NCBI GenBank assembly: GCA_030654175.1
Contig: JAURXZ010000032.1
Location: forward strand, 1 to 41,262
Direction of reading: 5' to 3'
Source of the DNA: Bacteroidia bacterium
GTDB taxonomy: Bacteria > Bacteroidota > Bacteroidia > 2-12-FULL-35-15
DNA: 41,262 nucleotides
Below the pieces are notes generated by a model, which saw nothing but the letters and a program-made list of their open reading frames with translations, did not search any database and was not told the origin of the DNA. Below are positions 1 to 41,262 of the stretch, one piece after another; position 1 is the stretch's first letter; each line of letters starts with the position of its first letter. The position numbers and the translations under genes were made by a program.

Positions 1-449
1 CGTCCACGAAAAGAGCGAACTGCAATTTTTTCAAGCCAAATTTTGGGTAGGTTTTTGAGTGAAAGAAAAAATTGAAGTTGGTTTTCGTGGGCTCTTTTTC
101 TTTGTTACTTTCTTTTGGAGAAGCAAAAGAAAGTAAAATGCTTGAACAAAGCCAGATTGCTTCTTAATTAAAAAAAAATAATTAAGAAAAAAAATCAGGG
201 CACAGTCTTCGACAAGCTCTTACTGACAGCACGCTAGTAATATTGAGCCTGTCGAAATATATGCGGTGGCTTCTTAACTAAAGGACATTGAGGGTTCGAG
301 ATCACATTTTCTCAATACCTCAAATTATCTTAATTAAAATTGGAACATCTCAGGTGAGTTTGTTAAATTAAAATCATACATTTATCAGGAGTTTAATTCT
401 TCTAACTCATTATAACCTGAAAATTTTTAACCAGAAATAATTTATAAAA
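1..449. repeat. Repeat-rich noncoding leader with three inverted repeats
   Basis: No convincing gene lies here. Three inverted repeats are visible. Arms at 105-117 and 124-136 (TTACTTTCTTTTG and its exact complement) enclose a 6-base loop. Arms at 161-170 and 179-188 (TTCTTAATTA) are exact. Arms at 208-219 and 245-256 (TTCGACAAGCTC / GAGCCTGTCGAA) have one mismatch. An outer pair, CCACGAAAA at 4-12 and TTTTCGTGG at 82-90, may enclose the first. From general knowledge, such elements recur between genes in Bacteroidota; that is not tested here. The last 150 bases before the thiolase are plain AT-rich sequence without a clear promoter. Confidence 0.6.
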
Positions 450-1658
450 ATGGCAGAAGCTTTTATTTACGATGCAGTCCGCACCCCGCGTGGAAAAGGT
501 AAAAAAGACGGAACTCTACACGAAGTTCCGGCATTAAGATTACTAACCACAACATTTAACGCTATCCGCGAACGAAATAACCTGGATACATCCTATGTAG
601 AAGATGCCATCATTGGTTGCGTTACCCAGGTAGCTGAACAAGGTTCCGATATCGCTAAAACTGCCGCTATTGCTGCCGGTTATAGCAATAACACAGCAGG
701 TGTTTCATTGAACCGTTACTGTGGTTCGGGATTGGAAGCTATTAACCAGGCTTCGGCATACATCATGTCGGGATTTACTGATCTGATCGTTGCAGGTGGT
801 GTTGAATCCATGTCGCGTGTGCAAATGGGTGCTGATGGGTTTGCATTATTTTCAGATCCAAACATGATCCTCAAGCATCATATTGTTCCACAAGGTATCT
901 CTGCCGACCTGATCGCCACAAAATACGGTTACAACCGGTCACAGCTTGATGCATTCGCTGTTGAATCACACAGACGCGCTGCAATAGCATGGGAAGAAGG
1001 AAGATTCAATAAGTCAATTGTAGCAGTAAAAGATATCAATGGCATTACTATTCTCGACAGAGATGAAATGGTACGTGCCGATACCAATATTCAAAAACTG
1101 TCATCCATCAAACCGGCCTTTGAAATGATGGGAGCAATGGGAGGCTACGATTCTGTTGCTATACAGCGCTACCCTGAAGTGGAAACAATGCTTCACCCTC
1201 ACCATGCAGGTAATTCATCTGGCATTGTGGATGGAGCATCACTGGTACTTATTGGTAGTAAACAAATCGGCAAAAAATTGAACCTGAAACCTCGTGCAAG
1301 GATCCGTTCTTTTGCGGTGGTTGGTGCTGAACCTACCATCATGCTTACTGCTCCCGGACCGGCTTCAATTAAAGCTTTAAAAAAAGCAAAAATGAATGTG
1401 TCGGATATTGACCTGTTTGAGATCAATGAAGCTTTTGCAGTGGTTCCTATGCGTTTTATGGAAGAGATGAATGTATCTGCTGATAGAGTGAACGTTAACG
1501 GTGGAGCCATTGCCATGGGACATCCATTAGGTGCAACAGGAGCTATGCTCATCGGAACTATCCTCGATGAACTGGAAAGAACCAATAAACAGACCGGCCT
1601 TGTTTCCCTTTGCATCGGAGGCGGTATGGGCATTGCAACTATTATTGAAAGGGTTTAA
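450..1658 (+). CDS. Acetyl-CoA acyltransferase (thiolase) of beta-oxidation
   Basis: Thiolase of 402 residues, the usual length, which would cleave 3-ketoacyl-CoA to acetyl-CoA and a shortened acyl-CoA in the cytoplasm. The nucleophilic cysteine is in NRYCGSG (Cys91). The GGAIAMGHPLGATGA block gives the catalytic His358, and CIGGGMG near the end gives the second catalytic Cys388. NEAF, typical of the family, is also present. ATG at 450 follows an AT-rich leader, as is usual in this phylum. A multifunctional beta-oxidation protein lies 208 bp downstream on the same strand, so a degradative (FadA/FadI-like) role is more likely than a biosynthetic acetoacetyl-CoA role. The sequence alone cannot fix the chain-length preference. 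Confidence 0.93.
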   Translation: MAEAFIYDAVRTPRGKGKKDGTLHEVPALRLLTTTFNAIRERNNLDTSYVEDAIIGCVTQVAEQGSDIAKTAAIAAGYSNNTAGVSLNRYCGSGLEAINQASAYIMSGFTDLIVAGGVESMSRVQMGADGFALFSDPNMILKHHIVPQGISADLIATKYGYNRSQLDAFAVESHRRAAIAWEEGRFNKSIVAVKDINGITILDRDEMVRADTNIQKLSSIKPAFEMMGAMGGYDSVAIQRYPEVETMLHPHHAGNSSGIVDGASLVLIGSKQIGKKLNLKPRARIRSFAVVGAEPTIMLTAPGPASIKALKKAKMNVSDIDLFEINEAFAVVPMRFMEEMNVSADRVNVNGGAIAMGHPLGATGAMLIGTILDELERTNKQTGLVSLCIGGGMGIATIIERV

Positions 1659-1866
1659 ATTGATGTGCTGATTAAATTGATGTGCTAATTAAATTGATGT
1701 GCTGATGTGCTAATTTATTAATGTGCTGATGAACCAATGAAAATGTATAAAACTTAATCAGCACATCAGCACATCTTCAAATTAGCACATTAAAAAATCA
1801 GCACATCTTCAAATTAGCACATTGATTAATTTTCAAATTAACTAATTTTCAAATTTTCAAATTAAC
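1659..1866. repeat. Inverted array of the word ATGTGCT between two fad genes
   Basis: The first half, to about 1729, has five copies of ATGTGCT, mostly as GATGTGCTGAT or GATGTGCTAATT. The second half, about 1755-1822, has five copies of the reverse complement AGCACAT. The two halves could fold into one long hairpin in the mRNA between thiolase and dehydrogenase. The last 45 bases before the next ATG repeat TTTTCAAATTAAC-like words. No open frame of interest is present. Any effect on expression is inference. Confidence 0.8.
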
Positions 1867-4017
1867 ATGATACAATACACAAAAGACTCAGACGGCATAG
1901 CGATCATCAGCTTTGACAATAAAAATTCATCTGTAAACGTGATCGATGGGGATCTGCTTACCGATTTCGAATTGAATATCAGTAATGCTATTTCAGATGC
2001 ATCTGTGAAGGGGATCATCATCACTTCTTCGAAGAAAGATTTTATGTTGGGTGCTGATCTGAAAATGATCATTGGTATCAATGAGCCTAAAAAAATTATG
2101 GCGATCACCAACCGTCTTCATGCTGTTTTGCGTAAAACAGAAACCGGTGGTAAGCCTGTAGTGGCTGCTATTAATGGAACAGCACTTGGTGGTGGTTACG
2201 AAGTTTGTTTGGCTTGTCATTACCGTATTGCAGTGAATGATCCTAAAATACAAATTGGATTACCTGAAGTATTGCTTGGTTTACTTCCCGGTGGTGGAGG
2301 TACCCAAAAATTACCACGCATGATAGGCATACAGGAAGCCTTGCCTTTTTTGCTGGAAGGTAAAAAGATTCGTCCGGAACAGGCGTTGAAGAGTGGTTTG
2401 GTCAATCAATTGGTTAATACACAGGAAGAACTGATCCCTGCTGCAAAGCAATGGATAGCAACTGTTGGTAAATCAGTTCAGCCCTGGGATGAAGAAGGAT
2501 TTAAAATTCCCGGTGGTGGAATACAAAGTCCTAAAATATTAATGGTACTTCCTGCAGCAGCAGGCCTGATCCTTAAAAAGACCTATGGCAATTACCCTGC
2601 GCCAATAGCCATCATGAATTGTATTTACGAAGGAATGCAATTGCCTTTCGACAGGGCATTAGCGGTAGAGTGTCGTTATTTTACACAATGTGTATTATCT
2701 CCCGAATCAAAAAATATGATACGTACTTTGTTCATTAACATGAACGAAGCAAATAAAGGAGAGGCAAGGCCGGCAGGTGTTGCGCCAACAAATCTTAAAA
2801 AGGTGGGTATCCTTGGTGCAGGAATGATGGGTGCCGGAATTGCTTATGTAGCAGCATTGAACGGCTTAAATGTAGTATTGAAAGATGTTACAAAAGAAGC
2901 GGCTGAAAAAGGAAAAGAATATTCGGTAAAACTATTGTCGGAAAAACTTTCTAAGAACCAGATCAGCAAAGAAAAATACGATGAATTTTTGGATAGGATC
3001 ATTACAACTGATAATCCTGCAGACATTGCTGATTGTAACCTGGTGATAGAAGCTGTTTTCGAAAACCGTGATCTAAAAGCCACTGTTACCAAAGAATCGG
3101 AAGCAGTGCTTTCTTCTGATGCTGTTTTTGCTTCTAACACATCCACACTCCCAATAACAGGATTAGCAAAGGCTTCGGCACGACCTAAGAATTTTATCGG
3201 TCTTCATTTCTTTTCACCTGTTGACAAAATGCAATTGGTGGAAATTATTTTAGGCGAAAAAACTTCGGATTATGCCATTGCAATGGCCATTGATTTTGTG
3301 AAAAAAATTAAAAAAACGCCTATTGTTGTGAATGATGGTAGAGGCTTTTTTACGTCAAGAGTTTTCTCCACGTATTTATTTGAAGGCATGGAATGTCTTG
3401 CTAATGGTGTTTCTCCTGCACTTATTGAAAATGCAGGGAAGATGGCAGGTATGCCGGTTGGCCCATTGGCCCTTGCCGATGAAGTTAGCATTGAACTGTG
3501 TTATAAAATAAATAAACAAACAGAACTGGATACCGGTAAAAAACGTGATGATGCTGCGGTTGCTGTTATAAATAAATTTGTTGACGAATTGAACCGCCCC
3601 GGTAAAAAGGCGAATAAAGGATTTTATGAATACCCCGAAGGTGGTAAAAAAACACTTTGGTCCGAACTTTCCAAACTCTATCCTCTTGCATCACAACAAC
3701 CCGATGTTGAAGAAATAAAAAAACGATTATTATACATACAGGCTCTTGAAGCGGTTAAATGTATGGAAGAAAACATTGTTACCAAGCCCGCAGATGCTGA
3801 TATTGGCTCCATCCTTGGCTGGGGCTTTGCTCCTTATACGGGAGGTGTGATCTCTTTCATCGATACCATTGGATTGAAAAAATTTGTGGACGAATGTAAT
3901 TCCCTTGCCAAAAAATATGGTAAACGTTTTAAACCTACCCGTAAGCTAAAAGAAATGGCTGCAGAAGGAAAAACTTTTTACCAGGAAAAAGCGGTTGAAG
4001 TGTTGGAGGTTTTGTAA
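1867..4017 (+). CDS. Enoyl-CoA hydratase / 3-hydroxyacyl-CoA dehydrogenase fusion
   Basis: Bifunctional beta-oxidation protein of 716 residues, the length of FadB/FadJ alpha subunits. Residues about 1-190 are a crotonase domain: GTALGGGYEVCLACHYRIA and GLPEVLLGLLPGGGGTQ carry the two acidic residues that add water across the enoyl-CoA double bond. Residues about 312-490 are the NAD-binding fold of 3-hydroxyacyl-CoA dehydrogenase (VGILGAGMMGAGIA, then GLHFFSPVDKMQLVEI with the catalytic His, and NDGRGFF). The remainder is the helical dehydrogenase C-terminal repeat. With the thiolase just upstream it would form the hydratase-dehydrogenase-thiolase steps, probably as one transcript. ATG at 1867 follows an AT-rich stretch without a Shine-Dalgarno, as is common in Bacteroidota. 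FadJ versus FadB cannot be decided. Confidence 0.93.
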   Translation: MIQYTKDSDGIAIISFDNKNSSVNVIDGDLLTDFELNISNAISDASVKGIIITSSKKDFMLGADLKMIIGINEPKKIMAITNRLHAVLRKTETGGKPVVAAINGTALGGGYEVCLACHYRIAVNDPKIQIGLPEVLLGLLPGGGGTQKLPRMIGIQEALPFLLEGKKIRPEQALKSGLVNQLVNTQEELIPAAKQWIATVGKSVQPWDEEGFKIPGGGIQSPKILMVLPAAAGLILKKTYGNYPAPIAIMNCIYEGMQLPFDRALAVECRYFTQCVLSPESKNMIRTLFINMNEANKGEARPAGVAPTNLKKVGILGAGMMGAGIAYVAALNGLNVVLKDVTKEAAEKGKEYSVKLLSEKLSKNQISKEKYDEFLDRIITTDNPADIADCNLVIEAVFENRDLKATVTKESEAVLSSDAVFASNTSTLPITGLAKASARPKNFIGLHFFSPVDKMQLVEIILGEKTSDYAIAMAIDFVKKIKKTPIVVNDGRGFFTSRVFSTYLFEGMECLANGVSPALIENAGKMAGMPVGPLALADEVSIELCYKINKQTELDTGKKRDDAAVAVINKFVDELNRPGKKANKGFYEYPEGGKKTLWSELSKLYPLASQQPDVEEIKKRLLYIQALEAVKCMEENIVTKPADADIGSILGWGFAPYTGGVISFIDTIGLKKFVDECNSLAKKYGKRFKPTRKLKEMAAEGKTFYQEKAVEVLEVL

Positions 4018-4285
4018 GGACTTTTTTTTCAATTCATGGATCTATATCTTGCAATTTTAATTAAGATTTAGAGCTGCTTTTAATGCCGAAATAAAGGCAG
4101 GCGATAACGTATACAGACAATAAAAATCCCATAAACGCTACAGGTAGCTCTTATGGACGTGTTAGAAGCAATGCAATTAAAAAAAAAGAAAAACGAATTG
4201 GCAAAAGTTTTCCCATCGACAATTATAATTTTTATATTAAGACCAGAAAGTTATATCAAACGACCTTAATTTATAATAATTTAAT
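4018..4285. other. Intergenic region with a bulged hairpin
   Basis: No gene is seen in these 268 bases. A compact hairpin sits at 4129-4156: CCATAA and TTATGG pair exactly, and CTAC/GTAG pair inside them. It is flanked by ATAACGT (4104-4110) and ACGTGTTA (4157-4164), which pair with one extra G. Paired flanks with an extrahelical base resemble integron attC sites, but the left spacer is about 18 bases longer than the right, so that identity is weak. It marks the border between the fad genes and the accessory stretch. Confidence 0.4.
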
Positions 4286-5026
4286 ATGAGCTTAAGCACT
4301 AATTCTCTAATTCACTTTACGAAAACAAAAGGAAGTTTAATAGGTATTCTTAAAGACCACTTTAAAATTAAATACTGTTTGGAAAAATTTAAAACTCCAA
4401 AAGGCTCTTTCTCAGCCGCTATTCCAATGGTAAGTTTTTGTGATATCCCATTATCAGAGATTAAAAACCATATAAATAATTATGGATCTTATGGTATAGG
4501 CTTAAAGAAAAAATGGGCGAACCAAAATGAATTAAACCCTGTTATATACATTGACACGCATTCATCGCTTGGAAGTAATTTAAGATTTGGTTTTGAACAT
4601 TATTTGAAAGGCAAAATGCTAAATGATTTTTCTGAAATTGACCATTGCCTGATGGATACCTTGCGTTATATAAAAAACTATGAACACGATTTAAATAGAA
4701 AGGGAAAAACAATTAAAAATTATAGATTTTCAGACGAGAGAGAATGGAGGTATGTTCCCAATAAAACAGAATGTAAGTCAATAGCGTTAACTCCAGATTT
4801 TTACTCTAGTCAAGTACAGAAGGACCATTTTAACAATCTTATATCTCAATTAAGACTTAAATTTAAACCTGATGACATTACTTATATAATCGTCAAAAAA
4901 GAAACTGAAATTTCAGACATTGTTAAGACTTTAAATGATATAAAGTGGGAAAACATATCTGTTCAAGAAATTGACAGACTAAAAACCAGAATAATAACAT
5001 CAGAACAAATAAATACTGATTTTTAA
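4286..5026 (+). CDS. AbiGi-like putative abortive-infection protein
   Basis: Cytoplasmic protein of 246 residues without signal peptide or membrane segment. The start, SLIHFTKTKGSLIGILKD, and the block AIPMVSFCDIPLSEIKNHI followed by YGSYGIGLKKKWA match my memory of the AbiGi family (Pfam PF10899), described as the antitoxin side of the AbiG abortive phage-resistance pair. A FSDEREWRYVP block lies in the middle (about residues 148-158). The gene is AT-rich even for this window. In the known AbiG system an AbiGii toxin follows. The gene that follows here has a different architecture (membrane plus coiled coil), so this is either an orphan or a diverged pair. A structured repeat begins 3 bases after the stop. 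Family call fairly sure; function inferred. Confidence 0.72.
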   Translation: MSLSTNSLIHFTKTKGSLIGILKDHFKIKYCLEKFKTPKGSFSAAIPMVSFCDIPLSEIKNHINNYGSYGIGLKKKWANQNELNPVIYIDTHSSLGSNLRFGFEHYLKGKMLNDFSEIDHCLMDTLRYIKNYEHDLNRKGKTIKNYRFSDEREWRYVPNKTECKSIALTPDFYSSQVQKDHFNNLISQLRLKFKPDDITYIIVKKETEISDIVKTLNDIKWENISVQEIDRLKTRIITSEQINTDF

Positions 5027-5028
5027 CC

Positions 5029-5107
5029 CCGACAGGCGCGAGTGTTAGTGCAGTAAGCAGGCGCGAGTTTTTTTAACTCGTGCCGATTATTAGTTGAGCA
5101 TCTTGCC
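5029..5107 (+). repeat. Structured 78-79 bp repeat, copy 1
   Basis: First of three copies (others at 6471-6548 and 9577-9654) in the same orientation as the genes. Each has a direct repeat GCAGGCGCGAGT (diverged in copy 3), then a hairpin GGCGCGAGTT / AACTCGTGCC around a T-rich loop, and ends in GCATCTTGCC. The ends form a short inverted pair (GGCARG... / ...CTTGCC; in this copy the first G is A). It begins 3 bases after the AbiGi-like stop codon. Confidence 0.85.
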
Positions 5108-5156
5108 ATTAAAAAAAATAATTTGCGAGATAGGGTTTAGGTTGTTTTTGTGAAAT

Positions 5157-5171
5157 GTAAGCAGTGCTTAC
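5157..5171. repeat. 15-base palindrome
   Basis: GTAAGCAGTGCTTAC is a perfect palindrome around one central base, about 20 bases before the terminator. It could be an operator or a small RNA hairpin. No known site was recognised. Confidence 0.4.
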
Positions 5172-5191
5172 AAAAAAGAGTTATGAAATAG

Positions 5192-5228
5192 AAAAACACT
5201 TTACTAAAAAAAGGTAAAGTGTTTTTTT
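5192..5228 (+). terminator. Rho-independent-type terminator
   Basis: AAAAACACTTTAC (5192-5204) and GTAAAGTGTTTTT (5214-5226) form a perfect 13-bp stem around a 9-base loop and run into a T tract, with an A tract on the other side. It could stop transcription from either direction and separates the AbiGi-like gene from the next transcription unit. Confidence 0.7.
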
Positions 5229-5397
5229 ATTTTAATATGACTTGACTAATTTAGTCGACCATAAATTCCCACGGAGAACTGACTTAAAAAAGTGCGAATA
5301 TTCTTTTTTGGGAATTATCAAAAATATACAGGCTAAGAAGGGAAGCAATCAAAAAAAGCAAAGGGTAGAAGGTAAGCTTGAAATGATGATCTTAGCC

Positions 5398-5428
5398 TTT
5401 GAAATACAAGGGCTTTCACTTATATTTG
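5398..5428 (+). promoter_or_regulatory. Bacteroidota-type promoter for the membrane/coiled-coil gene
   Basis: TTTG at 5398-5401 and TATATTTG at 5421-5428 are separated by exactly 19 bases, an exact match to the Bacteroidota primary sigma consensus TTTG-N19-TAnnTTTG. Transcription would start near 5435, about 28 bases before the ATG at 5463. This makes the short TTG-initiated frame at 5242-5463 unlikely to be a gene. Confidence 0.65.
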
Positions 5429-5462
5429 TGAGAATTAACACGTTCAAAATAATAAAATTATA

Positions 5463-6449
5463 ATGGAAGCAGAAAAAGTTTTGGATTCGATTAAAGATTG
5501 GTTAAGGAATAGACTAGAAAACCCTTATTTCGCTTCGGTATTGGCTGTGTGGTTATATACAAATAGAATTGAAGTCTTTGGTCTGTTTAACTTTAATGAA
5601 GGGCAAACCATCCAAGAAAGGTTATTGTGGATGCAACAGCGGTTTGCTAATAAAGAAGTATGGCTTTTTAACTTTACATTGTTTGACTGGCATTTTAAAT
5701 GGGCTGCTTTTACAGGATTTAGTGGAATTATTTGGTATTCTTTTATAGTTGGAGCAGTAATGATGTTATTTTTTAAATATGCCCTTGCTTTTAGCGAAGT
5801 TATATATGAAAAAATTGGTCAATATGCCGTTTCAATTAGAGTTTGGAATAAACCATTAAAATGGGTAAGTCTTGAAAAATTTGAAATAATGTTCAAGCAA
5901 TTTGAAGAAGAAAAGAAAAATTTAACATTACGAAACTTAAGTATCGAAGGCGAATTAACAACAATAAAGAATGACAAAGTAGTTGCGTTGAAAAAAATTG
6001 AAGAATTAAATGGTGAAATATTTACTTTAGGACACGAAAAAAGAGATTTAGCAGATGGCATAAAAAAAATATCCGAAGTAAATAAAGAAAGAGAAGTCGT
6101 AGCTTTAAAAGCTGTAGACGAAATTGAAAAAACAATACAAGAGGATGATTGGCATGAGAAAGATAAAATCAAAAAAAAAGAAGCTTTTCAAATATTCCTT
6201 GATTCCGAAAACTCGCAATATTTTAATAAAATTATAGGATACATAGAAAATCACGAAATTATTAAAGATGATTATGTTCCAAAAGAAGTTAAAAATTTTT
6301 TTACAATGTTGGATTTAATTGAATTGAATGGGAATTTATATGTCACCACCAAGAAGGGGAATCAATACTATAGAGATTATTTGCTTTCAAAAAAAGATGA
6401 ATTAAAATTACCGCATAAAATCAAAGGTGTAATAGGTGGTACAAGATAA
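5463..6449 (+). CDS. Membrane-anchored coiled-coil protein, function unknown
   Basis: Not recognised as a named family. The 328-residue protein starts with a charged amphipathic stretch (VLDSIKDWLRNRL). It then has a hydrophobic segment near residues 20-32 and a strong membrane region at about residues 75-110 (GFSGIIWYSFIVGAVMMLFF). Residues about 130-235 are rich in Glu/Lys heptads and look like a long coiled coil. The C-terminus (about 240-315) reads like a small winged-helix or effector domain (FFTMLDLIELNGNLYVTTKKG). It has its own consensus promoter and a structured repeat behind it. Its place next to an AbiGi-like gene makes a role in phage defence thinkable, but nothing in the protein proves it. 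Confidence 0.75.
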   Translation: MEAEKVLDSIKDWLRNRLENPYFASVLAVWLYTNRIEVFGLFNFNEGQTIQERLLWMQQRFANKEVWLFNFTLFDWHFKWAAFTGFSGIIWYSFIVGAVMMLFFKYALAFSEVIYEKIGQYAVSIRVWNKPLKWVSLEKFEIMFKQFEEEKKNLTLRNLSIEGELTTIKNDKVVALKKIEELNGEIFTLGHEKRDLADGIKKISEVNKEREVVALKAVDEIEKTIQEDDWHEKDKIKKKEAFQIFLDSENSQYFNKIIGYIENHEIIKDDYVPKEVKNFFTMLDLIELNGNLYVTTKKGNQYYRDYLLSKKDELKLPHKIKGVIGGTR

Positions 6450-6470
6450 TAGAACTTTGCTCTAAAATAC

Positions 6471-6548
6471 CCGGCAGGCGCGAGTGTTAATGCAGTGAGC
6501 AGGCGCGAGTTTTTTTAACTCGTGCCATTTATTAGTAGGCATCTTGCC
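6471..6548 (+). repeat. Structured 78-79 bp repeat, copy 2
   Basis: Second copy, 22 bases after the stop of the membrane/coiled-coil gene. It differs from copy 1 at only about nine positions including one 1-base gap. The hairpin GGCGCGAGTT / AACTCGTGCC is identical, including the G:U position that pairs only in + strand RNA. Confidence 0.85.
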
Positions 6549-6580
6549 CTTTTAACCACAGAATAAACTGACATGCCATA

Positions 6581-7411
6581 ATGAAACTTTTAGACAAACA
6601 GAATTACGATAAACTTATAGAACCGCTGAGAAAAGTGGCTATAAACCATCTTTTTGCACGTTCTGTTATTGATAAAGGAATTTCCGGAAGTGTATTTGTT
6701 GACGACCTGAATAACCCTAAAACATTTTACATCAAACATTCATACGGAATGACCTTGTTATTTGGAAATAGTGACAATGAAAATTTTAATCGATCTTTCA
6801 AAGAACACGCCTTGAATGTAAATAATACAAGAGATTCTTTTGAATGGATGCAGGCATTTCCAAACAATTGGGACAATGTTTTATCAGACTTATTTGGTGA
6901 TAAATTACTCAGATCTTCGGAAAATAATACAAAAAAAGAAACCGGAATAATTGAATTAAATACAAGAGTAAATTTCAAATTCAATAAAGATGAATATTTG
7001 AAGTTGAGAACAAAAACGGAATCCTCCCGTATAAATATAGTACGTACCGACAGACAAATTTTCAGAGATATGAAAGGAAGTGTTATTCCTTATTATTTTT
7101 GGGAAAATGAAGATGACTTTTTAGAAAATGGATTTGGGTTTAGTTTACTGTATGATGGAAATTTGGCTTCTACTGCCTACTCGGCTTTTATTCAGGGTGA
7201 TCAATTTGAGATCGGTATTGAAACTGTTGAAGCATATAGAGGCAAAGGGTTTGCAGAACAAGTTTGTGCCTCAATCATTGATTACTGTATTGAAAATAAC
7301 TATGAGCCAATTTGGGCATGTCGTTTGGAAAATACAGGTTCTTATAAACTGGCCCAAAAGCTTGGTTTTATTCCATCATTAGAAATACCCTATTATAGAC
7401 TCAGCAAATAA
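6581..7411 (+). CDS. GNAT-family N-acetyltransferase (PF12746-like)
   Basis: Protein of 276 residues. The C-terminal third is a GNAT acetyl-CoA-binding fold: IGIETVEAYRGKGFAEQVCAS gives the pyrophosphate-binding loop (RGKGFA), and WACRLENTGSYKLAQKLGF is the final alpha-beta unit. The N-terminal 150 residues are an extra domain, as in the GNAT group PF12746, which is larger than typical GNATs. Substrate unknown. ATG at 6581 lies 32 bases after repeat copy 2. The MORN gene follows after 28 bases, possibly on the same transcript. Confidence 0.8.
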   Translation: MKLLDKQNYDKLIEPLRKVAINHLFARSVIDKGISGSVFVDDLNNPKTFYIKHSYGMTLLFGNSDNENFNRSFKEHALNVNNTRDSFEWMQAFPNNWDNVLSDLFGDKLLRSSENNTKKETGIIELNTRVNFKFNKDEYLKLRTKTESSRINIVRTDRQIFRDMKGSVIPYYFWENEDDFLENGFGFSLLYDGNLASTAYSAFIQGDQFEIGIETVEAYRGKGFAEQVCASIIDYCIENNYEPIWACRLENTGSYKLAQKLGFIPSLEIPYYRLSK

Positions 7412-7439
7412 GCAAACGAAATGCAATTTTATTGGTATT

Positions 7440-8999
7440 ATGAATTATTATAAAACTCTTTACATTTTGCTTTTGGCAATAATTCCATCCCTTTGCTCCG
7501 GGCAAATAGTAGATGGAGATAAAATTATATATAATGGCTTTGATGCCATATATTATTACCATTACAAACCATTTACCGGACAAGGGATTGCTTATTATAA
7601 AAACGGTGTAAAGAAATCGGATGGAAAATATTATGCAGGCCATAAGGTGACCTGGGTAGCCTGGTATGATAACGGTCAAAAAGAAACAGAGGGCTACTTC
7701 AGCAAGGGTGAGAAAGAAGGCAAATGGATTGAGTGGTATGAGAATGGCCAAAAAAAATTCGAGACAGTATACGTTTCAGGCCAGGAACATTCCAAATGGC
7801 TACGGTGGTGTGATAACGGACAAAAAAGAGAAGAATGCGAATACGATAGAGGTCATATTGTCGGTAAGTACATTAAGTGGCATTGTAATGGTCAATTAGC
7901 AACAGAAATCGATTACTCCAATGGAAGACAAAATGGGAAATGTGTATCCTTTCATCCTAATGGGCAAAAAGAATCTGAACACGAATTTTTGAATGGTTTG
8001 CCAAATGGCAAGTGTATTGAATGGCATGATAATGGGAGAATTCAATGCGAAGGCGAATTTCTCAATGGCTATAAAACAGGCAGATGGATTTGGTGGCACG
8101 ACAATGGGCAAAAAAAATTGGAGTGTGAATACTTCGGAAATGAACAAACCTTGCGAACAATAGGCTGGCACGCCAATGGGCAAAAAGCAAGTGATGTTGA
8201 GACTGAGCGCTTAGAGGGAGGCCCCATTTCCAGTAAAAGTACCCGATGGCATGAGAATGGTCAAAAAAGTTTAGAGCGCAAATTTCTTAATTGGCAGCAA
8301 ACCGGTAAAGATACTGTGTGGTATCAAAATGGGCAGAAATTATCTCAGGGTGAATACCTTAACGACAAACGAATCGGTGTATGGACAGAGTGGTATGATA
8401 ATGGTCAAAAATCATCGGAAGGCGAATATTTCGCTGGTCAAAAAACCGGGAAATGGATTGAATGGGACAAGAACGGAAATATTAAAAAAAATAATTATGG
8501 TCAAACTGCAAGTGGAAGCGAAATTAATTTGAATTTAACCGATAGTCTTTATTATTGCGATAACAAAGTCTATACCGGAAAAATAATTACTTTTTATGAA
8601 AATACATTATTGAAAGAGTATGAGCAAGAGTGCCATAAGGGCAAGGTTTATAAAAGTATTGGCTGGCACAGGAACGGGCGAAAAAAATCACAAGGGAAAT
8701 ACGTTAAGAATCAAAAAAAAGGCAAATGGATAGTCTGGGATGAGGGTGGACTTATAAAAAATAAAGGAAAATACAGGAACGGTCAAAAAACCGGCCAATG
8801 GAAAGAGTGGGATGATAGCAAAAGGAAATACTTTGTAGGAATGTATGTTCATAATCAAAAAAACGGCAGGTGGATAAGCCGCTACTATTATGGGCAAAAG
8901 GAAACCATGACAGATTACCTAAATGGTAAAGCAATAAGATATACAGAATGGGATGAAAAAAAGAATATTATTTTAAGAAAAAATATTTCCACCGAATAG
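7440..8999 (+). CDS. Exported MORN-repeat (YwqK-like) protein
   Basis: Protein of 519 residues with a signal peptide (LLLAIIPSLCSGQ, cleavage near residue 22). It is almost wholly made of about 20-25-residue repeats of the form GKWIEWYDNGQKKSEGEY. About seventeen or more can be read, some degenerate (the stretch near residues 350-395 breaks the rhythm). These are MORN_2 variant repeats. Database entries often call such proteins YwqK-family antitoxins, but no toxin partner is seen here. The protein is probably periplasmic or surface-exposed and forms an elongated beta structure. No C-terminal T9SS sorting domain is visible. It starts 28 bases after the GNAT gene. Molecular role unknown. Confidence 0.85.
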   Translation: MNYYKTLYILLLAIIPSLCSGQIVDGDKIIYNGFDAIYYYHYKPFTGQGIAYYKNGVKKSDGKYYAGHKVTWVAWYDNGQKETEGYFSKGEKEGKWIEWYENGQKKFETVYVSGQEHSKWLRWCDNGQKREECEYDRGHIVGKYIKWHCNGQLATEIDYSNGRQNGKCVSFHPNGQKESEHEFLNGLPNGKCIEWHDNGRIQCEGEFLNGYKTGRWIWWHDNGQKKLECEYFGNEQTLRTIGWHANGQKASDVETERLEGGPISSKSTRWHENGQKSLERKFLNWQQTGKDTVWYQNGQKLSQGEYLNDKRIGVWTEWYDNGQKSSEGEYFAGQKTGKWIEWDKNGNIKKNNYGQTASGSEINLNLTDSLYYCDNKVYTGKIITFYENTLLKEYEQECHKGKVYKSIGWHRNGRKKSQGKYVKNQKKGKWIVWDEGGLIKNKGKYRNGQKTGQWKEWDDSKRKYFVGMYVHNQKNGRWISRYYYGQKETMTDYLNGKAIRYTEWDEKKNIILRKNISTE

Positions 9000-9126
9000 A
9001 GGTCAAACAATAATTTTTCAAGGCTCAGCTGTCTTTTGTGATAAAGGGTAGCCAGATGAAATGAGTTGAAATGAAATAAAATTGGTAGTTGCAAAACATT
9101 TCACAGCGGTATAAATTTATTTTTTA

Positions 9127-9169
9127 TTTGTTTTTGCCACTTGTAATTTTATAATTTCGTTAACGAAAT
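9127..9169 (+). promoter_or_regulatory. Promoter and palindromic operator candidate before the SMR exporter
   Basis: TTTG at 9127-9130 and TAATTTCG at 9152-9159 (one base off TAnnTTTG) are spaced 21 bases. The 16-base perfect palindrome ATTTCGTTAACGAAAT at 9154-9169 overlaps the -7 box and could bind a dimeric repressor. A related module stands before the GNAT gene at 11687 (AATTTTATAA, then TTACGAAATCG). The 220-base gap from 9000 to 9219 holds nothing else I can name, and no guanidine riboswitch form was recognised. Confidence 0.45.
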
Positions 9170-9219
9170 CGGCAATCGCCCTTAGCTAATCGTTTTGCCA
9201 ACCTTAAAGACTATTTAAA

Positions 9220-9546
9220 ATGAATTGGATTTTTTTAATTATTGCAGGATTATTTGAAGTAGTGTTTGCTTTCTGCTTAGGGAAAACCAAAGGAACAACA
9301 GGGCATGAGATGTATTTGTGGTATGCAGGATTTGCAGTTGCACTCTGTATTAGTATGGGACTTTTGATCAAAGCCACACAAAATTTACCTATTGGTACCG
9401 CTTATGCCGTTTGGACAGGGATTGGCGCAGTAGGGACGGTTTTAATTGGCATTTTTGTTTTTAAAGAACCCGTATCTTTTTGGAGAGTTTTTTTTATCAT
9501 CACACTTATTAGTTCAATTATCGGACTAAAAGCTGTTTCTCATTAA
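9220..9546 (+). CDS. SMR-family exporter, Gdx/SugE type
   Basis: Small inner-membrane transporter of 108 residues with four transmembrane helices, the standard SMR size. Glu13 in helix 1 (AGLFEVVFA) is the conserved proton/substrate site. LPIGTAYAVWTGIGAVG in helix 3 is the signature shared with the guanidinium exporter Gdx (SugE), and the C-terminus GLKAVSH resembles its GLKLSTH. I therefore favour guanidinium/H+ antiport over broad quaternary-ammonium export. Functional SMR transporters are antiparallel dimers, and no second SMR gene is nearby, so it would be a homodimer. It has a probable own promoter and repeat copy 3 behind it. Confidence 0.88.
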   Translation: MNWIFLIIAGLFEVVFAFCLGKTKGTTGHEMYLWYAGFAVALCISMGLLIKATQNLPIGTAYAVWTGIGAVGTVLIGIFVFKEPVSFWRVFFIITLISSIIGLKAVSH

Positions 9547-9576
9547 TATTATTAAAACGAATTTTTTTGCCAAAGC

Positions 9577-9654
9577 CCGGCAGGCGCCAGTGATGGTAAA
9601 GTGAGCAGACGCGAGTTTTTTTAACTCGTGCCGTTTATTGGTAGGCATCTTGCC
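9577..9654 (+). repeat. Structured 78-79 bp repeat, copy 3
   Basis: Third and most diverged copy, 31 bases after the SMR stop. The first half has changes (AGGCGCCAG and GCAGACGCGAG), but the hairpin with AACTCGTGCC and the end GCATCTTGCC are kept. The better preservation of the hairpin half suggests that it is the constrained part. Confidence 0.82.
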
Positions 9655-9724
9655 ATTTTCGCCCAACATGGCATAAAATTATTTGTAAAACGTAATAAGT
9701 AAATCGAAATCACATATTTGAACT

Positions 9725-10288
<564 letters not shown>

Positions 10289-10418
10289 TGCACAGTAAGG
10301 TAAATTTGGTTTGAGAATGGATTAAAAGCCAGAAAAACATAACCAAATGACTAATATTGTATTGGATACAACTATATTTTTTTAAGATCGAATTTTAAAT
10401 TTCCCGGAGAGCCTACTT

Positions 10419-11552
10419 ATGAGACAGATTCTATTCGCATTTTTATTTTTAACAGTTAGCGCCTTTGCTCAGGAAAAAAATGAACAAATAATTATTAAAG
10501 GAACAATTAAAGGTGACACCAAAGGATTCAATAAAGTGTATTGTTATGGTGAGGGAATACCAAAAGGACTGGTTCAGGAAATAATAAATGGAAGTTTTGA
10601 ATTTATTATTCAATTCGATAAACCTGTTTTTCCGCGATTCTTCACAGATTACGATCGCAAAGTAAAAAAAGGATATCAGCCATTTGGTGTCCTGATTGAT
10701 AAACCCGGCTTAGTTATTATTACTGTAGAAAATATTGATAATGGATTTGTTAATTCAGTTGTTACAGGCTTACCATCAGCTGCATTATATCAGTCCTTTA
10801 ACAATGATAAAGATAAGATAGATGAACAAGCTTTGGAAATTGTAAAAAAACAGTATGGAAGAAGCTCGCTTAGCAATGAAGATACTGCCTTTGAAAAAAT
10901 AAACAAAAGCAAAGATTCAATTATTAATATCATGTTTCCCCCCTTTTTAATCAAATTTATTAAGGAGCATCCGGATCAATATGTAAGTATATTTATTTTA
11001 AATGAAAACAAGTCATCATTAAATTTTAAGGAAACCACCGAGAGTTATGAAGGATTTGGGCAGGAAATAAAAAATTCAACTCTTGGGAGATCAATTTCTG
11101 ATTACATAACCGGAGCAAAAAAATCTCAAACAGGTAGTTACGTTGAAAACTTCACGCTCCTTACCGATCAGGACAAGCCTTTCGATTTCGCACATCTGAA
11201 AGGGAAATATATCGTGCTGGATTTTTGGGCAAGCTGGTGCGGCCCTTGTCGCAAGTCATTTCCGCACATGAAGGAGATTTACGAAAAGTATAAAGAAAAA
11301 GACCTTGAGTTTTTACATATCTCAATTGATAAAAACAAAGACGCTTGGTTAGGAGCTGTTGCTGCCGAAAATATTCCATGGCCTCAGTTACTTAACAATA
11401 ATGAAGTTGCTCTTAAATTGTTTGCTGTAACTTCTGTTCCTACAACCTATTTGATTGATAAAGATGGAAAAATTTTAATGAAGGAAATTGGATTTGATTC
11501 AAATGGGAATAGTGCGATTGAAAATGAATTAAAGCTTTTGTTTGGATTTTAG
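10419..11552 (+). CDS. TlpA-like thioredoxin with N-terminal DUF4369-like domain
   Basis: Periplasmic thiol-disulfide protein of 377 residues. A signal peptide (MRQILFAFLFLTVSAFAQ) is followed by a beta-rich DUF4369-like domain (about residues 23-130), a helical linker, and a thioredoxin/AhpC-TSA-like domain (about 240-377). The redox motif is WCGPC with Cys274 and Cys277; the cis-proline loop is SVPTTY. Fusions of this kind are common in Bacteroidota and are thought to reduce periplasmic disulfides, often in stress or cytochrome maturation. A GGAG-like sequence lies shortly before the ATG (ccggagagcctactt), unusual in this window. No redox partner gene is adjacent. Confidence 0.87.
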   Translation: MRQILFAFLFLTVSAFAQEKNEQIIIKGTIKGDTKGFNKVYCYGEGIPKGLVQEIINGSFEFIIQFDKPVFPRFFTDYDRKVKKGYQPFGVLIDKPGLVIITVENIDNGFVNSVVTGLPSAALYQSFNNDKDKIDEQALEIVKKQYGRSSLSNEDTAFEKINKSKDSIINIMFPPFLIKFIKEHPDQYVSIFILNENKSSLNFKETTESYEGFGQEIKNSTLGRSISDYITGAKKSQTGSYVENFTLLTDQDKPFDFAHLKGKYIVLDFWASWCGPCRKSFPHMKEIYEKYKEKDLEFLHISIDKNKDAWLGAVAAENIPWPQLLNNNEVALKLFAVTSVPTTYLIDKDGKILMKEIGFDSNGNSAIENELKLLFGF

Positions 11553-11571
11553 ATGAATTGAACCCATTCGC

Positions 11572-11606
11572 AATTTTATAAATTTTGGTTACGAAATCGC
11601 CATGAT
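11572..11606 (+). promoter_or_regulatory. Upstream module shared with the SMR exporter
   Basis: AATTTTATAA followed by ATTTTGGTTACGAAATCG here parallels AATTTTATAA then TTTCGTTAACGAAATCG at 9147-9171. TAAATTTTG is a -7-like box with one extra base. Both copies stand 60-115 bases before the start of a small single gene, so a shared promoter carried with cassette-like genes is a plausible reading. Confidence 0.4.
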
Positions 11607-11686
11607 AGATTGGCCATTCGTTGGCAGCAGAGCCATTAAAAGGAAATGGAGCATATAGACAAAAACATCTAAATTGTAAAGTCAAA

Positions 11687-12178
11687 ATGGATCAACAAAT
11701 TAGTATAAGGCCGGTTATAGAAAAAGATAATTTGCTTTTAGCAGAAATGATTCGTGGTGTGTTTGAAGAACACAATGCCCCAAAAATTGGTACTGTTTAC
11801 TCAGACCCTACTACCTATAGTTTATTTCAAACGTTTAAGGTAAACAGATCAAAGCTTTGGGTAGCTGAAATTAACGATCAAATTATGGGTTGTTGTGGAA
11901 TTTACCCAACTGACGGATTGAATAAGGACACCGTTGAATTAGTGAAATTTTATTTACCTGCATTATCACGTGGAAAAGGAATCGGGCAAAAATTAATGGA
12001 ACAATCTGTTTTATCTGCAATTGAGTTTGGCTACAATAAATTATATTTGGAAAGCTTGCCACAATTTTCAAAAGCTGTGAGCATGTATGAAAAACAGGGG
12101 TTTCAAAGACTTGATCAGCCGTTAGCAAAATCAGGGCACACCTCTTGTAATATTTGGATGGTCAAAGAACTTAACTAA
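11687..12178 (+). CDS. GNAT-family N-acetyltransferase
   Basis: I choose ATG at 11687 (163 residues). An upstream TTG at 11621 would add 22 residues that match no GNAT and lie on the leader sequence. ISIRPVIEKDN is the usual beta-1 start. LVKFYLPALSRGKGIGQKLMEQ carries the acetyl-CoA loop RGKGIG, and SKAVSMYEKQGF is the last conserved helix. SGHTSCNIWMVKEL closes the fold. The length is typical of one-domain GNATs. Substrate unknown. The MDR gene follows after 57 bases. Confidence 0.85.
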   Translation: MDQQISIRPVIEKDNLLLAEMIRGVFEEHNAPKIGTVYSDPTTYSLFQTFKVNRSKLWVAEINDQIMGCCGIYPTDGLNKDTVELVKFYLPALSRGKGIGQKLMEQSVLSAIEFGYNKLYLESLPQFSKAVSMYEKQGFQRLDQPLAKSGHTSCNIWMVKELN

Positions 12179-12235
12179 TGCTTCCGCTAATAATGGTTTG
12201 GCAAGAGGAACCTTAAATAATACTTTGGTAATAAA

Positions 12236-13201
12236 ATGAAAGCAATCGTATATACAAAATATGGACCACCGGAAGTTGCCCAATTAATGGAGGTTCCTAA
12301 ACCCATACCAAAAGATAACGAATTATTAATTAAGATTTATTCATCTACAGTAAACCGGACTGACTCCGGTTTTCGTAGTGCCGAATATTTTATTTCGCGA
12401 TTTTGGAGTGGACTTTTGCGACCAAAATATAAAATATTAGGTTGTGAGTTTGCAGGAATAATTGAAGAAATTGGTAAAGGAGTAACAACATTCCAAAAAG
12501 GTGATAAAGTTTTTGGGTATAATGACAAAACCTTCGGAGGCCATGGAGAATATTTAACTATTGCCGAAAGCGAAGCGGTAACAAATATTCCTGACAACAT
12601 AAGTTTTGATGAAGCGGCAGCTCTCACCGAAGGTGCTCATTATGCTTTAGTGGATATTAGAGCAGCAAAGATTGAACCTGGCCAAAATGTTTTAGTGTAT
12701 GGAGCAACCGGTGCCATTGGTTCGGCCGCTGTGCAATTATTAAAACATTTTGGAGCAACGATTACAGCAGTTTGTAATACAAAAAATGTAGAACTGGTAA
12801 AATCTCTCGGTGCAGATATTGTTATTGATTATCAAACACAGGATTTCACAAAGACAGAAAATAAATTTCAATTCATTTTTGACGCTGTAGGAAAAAGTTC
12901 ATTCGGACAATGCAAGCCTTTACTAACTGAAAAAGGAATTTACATTTCAACCGAGTTAGGGAAAAATGGTGAGAATATACTTTTTGCACTTACCACACCG
13001 CTTTGGGGCGGGAAAAAACTTTTATTCCCAATTCCAACAATTACTAAAAAGGATGTAATATTTTTAAAAGAGCTTGTTCAAAAAGGTGAATACAAACCTT
13101 TAATTGACAGAAAGTATACGTTAGAACAGATCGTTGATGCATACAAATATGTAGAAACAGGACAAAAAACGGGTAGCGTAGTTATAAAAATTGTGCAATA
13201 A
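12236..13201 (+). CDS. NAD(P)-dependent quinone-oxidoreductase-like MDR enzyme
   Basis: Medium-chain dehydrogenase/reductase of 321 residues. Residues about 1-125 form the GroES-like domain (VGI-type start MKAIVYTKYGPPEVAQLMEV, then GCEFAGIIEEIGKGV and GDKVFGY). Residues about 140-280 form the nucleotide-binding fold (VLVYGATGAIGSAAVQLLK). The cysteines and histidine that bind catalytic or structural zinc are absent, which places it with zinc-free quinone or enoyl reductases rather than alcohol dehydrogenases. The C-terminal QKTGSVVIKI is typical. Cytoplasmic; substrate unknown. The block TAATGGTTTGGCAAGAGGAACC just upstream (about 12190-12212) looks like a cassette-junction remnant to me, but this is weak. 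Confidence 0.87.
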   Translation: MKAIVYTKYGPPEVAQLMEVPKPIPKDNELLIKIYSSTVNRTDSGFRSAEYFISRFWSGLLRPKYKILGCEFAGIIEEIGKGVTTFQKGDKVFGYNDKTFGGHGEYLTIAESEAVTNIPDNISFDEAAALTEGAHYALVDIRAAKIEPGQNVLVYGATGAIGSAAVQLLKHFGATITAVCNTKNVELVKSLGADIVIDYQTQDFTKTENKFQFIFDAVGKSSFGQCKPLLTEKGIYISTELGKNGENILFALTTPLWGGKKLLFPIPTITKKDVIFLKELVQKGEYKPLIDRKYTLEQIVDAYKYVETGQKTGSVVIKIVQ

Positions 13202-13256
13202 CAATTCACCAACGTATGCTGTTATGCTAAGCCATATATAAACCTTGATATTGATC

Positions 13257-13964
13257 ATGAAAAATATAATTGATGAAATTCGGGTAGAACTTAAAAAAAA
13301 CATTGATAAAAAAACTCAGGCAACAAGTCAGCATTTTTTCAAAGAAAAGATTAAATGTTATGGCGTAAAGATGCCTGTTGTAAGTAGGATCAGTAAAGAA
13401 TTCTTTAAACGCATTAAATCTGAAAAAAAATCGGAAATAGTTGACCTGTGCGAAAGTTTATGGCAATCAGGATATATTGAAGAAGCTTTCATAGCATGCA
13501 ACTGGTCTTATTACATTCATAAAGAATACCAACCAGTAGATTTTAAAATATTCAGGAGGTGGATCAGTGAGCATGTAAATAATTGGGCAACTTGCGATAC
13601 ATTTTGTAACCATACACTTGGAGAATTTATTGAGATGTATCCCGAATATCTGGTGAAATTAAAAGACTTCGCAAAATCAGATAACAGATGGATGCGCAGA
13701 GCATCTGCTGTTACTTTGATCATACCGGCAAGAAAGGGTAAATTTCTGAAAGACATTTTAGAAATTGCGGATATTTTACTTTTAGATAAGGATGATTTGG
13801 TTCAAAAAGGATATGGGTGGATGTTAAAAGCGGCTAGCCAGGCACATCAGCGGGAGATATTTGAATATGTGATCAGAAACAAGGATATTATGCCCCGTAC
13901 AGCATTAAGATATGCTATTGAAAAAATGCCTGAGGATTTAAAAAAGATCGCAATGGCGAAATAA
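13257..13964 (+). CDS. AlkD-like DNA alkylation repair protein
   Basis: All-helical HEAT-like protein of 235 residues from ATG 13257; a TTG four codons earlier is in frame but less likely. YGVKMPVVSRISKEF, HVNNWATCDTFCNHTLGEF, DNRWMRRASAVTLI and VQKGYGWMLKAAS are the landmarks of the AlkC/AlkD family, monofunctional glycosylases that remove N3- and N7-alkylpurines without base flipping. The conserved Trp and Asp of the lesion pocket are present (NNWATCD and RRASAV regions). It is a lone gene about 6.4 kb from an AlkB gene in the same window, so two different alkylation-repair routes are encoded here. Confidence 0.85.
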   Translation: MKNIIDEIRVELKKNIDKKTQATSQHFFKEKIKCYGVKMPVVSRISKEFFKRIKSEKKSEIVDLCESLWQSGYIEEAFIACNWSYYIHKEYQPVDFKIFRRWISEHVNNWATCDTFCNHTLGEFIEMYPEYLVKLKDFAKSDNRWMRRASAVTLIIPARKGKFLKDILEIADILLLDKDDLVQKGYGWMLKAASQAHQREIFEYVIRNKDIMPRTALRYAIEKMPEDLKKIAMAK

Positions 13965-14090
13965 ACAGATGCCTTTAGTTGTGCATTTAATCATAAATTA
14001 GCAATGAAAATTTGAAAGCGCTTGCAACATTTATTCGAGTTGTGAAAAGTTAAAAAAATGCTTAAATAAATTATCACTTATAAAAATAAT

Positions 14091-15260
14091 ATGAAAAAAT
14101 ATTTTACATTATTGTCTTTATTTATGGCTGTTTCCCTTGTTAGTCTTGGACAAACATTTCAGGTCGGTCATAAACAGAAAACTTTTATTGATGCGAACAG
14201 GGCTAATAGAAATATCACTACAGAAATTTATTATCCGTCCGCTACAGCAGGCGAAAATGTTGCTATTTCATCAGGACTATTCCCTGTGATCGTTTTCGGA
14301 CATGGATTTGTAATGACATGGAGTGCTTATGAAGTAGTTTGGAACGCCATTGTTCCCAATGGATATATAATGATTTTTCCTACTACAGAAACTTCTATTT
14401 CCCCGTCTCATGAAGACTTTGGTAAAGACATTGCTTTTTTAGTTGAAGCCATGAAAGCGGAAGGAATAAATTCTACTTCCTTATTTTATGGCACTGTTTC
14501 TTCTACCTCCGCAGTAATGGGCCATTCTATGGGCGGAGGTTCTGCGTTTCTTGCGGTTCAACATGATTCTGCTATCACGGCACTTGCAACTTTTGCTGCT
14601 GCAGTTACCACTCCATCATCCATTACGGCAGCTAAGAACATTACCATCCCTTCAATTGTTTTCTCCGGTGTTAACGACTGTGTTGCTCCCCCGGCCCAGC
14701 ATCAGATACCAATGTATGATTCTCTTCTTTCTGTTTGTAAAACGTTGGTTAACATAACGGGTGCAAGCCACTGTCAATTTGCAAATGTAAATACGAGTTG
14801 TTATTTTGGCGAAGGCACATGTTCACCGCAAGCAACAATTTCTTCTTCTGTACAGCAAACAACTACATTTGATCTGCTTTTGCCCTGGCTGAATTTTTAT
14901 TTAAAGAATACCTGCACAGATGCAAGCCTTTTTCAGAATTTAATTTCTATAGGTTCAGGAATTGCTTCTCAGCAAAATTGCATTCTTAACTGTACTGTTA
15001 CAGGTATGGAAAATAGCGTAGGAGCTGCAGATATGTCAATATATCCTAACCCTTTCAATACTTTTACAACTATAAAAACGGATGCAAATTTTAAAGATGC
15101 AACATTTACAATTTATAATTTTTTAGGACAACAAATAAGATGTTTTTCAGGACAGGGAGTTGTTTTGAACCGGGATGATTTACCAAATGGAATTTATTTT
15201 GTGCGTTTGTTTCGAGGCAATAAAATAATTGCAACTGATAAATTAATAATTATCAACTGA
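14091..15260 (+). CDS. T9SS-exported alpha/beta hydrolase, dienelactone/PET-hydrolase-like
   Basis: Protein of 389 residues with signal peptide (cleavage near LVSLG-Q, residue 20). The alpha/beta hydrolase domain covers about 25-275: FGHGF (69-73) as oxyanion region, GHSMGGG with nucleophile Ser146, SGVNDCVAPP with Asp196, and GASHCQF with His227. The GHSMGGG elbow and Asp-His spacing recall the dienelactone-hydrolase/cutinase-like group that contains polyester hydrolases. Several cysteines (197, 216, 228, 237, 244, 274) suggest disulfides. Residues about 312-389 are a type A T9SS sorting domain (SIYPNPFNTFTTI ... NGIYFVRL ... KLIII), so the enzyme is secreted or surface-bound. Natural substrate unknown. 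Confidence 0.85.
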   Translation: MKKYFTLLSLFMAVSLVSLGQTFQVGHKQKTFIDANRANRNITTEIYYPSATAGENVAISSGLFPVIVFGHGFVMTWSAYEVVWNAIVPNGYIMIFPTTETSISPSHEDFGKDIAFLVEAMKAEGINSTSLFYGTVSSTSAVMGHSMGGGSAFLAVQHDSAITALATFAAAVTTPSSITAAKNITIPSIVFSGVNDCVAPPAQHQIPMYDSLLSVCKTLVNITGASHCQFANVNTSCYFGEGTCSPQATISSSVQQTTTFDLLLPWLNFYLKNTCTDASLFQNLISIGSGIASQQNCILNCTVTGMENSVGAADMSIYPNPFNTFTTIKTDANFKDATFTIYNFLGQQIRCFSGQGVVLNRDDLPNGIYFVRLFRGNKIIATDKLIIIN

Positions 15261-15406
15261 CAAAAAGTCTAATGTATTAAAATTTTTCAGTGTTGAACTT
15301 TTACCACTACCGATTTTCTCCGCTAACCCTAAATTGGACGCTTATTATGTACATTATATTTTAATTTTTATAAAAACCATTAAATTTCAAACATAATAAA
15401 TCGAAA

Positions 15407-16108
15407 ATGATCTTATTAATTTCATCAATAACACCGGTAATTATTTTTCTTTATTTAATTTATATAAAGGATCAGATCAAGGAACCCAATGCATTATTGG
15501 CTAAATGTTTTTTAGGTGGCTTTTTATCAATAATACTCACTTTCGCCATTGCTTTACCGGTTTCATATTTAGGCGGTGTATTCCAATCACCTTTTGCAAA
15601 ATCGTTCTATGATGCTTTTTTTTGTGCTGCCATTCCTGAAGAGTTATCGAAATTTGTTATTCTTTACTGGGTAGTTTGGAAGAGTAAAGATTTTGATCAT
15701 CATTATGATGGTATTGTATATGCCGTTTTTGTTTCTTTAGGCTTTGCTTTGGTAGAAAATGTTTTATATGTTTTTGAACATGGCTTTACAACCGCTATTC
15801 TAAGAGCTGTTTTGGCAGTTCCCGGGCATGGTTTTTTTGGTGTTATAATGGGGTACTATTTAGCATTGTCAAAATTTAATGTTGGTGACGCAAAAAGAAA
15901 TTTGATATTAAAAAGTATTTTCATACCCATTCTTTTCCATGGCTTATATGATTTTTTACTGATGTATTTTTCTTCTAATAATGAGAATAATATTTTACTG
16001 AGCACTGTTTTATTAATGACTTTTACATTTTTAGTAATTAAATTATGGAGTGTAGGCTTAAAGAAAATTAAATTGCATACTTTGGAGTATGCCGTAAAAG
16101 AAATTTAA
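15407..16108 (+). CDS. PrsW-like intramembrane metalloprotease
   Basis: Integral membrane protein of 233 residues with about seven hydrophobic helices. The PrsW motifs are present in order: PEELSK (Glu78-Glu79), ENVLY (Glu117), VPGHGFFG (His141) and FHGLYDF (His178, Asp182), which would bind zinc within the membrane. In Bacillus, PrsW cleaves an anti-sigma factor, but many bacteria carry PrsW-like proteins in unknown roles. No sigma/anti-sigma pair is nearby. ATG at 15407 follows a 146-base AT-rich gap without a clear promoter. Confidence 0.85.
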   Translation: MILLISSITPVIIFLYLIYIKDQIKEPNALLAKCFLGGFLSIILTFAIALPVSYLGGVFQSPFAKSFYDAFFCAAIPEELSKFVILYWVVWKSKDFDHHYDGIVYAVFVSLGFALVENVLYVFEHGFTTAILRAVLAVPGHGFFGVIMGYYLALSKFNVGDAKRNLILKSIFIPILFHGLYDFLLMYFSSNNENNILLSTVLLMTFTFLVIKLWSVGLKKIKLHTLEYAVKEI

Positions 16109-16150
16109 AAACCGGCTCATTACAGTACAGTCAAAAATGGTTCACAATTA

Positions 16151-16558
16151 ATGAAACAACGAATAGGGCATATTACAATTGTAGTGGAAGACTATGATAA
16201 AGCTATTGAGTTTTACACTAAAAAACTGCACTTCACATTAGTTGAAGACAGCATTTTAAGCGAAACAAAAAGATGGGTTTTAGTCGCACCTATGGGCTCT
16301 TCAGATTGCTGTTTATTGCTTGCAAAAGCTGCTAATGATGAGCAACATACCAGGATCGGCAATCAAACAGGTGGACGAGTATTCTTGTTTTTATACACCG
16401 ATAATTTTAAAAGAGATTATCAAAATTTACAAGACCAGGGAATTACAATAGTGAGTGGACCCGTTATTGAAACATGGGGTACAGTGGCTGTTTTTGAAGA
16501 CCTATATGGTAATCTTTGGGACTTAATTGAACCTTCTGCCGAATTAAAAAAAACATAG
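16151..16558 (+). CDS. VOC-family (glyoxalase/bleomycin-resistance-like) protein
   Basis: Protein of 135 residues with two beta-alpha-beta-beta-beta units. GHITIVVEDYDKAIEFYTKKL is the typical first unit, with metal-ligand-type His7. RVFLFLYTDN starts the second, and FEDLYGNLWDLIEP gives the final strand with a Glu in the metal position. It may be a metal-dependent dioxygenase/lyase or a drug-binding protein; substrate not predictable. It is 24 bases from the following GNAT gene, so the two may be co-transcribed. Confidence 0.85.
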   Translation: MKQRIGHITIVVEDYDKAIEFYTKKLHFTLVEDSILSETKRWVLVAPMGSSDCCLLLAKAANDEQHTRIGNQTGGRVFLFLYTDNFKRDYQNLQDQGITIVSGPVIETWGTVAVFEDLYGNLWDLIEPSAELKKT

Positions 16559-16582
16559 CAGAACAAAAAAACTATTTTATAG

Positions 16583-17113
16583 ATGATATCCAATGAATTT
16601 ATAATAAGAAAAGAATCAGCATCGGACCACCCTGAAGTTTACGAGCTAAATAAAATTGCATTTGGACAGGACAATGAAGCAAAACTGGTTGATCTATTGA
16701 GAAACAGCGACTCATTTATTCCTGAACTATCCTTGGTTGCAACCCTTGGCAATAAAATAGTTGGGCATATATTATTTACAAAGATCAGGATAAAAAGTGA
16801 TGATGATAAGGGATTTGACAGTTTAGCCCTTGCACCAATGGCTGTTAAACCTGAGTTTCAAAAACAAGGTATTGGTTCAAAATTAATTCAAACCGGACTA
16901 TTAAAAGCCAAGGAACTCGGACACAAATCGGTTATTGTGTTAGGACATGAACATTATTACCCTAAATTTGGTTTTGTGCCTGCTAAAAAATGGAAAATCA
17001 AAGCACCTTTTGATGTTCCTGAAAATGTGTTTATGGGAATTGAACTCGTTGCCGATGGTCTGAAAAACGTCACAGGAACAGTTCAATATCCAAAAGAATT
17101 TGAATTAGTATAA
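16583..17113 (+). CDS. GNAT-family N-acetyltransferase (YhbS-like)
   Basis: Protein of 176 residues. IRKESASDHPEVYEL is the first strand/helix. LALAPMAVKPEFQKQGIGSKLIQTGL carries the acetyl-CoA loop QKQGIG, and VLGHEHYYPKFGF is the block typical of YhbS-like GNATs. Third acetyltransferase within about 10.5 kb, but the three share little beyond the fold, so they look independently acquired. Convergent with the minus-strand cytochrome gene; the 92 bases between them show no clear terminator. Confidence 0.86.
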   Translation: MISNEFIIRKESASDHPEVYELNKIAFGQDNEAKLVDLLRNSDSFIPELSLVATLGNKIVGHILFTKIRIKSDDDKGFDSLALAPMAVKPEFQKQGIGSKLIQTGLLKAKELGHKSVIVLGHEHYYPKFGFVPAKKWKIKAPFDVPENVFMGIELVADGLKNVTGTVQYPKEFELV

Positions 17114-17205
17114 CAGAAAAGAAACAATAACATACTTTTATAAAGCCTGAGAAATCCGGTAATAGTTTGCTAATTATGAATTAGGTAAACTGTTACATTC
17201 CATCA

Positions 17206-18570
17206 TCATAATGTCTTCATAAAGGCCACAAGATCTTGTTTTTCCTGAGCGGTGAGTTTTATCCCTTGCACCAGGTTGAAAAATTCAACCACATCTTCCA
17301 ATGTTAAAAGCCGCCCGTCATGCATATAAGGTGGTGAATCCTTAATTCCTCTTAAAGGAAAAGTTTTAATTGGTCCGTCAGCGGAAGCCATCATCCCGTT
17401 GATCATTTGCGGTTTGTAGAAACGTTCCACTTTCAGGTTGTGCATCAGATTATCCGTGTAATAAGGGGCCTGATGACAATTGCCGCACTTGGCTTTACCG
17501 AAAAATATCATTTCTCCGTTGAGTTCTGATTTGCTTGCCTTTTCAGGATTCAACCTTCGATACAGATCCAGTTTTGGTGCAGGTGGAAAATCCATTAATT
17601 CCTGAAATTCACTCATAAAATGAACCTGGCTGCCACGTTCCAGAATATTCATTCCTTTTTTTGCAGCAAGTGTGATGTCTCCGTCAAAATATGCAGCCCT
17701 CTGTTCGAATTCAGTAAAATCTTCAACTGTTTTCAATGCCCGTTGGGAACCGAATAACCGTTGTATATTCACACCTCTTAAAGTAGGAACATCAAGGCGA
17801 TGGCGAAATTCCTGAGGGCGGATGTCTCCTACCAAATGTGTGGCACCATTGGAGTGCCCATTTGTATGGCAGTCGAAGCAGGTAACTCCTAAACTCGCAA
17901 ACTCTGATCTGCGGTCGTCAGTTGCATTGAATTGCTGCTGTGGGAAAGGAGTAACCAATAGGCGTAAACCATCTAATTGTTTTGGATTTAAAATATCCTT
18001 GAACAATTCATAATAATTTTTGATCGTCACAAGCTGCCCCTTTGAAACATCACCGAGATCAGGCCTGGTTGTCAGATACATTGGGGAAGGAAACTCAGGA
18101 AGTAAATGCCCCGGCAGATCAAAATCAAGATCAAATCGGGTGAGGTCCCGCCCTTCTTGCTTTTTTATTTCATCAATATGTGTTTGCGGGAAAATCATTC
18201 CTCCTTCAGGGTGATTAGGATGAGGCAATGGATAAAATCCTTTTGGCCAGTATCCTTTTTCCTGGATATCTTCAGGTTTCATGGAAGCCAACTGCTCCCA
18301 ATTAACACCTTGCGGAAGTTTTACACGTACATCCTTTTGAACAAACTTTTTGTTCCCCGACATTTTAATATCCGAAGGCCGGTCGCTAAGGTCATATCTT
18401 TCGCTCAACAGATCCTGATGTTTTTTCATCACAGAGGCTTTTTCTGATTTCATTTTTTTCATGGTTGCTGCAAGGTCATCCTTGATACTAAATGCCATGA
18501 GAACAACCAACCCTGATAGGAGAAATATGGCTACCACCTTTTTATTTCCGAGAACTTTCAATGATTTCAT
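17206..18570 (-). CDS. Di-haem cytochrome c peroxidase/MauG-like protein
   Basis: Protein of 454 residues with an N-terminal membrane or signal segment (VVAIFLLSGLVVLMAFS, about 11-28). Two c-type haem motifs are present: CFDCH (231-235) and CGNCH (362-366), with PPYMHDGR (Met416) giving a probable axial methionine. The spacing and FPLRGIKDSPPYMHDG block fit the bacterial di-haem cytochrome c peroxidase/MauG superfamily, acting in the periplasm. A long N-terminal region (about 40-190) precedes the first haem and is not part of the classic 320-residue peroxidases. It is one of two minus-strand genes here. A good promoter lies just upstream. Substrate (peroxide or another oxidation) not determined. 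Confidence 0.85.
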   Translation of the reverse strand: MKSLKVLGNKKVVAIFLLSGLVVLMAFSIKDDLAATMKKMKSEKASVMKKHQDLLSERYDLSDRPSDIKMSGNKKFVQKDVRVKLPQGVNWEQLASMKPEDIQEKGYWPKGFYPLPHPNHPEGGMIFPQTHIDEIKKQEGRDLTRFDLDFDLPGHLLPEFPSPMYLTTRPDLGDVSKGQLVTIKNYYELFKDILNPKQLDGLRLLVTPFPQQQFNATDDRRSEFASLGVTCFDCHTNGHSNGATHLVGDIRPQEFRHRLDVPTLRGVNIQRLFGSQRALKTVEDFTEFEQRAAYFDGDITLAAKKGMNILERGSQVHFMSEFQELMDFPPAPKLDLYRRLNPEKASKSELNGEMIFFGKAKCGNCHQAPYYTDNLMHNLKVERFYKPQMINGMMASADGPIKTFPLRGIKDSPPYMHDGRLLTLEDVVEFFNLVQGIKLTAQEKQDLVAFMKTL

Positions 18571-18591
18571 AATTTTATGTTTTTGATGTTA

Positions 18592-18622
18592 CAAAACTAC
18601 CATGTTGCTTTTCAGAGTTCAA
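18592..18622 (-). promoter_or_regulatory. Promoter of the di-haem cytochrome gene
   Basis: On the minus strand TTG (18622-18620) and TAGTTTTG (18599-18592) are 20 bases apart, an exact -7 match to TAnnTTTG. The start codon at 18570 follows about 20 bases further. The 243-base gap also holds the divergent promoter of the next gene. Confidence 0.55.
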
Positions 18623-18776
18623 TGACCTGCAACACACCTTAAAAATACAGTCCTGTTTTTAGAATATAACCTTGCGATTCCTGTGTTTATAATAGCAATT
18701 CGAATGAAAAGGGTAAAGAATTTCAATTGTGGGTTAGTTTTCATAAAATCTCATGTTTTTTAAATAAAATAATAGC

Positions 18777-18784
18777 TATTTTTG
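18777..18784 (+). promoter_or_regulatory. -7 box of the STAS-like/histidine kinase pair
   Basis: TATTTTTG fits TAnnTTTG exactly and lies 29 bases before the TTG start at 18814. No clear -33 TTTG is seen at the right distance. Confidence 0.4.
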
Positions 18785-18813
18785 ATTTTAGATTAAAACC
18801 TAAATAAACAACT

Positions 18814-19218
18814 TTGGACAGCATTAATAACAAAGTAATTGAATTAAGGGCGTTTACTTCATGGCTTGGTAATGATCGTATTTGTTATACAGTTGTCAAG
18901 CCAAACGTTGTTGTTGAACTTCAGGATGCTATAGAAAACAGCAGTTCAGTGAAAGAAGTTTCAGGCGATACTATTTACCCGCTTCTGGTTAATTTAAAGG
19001 AAATAAAATCTATCAGTAAAGAAGCACGCGATCATTTTTCAATGAAAAACCGCACTCCCGGTGTCAATGCCATAGCAATGCTAGTAAGATCACCTGTAAG
19101 CAGGATAATAGGTAATTTTTTTATTGGGATAAACAGATCGGTTGTGCCCACAAAATTATTTACAGATGAAAGTGAAGCAGTTTCCTGGTTAAAGCAATTT
19201 GCTTTACACATAAAATAA
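18814..19218 (+). CDS. STAS-like small protein (DUF7793-like)
   Basis: Protein of 134 residues starting with TTG at 18814; the next in-frame ATG is about 75 residues in, so TTG is the only sensible start. LLVNLKEIKSISKEARDHF and AIAMLVRSPVSRIIGNFFIGI are typical of a group annotated as DUF7793 or STAS/SpoIIAA-like in Bacteroidota; this recognition is from memory. The fold would bind or switch a regulatory partner in the cytoplasm. It ends 6 bases before a histidine kinase and shares its transcript, so the pair probably works together. Ligand unknown. Confidence 0.65.
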   Translation: MDSINNKVIELRAFTSWLGNDRICYTVVKPNVVVELQDAIENSSSVKEVSGDTIYPLLVNLKEIKSISKEARDHFSMKNRTPGVNAIAMLVRSPVSRIIGNFFIGINRSVVPTKLFTDESEAVSWLKQFALHIK

Positions 19219-19224
19219 GATAAT

Positions 19225-20163
19225 ATGCCTGAAGAATTAGATGATATTTATAATATAGTTAGTCGTTTAACAGGAGGGAAATCCTTTGATGCATCTAATA
19301 AGAAAGAAGCCATATTATCCGGCCTTTCTAAAATTGAGAAAAAATTAAAAAGTGTTAAGGCTGAGAAAAAGAAAAATGCAAGCCAGATCAATGAGATCTT
19401 AGGCGTTGTGTTATCCCTTGCTCAGTTAAATTATACCAAGAAAGCTGCTGTTTCCGGAAAAAAAAATGATTTTGATGCTCTTGCCCTTGGTATAAATATG
19501 CTGGGTGAAGAACTTCAATCATCTACCATTTCCTTACGTGAAAAAGAAGTTCTGCTAAAAGAGATCCATCACCGGGTAAAAAATAATTTACAGGTGATCT
19601 CCAGCTTATTGAATCTCCAATCTGAAAAAATTACACAGCCCGATCTGTTGGAAACGTTCATGGAAAGTAAAAACCGTATCAGGGCTATGGCTTTGGTGCA
19701 TGAAAAATTGTACCAGTCTGACGATCTATCGAAAATTGATTTTACTGAATACATGCATTCGTTTTTAACTTATATGGATAACAGCCATAATCTTAACCCT
19801 GAAAAAGTTCAGATACATGTAAATGCAATAACACAATCGCACTTTTTTAAAATAGATATTGCAATTCCTTGTGGATTAATTTTAAATGAACTGATATCAA
19901 ATAGTTTTAAATATGCTTTTCCGGATATGCGAAAAGGTAATATTCATTTATATTTTGGAATTGAAAAAAAACTAAAAACCACCAATCAATATATTTTGGA
20001 GGTGGCTGATGATGGGATCGGCATACCTTTATCTGTTGACATGAAAAATCCAAACTCTCTGGGACTTCAATTATTGGAAATGCTCACCCAACAACTTGGT
20101 GGGACTTTAGCTTTAGACCGTACTAACGGAACAAAATTTACTGTTCGCTTTCCGATCAGCTAA
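19225..20163 (+). CDS. Soluble HisKA_2-type sensor histidine kinase
   Basis: Kinase of 312 residues without transmembrane segments. Residues about 1-100 contain a helical/coiled section ([20 protein letters not shown], a segment frequent in Bacteroidota kinases). [20 protein letters not shown] is the HisKA_2 dimerisation/phosphotransfer box (His115/His116). [12 protein letters not shown] is the N box, DDGIGIP the G1 box, and [16 protein letters not shown] the G2 region of the ATPase. No response regulator is adjacent, so its partner is elsewhere. The signal is presumably intracellular, perhaps through the STAS-like protein encoded 6 bases upstream. Confidence 0.87.
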
Positions 20164-20230
20164 ACTAATATTATTTTTAAAAATTATAATATTTACAACG
20201 AAATTTTTGGCTAAAATGCTTGCACACAAA

Positions 20231-20286
20231 TTTCTCGACAAGCTCGAAATGACCATGTGCTCGGTCATTTCGAGCTTGTCGAGAAA
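20231..20286. repeat. Perfect 24-bp inverted repeat
   Basis: Arms at 20231-20254 and 20263-20286 are exact complements around the loop ATGTGCTC. The core CTCGACAAGCTCGA is related to the diverged pair at 208-256. It lies between the kinase stop and alkB and would form a strong hairpin in RNA from either strand. A T tract does not follow, so it is not a classical terminator. Confidence 0.9.
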
Positions 20287-20345
20287 GTGCGGCAGATTAC
20301 CTTAAATAATTACCTTTATAAAGTCTATTATATAAATTTAAAATA

Positions 20346-20951
20346 ATGGATCTATTTAATTCCGAAACAATAATTAATCTTTTACCCGGTGATGGGGTTG
20401 TAAACTATTATGGGAAGATATTGAATCAGGAGAGAAGTCAATATTACCTCGATAAATTATTGAATACAATTGAGTGGAAAAATGATGAAGCAATTATTTT
20501 TGGAAAACACATCATCACCAAACGGAAAGCCGCTTGGTATGGCAACAGAAATTATTCCTACACTTATTCCAATACAACTAAACAGGCACTTATCTGGACA
20601 AAAGAACTTCTGGAATTAAAAACAATAGTTGAAAAAATTACCGAATCACAATTTAATTCCTGCTTATTGAATTTGTATCACTCCGGTGATGAAGGAGTAA
20701 GTTGGCATAGTGATGATGAAAAATCAATGGGCCAAAACACTACCATTGCTTCATTAAGTTTCGGTGCAGAAAGGAAATTTTCTTTCAAACATAAATTAAC
20801 GCATGAGTCTGTTTCTATATTGTTAGAAAGTGGTAGTTTGTTGGTTATGAAAGAAGCAACACAAACCAACTGGTTGCATTGCTTACCGAAGACAAAAAAA
20901 ATTACCCGCCCAAGAGTAAACCTTACTTTCAGAACAATTATACCTTTATAA
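20346..20951 (+). CDS. alkB: AlkB-like 2-oxoglutarate/Fe(II) dioxygenase
   Basis: Protein of 201 residues, the length of short AlkB homologues (ALKBH2/3-like). The iron ligands are His121 and Asp123 in SWHSDDE and His178 in NWLHCLPK. RPRVNLTFR (Arg190, Arg196) supplies the 2-oxoglutarate-binding arginine and the substrate-side arginine. It would oxidatively demethylate 1-methyladenine and 3-methylcytosine in DNA or RNA. TACCTTTA at 20311-20318 is a weak -7 box (last base off consensus). It is monocistronic; no ada or alkA homologue is adjacent, although an AlkD-like glycosylase is about 6.4 kb upstream. Confidence 0.9.
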   Translation: MDLFNSETIINLLPGDGVVNYYGKILNQERSQYYLDKLLNTIEWKNDEAIIFGKHIITKRKAAWYGNRNYSYTYSNTTKQALIWTKELLELKTIVEKITESQFNSCLLNLYHSGDEGVSWHSDDEKSMGQNTTIASLSFGAERKFSFKHKLTHESVSILLESGSLLVMKEATQTNWLHCLPKTKKITRPRVNLTFRTIIPL

Positions 20952-21022
20952 ACCTTTTAAGATAAGAGCTAACCTCCATTTAACATGCATCTTGAGTAAT
21001 AATGTAATTAATTAAAAATGAT

Positions 21023-21030
21023 TATCTTTG
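21023..21030 (+). promoter_or_regulatory. -7 box before the SGNH-type gene
   Basis: TATCTTTG fits TAnnTTTG. It lies inside the longest possible reading frame (from 21018), and a transcript from it would start near 21037, which favours ATG 21072 as the true start. Confidence 0.45.
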
Positions 21031-21071
21031 AAATGATCAATAAAAATAAAAAAAATCCTAAACATATAATC

Positions 21072-22286
21072 ATGAGAGCAACTCTACTTATTTCAGTTTT
21101 ATTTATTTCCCTGATCACTAATGCTCAAACAAAAGTTTTGTTTTTGGGAAATAGTTTTACGTATACTTTTGATGTACCGGCTTTGTTTAGTGGTCTTGCA
21201 AGTTCTGCCGGGATATCTGTTACCATTGATCAGAATACACAAGCCGGTATGGCAGTGGCGGATGAACAGATAATAGGGCATGTAAATGATGCAGTATCTC
21301 AGTCGAAAATCAATTCTCAGCAGTGGGATTATGTGGTTGTGCAGGATAACATGGGGAACTATGTAAATAATATTGGTATTATTTCTTCCACTTGCGGGAA
21401 TGCAAATGTTGCACTTTACAACATGATAAAAGCAAATAACCCCTGCACACGTATAATTTACTTTGCCGGATGGGGCCCCTCTGGTGGTGTTTCCAGCGGA
21501 GATAATACTACTGCCTGCATTGATAGAATCCATGGAAACATGATCTACCTGAATAATGGGATAGGGCAGGAAATTGTTACACCCATTGGAAAGGCATGGA
21601 ACAGTTCATTAACACAATTGCCATCTGTTAATCTTTATTATTCCGACAATGTACATCCGTCTTTAGAGGGTAGTTACCTGGCTGCAGCTACAATTTTTAC
21701 AACTATTTTTAAGATCGATCCTACTAATTTAACATATAACGGTACGGTAAATTCTACTACCGCGCAAACCATGAGAACAATTGCTTTCAATACTGTTACC
21801 GGCACATCCTATTTTACAACAACTAATTTAAGTGCTTACACTCCTATCATTTCTCAAAGCGGAGCTGTTCTGAGTGTTCCTGCAAGCTCTACCACTTACC
21901 AATGGTACCAGAATGGAAATGCAATCGGATCAAATTCCAATTCCTTTACAGTAACTGCTAATGGGGATTATTATGTGGAAGTAACTAACTCCGGTGGATG
22001 TTCAATGTCTTCTTTTAACGTAAACATTTTTTCTACGGGAATTGAAAATGCCGATATTCTTTCTGATGGTTTTAACATCCTTTCTATGACATCTAACTTG
22101 TTTGAACTTAGTTCAGCATCAATGGGCACCATCTCCATATTTGATATGCAGGGGAAACGTGTAAGCACCTTAGAAAAAAGAAATGAAAAAATTGATCTGG
22201 ATCTTTCCAATTCAACTGCAGGTATTTATCTGATTGTTTTGTCAAGTGGAAATAGTAAATTTTCAAAAAAAATAAGTGTTTTTTAG
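21072..22286 (+). CDS. T9SS-exported DUF4886/SGNH-like hydrolase
   Basis: I choose ATG 21072 (404 residues) because the protein then begins with a normal signal peptide (MRATLLISVLFISLITNAQ), and the earlier ATG at 21018 is overlapped by a -7 box. The domain after the signal shows VLFLGNSFTY (Ser nucleophile block), DYVVVQDNMGNYV, and DNVHPSLEGSYLAA (Asp-His pair), the pattern of DUF4886/SGNH-type esterases. Residues about 255-320 look like an immunoglobulin-type beta domain (YQWYQNGNAIGSNSNSFTV). The last 75 residues (ISIFDMQGKRVSTL ... STAGIYLIVL) are a T9SS type A sorting domain. Substrate, perhaps acylated glycans, is unknown. Confidence 0.8.
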   Translation: MRATLLISVLFISLITNAQTKVLFLGNSFTYTFDVPALFSGLASSAGISVTIDQNTQAGMAVADEQIIGHVNDAVSQSKINSQQWDYVVVQDNMGNYVNNIGIISSTCGNANVALYNMIKANNPCTRIIYFAGWGPSGGVSSGDNTTACIDRIHGNMIYLNNGIGQEIVTPIGKAWNSSLTQLPSVNLYYSDNVHPSLEGSYLAAATIFTTIFKIDPTNLTYNGTVNSTTAQTMRTIAFNTVTGTSYFTTTNLSAYTPIISQSGAVLSVPASSTTYQWYQNGNAIGSNSNSFTVTANGDYYVEVTNSGGCSMSSFNVNIFSTGIENADILSDGFNILSMTSNLFELSSASMGTISIFDMQGKRVSTLEKRNEKIDLDLSNSTAGIYLIVLSSGNSKFSKKISVF

Positions 22287-22358
22287 ATCCGTATTAAGAA
22301 CTTGATTGAAATTTAATTACATGTTTTGTTATTTAAAATTTTGCACACCAGCTCTGTC

Positions 22359-22461
22359 ATCCCGAACTTTTGTGATCCCGGAGTACTGCGGGATTGTTAT
22401 TATGAAAGATATTGCTAAAACCTCTAACAAGAAGCCTTTTGGCGGAAAAGCCAATCGGGAT
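22359..22461. repeat. ATCCCG/CGGGAT inverted repeats
   Basis: Convergent intergenic gap of 221 bases. ATCCCG (22375-22380) and CGGGAT (22389-22394) form a short hairpin, and ATCCCGA (22359-22365) pairs over a longer distance with TCGGGAT (22455-22461). A 64-codon frame covers this stretch, but it is only repeat-derived and I do not call it a gene. The structure may end both converging transcripts. Confidence 0.5.
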
Positions 22462-22507
22462 GGTATAACCTTAAATAAGATTTTTATGAATAAAATTTAA
22501 TCGTCCT

Positions 22508-23104
22508 CTAATAAAATCTCAAAATCTGTTTTATTTTTTTTGTTATTTTTTTCCATTTACTACTGTTTTTTCCATTTTTATCTTTTGTGAAAATTAACAG
22601 AACACTATTTTTTTTCTTTATTTTAACCTGTGGGATTTCTATTTTTAAAACTTCTTTCCGATATTTTTTATTCTTTAATTTAATGCCGACAACGCCTTTT
22701 TTTTGGTAACGCATTACTTCTTTTAAAAAAATCTTTTTCGACCACGGTAATTGATATTTTTTATTTTTATAGATATATACTTTGCCGCTTTCACAATCCT
22801 CCAACACTAAGCCATTGTTGCAAATATCTTTCTTATCTTCTTTTAATGAATCATATATTTTTTCAAAATTCTTTTCATTGATCCGATGTCCTGCACAGGA
22901 AGGAGTGGTTTTAATTCCTTTTTTATGCAGGTATTTCACCAGCTCTTTTAAAGGACCATCAACGCTTTGTGAAAAATCATTATTGGTGATTGTATTTTTA
23001 TTTTTTTGTTCTTTAAAATAATACCAATTCGGCCTTTTTATTGGCAACAGCCAACTTCCTTTATGGAAGGTATTATGAGGAATAAAATCGGCAGTGATTT
23101 TCAT
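22508..23104 (-). CDS. Unknown Lys-rich protein with a PSCAGH motif
   Basis: Not recognised. I prefer the ATG at 23104 (198 residues); an in-frame ATG at 23173 would add 23 residues without a conserved look. The clearest feature is LVKYLHKKGIKTTPSCAGH (about residues 55-73), where Cys and His could bind a metal or form an active site. GKVYIYKNKKYQLPW follows. The C-terminal third is very Lys-rich (KKITKKIKQIL) and suits nucleic-acid binding, although this may only reflect AT-rich DNA. No signal peptide or membrane helix. It points toward the SGNH-type gene and stands alone. Confidence 0.65.
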   Translation of the reverse strand: MKITADFIPHNTFHKGSWLLPIKRPNWYYFKEQKNKNTITNNDFSQSVDGPLKELVKYLHKKGIKTTPSCAGHRINEKNFEKIYDSLKEDKKDICNNGLVLEDCESGKVYIYKNKKYQLPWSKKIFLKEVMRYQKKGVVGIKLKNKKYRKEVLKIEIPQVKIKKKNSVLLIFTKDKNGKNSSKWKKITKKIKQILRFY

Positions 23105-23196
23105 AGGAACAGCTTTAAAAATGATTAATGTAAAATCTGTGCCAGCAAGGGTAAACGTATCTGAATTTAGCAAAGCTCAATATTTCCAAAAGTCAT

Positions 23197-23290
23197 AGTT
23201 CCGTAGGAACGAATGATATGGTAACAATGGACTTTAGTCCATTGAAAAAGAGTAATAACTTAAAACAAGTTCCGTAGGAACGAATGATAT
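23197..23290. repeat. Composite repeat: two GTTCCGTAGGAACG boxes and a hairpin
   Basis: The 23-base unit at 23197-23219 recurs exactly at 23268-23290 (AGTTCCGTAGGAACGA, then ATGATAT). Its core GTTCCGTAGGAAC is itself nearly palindromic. Between them CAATGGAC (23225-23232) and GTCCATTG (23237-23244) form a perfect hairpin around TTTA. It lies between two divergent genes, just before the promoter of the CsgG operon. Confidence 0.8.
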
Positions 23291-23338
23291 TGAAATCTTA
23301 AAAGAAAAAAAATCAAAAAAAATACACTTAATAATTTG

Positions 23339-23346
23339 TACTTTTG
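23339..23346 (+). promoter_or_regulatory. -7 box of the CsgG-SpoIIE operon
   Basis: TACTTTTG fits TAnnTTTG exactly and lies 18 bases before ATG 23365. This argues against the in-frame TTG at 23344 as start. No good -33 box is seen. Confidence 0.5.
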
Positions 23347-23364
23347 GTCTTCACACAACGGATA

Positions 23365-24678
23365 ATGACTGAAAACGATAAAGACCCGCTTATTGAAAGT
23401 TTGGAAGAAAAGGTGACTCATCTGAGTCGGATGCTTGTAAAATCTTTTGGCTATGCCGATCAGGATCCTGACACCTTTCTGCAAAATGCCCGAAGAACAA
23501 CAGAAGCTATCTGTCGCTTTATTTATATCAAAGAAATAGGGGAGCCTAAAGGCAAAATGATGTTGAATGATTATGGCCGTGAACTTTTAAATAAAAAAAT
23601 TATCCCTGATCGGATGGGGATCCTTATAGGAACTATCCAAACCTATGGTAACTATGCTGCTCATGCTCAGGATGATCTTTCGGCTGCCACCCGTGAATGG
23701 ATTGCTCCTTGTCAAACAGCATTGGCGAGCCTTACCAATTGGTTCTTTCTTGAATACCTGAAAGGTAACATACCTAATGAACTGGTAAGTCCTGTACATA
23801 GCTATTCTGATGCAGCACCTGAAAAAGGTAAACAGGCAACGAAAGCTCCTGCAAAAAAAGTTTCTGCTTTTTTTATTTTCGTGATCGTAATTGTTTTGGT
23901 CCTTATTGGCTCATCTGCTACCTATTTTATTTTTAAATCAACGGATGGAAATGAAGTGTTGTCGCCTGAAATTACAACAGTTGCAAATGAAACTGTGGTA
24001 AAGCAACAAGATGACCTGGTAAATAAATTGAATGAAGCTACCCCAAATCCGGATGCTAAAAGGATCGCTGTTCTTTACTTTGATAATGGTTCAGAAAATA
24101 ATGAGCTATCACGTTTAAGAAAAGGTTTAGCAGATATGCTCATCTCTGATCTTACAAAAATAAAAATGTTAAACGTTGTAGAACGGTCAAGACTGGAGGA
24201 AATATTAAAAGAACAAAAATTAAATAATTCCAAAGAATTTGATGCTTCCACTGCAACCAAAGTAGGGAAATTGTTAGGCGTGGAATATATTTTAACAGGT
24301 TCTTTCTTTGACCTCATGGGCAGTTTACGGATTGATGCACGCATCATCGATGTGGAAACAGGTAAGATAATTAAGAGCGAAGGTGTGGATGGCGGTACAG
24401 CAACCTTTTTTGATCTTGAAAAAAAATTGGTTGTTAAAATCGCAAATGGATTGAATGTGGAAATGTCTGTTTCGGATTTAGGTACTACTTCAGAAACCGC
24501 TGCAAAAACAAAAGCTGCCCTTTCCTACGAAACCTCATTGTTATATTCAGATGGGTTAGACCAAATGGATAAAGGTGAAACCGGTAAAGCCATCGAAATT
24601 TTCAAAAAGGTACTTGAAAAAAATCCTGATTTTGTGCCTGCGCAAAAGGCCCTTGATAAGCTTAGTGTAAAAATATAA
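23365..24678 (+). CDS. DUF4145-like / membrane / CsgG-like / TPR protein
   Basis: Protein of 437 residues from ATG 23365. Domains in order: a helical domain resembling DUF4145 (about 10-132; RRTTEAICRFIYIKE and QTYGNYAAHAQ), one transmembrane helix (about 166-190), a CsgG/TolB-like domain (231-363; RIAVLYFDNGSENNEL, ILTGSFFDLMGSLRIDARIIDV), and a TPR-type pair of helices (386-434). The orientation is probably DUF4145 inside, CsgG-like part in the periplasm. The CsgG part is closely similar to that of the next gene, so the two are paralogous. First gene of a three-gene operon; the next ATG begins 2 bases after its stop. Function unknown; envelope sensing is inference. Confidence 0.8.
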   Translation: MTENDKDPLIESLEEKVTHLSRMLVKSFGYADQDPDTFLQNARRTTEAICRFIYIKEIGEPKGKMMLNDYGRELLNKKIIPDRMGILIGTIQTYGNYAAHAQDDLSAATREWIAPCQTALASLTNWFFLEYLKGNIPNELVSPVHSYSDAAPEKGKQATKAPAKKVSAFFIFVIVIVLVLIGSSATYFIFKSTDGNEVLSPEITTVANETVVKQQDDLVNKLNEATPNPDAKRIAVLYFDNGSENNELSRLRKGLADMLISDLTKIKMLNVVERSRLEEILKEQKLNNSKEFDASTATKVGKLLGVEYILTGSFFDLMGSLRIDARIIDVETGKIIKSEGVDGGTATFFDLEKKLVVKIANGLNVEMSVSDLGTTSETAAKTKAALSYETSLLYSDGLDQMDKGETGKAIEIFKKVLEKNPDFVPAQKALDKLSVKI

Positions 24679-24679
24679 A

Positions 24680-26764
24680 ATGAAAAAATGGGTAGCGTAT
24701 ATATTGTTCTTTGCTTTTTCCTTAACAGGTAAAGCCAAAACAATTGCAATTTCCTATTTCGACAATTCGAGCGGGGATGCTAAATACAATGCCTTATCTA
24801 AAGGTATTGCCGATATGCTTATTACCGACCTTTCAAAAGTAAAGGGTGTAAACATTGTTGAGCGTGAAAAATTAGAAAAGCTGATTCAGGAAATTAAACT
24901 CGGTCAATCAAAATATTTTGATCCAGCCACTGCTCAAAAATTAGGAAAAGGTCTTGGTGCACAAAACATTCTTACGGGTTCATTTTACTTTTTGGATAAT
25001 ACCTTGCGCATCGATGCCCGATTGATTGATGTTCAGACAGGTGGTATTATATTGGCAGAACAGGTAACCGGCAACAAAAATAGTTTCTTCGCTCTTCATC
25101 AGCAGTTGGCAACCCTGCTTTCTAAAAATCTGAACGTTCCTTATAATCCTGATCTGAGCGGACTTTACAGATCAAATGAAGAAGTTGAATTAACTGCAGT
25201 TGTTAATTACTCCAACGCCATTGAATTGCAGGATCAGGGAATGGCAGCGGATGCAGAAGTTCTTCTTGAGAAAACAATTACTACATATCCTAAATTTAAT
25301 TTCGCCAAAAATAAATTGGATGAGTTAAAGGAATGGCTAAAAAAAATAGAGGCGCAACGTGAACTGTTAATAGCAGAGGAACTGAAAAGTGCTATAAACA
25401 CTATTGATCCGGCAAGTGATAAATTTGGAACACAAATTCAAACTATTTGGACAACCCTGGTAGGCTCATATAAATTCAATCAGTTGTTATCTTTCAACAA
25501 TTCATTAAGGAAAATGAATTTCGATCCCAAAAAGAAAATGTATGGAGAAGCATCAGCTCTTACTCTTGGCGAGATGATGTTATTTTACGATTGTATTGCG
25601 TTAAATTCCTTAAAAAAACACGAAGAAATAATAGAATCCTCAAAAGCATTTATTACCGAGTATCCTTTAAGTGGATATTTTCAAAGTATCAAAATGTTTT
25701 TAGAGCAGGCTATAAAAGAAATAGAACAGCGCGAAAATGGTAAAAAGGGATTAGAAAATAAACTGGAAGCCGAAGCGCTTGATGCTTACCTGAATTATTT
25801 GAATAAATTAAGATGGAGATCAAATCTTCAGTTCGTTAATGAAAAAGAGTATAAGCATTATCAGCAGCTCTATAGATCGCAGGTACTAAGCGTTTCTAAA
25901 GCAACTTTGGATGCCTGGGATGAAAGCACTAAGTTTTCTGAGTTCACAGAGTTTTTTGATATTGCACTTCACTTCAATGATATTAAAACCATGGAAGAAA
26001 TAGTAGTGGTTTGCAAAAAAATATTCACCGATCCTGATGATGAAGAACGGGCATTGAGCTTAGAAAATAAACTGGATGATTACAAAACCAAAACAGAAGA
26101 ACAGAAAGAGAAAATAGCGGAACTGGAAAACATTGCTAAGAAAGGAACTAAAGCCGAACTCGAAAAAGTTATTAAATGGCTTTTTAGTAATGAAAAATAT
26201 AACCGGCCTGATCTGCTTCTTTCTATTTGCAACCAATACATTACAAACTACAAAGCCGGTTATGAAAATGAAACAGCATTGTTATTAGAAGCCTGGGAAG
26301 GGCTTATCGTTAATACTGCGAAACTGAAAAGTATTGAAGAAGCAAAAAAAAATCAGGAAATACTTAAAGGAAAAGCAGCTGATTTTAAAGACTACATAAC
26401 AGTTTATGAAAAGGCTTTAAAGGAAATAAATACCGACTTAAAAGGTCTGCAAAATGATTACAATACATACTTAAAGAATCTTAAAGATACAGATCCTATG
26501 GTTGGTGTTTTAGAAAATTACGCTGCAATTTATAAGGATAATTATCAATATACTGAAGAAGCATATACGAGGAAACAATTAATTGATCTGTTTAAATTGG
26601 ATGACGACAAAGGACCATTGCAATTATTTTTGCTATCCATGAGTTATTTTAATCTTGGCTATTTTGATAATGTAAAAAAAACAGCCGCCCAATTAAAGGA
26701 AAAATATCCTTCAAGTACTTATAACGAATCAATAAGTTCAATTGCTAATTTCATGCCCCGATAA
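24680..26764 (+). CDS. Exported CsgG-like protein with TPR/coiled-coil region
   Basis: Protein of 694 residues with a signal peptide (WVAYILFFAFSLTGKAK). Residues about 20-155 are a CsgG-like domain (TIAISYFDNSSGDAKYNAL, NILTGSFYFLDNTLRIDARLIDVQ with only one gap-free run to the paralogue upstream). Next come TPR-like helices (about 165-215). Long helical and coiled-coil repeats follow (215-690; LENKLDDYKTKTEEQKEK), ending in a TPR-like block (LFLLSMSYFNLGYFDNVKKTA). It is likely periplasmic. CsgG proper forms an outer-membrane curli pore, but the beta-barrel strands and lipobox of CsgG are not evident, so a scaffold or sensor role is more likely. It is translationally coupled to its neighbours. 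Confidence 0.8.
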   Translation: MKKWVAYILFFAFSLTGKAKTIAISYFDNSSGDAKYNALSKGIADMLITDLSKVKGVNIVEREKLEKLIQEIKLGQSKYFDPATAQKLGKGLGAQNILTGSFYFLDNTLRIDARLIDVQTGGIILAEQVTGNKNSFFALHQQLATLLSKNLNVPYNPDLSGLYRSNEEVELTAVVNYSNAIELQDQGMAADAEVLLEKTITTYPKFNFAKNKLDELKEWLKKIEAQRELLIAEELKSAINTIDPASDKFGTQIQTIWTTLVGSYKFNQLLSFNNSLRKMNFDPKKKMYGEASALTLGEMMLFYDCIALNSLKKHEEIIESSKAFITEYPLSGYFQSIKMFLEQAIKEIEQRENGKKGLENKLEAEALDAYLNYLNKLRWRSNLQFVNEKEYKHYQQLYRSQVLSVSKATLDAWDESTKFSEFTEFFDIALHFNDIKTMEEIVVVCKKIFTDPDDEERALSLENKLDDYKTKTEEQKEKIAELENIAKKGTKAELEKVIKWLFSNEKYNRPDLLLSICNQYITNYKAGYENETALLLEAWEGLIVNTAKLKSIEEAKKNQEILKGKAADFKDYITVYEKALKEINTDLKGLQNDYNTYLKNLKDTDPMVGVLENYAAIYKDNYQYTEEAYTRKQLIDLFKLDDDKGPLQLFLLSMSYFNLGYFDNVKKTAAQLKEKYPSSTYNESISSIANFMPR

Positions 26765-26773
26765 CCTTTACTG

Positions 26774-28741
26774 ATGCAGGCTTTACCTAAAGATACGATG
26801 ATTAATGATATGAATAATGAAGCCTGGGGCCAGCGTTATGTTGATAGGGATAAAGCAATGGAACTCGCAGTTAAAGCTAAAGAAAAGGCTGTTGAAGATC
26901 ACGATCAGTTGAATATAACCTATGCCAGACTTACCATTGCTCAACTTGCCTTTTGGAAAATAGCGGAAGGGGACCACCTCAGGGAAGCGATAGAATCCTT
27001 ACATCAATTTGAAAAAATAAATGATCCGCTGGGAATTTCAAGAGCGCATTGTATCTGTGCAGGAATGTATGATCAATATGGACAGTATGAAAAAGCAATG
27101 CATCATGCGCAACATGCTGTGAAAATGAGCCGGCAAGTTGTGGATAAAGAAAATAAAGCCGATTGCTATACTGTTTTAGGCCAGATCTATTCAAGAACAC
27201 ACGATTATTCCCAGGCTATAAAAGCATTCCGGATAGGCCTCGAAACACGCAAACAACTGAAAGATCTTAAAGCGGTTGCTTCTTCTCTAAACCTTATAGG
27301 AAGAAACCTCGTGTTAAGCAAAAACTATAATGAAGCAGAAGAATATTATAAAGAAAGCCTCTCACTGAGAGAAAATATAAATGATATTCAGGGTATTCCA
27401 TGGACCTATCTTGGCCTTGCAAGCCTTTTTAGTGAAAAAGGCGAATTAGAAATATCCATTGATTATTACAATAAAGCTGAAAGATCAAACCAGTTTAAAG
27501 AAAAACGATTTGAATTATTATGCCTGATTGGCAGAGGTAGAATTTACCTGGAGCAATTAAATATAGGGTCCGCTATTACCAATCTAAATAAGGCTTTGGT
27601 TATTTCTGAAGAACTGAAAATTATTGCCTTAACATCTGAAGTGCATCAATTACTTTCTTCAGCGTATGAAAAAAATAATGATTTTTCAAGATCACTTCAT
27701 CACTACAAATGTTTCAATGATCTTCAGCAGGAAATATTGAGCAGCGAAAAAGTGAACATGCTTAAACATCAGCAAATTGCTTTCTCTGTGGAGCATGCCG
27801 AAAAAGAAGCAGAGATCCATCGCCTTAAAAATATTGAACTTAAGAATGCATTCGATAAAATTGCCATACAGCATCATGAGCTGGAAATAAAAAACAAAGA
27901 AATAACCGACAGCATTGATTATGCTAAATACATACAGGATGCTTATTTTCCTTCCAAAGAATTATTTAAAAAAATAGTACCTGATTCTTTTCTTTTGTAT
28001 AAACCAAAAGATATTGTGAGTGGTGATTTTTATTGGTTTCACCTCACCCCTGGTCCCTCTCCAAATGTGGAGGGGAATAAAAGGGGTGAGGTACTGTTTG
28101 CTGCTGCTGATTGCACAGGGCACGGTGTTCCCGGTGCTATCATGAGTGTTATTTGTTGCAATGCCTTGAATGATGTAATGAAAAAAGGAAGCATTCATCA
28201 ACCTGATCTTATCCTCAACAATGTTCGTGAAATTGTAACCGGAGCTTTTGAGCAACGCGAAAATTACTCAACACAAAAAGATGGAATGGATATAGCGCTG
28301 ATAGGCCTTTCGCCATTCCCAAATGTTTCTGGAGCTGTGAAACTTCAATATGCCGGTGCATACAATCCACTTTGGGTGATAAGAAAAGGAAAGCCTGCAA
28401 CGGACTCCGGCACTATTTTAAGCACATCAAGCCACTATCTCATAGAAATTAAAGCAGATCGTCAGCCAATAGGCCTTTATGAAAGAATGGATCCATTTAC
28501 ACTTCATGAAATGGACGTTTTTAAAGGGGATACAGTATATTCATTTTCGGATGGATATGCTGATCAGTTTGGTGGTGAATTCGGAGAGAAATTTAAATAC
28601 AAACCTTTAAAGGAATTACTACTTTCAATTCAGGATAAAACAATGGCCGAACAGCACGATATACTTGTTAAAACATTTGATGACTGGAAACAAAATGAGG
28701 AACAGATCGATGATGTATGTATGATCGGTGTAAGGATATAA
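26774..28741 (+). CDS. TPR-containing SpoIIE-type PP2C phosphatase
   Basis: Cytoplasmic protein of 655 residues without signal peptide. TPR-type repeats fill about residues 20-330 (ADCYTVLGQIYSRTHDYSQA, LNLIGRNLVLSKNYNEAEEY). A coiled coil (335-375) leads to a SpoIIE/PP2C phosphatase domain (about 380-655), a family that dephosphorylates anti-anti-sigma or other phospho-Ser/Thr proteins. Metal-site motifs SGDFYW (Asp418), AADCTGHGVPGA, GMDIALIG, YSFSDGYADQFGG and DDVCMIGVRI are all kept. Between SGDFYWF and VLFAAADC lies an 18-residue insert (HLTPGPSPNVEGNKRGEV) encoded by a palindromic DNA repeat. Nine bases separate it from the gene before. TPRs may receive a signal from the envelope partners; that is inference. 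Confidence 0.88.
   Translation: MQALPKDTMINDMNNEAWGQRYVDRDKAMELAVKAKEKAVEDHDQLNITYARLTIAQLAFWKIAEGDHLREAIESLHQFEKINDPLGISRAHCICAGMYDQYGQYEKAMHHAQHAVKMSRQVVDKENKADCYTVLGQIYSRTHDYSQAIKAFRIGLETRKQLKDLKAVASSLNLIGRNLVLSKNYNEAEEYYKESLSLRENINDIQGIPWTYLGLASLFSEKGELEISIDYYNKAERSNQFKEKRFELLCLIGRGRIYLEQLNIGSAITNLNKALVISEELKIIALTSEVHQLLSSAYEKNNDFSRSLHHYKCFNDLQQEILSSEKVNMLKHQQIAFSVEHAEKEAEIHRLKNIELKNAFDKIAIQHHELEIKNKEITDSIDYAKYIQDAYFPSKELFKKIVPDSFLLYKPKDIVSGDFYWFHLTPGPSPNVEGNKRGEVLFAAADCTGHGVPGAIMSVICCNALNDVMKKGSIHQPDLILNNVREIVTGAFEQRENYSTQKDGMDIALIGLSPFPNVSGAVKLQYAGAYNPLWVIRKGKPATDSGTILSTSSHYLIEIKADRQPIGLYERMDPFTLHEMDVFKGDTVYSFSDGYADQFGGEFGEKFKYKPLKELLLSIQDKTMAEQHDILVKTFDDWKQNEEQIDDVCMIGVRI
28041..28092. 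repeat. Palindromic repeat inserted in frame in the phosphatase domain
   Basis: ACCTCACCCCT (28041-28051) and AGGGGTGAGGT (28082-28092) are exact inverted arms; inside, CCCTCTCCA (28055-28063) pairs with TGGAGGGG (28068-28075) apart from one mismatch. Translated it gives the LTPGPSPxxxG pattern, which I know as a repeated palindromic element found inside and between Bacteroidota genes. It is in frame and introduces no stop. Confidence 0.85.
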
Positions 28742-28768
28742 GTAATTTTCTGTTTTGATCAGGAACTC

Positions 28769-28800
28769 ACCCTGACAGGGGTTCAAACCCTGTTAGGGGT
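28769..28800. repeat. Self-complementary ACCCTGACAGGG repeat pair
   Basis: ACCCTGACAGGG (28769-28780) pairs with CCCTGTTAGGGGT (28788-28800), with one mismatch and an extra G; each arm is also palindromic by itself. It follows the phosphatase stop by 28 bases and could end the operon's transcript, although no T tract follows. Confidence 0.7.
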
Positions 28801-28842
28801 AAAGTTTAGCTCAGCAATTATCAGAATTTAACCTCTTAATTT

Positions 28843-30000
28843 ATGAAAAAAAAACCTCTGTCTGGCGTAAAAGTTTTAGACCTTACACGTCTGCTACCCG
28901 GCCCAATGTGTACCCTCCACCTCGCTGATATGGGAGCTGATGTGATAAAAATAGAGGAGCTTTCCATTGGTGACTATGCACGATTGATGCCACCAATGCA
29001 AAATAAAAATTCGGTTTTTTTTCATGCTGTAAATCGTAACAAACGTTCTATAGCCATTGATCTTACCAGAGAAGAAGGACGCTTACTTTTTTTAAAATTA
29101 TCTGAAACAGCGGATATTATAGTAGAAAGTTTTCGCCCCGGTGTAGTGAATAAGTTGGGAATAGATTACGAAACACTCAAAAAAAATAATCCGAAATTAA
29201 TTTATTGTTCCATTACCGGTTATGGTCAAACGGGCCCATATCGCGATAAGGCAGGGCATGATATTAATTATTGCGCATACACGGGTGTGCTTGATCGTAA
29301 AGAAGAACAACCTTTCATTCCCAATTTTCAAATAGCAGATGTTGTAGGAGGTTCTTTAAATGCAGCAATGGGAATACTTGCAGCCTTAGTACAACAAAAA
29401 ATGACAGGGGAGGGGCAGTACATTGACGTTTCTATAATGGATGGCATATTAGCCCATGCAACACCGGCACTTGCCCAGGTAGATCACGGTGAGCATGGTT
29501 TTTTAACAGGCGCTTTACCATGCTATTCTATTTATGAAACATCCGACAAAAAATTTATGGCACTTGGTGCTTTGGAATTTAAATTTTGGGAACGCTTCTG
29601 CAAAGCCATCAATAGAGCCGATCTTGTTATTTTTCACATGGTGGCTGAAGAGCAGGCACAAAAAGTATTTGCTGAAGTATCCGCAATTTTTGAAAGCAAT
29701 ACCCAACAATTTTGGACAGATAAATTCAAAGATATTGATTGCTGCGTATCTCCGATTCTCACGCTGAAAGAAAGCCTGGATAACGAACAGGTGAAGGCAC
29801 GCAATATGGTTCAGATAAAAAACTATCCGGATGAAGGAGAGGTATTACAATTCGGACTGCCCCTTAAATTCAGCAGTTTTGAATTTAAAGTTGAAATGCC
29901 GGCTCCTCTTTTAGGAGAGCATACTCAGCAGGAACTATTGGCAATAGGCTATTCAGAAATAGAAATTAAACAATTAAGGGAAACTAAAATTATTTTATAA
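28843..30000 (+). CDS. Family III CoA-transferase, alpha-methylacyl-CoA racemase-like
   Basis: Protein of 385 residues of the CaiB/BaiF family. LSGVKVLDLTRLLPGPMCTL and ADMGADVIKIE are the N-terminal landmarks. ITGYGQTGPYRDKAGHDINY and IADVVGGSLNAAMGILAAL contain the His and Asp that act as the acid/base pair in alpha-methylacyl-CoA racemase, and the GHDINY spelling is closer to that enzyme than to formyl-CoA transferase. It would interconvert 2R and 2S methyl-branched acyl-CoA so they can enter beta-oxidation. An acyl-CoA dehydrogenase follows after 128 bases, which supports that role. A true CoA-transferase activity is the alternative. Confidence 0.85.
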   Translation: MKKKPLSGVKVLDLTRLLPGPMCTLHLADMGADVIKIEELSIGDYARLMPPMQNKNSVFFHAVNRNKRSIAIDLTREEGRLLFLKLSETADIIVESFRPGVVNKLGIDYETLKKNNPKLIYCSITGYGQTGPYRDKAGHDINYCAYTGVLDRKEEQPFIPNFQIADVVGGSLNAAMGILAALVQQKMTGEGQYIDVSIMDGILAHATPALAQVDHGEHGFLTGALPCYSIYETSDKKFMALGALEFKFWERFCKAINRADLVIFHMVAEEQAQKVFAEVSAIFESNTQQFWTDKFKDIDCCVSPILTLKESLDNEQVKARNMVQIKNYPDEGEVLQFGLPLKFSSFEFKVEMPAPLLGEHTQQELLAIGYSEIEIKQLRETKIIL

Positions 30001-30094
30001 ATTTGGCCTGCTGATTTTTTTTTACGATTGAAAAAATTATTACGCTGCAATCCCTACGCGCAAGAAAAAATTGCAGCTGACAATTTAGTTTAAC

Positions 30095-30128
30095 TAACAT
30101 CTAAAATCTTATATCTAACATCTAAAAT
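30095..30128 (+). repeat. Direct repeat TAACATCTAAAAT abutting a start codon
   Basis: TAACATCTAAAAT occurs at 30095-30107 and 30116-30128; the second copy touches the ATG of the acyl-CoA dehydrogenase. It resembles the AT-rich repeated leader before the multifunctional fad gene at 1867. It may keep the ribosome landing site unstructured. Confidence 0.6.
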
Positions 30129-31268
30129 ATGATACCACGCACACTATTTACCGAAGAGCATGAAATGCTCAGAATTGCAGTAAGAGATTTCTTTCAAAAA
30201 GAGATCGTTCCTTTCCATGATAAATGGGAGCAGGAAGGTCAGATTTCCAGAGAAGCATGGCTGAAGGCCGGAGAAATGGGTATCCTTTGTCCTTGTGCCC
30301 CTGTTGAATATGGTGGTCCCGGAACAGATTTTTTATACAGCGCAATAATAATTGAAGAACTTTCGAAAACAGGCTGCACCGGCCCCGGTTTCTTTTTACA
30401 TTCTGATATTGTAGCACCATATATTTTACATTACGGAACCGAAGAGCAAAAAAAGAAATGGATACCTAAAATGGTTAGTGGTGAGGTCATTACAGCTATT
30501 GCTATGAGTGAACCATCTGCTGGAAGTGATTTGCAGGGAATAAAAACCACTGCCGTGAAACAAGGTGATCATTATATCGTAAATGGTTCCAAAACATTTA
30601 TTACCAATGGTTACATGTCCGATATGGTGATAGTGGTTGTAAAAACCGATCCTGCTGCAGGAGCCAAAGGAACAAGCCTTTTGATCATGGATAACACCAT
30701 GGAGGGATATTCCAAAGGAACCCCTTTGAAAAAAGTAGGAATGAAGGCTCAGGATACCTGTGAAATGTTTTTTGATAACGTTAAAGTGCCCGTATCATGC
30801 CTGCTTGGTAAAGAAGGAGAGGGGTTTAACTATCTTATGCAGGAGCTTCCGCAGGAAAGACTTTTGGTGGGTATTATGGGAATTACAACTGCTGAAACAG
30901 CTATTGAAAAAACGATACAATATACAAAAGAACGTATTGCTTTTGGTAAACCGGTTGCTTCTTTCCAGAATACACGTTTTAAGTTAGCTGAAATGGCCAC
31001 TGAAACGCAGATTGGAAGAGTATTTGTTGATAAATGTATTGAGCTTCACCTGAATAAGAAATTAGATATTCCAACTGCAGCCATGCTGAAATTCTCTATG
31101 ACCGACCTGCAATGTAAAGTGGTGGATGAATGTTTACAGCTCCACGGTGGTTATGGCTATATTTGGGAATATTGGATCGCACGTGCTTATGCCGACAGCA
31201 GAGTACAGAAAATTTATGCAGGTACCAATGAGATAATGAAAGAGATCGTTTCCAGAGCTATCATGTAG
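30129..31268 (+). CDS. Acyl-CoA dehydrogenase
   Basis: FAD enzyme of 379 residues, the normal length. Domains: helical N-terminus (LRIAVRDFFQKEIVPF), beta middle domain with AIAMSEPSAGSDLQGIKTTA and FITNGYMSDMVIVV binding FAD and substrate, and helical C-terminus. The last domain has QLHGGYGYIWEYWIARAY and the end YAGTNEIMKEIVSRA, whose Glu is in the catalytic-base position of many family members. It would introduce the first double bond of beta-oxidation into (possibly branched) acyl-CoA and pass electrons to ETF. Its neighbour is a racemase-like CoA enzyme. An inverted repeat after the stop probably ends the transcript. Confidence 0.93.
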   Translation: MIPRTLFTEEHEMLRIAVRDFFQKEIVPFHDKWEQEGQISREAWLKAGEMGILCPCAPVEYGGPGTDFLYSAIIIEELSKTGCTGPGFFLHSDIVAPYILHYGTEEQKKKWIPKMVSGEVITAIAMSEPSAGSDLQGIKTTAVKQGDHYIVNGSKTFITNGYMSDMVIVVVKTDPAAGAKGTSLLIMDNTMEGYSKGTPLKKVGMKAQDTCEMFFDNVKVPVSCLLGKEGEGFNYLMQELPQERLLVGIMGITTAETAIEKTIQYTKERIAFGKPVASFQNTRFKLAEMATETQIGRVFVDKCIELHLNKKLDIPTAAMLKFSMTDLQCKVVDECLQLHGGYGYIWEYWIARAYADSRVQKIYAGTNEIMKEIVSRAIM

Positions 31269-31291
31269 TTTCTGATTACAATTTACAATTC

Positions 31292-31342
31292 AATATTTAA
31301 ACCCATCTTTCAAACTTGTTTTGATTGATGGGTTTAAATATT
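31292..31342 (+). terminator. Terminator-like inverted repeat after the acyl-CoA dehydrogenase
   Basis: AATATTTAAACCCATC (31292-31307) and its exact complement (31327-31342) form a 16-bp stem with a 19-base loop, 24 bases after the stop codon. No strong T tract follows, so termination is likely but not certain. Confidence 0.6.
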
Positions 31343-31602
31343 ATGCTCAAAAATATAATAAAAAGATACAATTTCGCCTCCACACTATCCTATTTATAAG
31401 TATAAGTTCAGGATTGGAAACAAAAGAAAAACAATAATCGTATCAAAATCCATTTCAATTTCAGAAAATTAGGGAAGATATTTTTTTGTAATTTACAGAT
31501 TTTTAGGTATTTATATTTTAGTTGCCTTTTTTAGAATAAAAAAATCGAAAAATTATTGCATTATTTTTTTCATCTGAAAATTAATTATTATCTTTCGACA
31601 CC
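31343..31602. other. AT-rich gap with a weak promoter before the T9SS operon
   Basis: No gene or repeat is visible in most of this stretch. TATCTTTC at 31589-31596, one base off TAnnTTTG, lies only 7 bases before ATG 31603. If it is used, translation must begin further downstream than that ATG. Confidence 0.4.
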
Positions 31603-32976
31603 ATGAAATTGTATTTTAACATACAAAATATAGACTTTAACTGTTATTTTTTCGCCTTTAGAAATTCTCTTAAATTAAATTTTATAGAGAAATCTTCAGG
31701 TAGATTAAGTTCATTTTCAAAAAATAAGAATTTGGATACAAGTGTTTTACTTCGCAATTCATTACCTTTTTATTCAATAGTTGTTTCTTTTTTGCTGTTA
31801 CCATTTTTATCTTTCTCCCAAATCAATTTTGTTAACAACGGAGCACCAATCGCTAATACCAGTAATATTTTTGTTATCAATGGCAATGTAATACATCAGA
31901 ACAATGGTACGATTGCTAATTCGGGTAATTTTTTTATTCGTGGCAACTGGACCAATAATAATTCTTCCGACAATATATTTACTGTTGGACCAAACGGCTG
32001 GGTTCATTTAGATAGCAGTGTTCAAACCATAGGCGGAAGTTTGCTCACACATTTCAATAATCTTGAATTGGCCGGTACCGGAACCAAACAACTTGTTGGC
32101 GTTGATGTAGAAATTGAAGACACACTTGCACTTAACGATCATGAATTTGATGCCGGTGATAACACAGTACATGTATTAGCTACCGATTCGAGTAATATTA
32201 CTCGTACTCTTGGATTTGTCAGCAGCACAAATGATGGAGGGCTTGCCCGAAATACACTTTCCACCAGCACCTATTTTTTCCCTGTTGGCTCTAGCTTGGG
32301 AACAGCCCGTTTCCGACCGGTTGAGATCAAACCAAATGAACCAACAGCCAATACTTATAAGGTAAGGTTTGCGAATAATGATCCTTCTATTGACGGTTTT
32401 GATCCTGCCTCCAAAGAACCTATTGTAGGCGAAATAAACCCTGACTTCTACCATAAAATAAACAGGACTGCAGGTATCGATAAAGCAGACATTACTGTAT
32501 ATTATAATGATACAGCTGATGGAACTGCAATTTACGACATTCTAGCTTATTGGGAAGTTATCTCCACGGAATGGAAAAACCCTGGATTAGGTGTGGTCTC
32601 TAATAATTACGGATTAAAAGGTATCACAAAAACTTCATTTGAAAACGTCACTACTGATCCCGGTCTTATCCCTTTCGCTTTAGCGGTGAATGTAGAATTA
32701 GCAACCAATGTATATGTTGCCAACGTGTTTTCTCCTAACGGGGATGGAAATAATGACGTGCTACACCCATTGGGAAAAGGAATTACGGAGATAAAGTTTA
32801 CTATTTATAACCGTTGGGGCGAAAAAGTATTTGAAACCAATGATATTAATGGAGGATGGGATGGAACCTATAAGGGAGAGCCTTTGAATATAGGAGTATT
32901 CGTTTATTATGTTTGGGGGAAATTGAAGAACGGAGAAGAATTAACAAAAAAAGGAAACGTCACGCTGTTGAGATAA
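31603..32976 (+). CDS. T9SS type B sorting-domain surface protein
   Basis: Protein of up to 457 residues. Its hydrophobic signal sequence (PFYSIVVSFLLLPFLSFSQ) begins only near residue 55, and there is no second Met before it. The true start may be the TTG near 31732, which would give a normal signal peptide and fit the -7 box at 31589-31596. The middle is beta-rich and Asn/Thr-rich (TIANSGNFFIRGNWTNNNSS). The last 90 residues (NVFSPNGDGNNDVLHPLG, FTIYNRWGEKVFETND, GVFVYYVWGKL) are the gliding-motility-associated C-terminal (CHU_C/type B) domain that directs export through the T9SS. Type B cargo usually needs a PorP/SprF partner, encoded next. Confidence 0.85.
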   Translation: MKLYFNIQNIDFNCYFFAFRNSLKLNFIEKSSGRLSSFSKNKNLDTSVLLRNSLPFYSIVVSFLLLPFLSFSQINFVNNGAPIANTSNIFVINGNVIHQNNGTIANSGNFFIRGNWTNNNSSDNIFTVGPNGWVHLDSSVQTIGGSLLTHFNNLELAGTGTKQLVGVDVEIEDTLALNDHEFDAGDNTVHVLATDSSNITRTLGFVSSTNDGGLARNTLSTSTYFFPVGSSLGTARFRPVEIKPNEPTANTYKVRFANNDPSIDGFDPASKEPIVGEINPDFYHKINRTAGIDKADITVYYNDTADGTAIYDILAYWEVISTEWKNPGLGVVSNNYGLKGITKTSFENVTTDPGLIPFALAVNVELATNVYVANVFSPNGDGNNDVLHPLGKGITEIKFTIYNRWGEKVFETNDINGGWDGTYKGEPLNIGVFVYYVWGKLKNGEELTKKGNVTLLR

Positions 32977-33006
32977 GTTTTAATGGAATATTTAATAAGT
33001 AATATA

Positions 33007-34095
33007 ATGAAACTCATTACTTTGAGACCAAAAGTCATATTTTTTAGCGTAATTGTAAATGTTATATTTTACATATTACCTACTACATGTGCTTTTTCTC
33101 AGGATATTCACTTTTCCCAATACCACATGACTCCGCTGATGCTTAACCCTGCTTTAACAGGGATTTTCGAAGGCAATCAAAGAGTGTATTTAAATTACAA
33201 AAATCAATGGCAGGGGATGGGGCAGTCTGGAGCTACATATAACACTGCTTTGTGTTCATTCGATACTCGATTGTCTAAGAAAAAATGGGAAAAGGGATTT
33301 CTTGGTGCCGGGATCACTGCTTTTAAAGATGTTGCAGGTGATTTAAAATTAGGAACAACCCAACTGAATCTTTCTCTTGCAGGTTCTGTTTTTATTAACA
33401 AGCAACAATATATCACAGGTGCAATGCAGGGTGGGATTGTTCAGAAAAGTATTTCTACCAGTGCAATGCAATGGGAAAATCAATATGATCAAAGTACCGG
33501 AGCCTATAATGCTGGATTAGCTTCAAACGATATTGCCAGCCTTCCTCCAACCTTATATGGCGATTTTTCAAGTGGGCTTTCATGGAGTTATAATAAACCT
33601 GCGTCCACTATTTCCGCCAACGACCAGTTGAAAATAATTTTAGGCTTCGCTGCCCTCAATATAAATACTCCTAAACAAAGCTTTTATTCTACCGGCACTT
33701 CTGATAAACTTTATACAAGCCTGGTTATGCATGCTCAATCCAGGATAGGAATTTCAAACTCCGATTTAACCGTGGTACCAAATGTTGTTTTTATTAAGCA
33801 AGGACCATCTATTGAGTTGAATGTTGGATCACTATTTCGTTGGGCCATAAAAAACAATTCCAGATATACCGGTTATGGCAAAGGAATGGCTTTGTCACTT
33901 GGTGCTCAATACAGAATGAAAGACGCTGTAATTCCAATGATGCTTTTTGAATATTCAAACTATGCTTTTGGTGTAAGTTATGATGTAAATACTTCATCAT
34001 TAACTCAAGGGACAAAAGGAAGAGGAGGAGTTGAAATTTCTTTACGACTAATTACACAAGATTTCAGGAACTCTCCAACAAGACTATTAGACTAA
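33007..34095 (+). CDS. PorP/SprF-family outer-membrane protein
   Basis: I prefer ATG 33007 (362 residues), which leaves a normal signal peptide (VIVNVIFYILPTTCAFSQ); an in-frame ATG at 32983 adds eight residues. DIHFSQYHMTPLMLNPALTG is the family's hallmark opening, followed by YLNYKNQWQGMG and many amphipathic beta strands of an outer-membrane barrel. PorP/SprF proteins work with the T9SS; SprF is needed for surface display of SprB and other type B cargo. The gene sits directly after a type B protein, and the next gene starts 3 bases after its stop, giving a four-gene operon. Confidence 0.9.
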   Translation: MKLITLRPKVIFFSVIVNVIFYILPTTCAFSQDIHFSQYHMTPLMLNPALTGIFEGNQRVYLNYKNQWQGMGQSGATYNTALCSFDTRLSKKKWEKGFLGAGITAFKDVAGDLKLGTTQLNLSLAGSVFINKQQYITGAMQGGIVQKSISTSAMQWENQYDQSTGAYNAGLASNDIASLPPTLYGDFSSGLSWSYNKPASTISANDQLKIILGFAALNINTPKQSFYSTGTSDKLYTSLVMHAQSRIGISNSDLTVVPNVVFIKQGPSIELNVGSLFRWAIKNNSRYTGYGKGMALSLGAQYRMKDAVIPMMLFEYSNYAFGVSYDVNTSSLTQGTKGRGGVEISLRLITQDFRNSPTRLLD

Positions 34096-34097
34096 CA

Positions 34098-35663
34098 ATG
34101 ATGAGAATTTTTTTTTATTTCGTATTACTACTATTATTATCAAACACTTTTCAAGCTAATAGTCAGGAAAATAATATCCTATCCAATAAAACAGAGAGAG
34201 CAGATTTGCAAGAAATTATTATAACCAATTTAGGTGAAAATGTAAATACACCTTATGATGAATATGCACCAATTATTTCTGCAGACGGATCAATGATGAT
34301 TTTTACATCCAGACGTCCAATTACACCGGATGCAATTGCCGGCCAGATAAATGGAATGGAAAACATTTATGTTTCTTATTATAATGATATGATCTGGAAA
34401 TGGAGTGAAGCTAAAATATTGGGACCAACAATAAATCAGACCATGAGAAATAATTCCGCAATAGCACTTTCAAATGATGGTCAGCGACTATTGGTTTACA
34501 GAGGTGACCGGAGTGGAAATATATATGAATCTGAGTTGATAGGTGAAGATTGGACTGAACCCGTTAAAATGCCAAAACCTATTAATTCGAAAAAACATGA
34601 ATCTTCAGCCACCATTTCGCCTGATGGACGAACTATTTATTTTATAAGTAACCGTAGGCATGGCAAGGGTGGATTGGATATCTGGATGTGCCGTATGGAT
34701 AAGACAGGTGTTTGGGGGCAAGCTGAGAATCTGGGAGAGGCCATTAATACCCCTGAAAATGAAGAAGGTGTTTTTATTCATCCTGATGGTAAAACGCTTT
34801 ACTTTAGTTCAAAAGGACATAATACTAAAGGTGGATATGATATTTTTAAATCCGTATTTGAAAACAATAAGTGGGGTGTTCCTTTTAATATGGGAGATTC
34901 TATTAATACTGCCGATGATGATTTGTTTTTTAATGTCACCGCTGACGGAAGAACGGCTTACTACTCTTCTGTTCGTGGAGGAGGATTAGGGAAGAAAGAT
35001 ATTTTTGAATTATATTTTAAAAACAAAAAAAAGGAATCCGGGCTTATTCTATTTAAAGGTGTGGTTCTAGATAAGGAAACATTTCAACCTATTGGTGCAG
35101 ATATTAAGATCACCGATAACGATGAAAATGAAATTATTAACATTGTAAAATCAAATAAGGCTACAGGAAAATTCCTTGTGGCCTTACCTGCAGGTAAAAA
35201 TTATGGTATATCAATAAGCCAGAGAGGTTATTTGTTTTATTCCGAAAACATTAATATTCCTATAACAGCAGACTATAAAGAAATTCGCAAACCAATTCCA
35301 TTAAAAAAACTTGACATCGGAAATAAAATACTTTTGAAAAACATTTTCTATGATTATGGTAAAGCCACCTTGCGTCCTGAATCACGTGCTGAGCTTAATG
35401 AACTTGTGAAATTGATGAACTTAAGTACGAACATAAAAATTGAAATTGCCAGTCATACTGATAGCCAAAGCTCAGAAGAGTTTAATCTGTCGCTTTCTCA
35501 AGCCAGATCCCAATCTGTATTGGAATACCTTTTTGCTGCAGGTATCAGTAGAGATCAAATGGTAGCTAAAGGTTATGGAGAGGCCAATCCTATTGCCACC
35601 AATGATAACGAGGAAGGCAGAAAACAAAATCGTAGAACAGAAATAAATATATTGGAACAGTAA
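34098..35663 (+). CDS. PD40 repeat / OmpA-family protein (PorE-like)
   Basis: Protein of 521 residues with signal peptide (FFYFVLLLLLSNTFQANSQ). Residues about 50-305 hold five PD40/WD40-like beta-propeller blades (YAPIISADGSMMIFTSRR, SSATISPDGRTIYFISNR, GVFIHPDGKTLYFSSKG and others). About 313-395 is a carboxypeptidase-regulatory-like beta sandwich (FKGVVLDKETFQPIGADIKI). The C-terminal 110 residues are an OmpA/Pal peptidoglycan-binding domain (NIFYDYGKATLRPES, ASHTDSQSSEEFNLSLSQAR, GYGEANPIATN). This order is that of PorE-type T9SS accessory proteins, except that the N-terminal TPR is not evident. It would tie the exported adhesin or the secretion machine to the cell wall. Confidence 0.88.
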   Translation: MMRIFFYFVLLLLLSNTFQANSQENNILSNKTERADLQEIIITNLGENVNTPYDEYAPIISADGSMMIFTSRRPITPDAIAGQINGMENIYVSYYNDMIWKWSEAKILGPTINQTMRNNSAIALSNDGQRLLVYRGDRSGNIYESELIGEDWTEPVKMPKPINSKKHESSATISPDGRTIYFISNRRHGKGGLDIWMCRMDKTGVWGQAENLGEAINTPENEEGVFIHPDGKTLYFSSKGHNTKGGYDIFKSVFENNKWGVPFNMGDSINTADDDLFFNVTADGRTAYYSSVRGGGLGKKDIFELYFKNKKKESGLILFKGVVLDKETFQPIGADIKITDNDENEIINIVKSNKATGKFLVALPAGKNYGISISQRGYLFYSENINIPITADYKEIRKPIPLKKLDIGNKILLKNIFYDYGKATLRPESRAELNELVKLMNLSTNIKIEIASHTDSQSSEEFNLSLSQARSQSVLEYLFAAGISRDQMVAKGYGEANPIATNDNEEGRKQNRRTEINILEQ

Positions 35664-35707
35664 AAATTCCAGATCATCTTTAATATAAGGTTATAAAACA
35701 AAAACGT

Positions 35708-38700
35708 ATGACAACAAAAAAACTCATCATCTCAACTGCATTATTTTTAGGAACCTTTTTTGGTTCTCTTCTTTGGGAAGGATCAGGTGCTTTCGCACAA
35801 AATAATGTGGGTATTGGAATTTTAGTTCCGGCTCCAAGTTCTTTGCTTGATTTAACAGCCAGTGACAAAGGACTCTTGATTCCCCGTCTTACAGGTTTGC
35901 AACGTGACGCCATTGTTGCACCTGCAACCGGATTGTTGATCTATAATCTCGACTGTAATGTTTTCAACTATTACAATGGAACAGCCTGGGTTTCTGTAGA
36001 TGGTCTTAACATATCAGGTCCTATTTCCGGTATTCCTGATGCATGTAAAAATTCTACAGGTATCGTTTATTCCATCCAGGCAATTGCTGGTGCTACCGGC
36101 TATAACTGGACGGTACCAACGGGATCAACAATTGCTTCCGGACAAGGGACTACAAGTATCGTTGTTGATTTTGGAACCTTAGATGGAAATGTTTGTGTTA
36201 CTGCTTCTAATAGTTGCGAAGTTAGCGATACTACCTGTATTGCTATCCGACTTTCTACAGCTTCTGTAGCTCCGGTAGCATTGCCCGCTTCTGATTTTAC
36301 CTGTACTTCTTTTAATGCTAACTGGGGTGCTACTCCCGGAGCTACTGTTTATTTGTTAGATGTTGCTACCGATCCTGCATTTACTTTACCTGTTGGTACC
36401 TATAGCAGTTTGCAGGTTGGAAACGTTACAAACGCTGGTGTTACAGGTTTGACTCCAAGTACTACCTATTATTATAAAGTACGTTCAATAAATGGTTGCG
36501 ATACAAGTTTACCTTCTAATACTATTATTGTTAGTACTACTGCTCCGGTTTCTCCAACAGCAACAGCTCCTTCCAATTATACATGTACATCATTTAATGC
36601 AAATTGGGGAGCCGCTTCAGGTGCAACCTCTTATTATTTAGAAGTGTCTACCAGCGTTCTGTTTAGTCCGGGTACATTTATTACCGGTTATAATAACGTG
36701 AATGTTAACAACGTAACCAGCTATAACGTAATCGGTTTAACGGCCGATAGTACCTATTATTATCGTGTGCGTGCAGGTAATGGTTGCGACACGAGTTTGT
36801 ATTCCAATACCCTTTCCGCAAGTACAACGGCTCCTATTTCTCCAACAGCAACAGCTCCTTCTAATTTTACCTGTACTTCTATGAATGCAAACTGGGGGGC
36901 CGTTTCAGGTGCAACTGGCTACTTCTTGGACGTAGCTACTGATGCATCATTTACCACATTTGTTGCAGGATATAATAACCTGATCACAGGTAATGTTACT
37001 ACTTATAATATTACAGGCTTAACAGCAAACACCACTTATTATTACCGCATCCGTGCAAATAATGGTTGCAGCACCAGTTTAAATTCCAATACAATATCTA
37101 TTGGAACAACTGCTCCTGTTTCTCCAACTGCAACAGCAGCTTCCAACTTTACCTGTACTTCCATGAATGCGAATTGGGGGGCTGTTACCGGAGGTACTAC
37201 CTATTTCTTAGATGTTGCAACTGACGCAGCATTTACAGCATTCGTTACCGGTTATAGCAATTTGAATGTCGGGAACGTTACTACATATAACGTAACCGGC
37301 TTAATCGCAAACACAAATTATTATTACCGTGTTCGTGCCGACAATGGTTGCAGCATTAGTTTAAATTCCAATACAATAACTATTGGAACTACTGCTCCGA
37401 TTTCTCCAACAGCAACACCGGCTTCTAACTTTACCTGTACCTCCATGAATGCAAACTGGGGAGCAGTTCCGGGCGGAACCATCTATTATTTAGATGTTGC
37501 CACCGATGCTGCGTTCACATCATTTGTAACCGGATATAACGATTTGAACGTTGGTAACGTTACCACATATAATATTACCGGTTTAATTGCAAATACCACT
37601 TATTATTACCGTGTGCGCGCAGACAATGGGTGTAGCATCAGTTTAAATTCCAATACAATAAGCATTGGAACAACGGCTCCTATTTCTCCTACTGCAACAG
37701 CGGCTTCTAACTTTACCTGTACCTCCATGAATGCAAATTGGGGGGCAGTAGCTGGTGCTTCAACTTATTATTTAGATGTTGCTACTGACGCTTCTTTTAC
37801 TGCATTTGTTACCGGTTATAGCAATTTGAACGTAAGTAATACCACTACTTATAACGTAACAGGTCTGGTAGCAAACACTACATACCATTACCGTGTTCGT
37901 GCCGATAATGGTTGCAGTATCAGTTTAAATTCCAATACCATAAGTATAGGTACTACTGCTCCTATTTCTCCTACAGCAACTGCAGCATCTAACTTTACCT
38001 GTACTTCCATGAATGCAAACTGGGGTGCTGTTCCGGGTGCTACTGCTTATTTTTTAGATGTTGCTACAGATGCTTCCTTTACCACTATTTTACCATCTTA
38101 TAATAATATCAATACAGGTAACGTAACTACTTATAATGTTACGGGGTTAATTGCCAATACCACTTACCATTACCGTGTACGTGCCGACAACGGTTGCAGT
38201 ACCAGTTTAAATTCAAATACGATCAGCATTGGTACTACTGCTCCAATTTCACCTACAGCTACTTCGGCTTCCAATTTCACATGTACTTCTTTAAATGCCA
38301 ATTGGGGTGCTGTTTCTGGTACCACTGCTTATTTTTTAGATGTTGCAACAGATGCTTCCTTCACTACGTTTGTTACTGGATATAACAACGTGAACGTTGG
38401 AAACGTGACTACTTATAACGTAACTGGTTTAACAGCAAATACTGTTTATCATTACCGTGTGCGTGCCGACAATGGTTGTAGCACCAGTTTAAATTCTAAC
38501 ACTGTTACTGTTGGTACCACTCCTCCAATTTCTCCTACAGCAACTTCTGCGTCCAATTTTACCTGTACTTCCATGAATGCAAACTGGGGAGCTGTTTCTG
38601 GTGCGATCTCCTACTTCTTGGATGTTGCAACCGATGCATCATTCACCTCACTTTTACCGGGTTATTCAAATCTGAATGTTGGTAACGTTACTACTTATAA

Positions 38701-41262
38701 TATAACTGGTCTGGTTCCAAATACCATTTATCATTACCGTGTGCGTGCCGACAATGGTTGTAGCACCAGTTTAAATTCCAATACCATTAGTATTGGTACC
38801 ACTCCACCAATTTCTCCAACAGCAACATCTGCTGACAACTTTACCTGTACTTCCCTGAATGCAAACTGGGGTGCTGTTTCCGGTGCTACACTTTATTATC
38901 TTGATGTTGCTACTGATGCAGCATTTACCACTTTTGTAACCGGTTATAATAACCTGAACGTTGGTAACGTTACTACTTATAACGTCACAGGATTAACAGT
39001 AAACACCACTTATTATTACCGTTTACGTGCCGACAATGGATGTTTGGTGAGTTTAAATTCAAATACAATAACTGTTGCTACTGCACCTCCAATTTCTCCA
39101 ACGGCAACATCTGCTTCCAACTTTACCTGTACTTCAATGAACGCGAATTGGGGAGCTGTTTCAGGAGCTATCACTTACTTCCTTGATGTAGCTACTGATG
39201 CTTCTTTCACTTCTTTTGTTACAGGCTATAGCAATTTAAATGTTGGAAACGTAACTACTTATAATATTACCGGCCTAATAGCTAATACCACTTATCATTA
39301 CCGTGTGCGTGCCGATAATGGTTGCAGCACCAGTTTAAATTCCAACACAATAAGTATTGGTACTACTGCTCCAATTTCCCCAACTGCAACAGCTGCTTCG
39401 AATTTTACCTGTACTTCCATGAATGCAAATTGGGGTGCTGTTTCAGGTGCTACTATTTATTTTTTAGATGTGGCTACTGATGCTTCTTTTACCACGTTTG
39501 TTACCGGATATAGTAACTTGAACGTAGGTAACGTAACTACCTATAATATTACTGCTTTAACACCGAATACTTCTTATTTCTACCGTGTTCGTGCTGATAA
39601 TGGATGTTTAGTAAGTTTGAATTCAAATACAATAACTGTTGCAACAAGCGCACCGGTATCTCCAACAGCAACACAAGCAGATAACTTTACCTGTACTTCT
39701 ATGAACGCTAATTGGGGTGCTGTTTCAGGTGCTTCCTTCTATTATTTAGACGTTGCTACAAATGCTTCCTTTACTACATTTGTAACTGGTTATAACAACA
39801 AAAACGTAGGTAACGTAACCACTTATAATATCACCGGTTTAATTGCTAACACCACTTATTATTACCGTTTGCGTGCAGATAACGGTTGTAGCACCAGTTT
39901 GAATTCCAATACTATTACAATTGGAACTACAGCTCCTGTTTCTCCTACTGCAACCTCCGCTTCCAATTTTACGTGTACTTCAATGAACGCGAATTGGGGA
40001 GCTGTTTCAGGTGCCACCGCCTATTTATTAGATGTTGCTACTGATGCTGCGTTTACTGCATTTGTTACCGGTTATAATGACTTGAACGTAGGTAACGTAA
40101 CTACCTATAATATAACAGGTTTAATTGCTAATACTACTTATTATTACCGTTTACGCGCAGATAATGGTTGTAGCACCAGTTTGAACTCGAATACAATCAC
40201 AATTGGAACCACAGCTCCGATTGCTCCGGCTGCATCACCAGCTTCCAACTTTACCTGTACATCCATGAATGCTAACTGGGGTGCTGTTTCTGGTGCCACA
40301 CAGTATTTCTTAGATGTATCAACAAGTGCTACATTTGCAACATTCGTTACCGGTTATAGCAACTTGAACGTAGGTAACGTAACTACTTATAACATAACCG
40401 GCTTAACTGCCAATACTACGTATCATTACCGCGTACGTGCCGACAATGGTTGTTCTACCAGTTTGAACTCCAATACCATCACTATCGGTACCACAGCCCC
40501 TGTTTCTCCAACAGCAACAGCCGCTTCCAATTTCACCTGTACATCCATGAATGCTAACTGGGGCGCTGTATCCGGTGCTACCTCTTATGTATTAGATGTA
40601 GCCACAGACGCTGCTTTTACAACATTTGTTACCGGTTATAATAACTTGAACGTAGGTAACGTAACCACTTATAATATCACCGGTTTAATTGCCAATACTA
40701 CTTATTATTACCGTTTACGCGCAGATAATGGTTGTTCTGTAAGCTTGAATTCCAATACAATAACAATTGGTACAACTGCTCCTATAGCTCCGGCTGCATC
40801 ATCTGCTTCTAACTTTACCTGTACGTCCATGAATGCTAACTGGGGTGCTGTTTCAGGTGCTACACAGTATTTCTTAGATGTATCAACAAGTGCTACATTT
40901 TCGACATTTGTTACGGGTTATAACAACTTGAACGTAAGTAACGTAACTACTTATAACGTAACCGGTTTAACTGCAAATACGACTTATCATTACCGTTTGC
41001 GTGCTGATAATGGTTGCTCTACCAGTTTGAATTCCAATACGATCACTGTTGGAACTACTGCTCCAATTGCTCCAACAGCAGTTGCGGCTTCCAACTTTAC
41101 CTGTACTTCCATGAATGCGAACTGGGGGGCTGTTTCAGGTGCCACACAGTATTTCTTAGATGTATCAGTTAGTGCAACATTTACAACATTTGTGACAGGT
41201 TACAGCAACTTGAACGTAGGTAACGTAACTACTTATAACGTAACCGGTTTAACTGCTAATAC
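35708..41262 (+). CDS. Giant fibronectin-III-like repeat adhesin, 3' end outside the window
   Basis: Open from ATG 35708 to the window end without a stop: at least 1851 codons. A signal peptide (about 1-31, GSGAFAQ) is followed by a Bacteroidota cell-surface opening (NVGIGILVPAPSSLLDL, KGLLIPRLTGLQRDAI), a PKD-like beta domain (about 105-185; AGATGYNWTVPTGSTIASGQ), then fibronectin-III-like repeats from residue 187 on. Eighteen begin in the window. Each has TCTSxNANWGAVSGA, LDVATDASF, YYYRVRADNGC and SLNSNTI; two Cys per repeat (TCT and NGC) suggest one disulfide. ATG 35708 is 44 bases after the PD40-OmpA gene. A T9SS sorting domain would be expected beyond the window. A surface adhesin of the SprB kind is the best guess. 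Confidence 0.9.
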   Translation, partial: MTTKKLIISTALFLGTFFGSLLWEGSGAFAQNNVGIGILVPAPSSLLDLTASDKGLLIPRLTGLQRDAIVAPATGLLIYNLDCNVFNYYNGTAWVSVDGLNISGPISGIPDACKNSTGIVYSIQAIAGATGYNWTVPTGSTIASGQGTTSIVVDFGTLDGNVCVTASNSCEVSDTTCIAIRLSTASVAPVALPASDFTCTSFNANWGATPGATVYLLDVATDPAFTLPVGTYSSLQVGNVTNAGVTGLTPSTTYYYKVRSINGCDTSLPSNTIIVSTTAPVSPTATAPSNYTCTSFNANWGAASGATSYYLEVSTSVLFSPGTFITGYNNVNVNNVTSYNVIGLTADSTYYYRVRAGNGCDTSLYSNTLSASTTAPISPTATAPSNFTCTSMNANWGAVSGATGYFLDVATDASFTTFVAGYNNLITGNVTTYNITGLTANTTYYYRIRANNGCSTSLNSNTISIGTTAPVSPTATAASNFTCTSMNANWGAVTGGTTYFLDVATDAAFTAFVTGYSNLNVGNVTTYNVTGLIANTNYYYRVRADNGCSISLNSNTITIGTTAPISPTATPASNFTCTSMNANWGAVPGGTIYYLDVATDAAFTSFVTGYNDLNVGNVTTYNITGLIANTTYYYRVRADNGCSISLNSNTISIGTTAPISPTATAASNFTCTSMNANWGAVAGASTYYLDVATDASFTAFVTGYSNLNVSNTTTYNVTGLVANTTYHYRVRADNGCSISLNSNTISIGTTAPISPTATAASNFTCTSMNANWGAVPGATAYFLDVATDASFTTILPSYNNINTGNVTTYNVTGLIANTTYHYRVRADNGCSTSLNSNTISIGTTAPISPTATSASNFTCTSLNANWGAVSGTTAYFLDVATDASFTTFVTGYNNVNVGNVTTYNVTGLTANTVYHYRVRADNGCSTSLNSNTVTVGTTPPISPTATSASNFTCTSMNANWGAVSGAISYFLDVATDASFTSLLPGYSNLNVGNVTTYNITGLVPNTIYHYRVRADNGCSTSLNSNTISIGTTPPISPTATSADNFTCTSLNANWGAVSGATLYYLDVATDAAFTTFVTGYNNLNVGNVTTYNVTGLTVNTTYYYRLRADNGCLVSLNSNTITVATAPPISPTATSASNFTCTSMNANWGAVSGAITYFLDVATDASFTSFVTGYSNLNVGNVTTYNITGLIANTTYHYRVRADNGCSTSLNSNTISIGTTAPISPTATAASNFTCTSMNANWGAVSGATIYFLDVATDASFTTFVTGYSNLNVGNVTTYNITALTPNTSYFYRVRADNGCLVSLNSNTITVATSAPVSPTATQADNFTCTSMNANWGAVSGASFYYLDVATNASFTTFVTGYNNKNVGNVTTYNITGLIANTTYYYRLRADNGCSTSLNSNTITIGTTAPVSPTATSASNFTCTSMNANWGAVSGATAYLLDVATDAAFTAFVTGYNDLNVGNVTTYNITGLIANTTYYYRLRADNGCSTSLNSNTITIGTTAPIAPAASPASNFTCTSMNANWGAVSGATQYFLDVSTSATFATFVTGYSNLNVGNVTTYNITGLTANTTYHYRVRADNGCSTSLNSNTITIGTTAPVSPTATAASNFTCTSMNANWGAVSGATSYVLDVATDAAFTTFVTGYNNLNVGNVTTYNITGLIANTTYYYRLRADNGCSVSLNSNTITIGTTAPIAPAASSASNFTCTSMNANWGAVSGATQYFLDVSTSATFSTFVTGYNNLNVSNVTTYNVTGLTANTTYHYRLRADNGCSTSLNSNTITVGTTAPIAPTAVAASNFTCTSMNANWGAVSGATQYFLDVSVSATFTTFVTGYSNLNVGNVTTYNVTGLTAN
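36266..41262 (+). repeat. 18 tandem fibronectin-III-like coding repeats with a 282-bp period
   Basis: Unit 1 (36266-36538) is 91 codons and unit 2 (36539-36826) 96 codons, both more diverged. Units 3 to 17 (36827-41056) are each exactly 282 bp, 94 codons, and unit 18 is cut by the window end. Changes between units are largely at third codon positions or at a few variable sites (for example after GAVSGA and in the ends of strands), so the protein pattern is held while the DNA has drifted. Confidence 0.92.

Follow-up and report, generated by a model that had tools for sequence, protein, structure and literature searches.

A Bacteroidota operon that encodes two CsgG-like envelope proteins, one with a HEPN domain, and a SpoIIE-family phosphatase

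Both the sensing of the envelope state and the control of Ser/Thr phosphatases are poorly known in bacteria. The genome considered here contains 48 ORFs with SpoIIE domains and yields no match to the Hanks kinase family PF00069, which raises the question of what feeds these phosphatases. One candidate lies in the window, i.e., the whole analysed stretch of 41,262 nt of contig JAURXZ010000032.1 (assembly GCA_030654175.1, Bacteroidia bacterium), where three plus-strand genes at positions 23365–28741 encode a putative receptor in the membrane, a partner that is exported and a single phosphatase, a compact input candidate.

Gene order and conservation

Gene A (23365–24678; 437 aa) encodes a HEPN/DUF4145 domain followed by a membrane helix, a CsgG/TolB-N-like domain and TPR-like helices. 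Gene B (24680–26764; 694 aa) encodes a Sec-type signal peptide, a second CsgG/TolB-N-like domain and a long α-solenoid. Gene C (26774–28741; 655 aa) encodes TPRs and a SpoIIE/PP2C phosphatase domain. The gaps of 1 base (A–B) and 9 bases (B–C), together with the order kept across loci, confirm the three-gene operon proposed in an initial annotation of this DNA. In the other loci with HEPN-type A, the genes likewise abut or overlap (A–B, −1 to 98 bases; B–C, −4 to 18 bases). A promoter-like element with the −7 consensus TAnnTTTG lies at 23339–23346 on the plus strand, 26 bases upstream of the ATG of A, and is the likely operon promoter. The scan covered 10 loci with HEPN-type A, all but L040 and L053, and seven of them have the element at a fixed place: at an identical distance in the window, L039, L041, L045 and L047, and within 1 base of that distance in L042 and L046 once the start is shifted to an ATG 24 bases upstream; L044, L049 and L054 lack it. 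The same motif has 24 plus-strand matches across the 41-kb window.

HEPN-type A was found in 12 distinct loci, the window and 11 named contigs. Wherever the contig continues, C follows A and B (10 of 10 loci, including the window); in L045 and L053 the contig stops inside B, while L043 and L051 begin in B and run on into C. The lowest identities among these loci are 57% for A, 39% for B and 44% for C. Among the 17 loci compared, gene families other than these three occur in at most three loci each. Thus, the homologues show the conserved co-occurrence and order that the initial annotation proposed to look for in Bacteroidota, and they are not scattered without a shared neighbourhood. The regular position of C after B, together with the strong purifying selection on the domains, argues that the grouping goes beyond chance. 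(L046, in which B is split into two ORFs, and L050, which has many N, were left out of the B alignment, and L039 and L040, where the contig end cuts C, out of the C alignment; some starts in the A alignment were trimmed by up to 8 residues, and L046 is absent from one further alignment.) The set is conserved in little-known Bacteroidota, and its distribution is patchy, being found in six of the 36 genomes of the order; the distribution as a whole is a lower bound, because the scan of named contigs relied on two exact peptide patterns of B.

Domain architecture of the three proteins

The cytosolic domain of A (residues 13–140; 23401–23784, plus strand) is assigned to HEPN by fold match, alignment and Pfam. 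Its Pfam DUF4145 score is close to the cut-off of 23.1, just above it for the whole of A (23.6) and just below it for the domain alone (21.7). A search of the A sequence against the PDB gave nothing useful; the relatives came from folds. The best of these is 2hsb (Z 14.6, rmsd 2.3 over 121 residues), while most other HEPN matches have Z of 10–12.5, in a range (below about 13) where, according to the aligner's own warning, helical bundles can match through common arrangement alone. It should be noted that A is modelled with low confidence (mean pLDDT 59.4). Pfam also gave a weak match of the FAD_SOX or relaxase type, which was judged to be due to chance.

HEPN is the most conserved part of A, with a mean pairwise identity of 0.88 and, between the window and L039, a dN of 0.000 versus a dS of 0.47 over 128 codons. 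H100 is invariant (12 of 12 rows), and the Ex3[KR] pair, E47-x3-R/K51, is kept. The RNase motif Rx4-6H, as defined in PMC3710099, is missing, no arginine being present within residues 84–99 in any of the 12 rows. A search for other contexts of this HEPN subfamily returned a match, at E 1e-6, in one of 395 genomes sampled from the phylum, namely the window's own, so that there were no neighbours elsewhere by which to place it; since at most 10 candidates were scored per genome, absence of the subfamily elsewhere is not firm.

Downstream of HEPN, a single strong hydrophobic helix (residues 166–184; 23860–23916, plus strand) is present in 12 of 12 orthologues and is preceded by a K-rich stretch with an excess of positive charge, which suggests a cytosolic N-terminus. 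The predicted periplasmic part comprises the CsgG/TolB-N-like domain (residues 230–362; 24052–24450, plus strand; Pfam and fold match) and C-terminal TPR-like helices (residues 388–430; 24526–24654, plus strand) seen in the model, with a TPR_1 score of 16.2 bits, below the cut-off. The constancy of the helix and the HEPN fold match bear out the initial description of A as a CsgG-like domain joined through a membrane helix to a cytosolic DUF4145-like domain.

That A and B carry closely similar CsgG/TolB-like domains, as initially stated, is evident from Pfam CsgG scores of 62.2 (A) and 57.9 bits (B) versus a cut-off of 20.8, although coverage is confined to about positions 9–101 of 210, and from the ILTGSF...LRIDAR motifs read in both. 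Both domains match the TolB N-domain (A residues 232–424, Z 12.4, rmsd 2.8 over 122 residues; B residues 17–163, Z 12.0, rmsd 2.6 over 130) and also LpoB, PelC, CsgG and, in the one-component regulator CadC, the periplasmic sensor (A versus 3ly7, Z 9.3 over 175 residues; B versus 3ly9, Z 10.6 over 187). In a tree from which rows with a domain E above 1e-15 or fewer than 150 residues were dropped, A and B weakly form one clade (80/80). The domain of B directly follows the signal peptide, in line with the export predicted earlier; what had been described as long TPR/coiled-coil repeats is an α-solenoid in the model (mean pLDDT 84.7).

C combines TPRs with a SpoIIE domain (PF07228, E 2.3e-14); all 11 aligned rows, which represent 10 loci, keep the metal-binding motifs GDFYW, D[CS]TGHG, DGMD, [ST]DG and DDV. 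Among solved structures, the nearest to C is that of a serine phosphatase (6k4e, E 6.3e-23), and no membrane part was found in C. These features agree with its earlier, sequence-based designation as a cytosolic TPR-PP2C enzyme. A hairpin is located downstream of gene C. The operon itself contains no STAS or RsbW-like partner; elsewhere the genome encodes a small RsbW-like protein and two STAS proteins that are clear matches, with one further match that is partial. Partner switching is a possible output of C.

A proposed envelope-to-cytosol signalling unit and its alternatives

In our opinion, A, B and C form one signalling unit in which an envelope receptor pair, with HEPN as the adaptor, steers a Ser/Thr phosphatase, a reading to which we assign a probability of roughly one half. 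Exported B and the periplasmic half of inner-membrane-anchored A would pair through their sister CsgG/TolB-N-like domains, several fold relatives of which form rings or complexes, and the solenoid of B with the TPRs of A would provide a sensor or client-binding surface. A change in assembly would pass through the single helix of A to HEPN, which, devoid of the RNase arginine, may act as an adaptor or ligand-binding switch and may dock or gate C. C would then remove phosphate from Ser or Thr residues of a target in the cytosol, of which an RsbV-like STAS protein is a candidate. The initial description is borne out in composition, in predicted topology and in the operon layout; the chain that it suggested, from envelope through membrane protein to phosphatase, is supported in part, and its contacts, signal and substrate we infer. 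Signal transfer from the periplasm to C by way of A is still the best reading, and it gains support from kinase-linked relatives and from the CadC-like periplasmic fold. It should be noted that HEPN is far more conserved than the TPRs of C (mean identity 0.46), so that C may not be the chief partner of HEPN.

The kinase-linked relatives come from a search of the phylum in which 46 genomes had a match. CsgG-TPR proteins are beside or fused to Hanks kinases in at least 26 of the 46: a kinase gene precedes two CsgG-TPR genes in at least 14, and the kinase is fused to CsgG-TPR in at least 12 others. One or two regions were examined per genome, which makes these counts lower bounds, and, with at most four candidates scored per genome, absence is not firm. 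A SpoIIE gene is found in the same region in at least four of the 12 fused loci, a minimum, with a custom profile applied to all regions and Pfam to chosen proteins. The kinase link is an association in distant relatives, as the kinase-linked CsgG genes fall in other clades of the tree than A and B, mostly in two. Further CsgG-TPR proteins are tied to cyclases and a TIR domain, and in six genomes of the class A carries a caspase. This caspase-type A is an exported protein that ends in a C14 caspase, and no C gene adjoins B at these loci. Its core is sister to that of HEPN-type A (A and the three caspase proteins of the tree form a 100/99 clade; loci G480, G536 and G613 are not in it), and four of the loci have an orthologous B. 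In G613 no B accompanies A, so that A cores need not always pair. The contrast between HEPN with C and caspase without C may reflect one single evolutionary switch.

CsgG-TPR proteins are thus a reused module. We would tentatively extend this, at somewhat less than even odds, to the proposal that CsgG/TolB-N-TPR proteins, often encoded by paired genes, constitute a general periplasmic receptor module of the phylum for Ser/Thr phosphorylation signalling with swappable outputs: Hanks kinases, exported caspases, or a PP2C phosphatase for which a frozen HEPN pseudo-enzyme is the transmembrane adaptor. The operon in the window would represent the last of these, within a genome that has no detectable Hanks kinase.

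Alternatively, A and B might form a periplasmic scaffold, as FlgT and PelC do, with co-transcribed C regulating the same machine without a signal through A. The fold relatives with known functions, LpoB, PelC, CsgG, FlgT and TolB, are mostly assembly or scaffold factors. For the large solenoid protein B, Foldseek ranks a Campylobacter flagellar periplasmic scaffold first, albeit with a TM-score of only 0.13. Such a role would, however, leave aside the highly conserved cytosolic HEPN, the intact phosphatase, and the ties of CsgG-TPR relatives to kinases, cyclases and a TIR domain; we consider it rather unlikely. That the three genes are ordinary neighbours with unrelated tasks, adjacent within a narrow clade, would fit the patchy distribution, but is very improbable given that they abut or overlap and that their order is preserved, despite changing flanks, in MAGs titled Bacteroidetes, Flavobacteriales and Bacteroidia.

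Caspase and TIR domains are effector types of conflict systems, and both, like HEPN, occur on CsgG-TPR proteins. HEPN of A could be a stress or defence RNase that responds to a signal from the envelope; the variant loci would use their caspase as an alternative effector, and C would reset the system. The retained H100 and Ex3[KR] pair would suit such an enzyme, as would the PADLOC match of residues 12–151 of A to the candidate family PDC-M16A (E 9.6e-5). Moreover, PMC3710099 describes HEPN as an effector type of conflict systems and states that in some families other basic residues may replace the arginine. Nevertheless, that arginine is missing from every row, the domain is nearly frozen, unlike fast-changing toxins, and those of the seven neighbouring proteins (21018–35660) that match Pfam are metabolic, secreted or type IX secretion proteins. 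We regard this reading as improbable. The PADLOC match of B has an E of 0.036, that of C is to a generic TPR model (1e-10), and no clear defence assignment can be made. The preferred reading, a receptor pair steering the phosphatase, suggests instead that a HEPN domain can be an adaptor for signals across the membrane, and not an RNase.

Comparison with known systems

No clear assignment to a curli or TolB-type pathway resulted. The curli channel CsgG has pore-forming β-hairpins; A and B have only tight turns between their strands (B 96–132, block pLDDT about 76–86; A 308–344, about 61–67). Nor is there the lipobox of an outer-membrane lipoprotein, A having an internal helix and B no conserved lipobox Cys (by eye; 14 of the 15 rows reach the N-terminus, and none of these shows it), and none of the seven neighbouring proteins is CsgA, B, E or F. 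TolB shares the N-domain fold, but its β-propeller is absent (no PD40 match in A or B). No paper on a CsgG-like pair with HEPN and a SpoIIE phosphatase is among the literature matches listed, which accords with the earlier statement that no named system has this composition.

C resembles SiaA, RsbU and SpoIIE in its PP2C domain with intact motifs; it differs in its TPR input and in that no membrane part was found, and it scores 136.8 bits against the NCBIfam SiaA equivalog cut-off of 700. The membrane-bound HEPN (DUF4145) proteins of Anantharaman et al. 2013 (PMC3710099) share with A the joining of HEPN to a membrane helix; their helix is of another type, with a conserved WP, and the passages on them describe no periplasmic CsgG-TPR part, whereas A has such a part and lacks the arginine.

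The overall layout of A is that of CadC-type one-component membrane regulators, in which a cytosolic domain is connected by one membrane helix to a periplasmic sensor, here TolB-N-like plus helical. CadC has a cytosolic winged-helix DNA-binding domain, whereas A has HEPN in its place, and the genes next to it encode an exported CsgG protein, the second of the operon, and a phosphatase. The CsgG-TPR-caspase loci share the A core and, in four loci, B with the operon and differ from it in lacking HEPN and C. Analogously, the loci with a Hanks kinase and two CsgG-TPR genes, for which we know of no name, place two CsgG-TPR paralogues beside an enzyme of Ser/Thr phosphorylation; the enzyme is a kinase (with a membrane helix and PEGA in all five tested) rather than a phosphatase, and TPRs also precede the CsgG domain there (L095). 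We predict that these kinase-adjoining pairs perform an equivalent job. The HEPN fold without the RNase arginine in A and the reuse of the CsgG-TPR module with kinases and caspases go beyond the initial annotation.

Organization and distribution of the operon

The contig, which the window spans entirely, belongs to a 5.1-Mb genome, and its three genes of interest abut on the + strand with intergenic gaps of 1 base (A-B) and 9 bases (B-C). Re-reading of the sequence reproduced exactly the motifs, coordinates and gaps of the initial annotation, and domain searches agree with the domain content it had proposed. Gene A (23365-24678, +) encodes a DUF4145/HEPN domain, a single hydrophobic helix, a CsgG-like domain and TPR; gene B (24680-26764, +) an exported protein in which a signal peptide and a CsgG-like domain are followed by a long, repeat-containing helical stretch; and gene C (26774-28741, +) TPR plus a SpoIIE phosphatase. 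Among 10 loci scanned, 7 have the promoter-like element TAnnTTTG: it lies 26 bases 5' of A in five, and within one base of that distance, after start correction, in L042 and L046 (L numbers denote the contig regions compared). It was not found upstream of A in L044, L049 or L054.

Several repeat-like features accompany the genes. Just 5' of A, at 23198-23285, GTTCCGTAGGAACGAAT occurs twice, flanking a hairpin; in L039 the A-B gap is widened to 98 bases by a different repeat-like insert (a short inverted repeat, by eye); and a short hairpin 3' of C (28769-28798, z -2.5) is repeat-like or terminator-like. Further downstream, at 31603-35663, type IX secretion genes stand in series, encoding a CHU_C-tail protein, PorP/SprF and a PD40-OmpA protein.

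The search for B among named genome contigs returned 23 loci, of which 16 were counted as true B relatives (L039-L054), labelled Bacteroidetes, Flavobacteriales or Bacteroidia and derived from MAGs or uncultured isolates. HEPN-type A is followed by B at 12 distinct loci including the window, and C follows B in all 10 of these whose contig continues (the window, L039, L040, L041, L042, L044, L046, L047, L049 and L054), so that in these loci the co-occurrence and gene order suggested for checking across Bacteroidota genomes hold. The contigs of L045 and L053 stop inside B; those of L043 and L051 begin in B and run on into C. L054 carries a tandem pair of C genes, and in L046 B is split over two ORFs. 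Of the 17 loci compared, at most 3 have any one further gene family in common besides A, B and C; shared flanks are found mainly between L042 and L046, between L049 and L053, and within the caspase loci described below. The operon is carried by 6 of 36 genomes of the order (here, one genus); a full A was found in 3 of 395 genomes of the class sample, each from the same genus as the window, and the operon in 1 of 395 genomes of the phylum sample, namely its own. The operon is rare, yet, judging by the labels and the divergence of L049, L051, L053 and L054, it extends beyond one genus.

Folds, topology and selective constraint

Structure modelling gave a good result for B (mean pLDDT 84.7). In model comparisons TolB-N aligns with its residues 17-163 (Z 12.0, rmsd 2.6 over 130) and the periplasmic portion of CadC with residues 18-228 (Z 10.6 over 187), the remainder being a TPR-like solenoid. 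The model of A is weak (mean pLDDT 59.4), and single parts still match known folds: residues 232-424 match TolB-N (Z 12.4, rmsd 2.8 over 122) and further LpoB, PelC, CsgG and CadC, and residues 10-135 match the HEPN fold of 2hsb (Z 14.6, rmsd 2.3 over 121). Other matches of the latter part are to Csm6, sacsin HEPN and HEPN toxins (Z 10-12.5), a range (Z < 13) in which, as the structure aligner cautions, helical bundles may match through chance arrangement alone; the HEPN identity is backed independently by the DUF4145 sequence match. DUF4145 is a member of the HEPN superfamily, for which Rx4-6H is described as the RNase motif (PMC3710099). In an alignment of 12 rows, A retains the histidine of this motif, H100, together with an Ex3[KR] pair, and arginine is absent from residues 84-99 in every row. 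The hydrophobic helix is present in all 12, with an excess of positive charge ahead of it, and for this reason the HEPN domain should lie in the cytosol and the CsgG-TPR part in the periplasm.

Mean pairwise identity in A is 0.88 for HEPN, 0.81 for CsgG, 0.66 for TPR and 0.27 for the helix region; in B, 0.78 for CsgG and 0.46 and 0.40 for the solenoid; and in C, 0.46 for TPR and 0.53 for the phosphatase, whose PP2C metal motifs are unbroken in 11 of 11 aligned rows. Between the window and L039, dN is 0.000 for HEPN (dS 0.47), 0.010 and 0.007 for the CsgG domains of A and B, respectively, and 0.198 for the helix and linkers of A. Conservation, dN/dS and the intact PP2C motifs taken together, all three look like functional genes, and the HEPN domain is, by these sequence measures, the most constrained part of the operon.

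Within C, at 28042-28091, lies an in-frame 50-base palindrome, CCTCACCCC...GGGGTGAGG (DNA fold -17.7 vs -6.9 in shuffles, z -6.4), which encodes LTPGPSPNVEGNKRG in a variable loop. None of the remaining 10 sequences aligned for C contains it (L047 carries another insert at this place), and the palindrome resembles a REP-like element that is tolerated within the coding frame.

CsgG-TPR proteins linked to caspases and kinases

A CsgG-TPR-C14 caspase protein with an N-terminal signal-like stretch replaces A in L048, L050, L052 and in three genomes found by the class search (G480, G536 and G613); the C14 assignment comes from Pfam for L048 and from our own profile for the others. B follows this caspase-type A in 4 of 5 loci with visible downstream sequence (L048, L050, L052 and L176). 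In G613, B is not next to it, and a second match was not found in this genome, which is 78% complete; in G536 the two are on separate contigs. C does not adjoin B in any of the same four loci, nor was it seen in the 874 visible bases of L175; a SpoIIE gene is present in L050 some 5 kb away, on the opposite strand. In a tree of 94 CsgG-TPR domains, the 12 A rows group with three Flavobacteriales caspase proteins (100/99), B forms a single clade of 17 rows (100/100), and A and B are joined weakly (80/80). The caspase proteins included in the tree form one clade, and the contrast between HEPN and caspase loci may therefore reflect a single event. L056, from Ignavibacteria, holds a separate caspase fusion.

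The A profile matches 46 of 395 phylum genomes at E 1e-10, and beyond the genome of the window the matches cover only the CsgG-TPR part. Inspection of the regions in all 45 other genomes revealed a Hanks kinase gene followed by two CsgG-TPR genes in 14 (L095-L101, L103, L105, L107, L109, L115, L124 and G234), with a large gene between the pair in L100 and two short ORFs between kinase and pair in L097; all five such kinases checked with Pfam contain PEGA. In 12 further genomes the kinase is fused to CsgG-TPR (L108, L110, L125, L127, L129, L130, L133-L135, L138, L140 and L141), and at least four of them (L108, L110, L130 and L134) also have a SpoIIE gene in the same region. A kinase link is thus present in 26 of the 46 genomes. 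CsgG-TPR is also fused to a cyclase (L111 and L112) and to a TIR domain (L131); no kinase, cyclase or TIR link was seen in the inspected regions of the remaining genomes. The first and second genes of the kinase loci fall mostly into two other clades of the tree, which, together with A and B, makes two paralogues per locus a repeated theme.

Other arrangements were also encountered. Tandem arrays of TPR proteins of ~750 aa, which match the CsgG-TPR profile weakly (L117, L119-L123, L126 and L128), all belong to one other family of the phylum; in the single one checked, from L117, Pfam gives TPR only. In L092, L094 and L104, which have no adjoining kinase, two CsgG-TPR genes are set apart by a large (1135-1467 aa) and a smaller protein, the large one of L094 having Sortilin, ASH and type IX sorting matches. 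In L093 only a 390-aa gene lies between the pair.

A putative receptor pair and its possible output

The reading we favour, with a probability of about 0.5, is one in which B and the periplasmic half of A would form a receptor pair, which would control phosphatase C via the HEPN domain as adaptor. The constraint on HEPN is more in keeping with binding to an unchanging partner or ligand than with a fast-evolving toxin. An effector role for the operon strikes us as improbable. The TPR part of C is more variable than HEPN, so that C is not necessarily the HEPN partner; a scaffold role for the operon is somewhat easier to entertain than an effector role, and still doubtful.

As for a possible output through C, the genome of the window contains 52 matches to the SpoIIE family PF07228, spread over 48 ORFs, and a genome search for the Hanks kinase domain PF00069 gave no match. 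There is a single small RsbW-like protein, the remaining PF13581 matches lying in frames 248-1331 aa long. STAS is represented by two clear proteins and, in an ORF of 143 aa, a third match that is partial. These proteins make partner switching a possible output, with no feature tying C to it in particular. In nine genomes of the genus searched, matches to P0003, the TPR plus SpoIIE protein, number 55-138 per genome, TPR-only ones included.

Among the matches listed, literature titles and abstract starts yielded no publication on a CsgG pair with HEPN and PP2C, in line with the earlier statement that no named system of this composition is known. Planctomycetota kinases with periplasmic-side TPR and WD40 are known (PMC11032199); sensor repeats on Ser/Thr enzymes are therefore not new, and what is new, to the extent covered by the literature searches, is the combination of HEPN and PP2C with two CsgG proteins. 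The likeness of A-B-C to CadC lies in layout, and that to the kinase-CsgG loci in logic.
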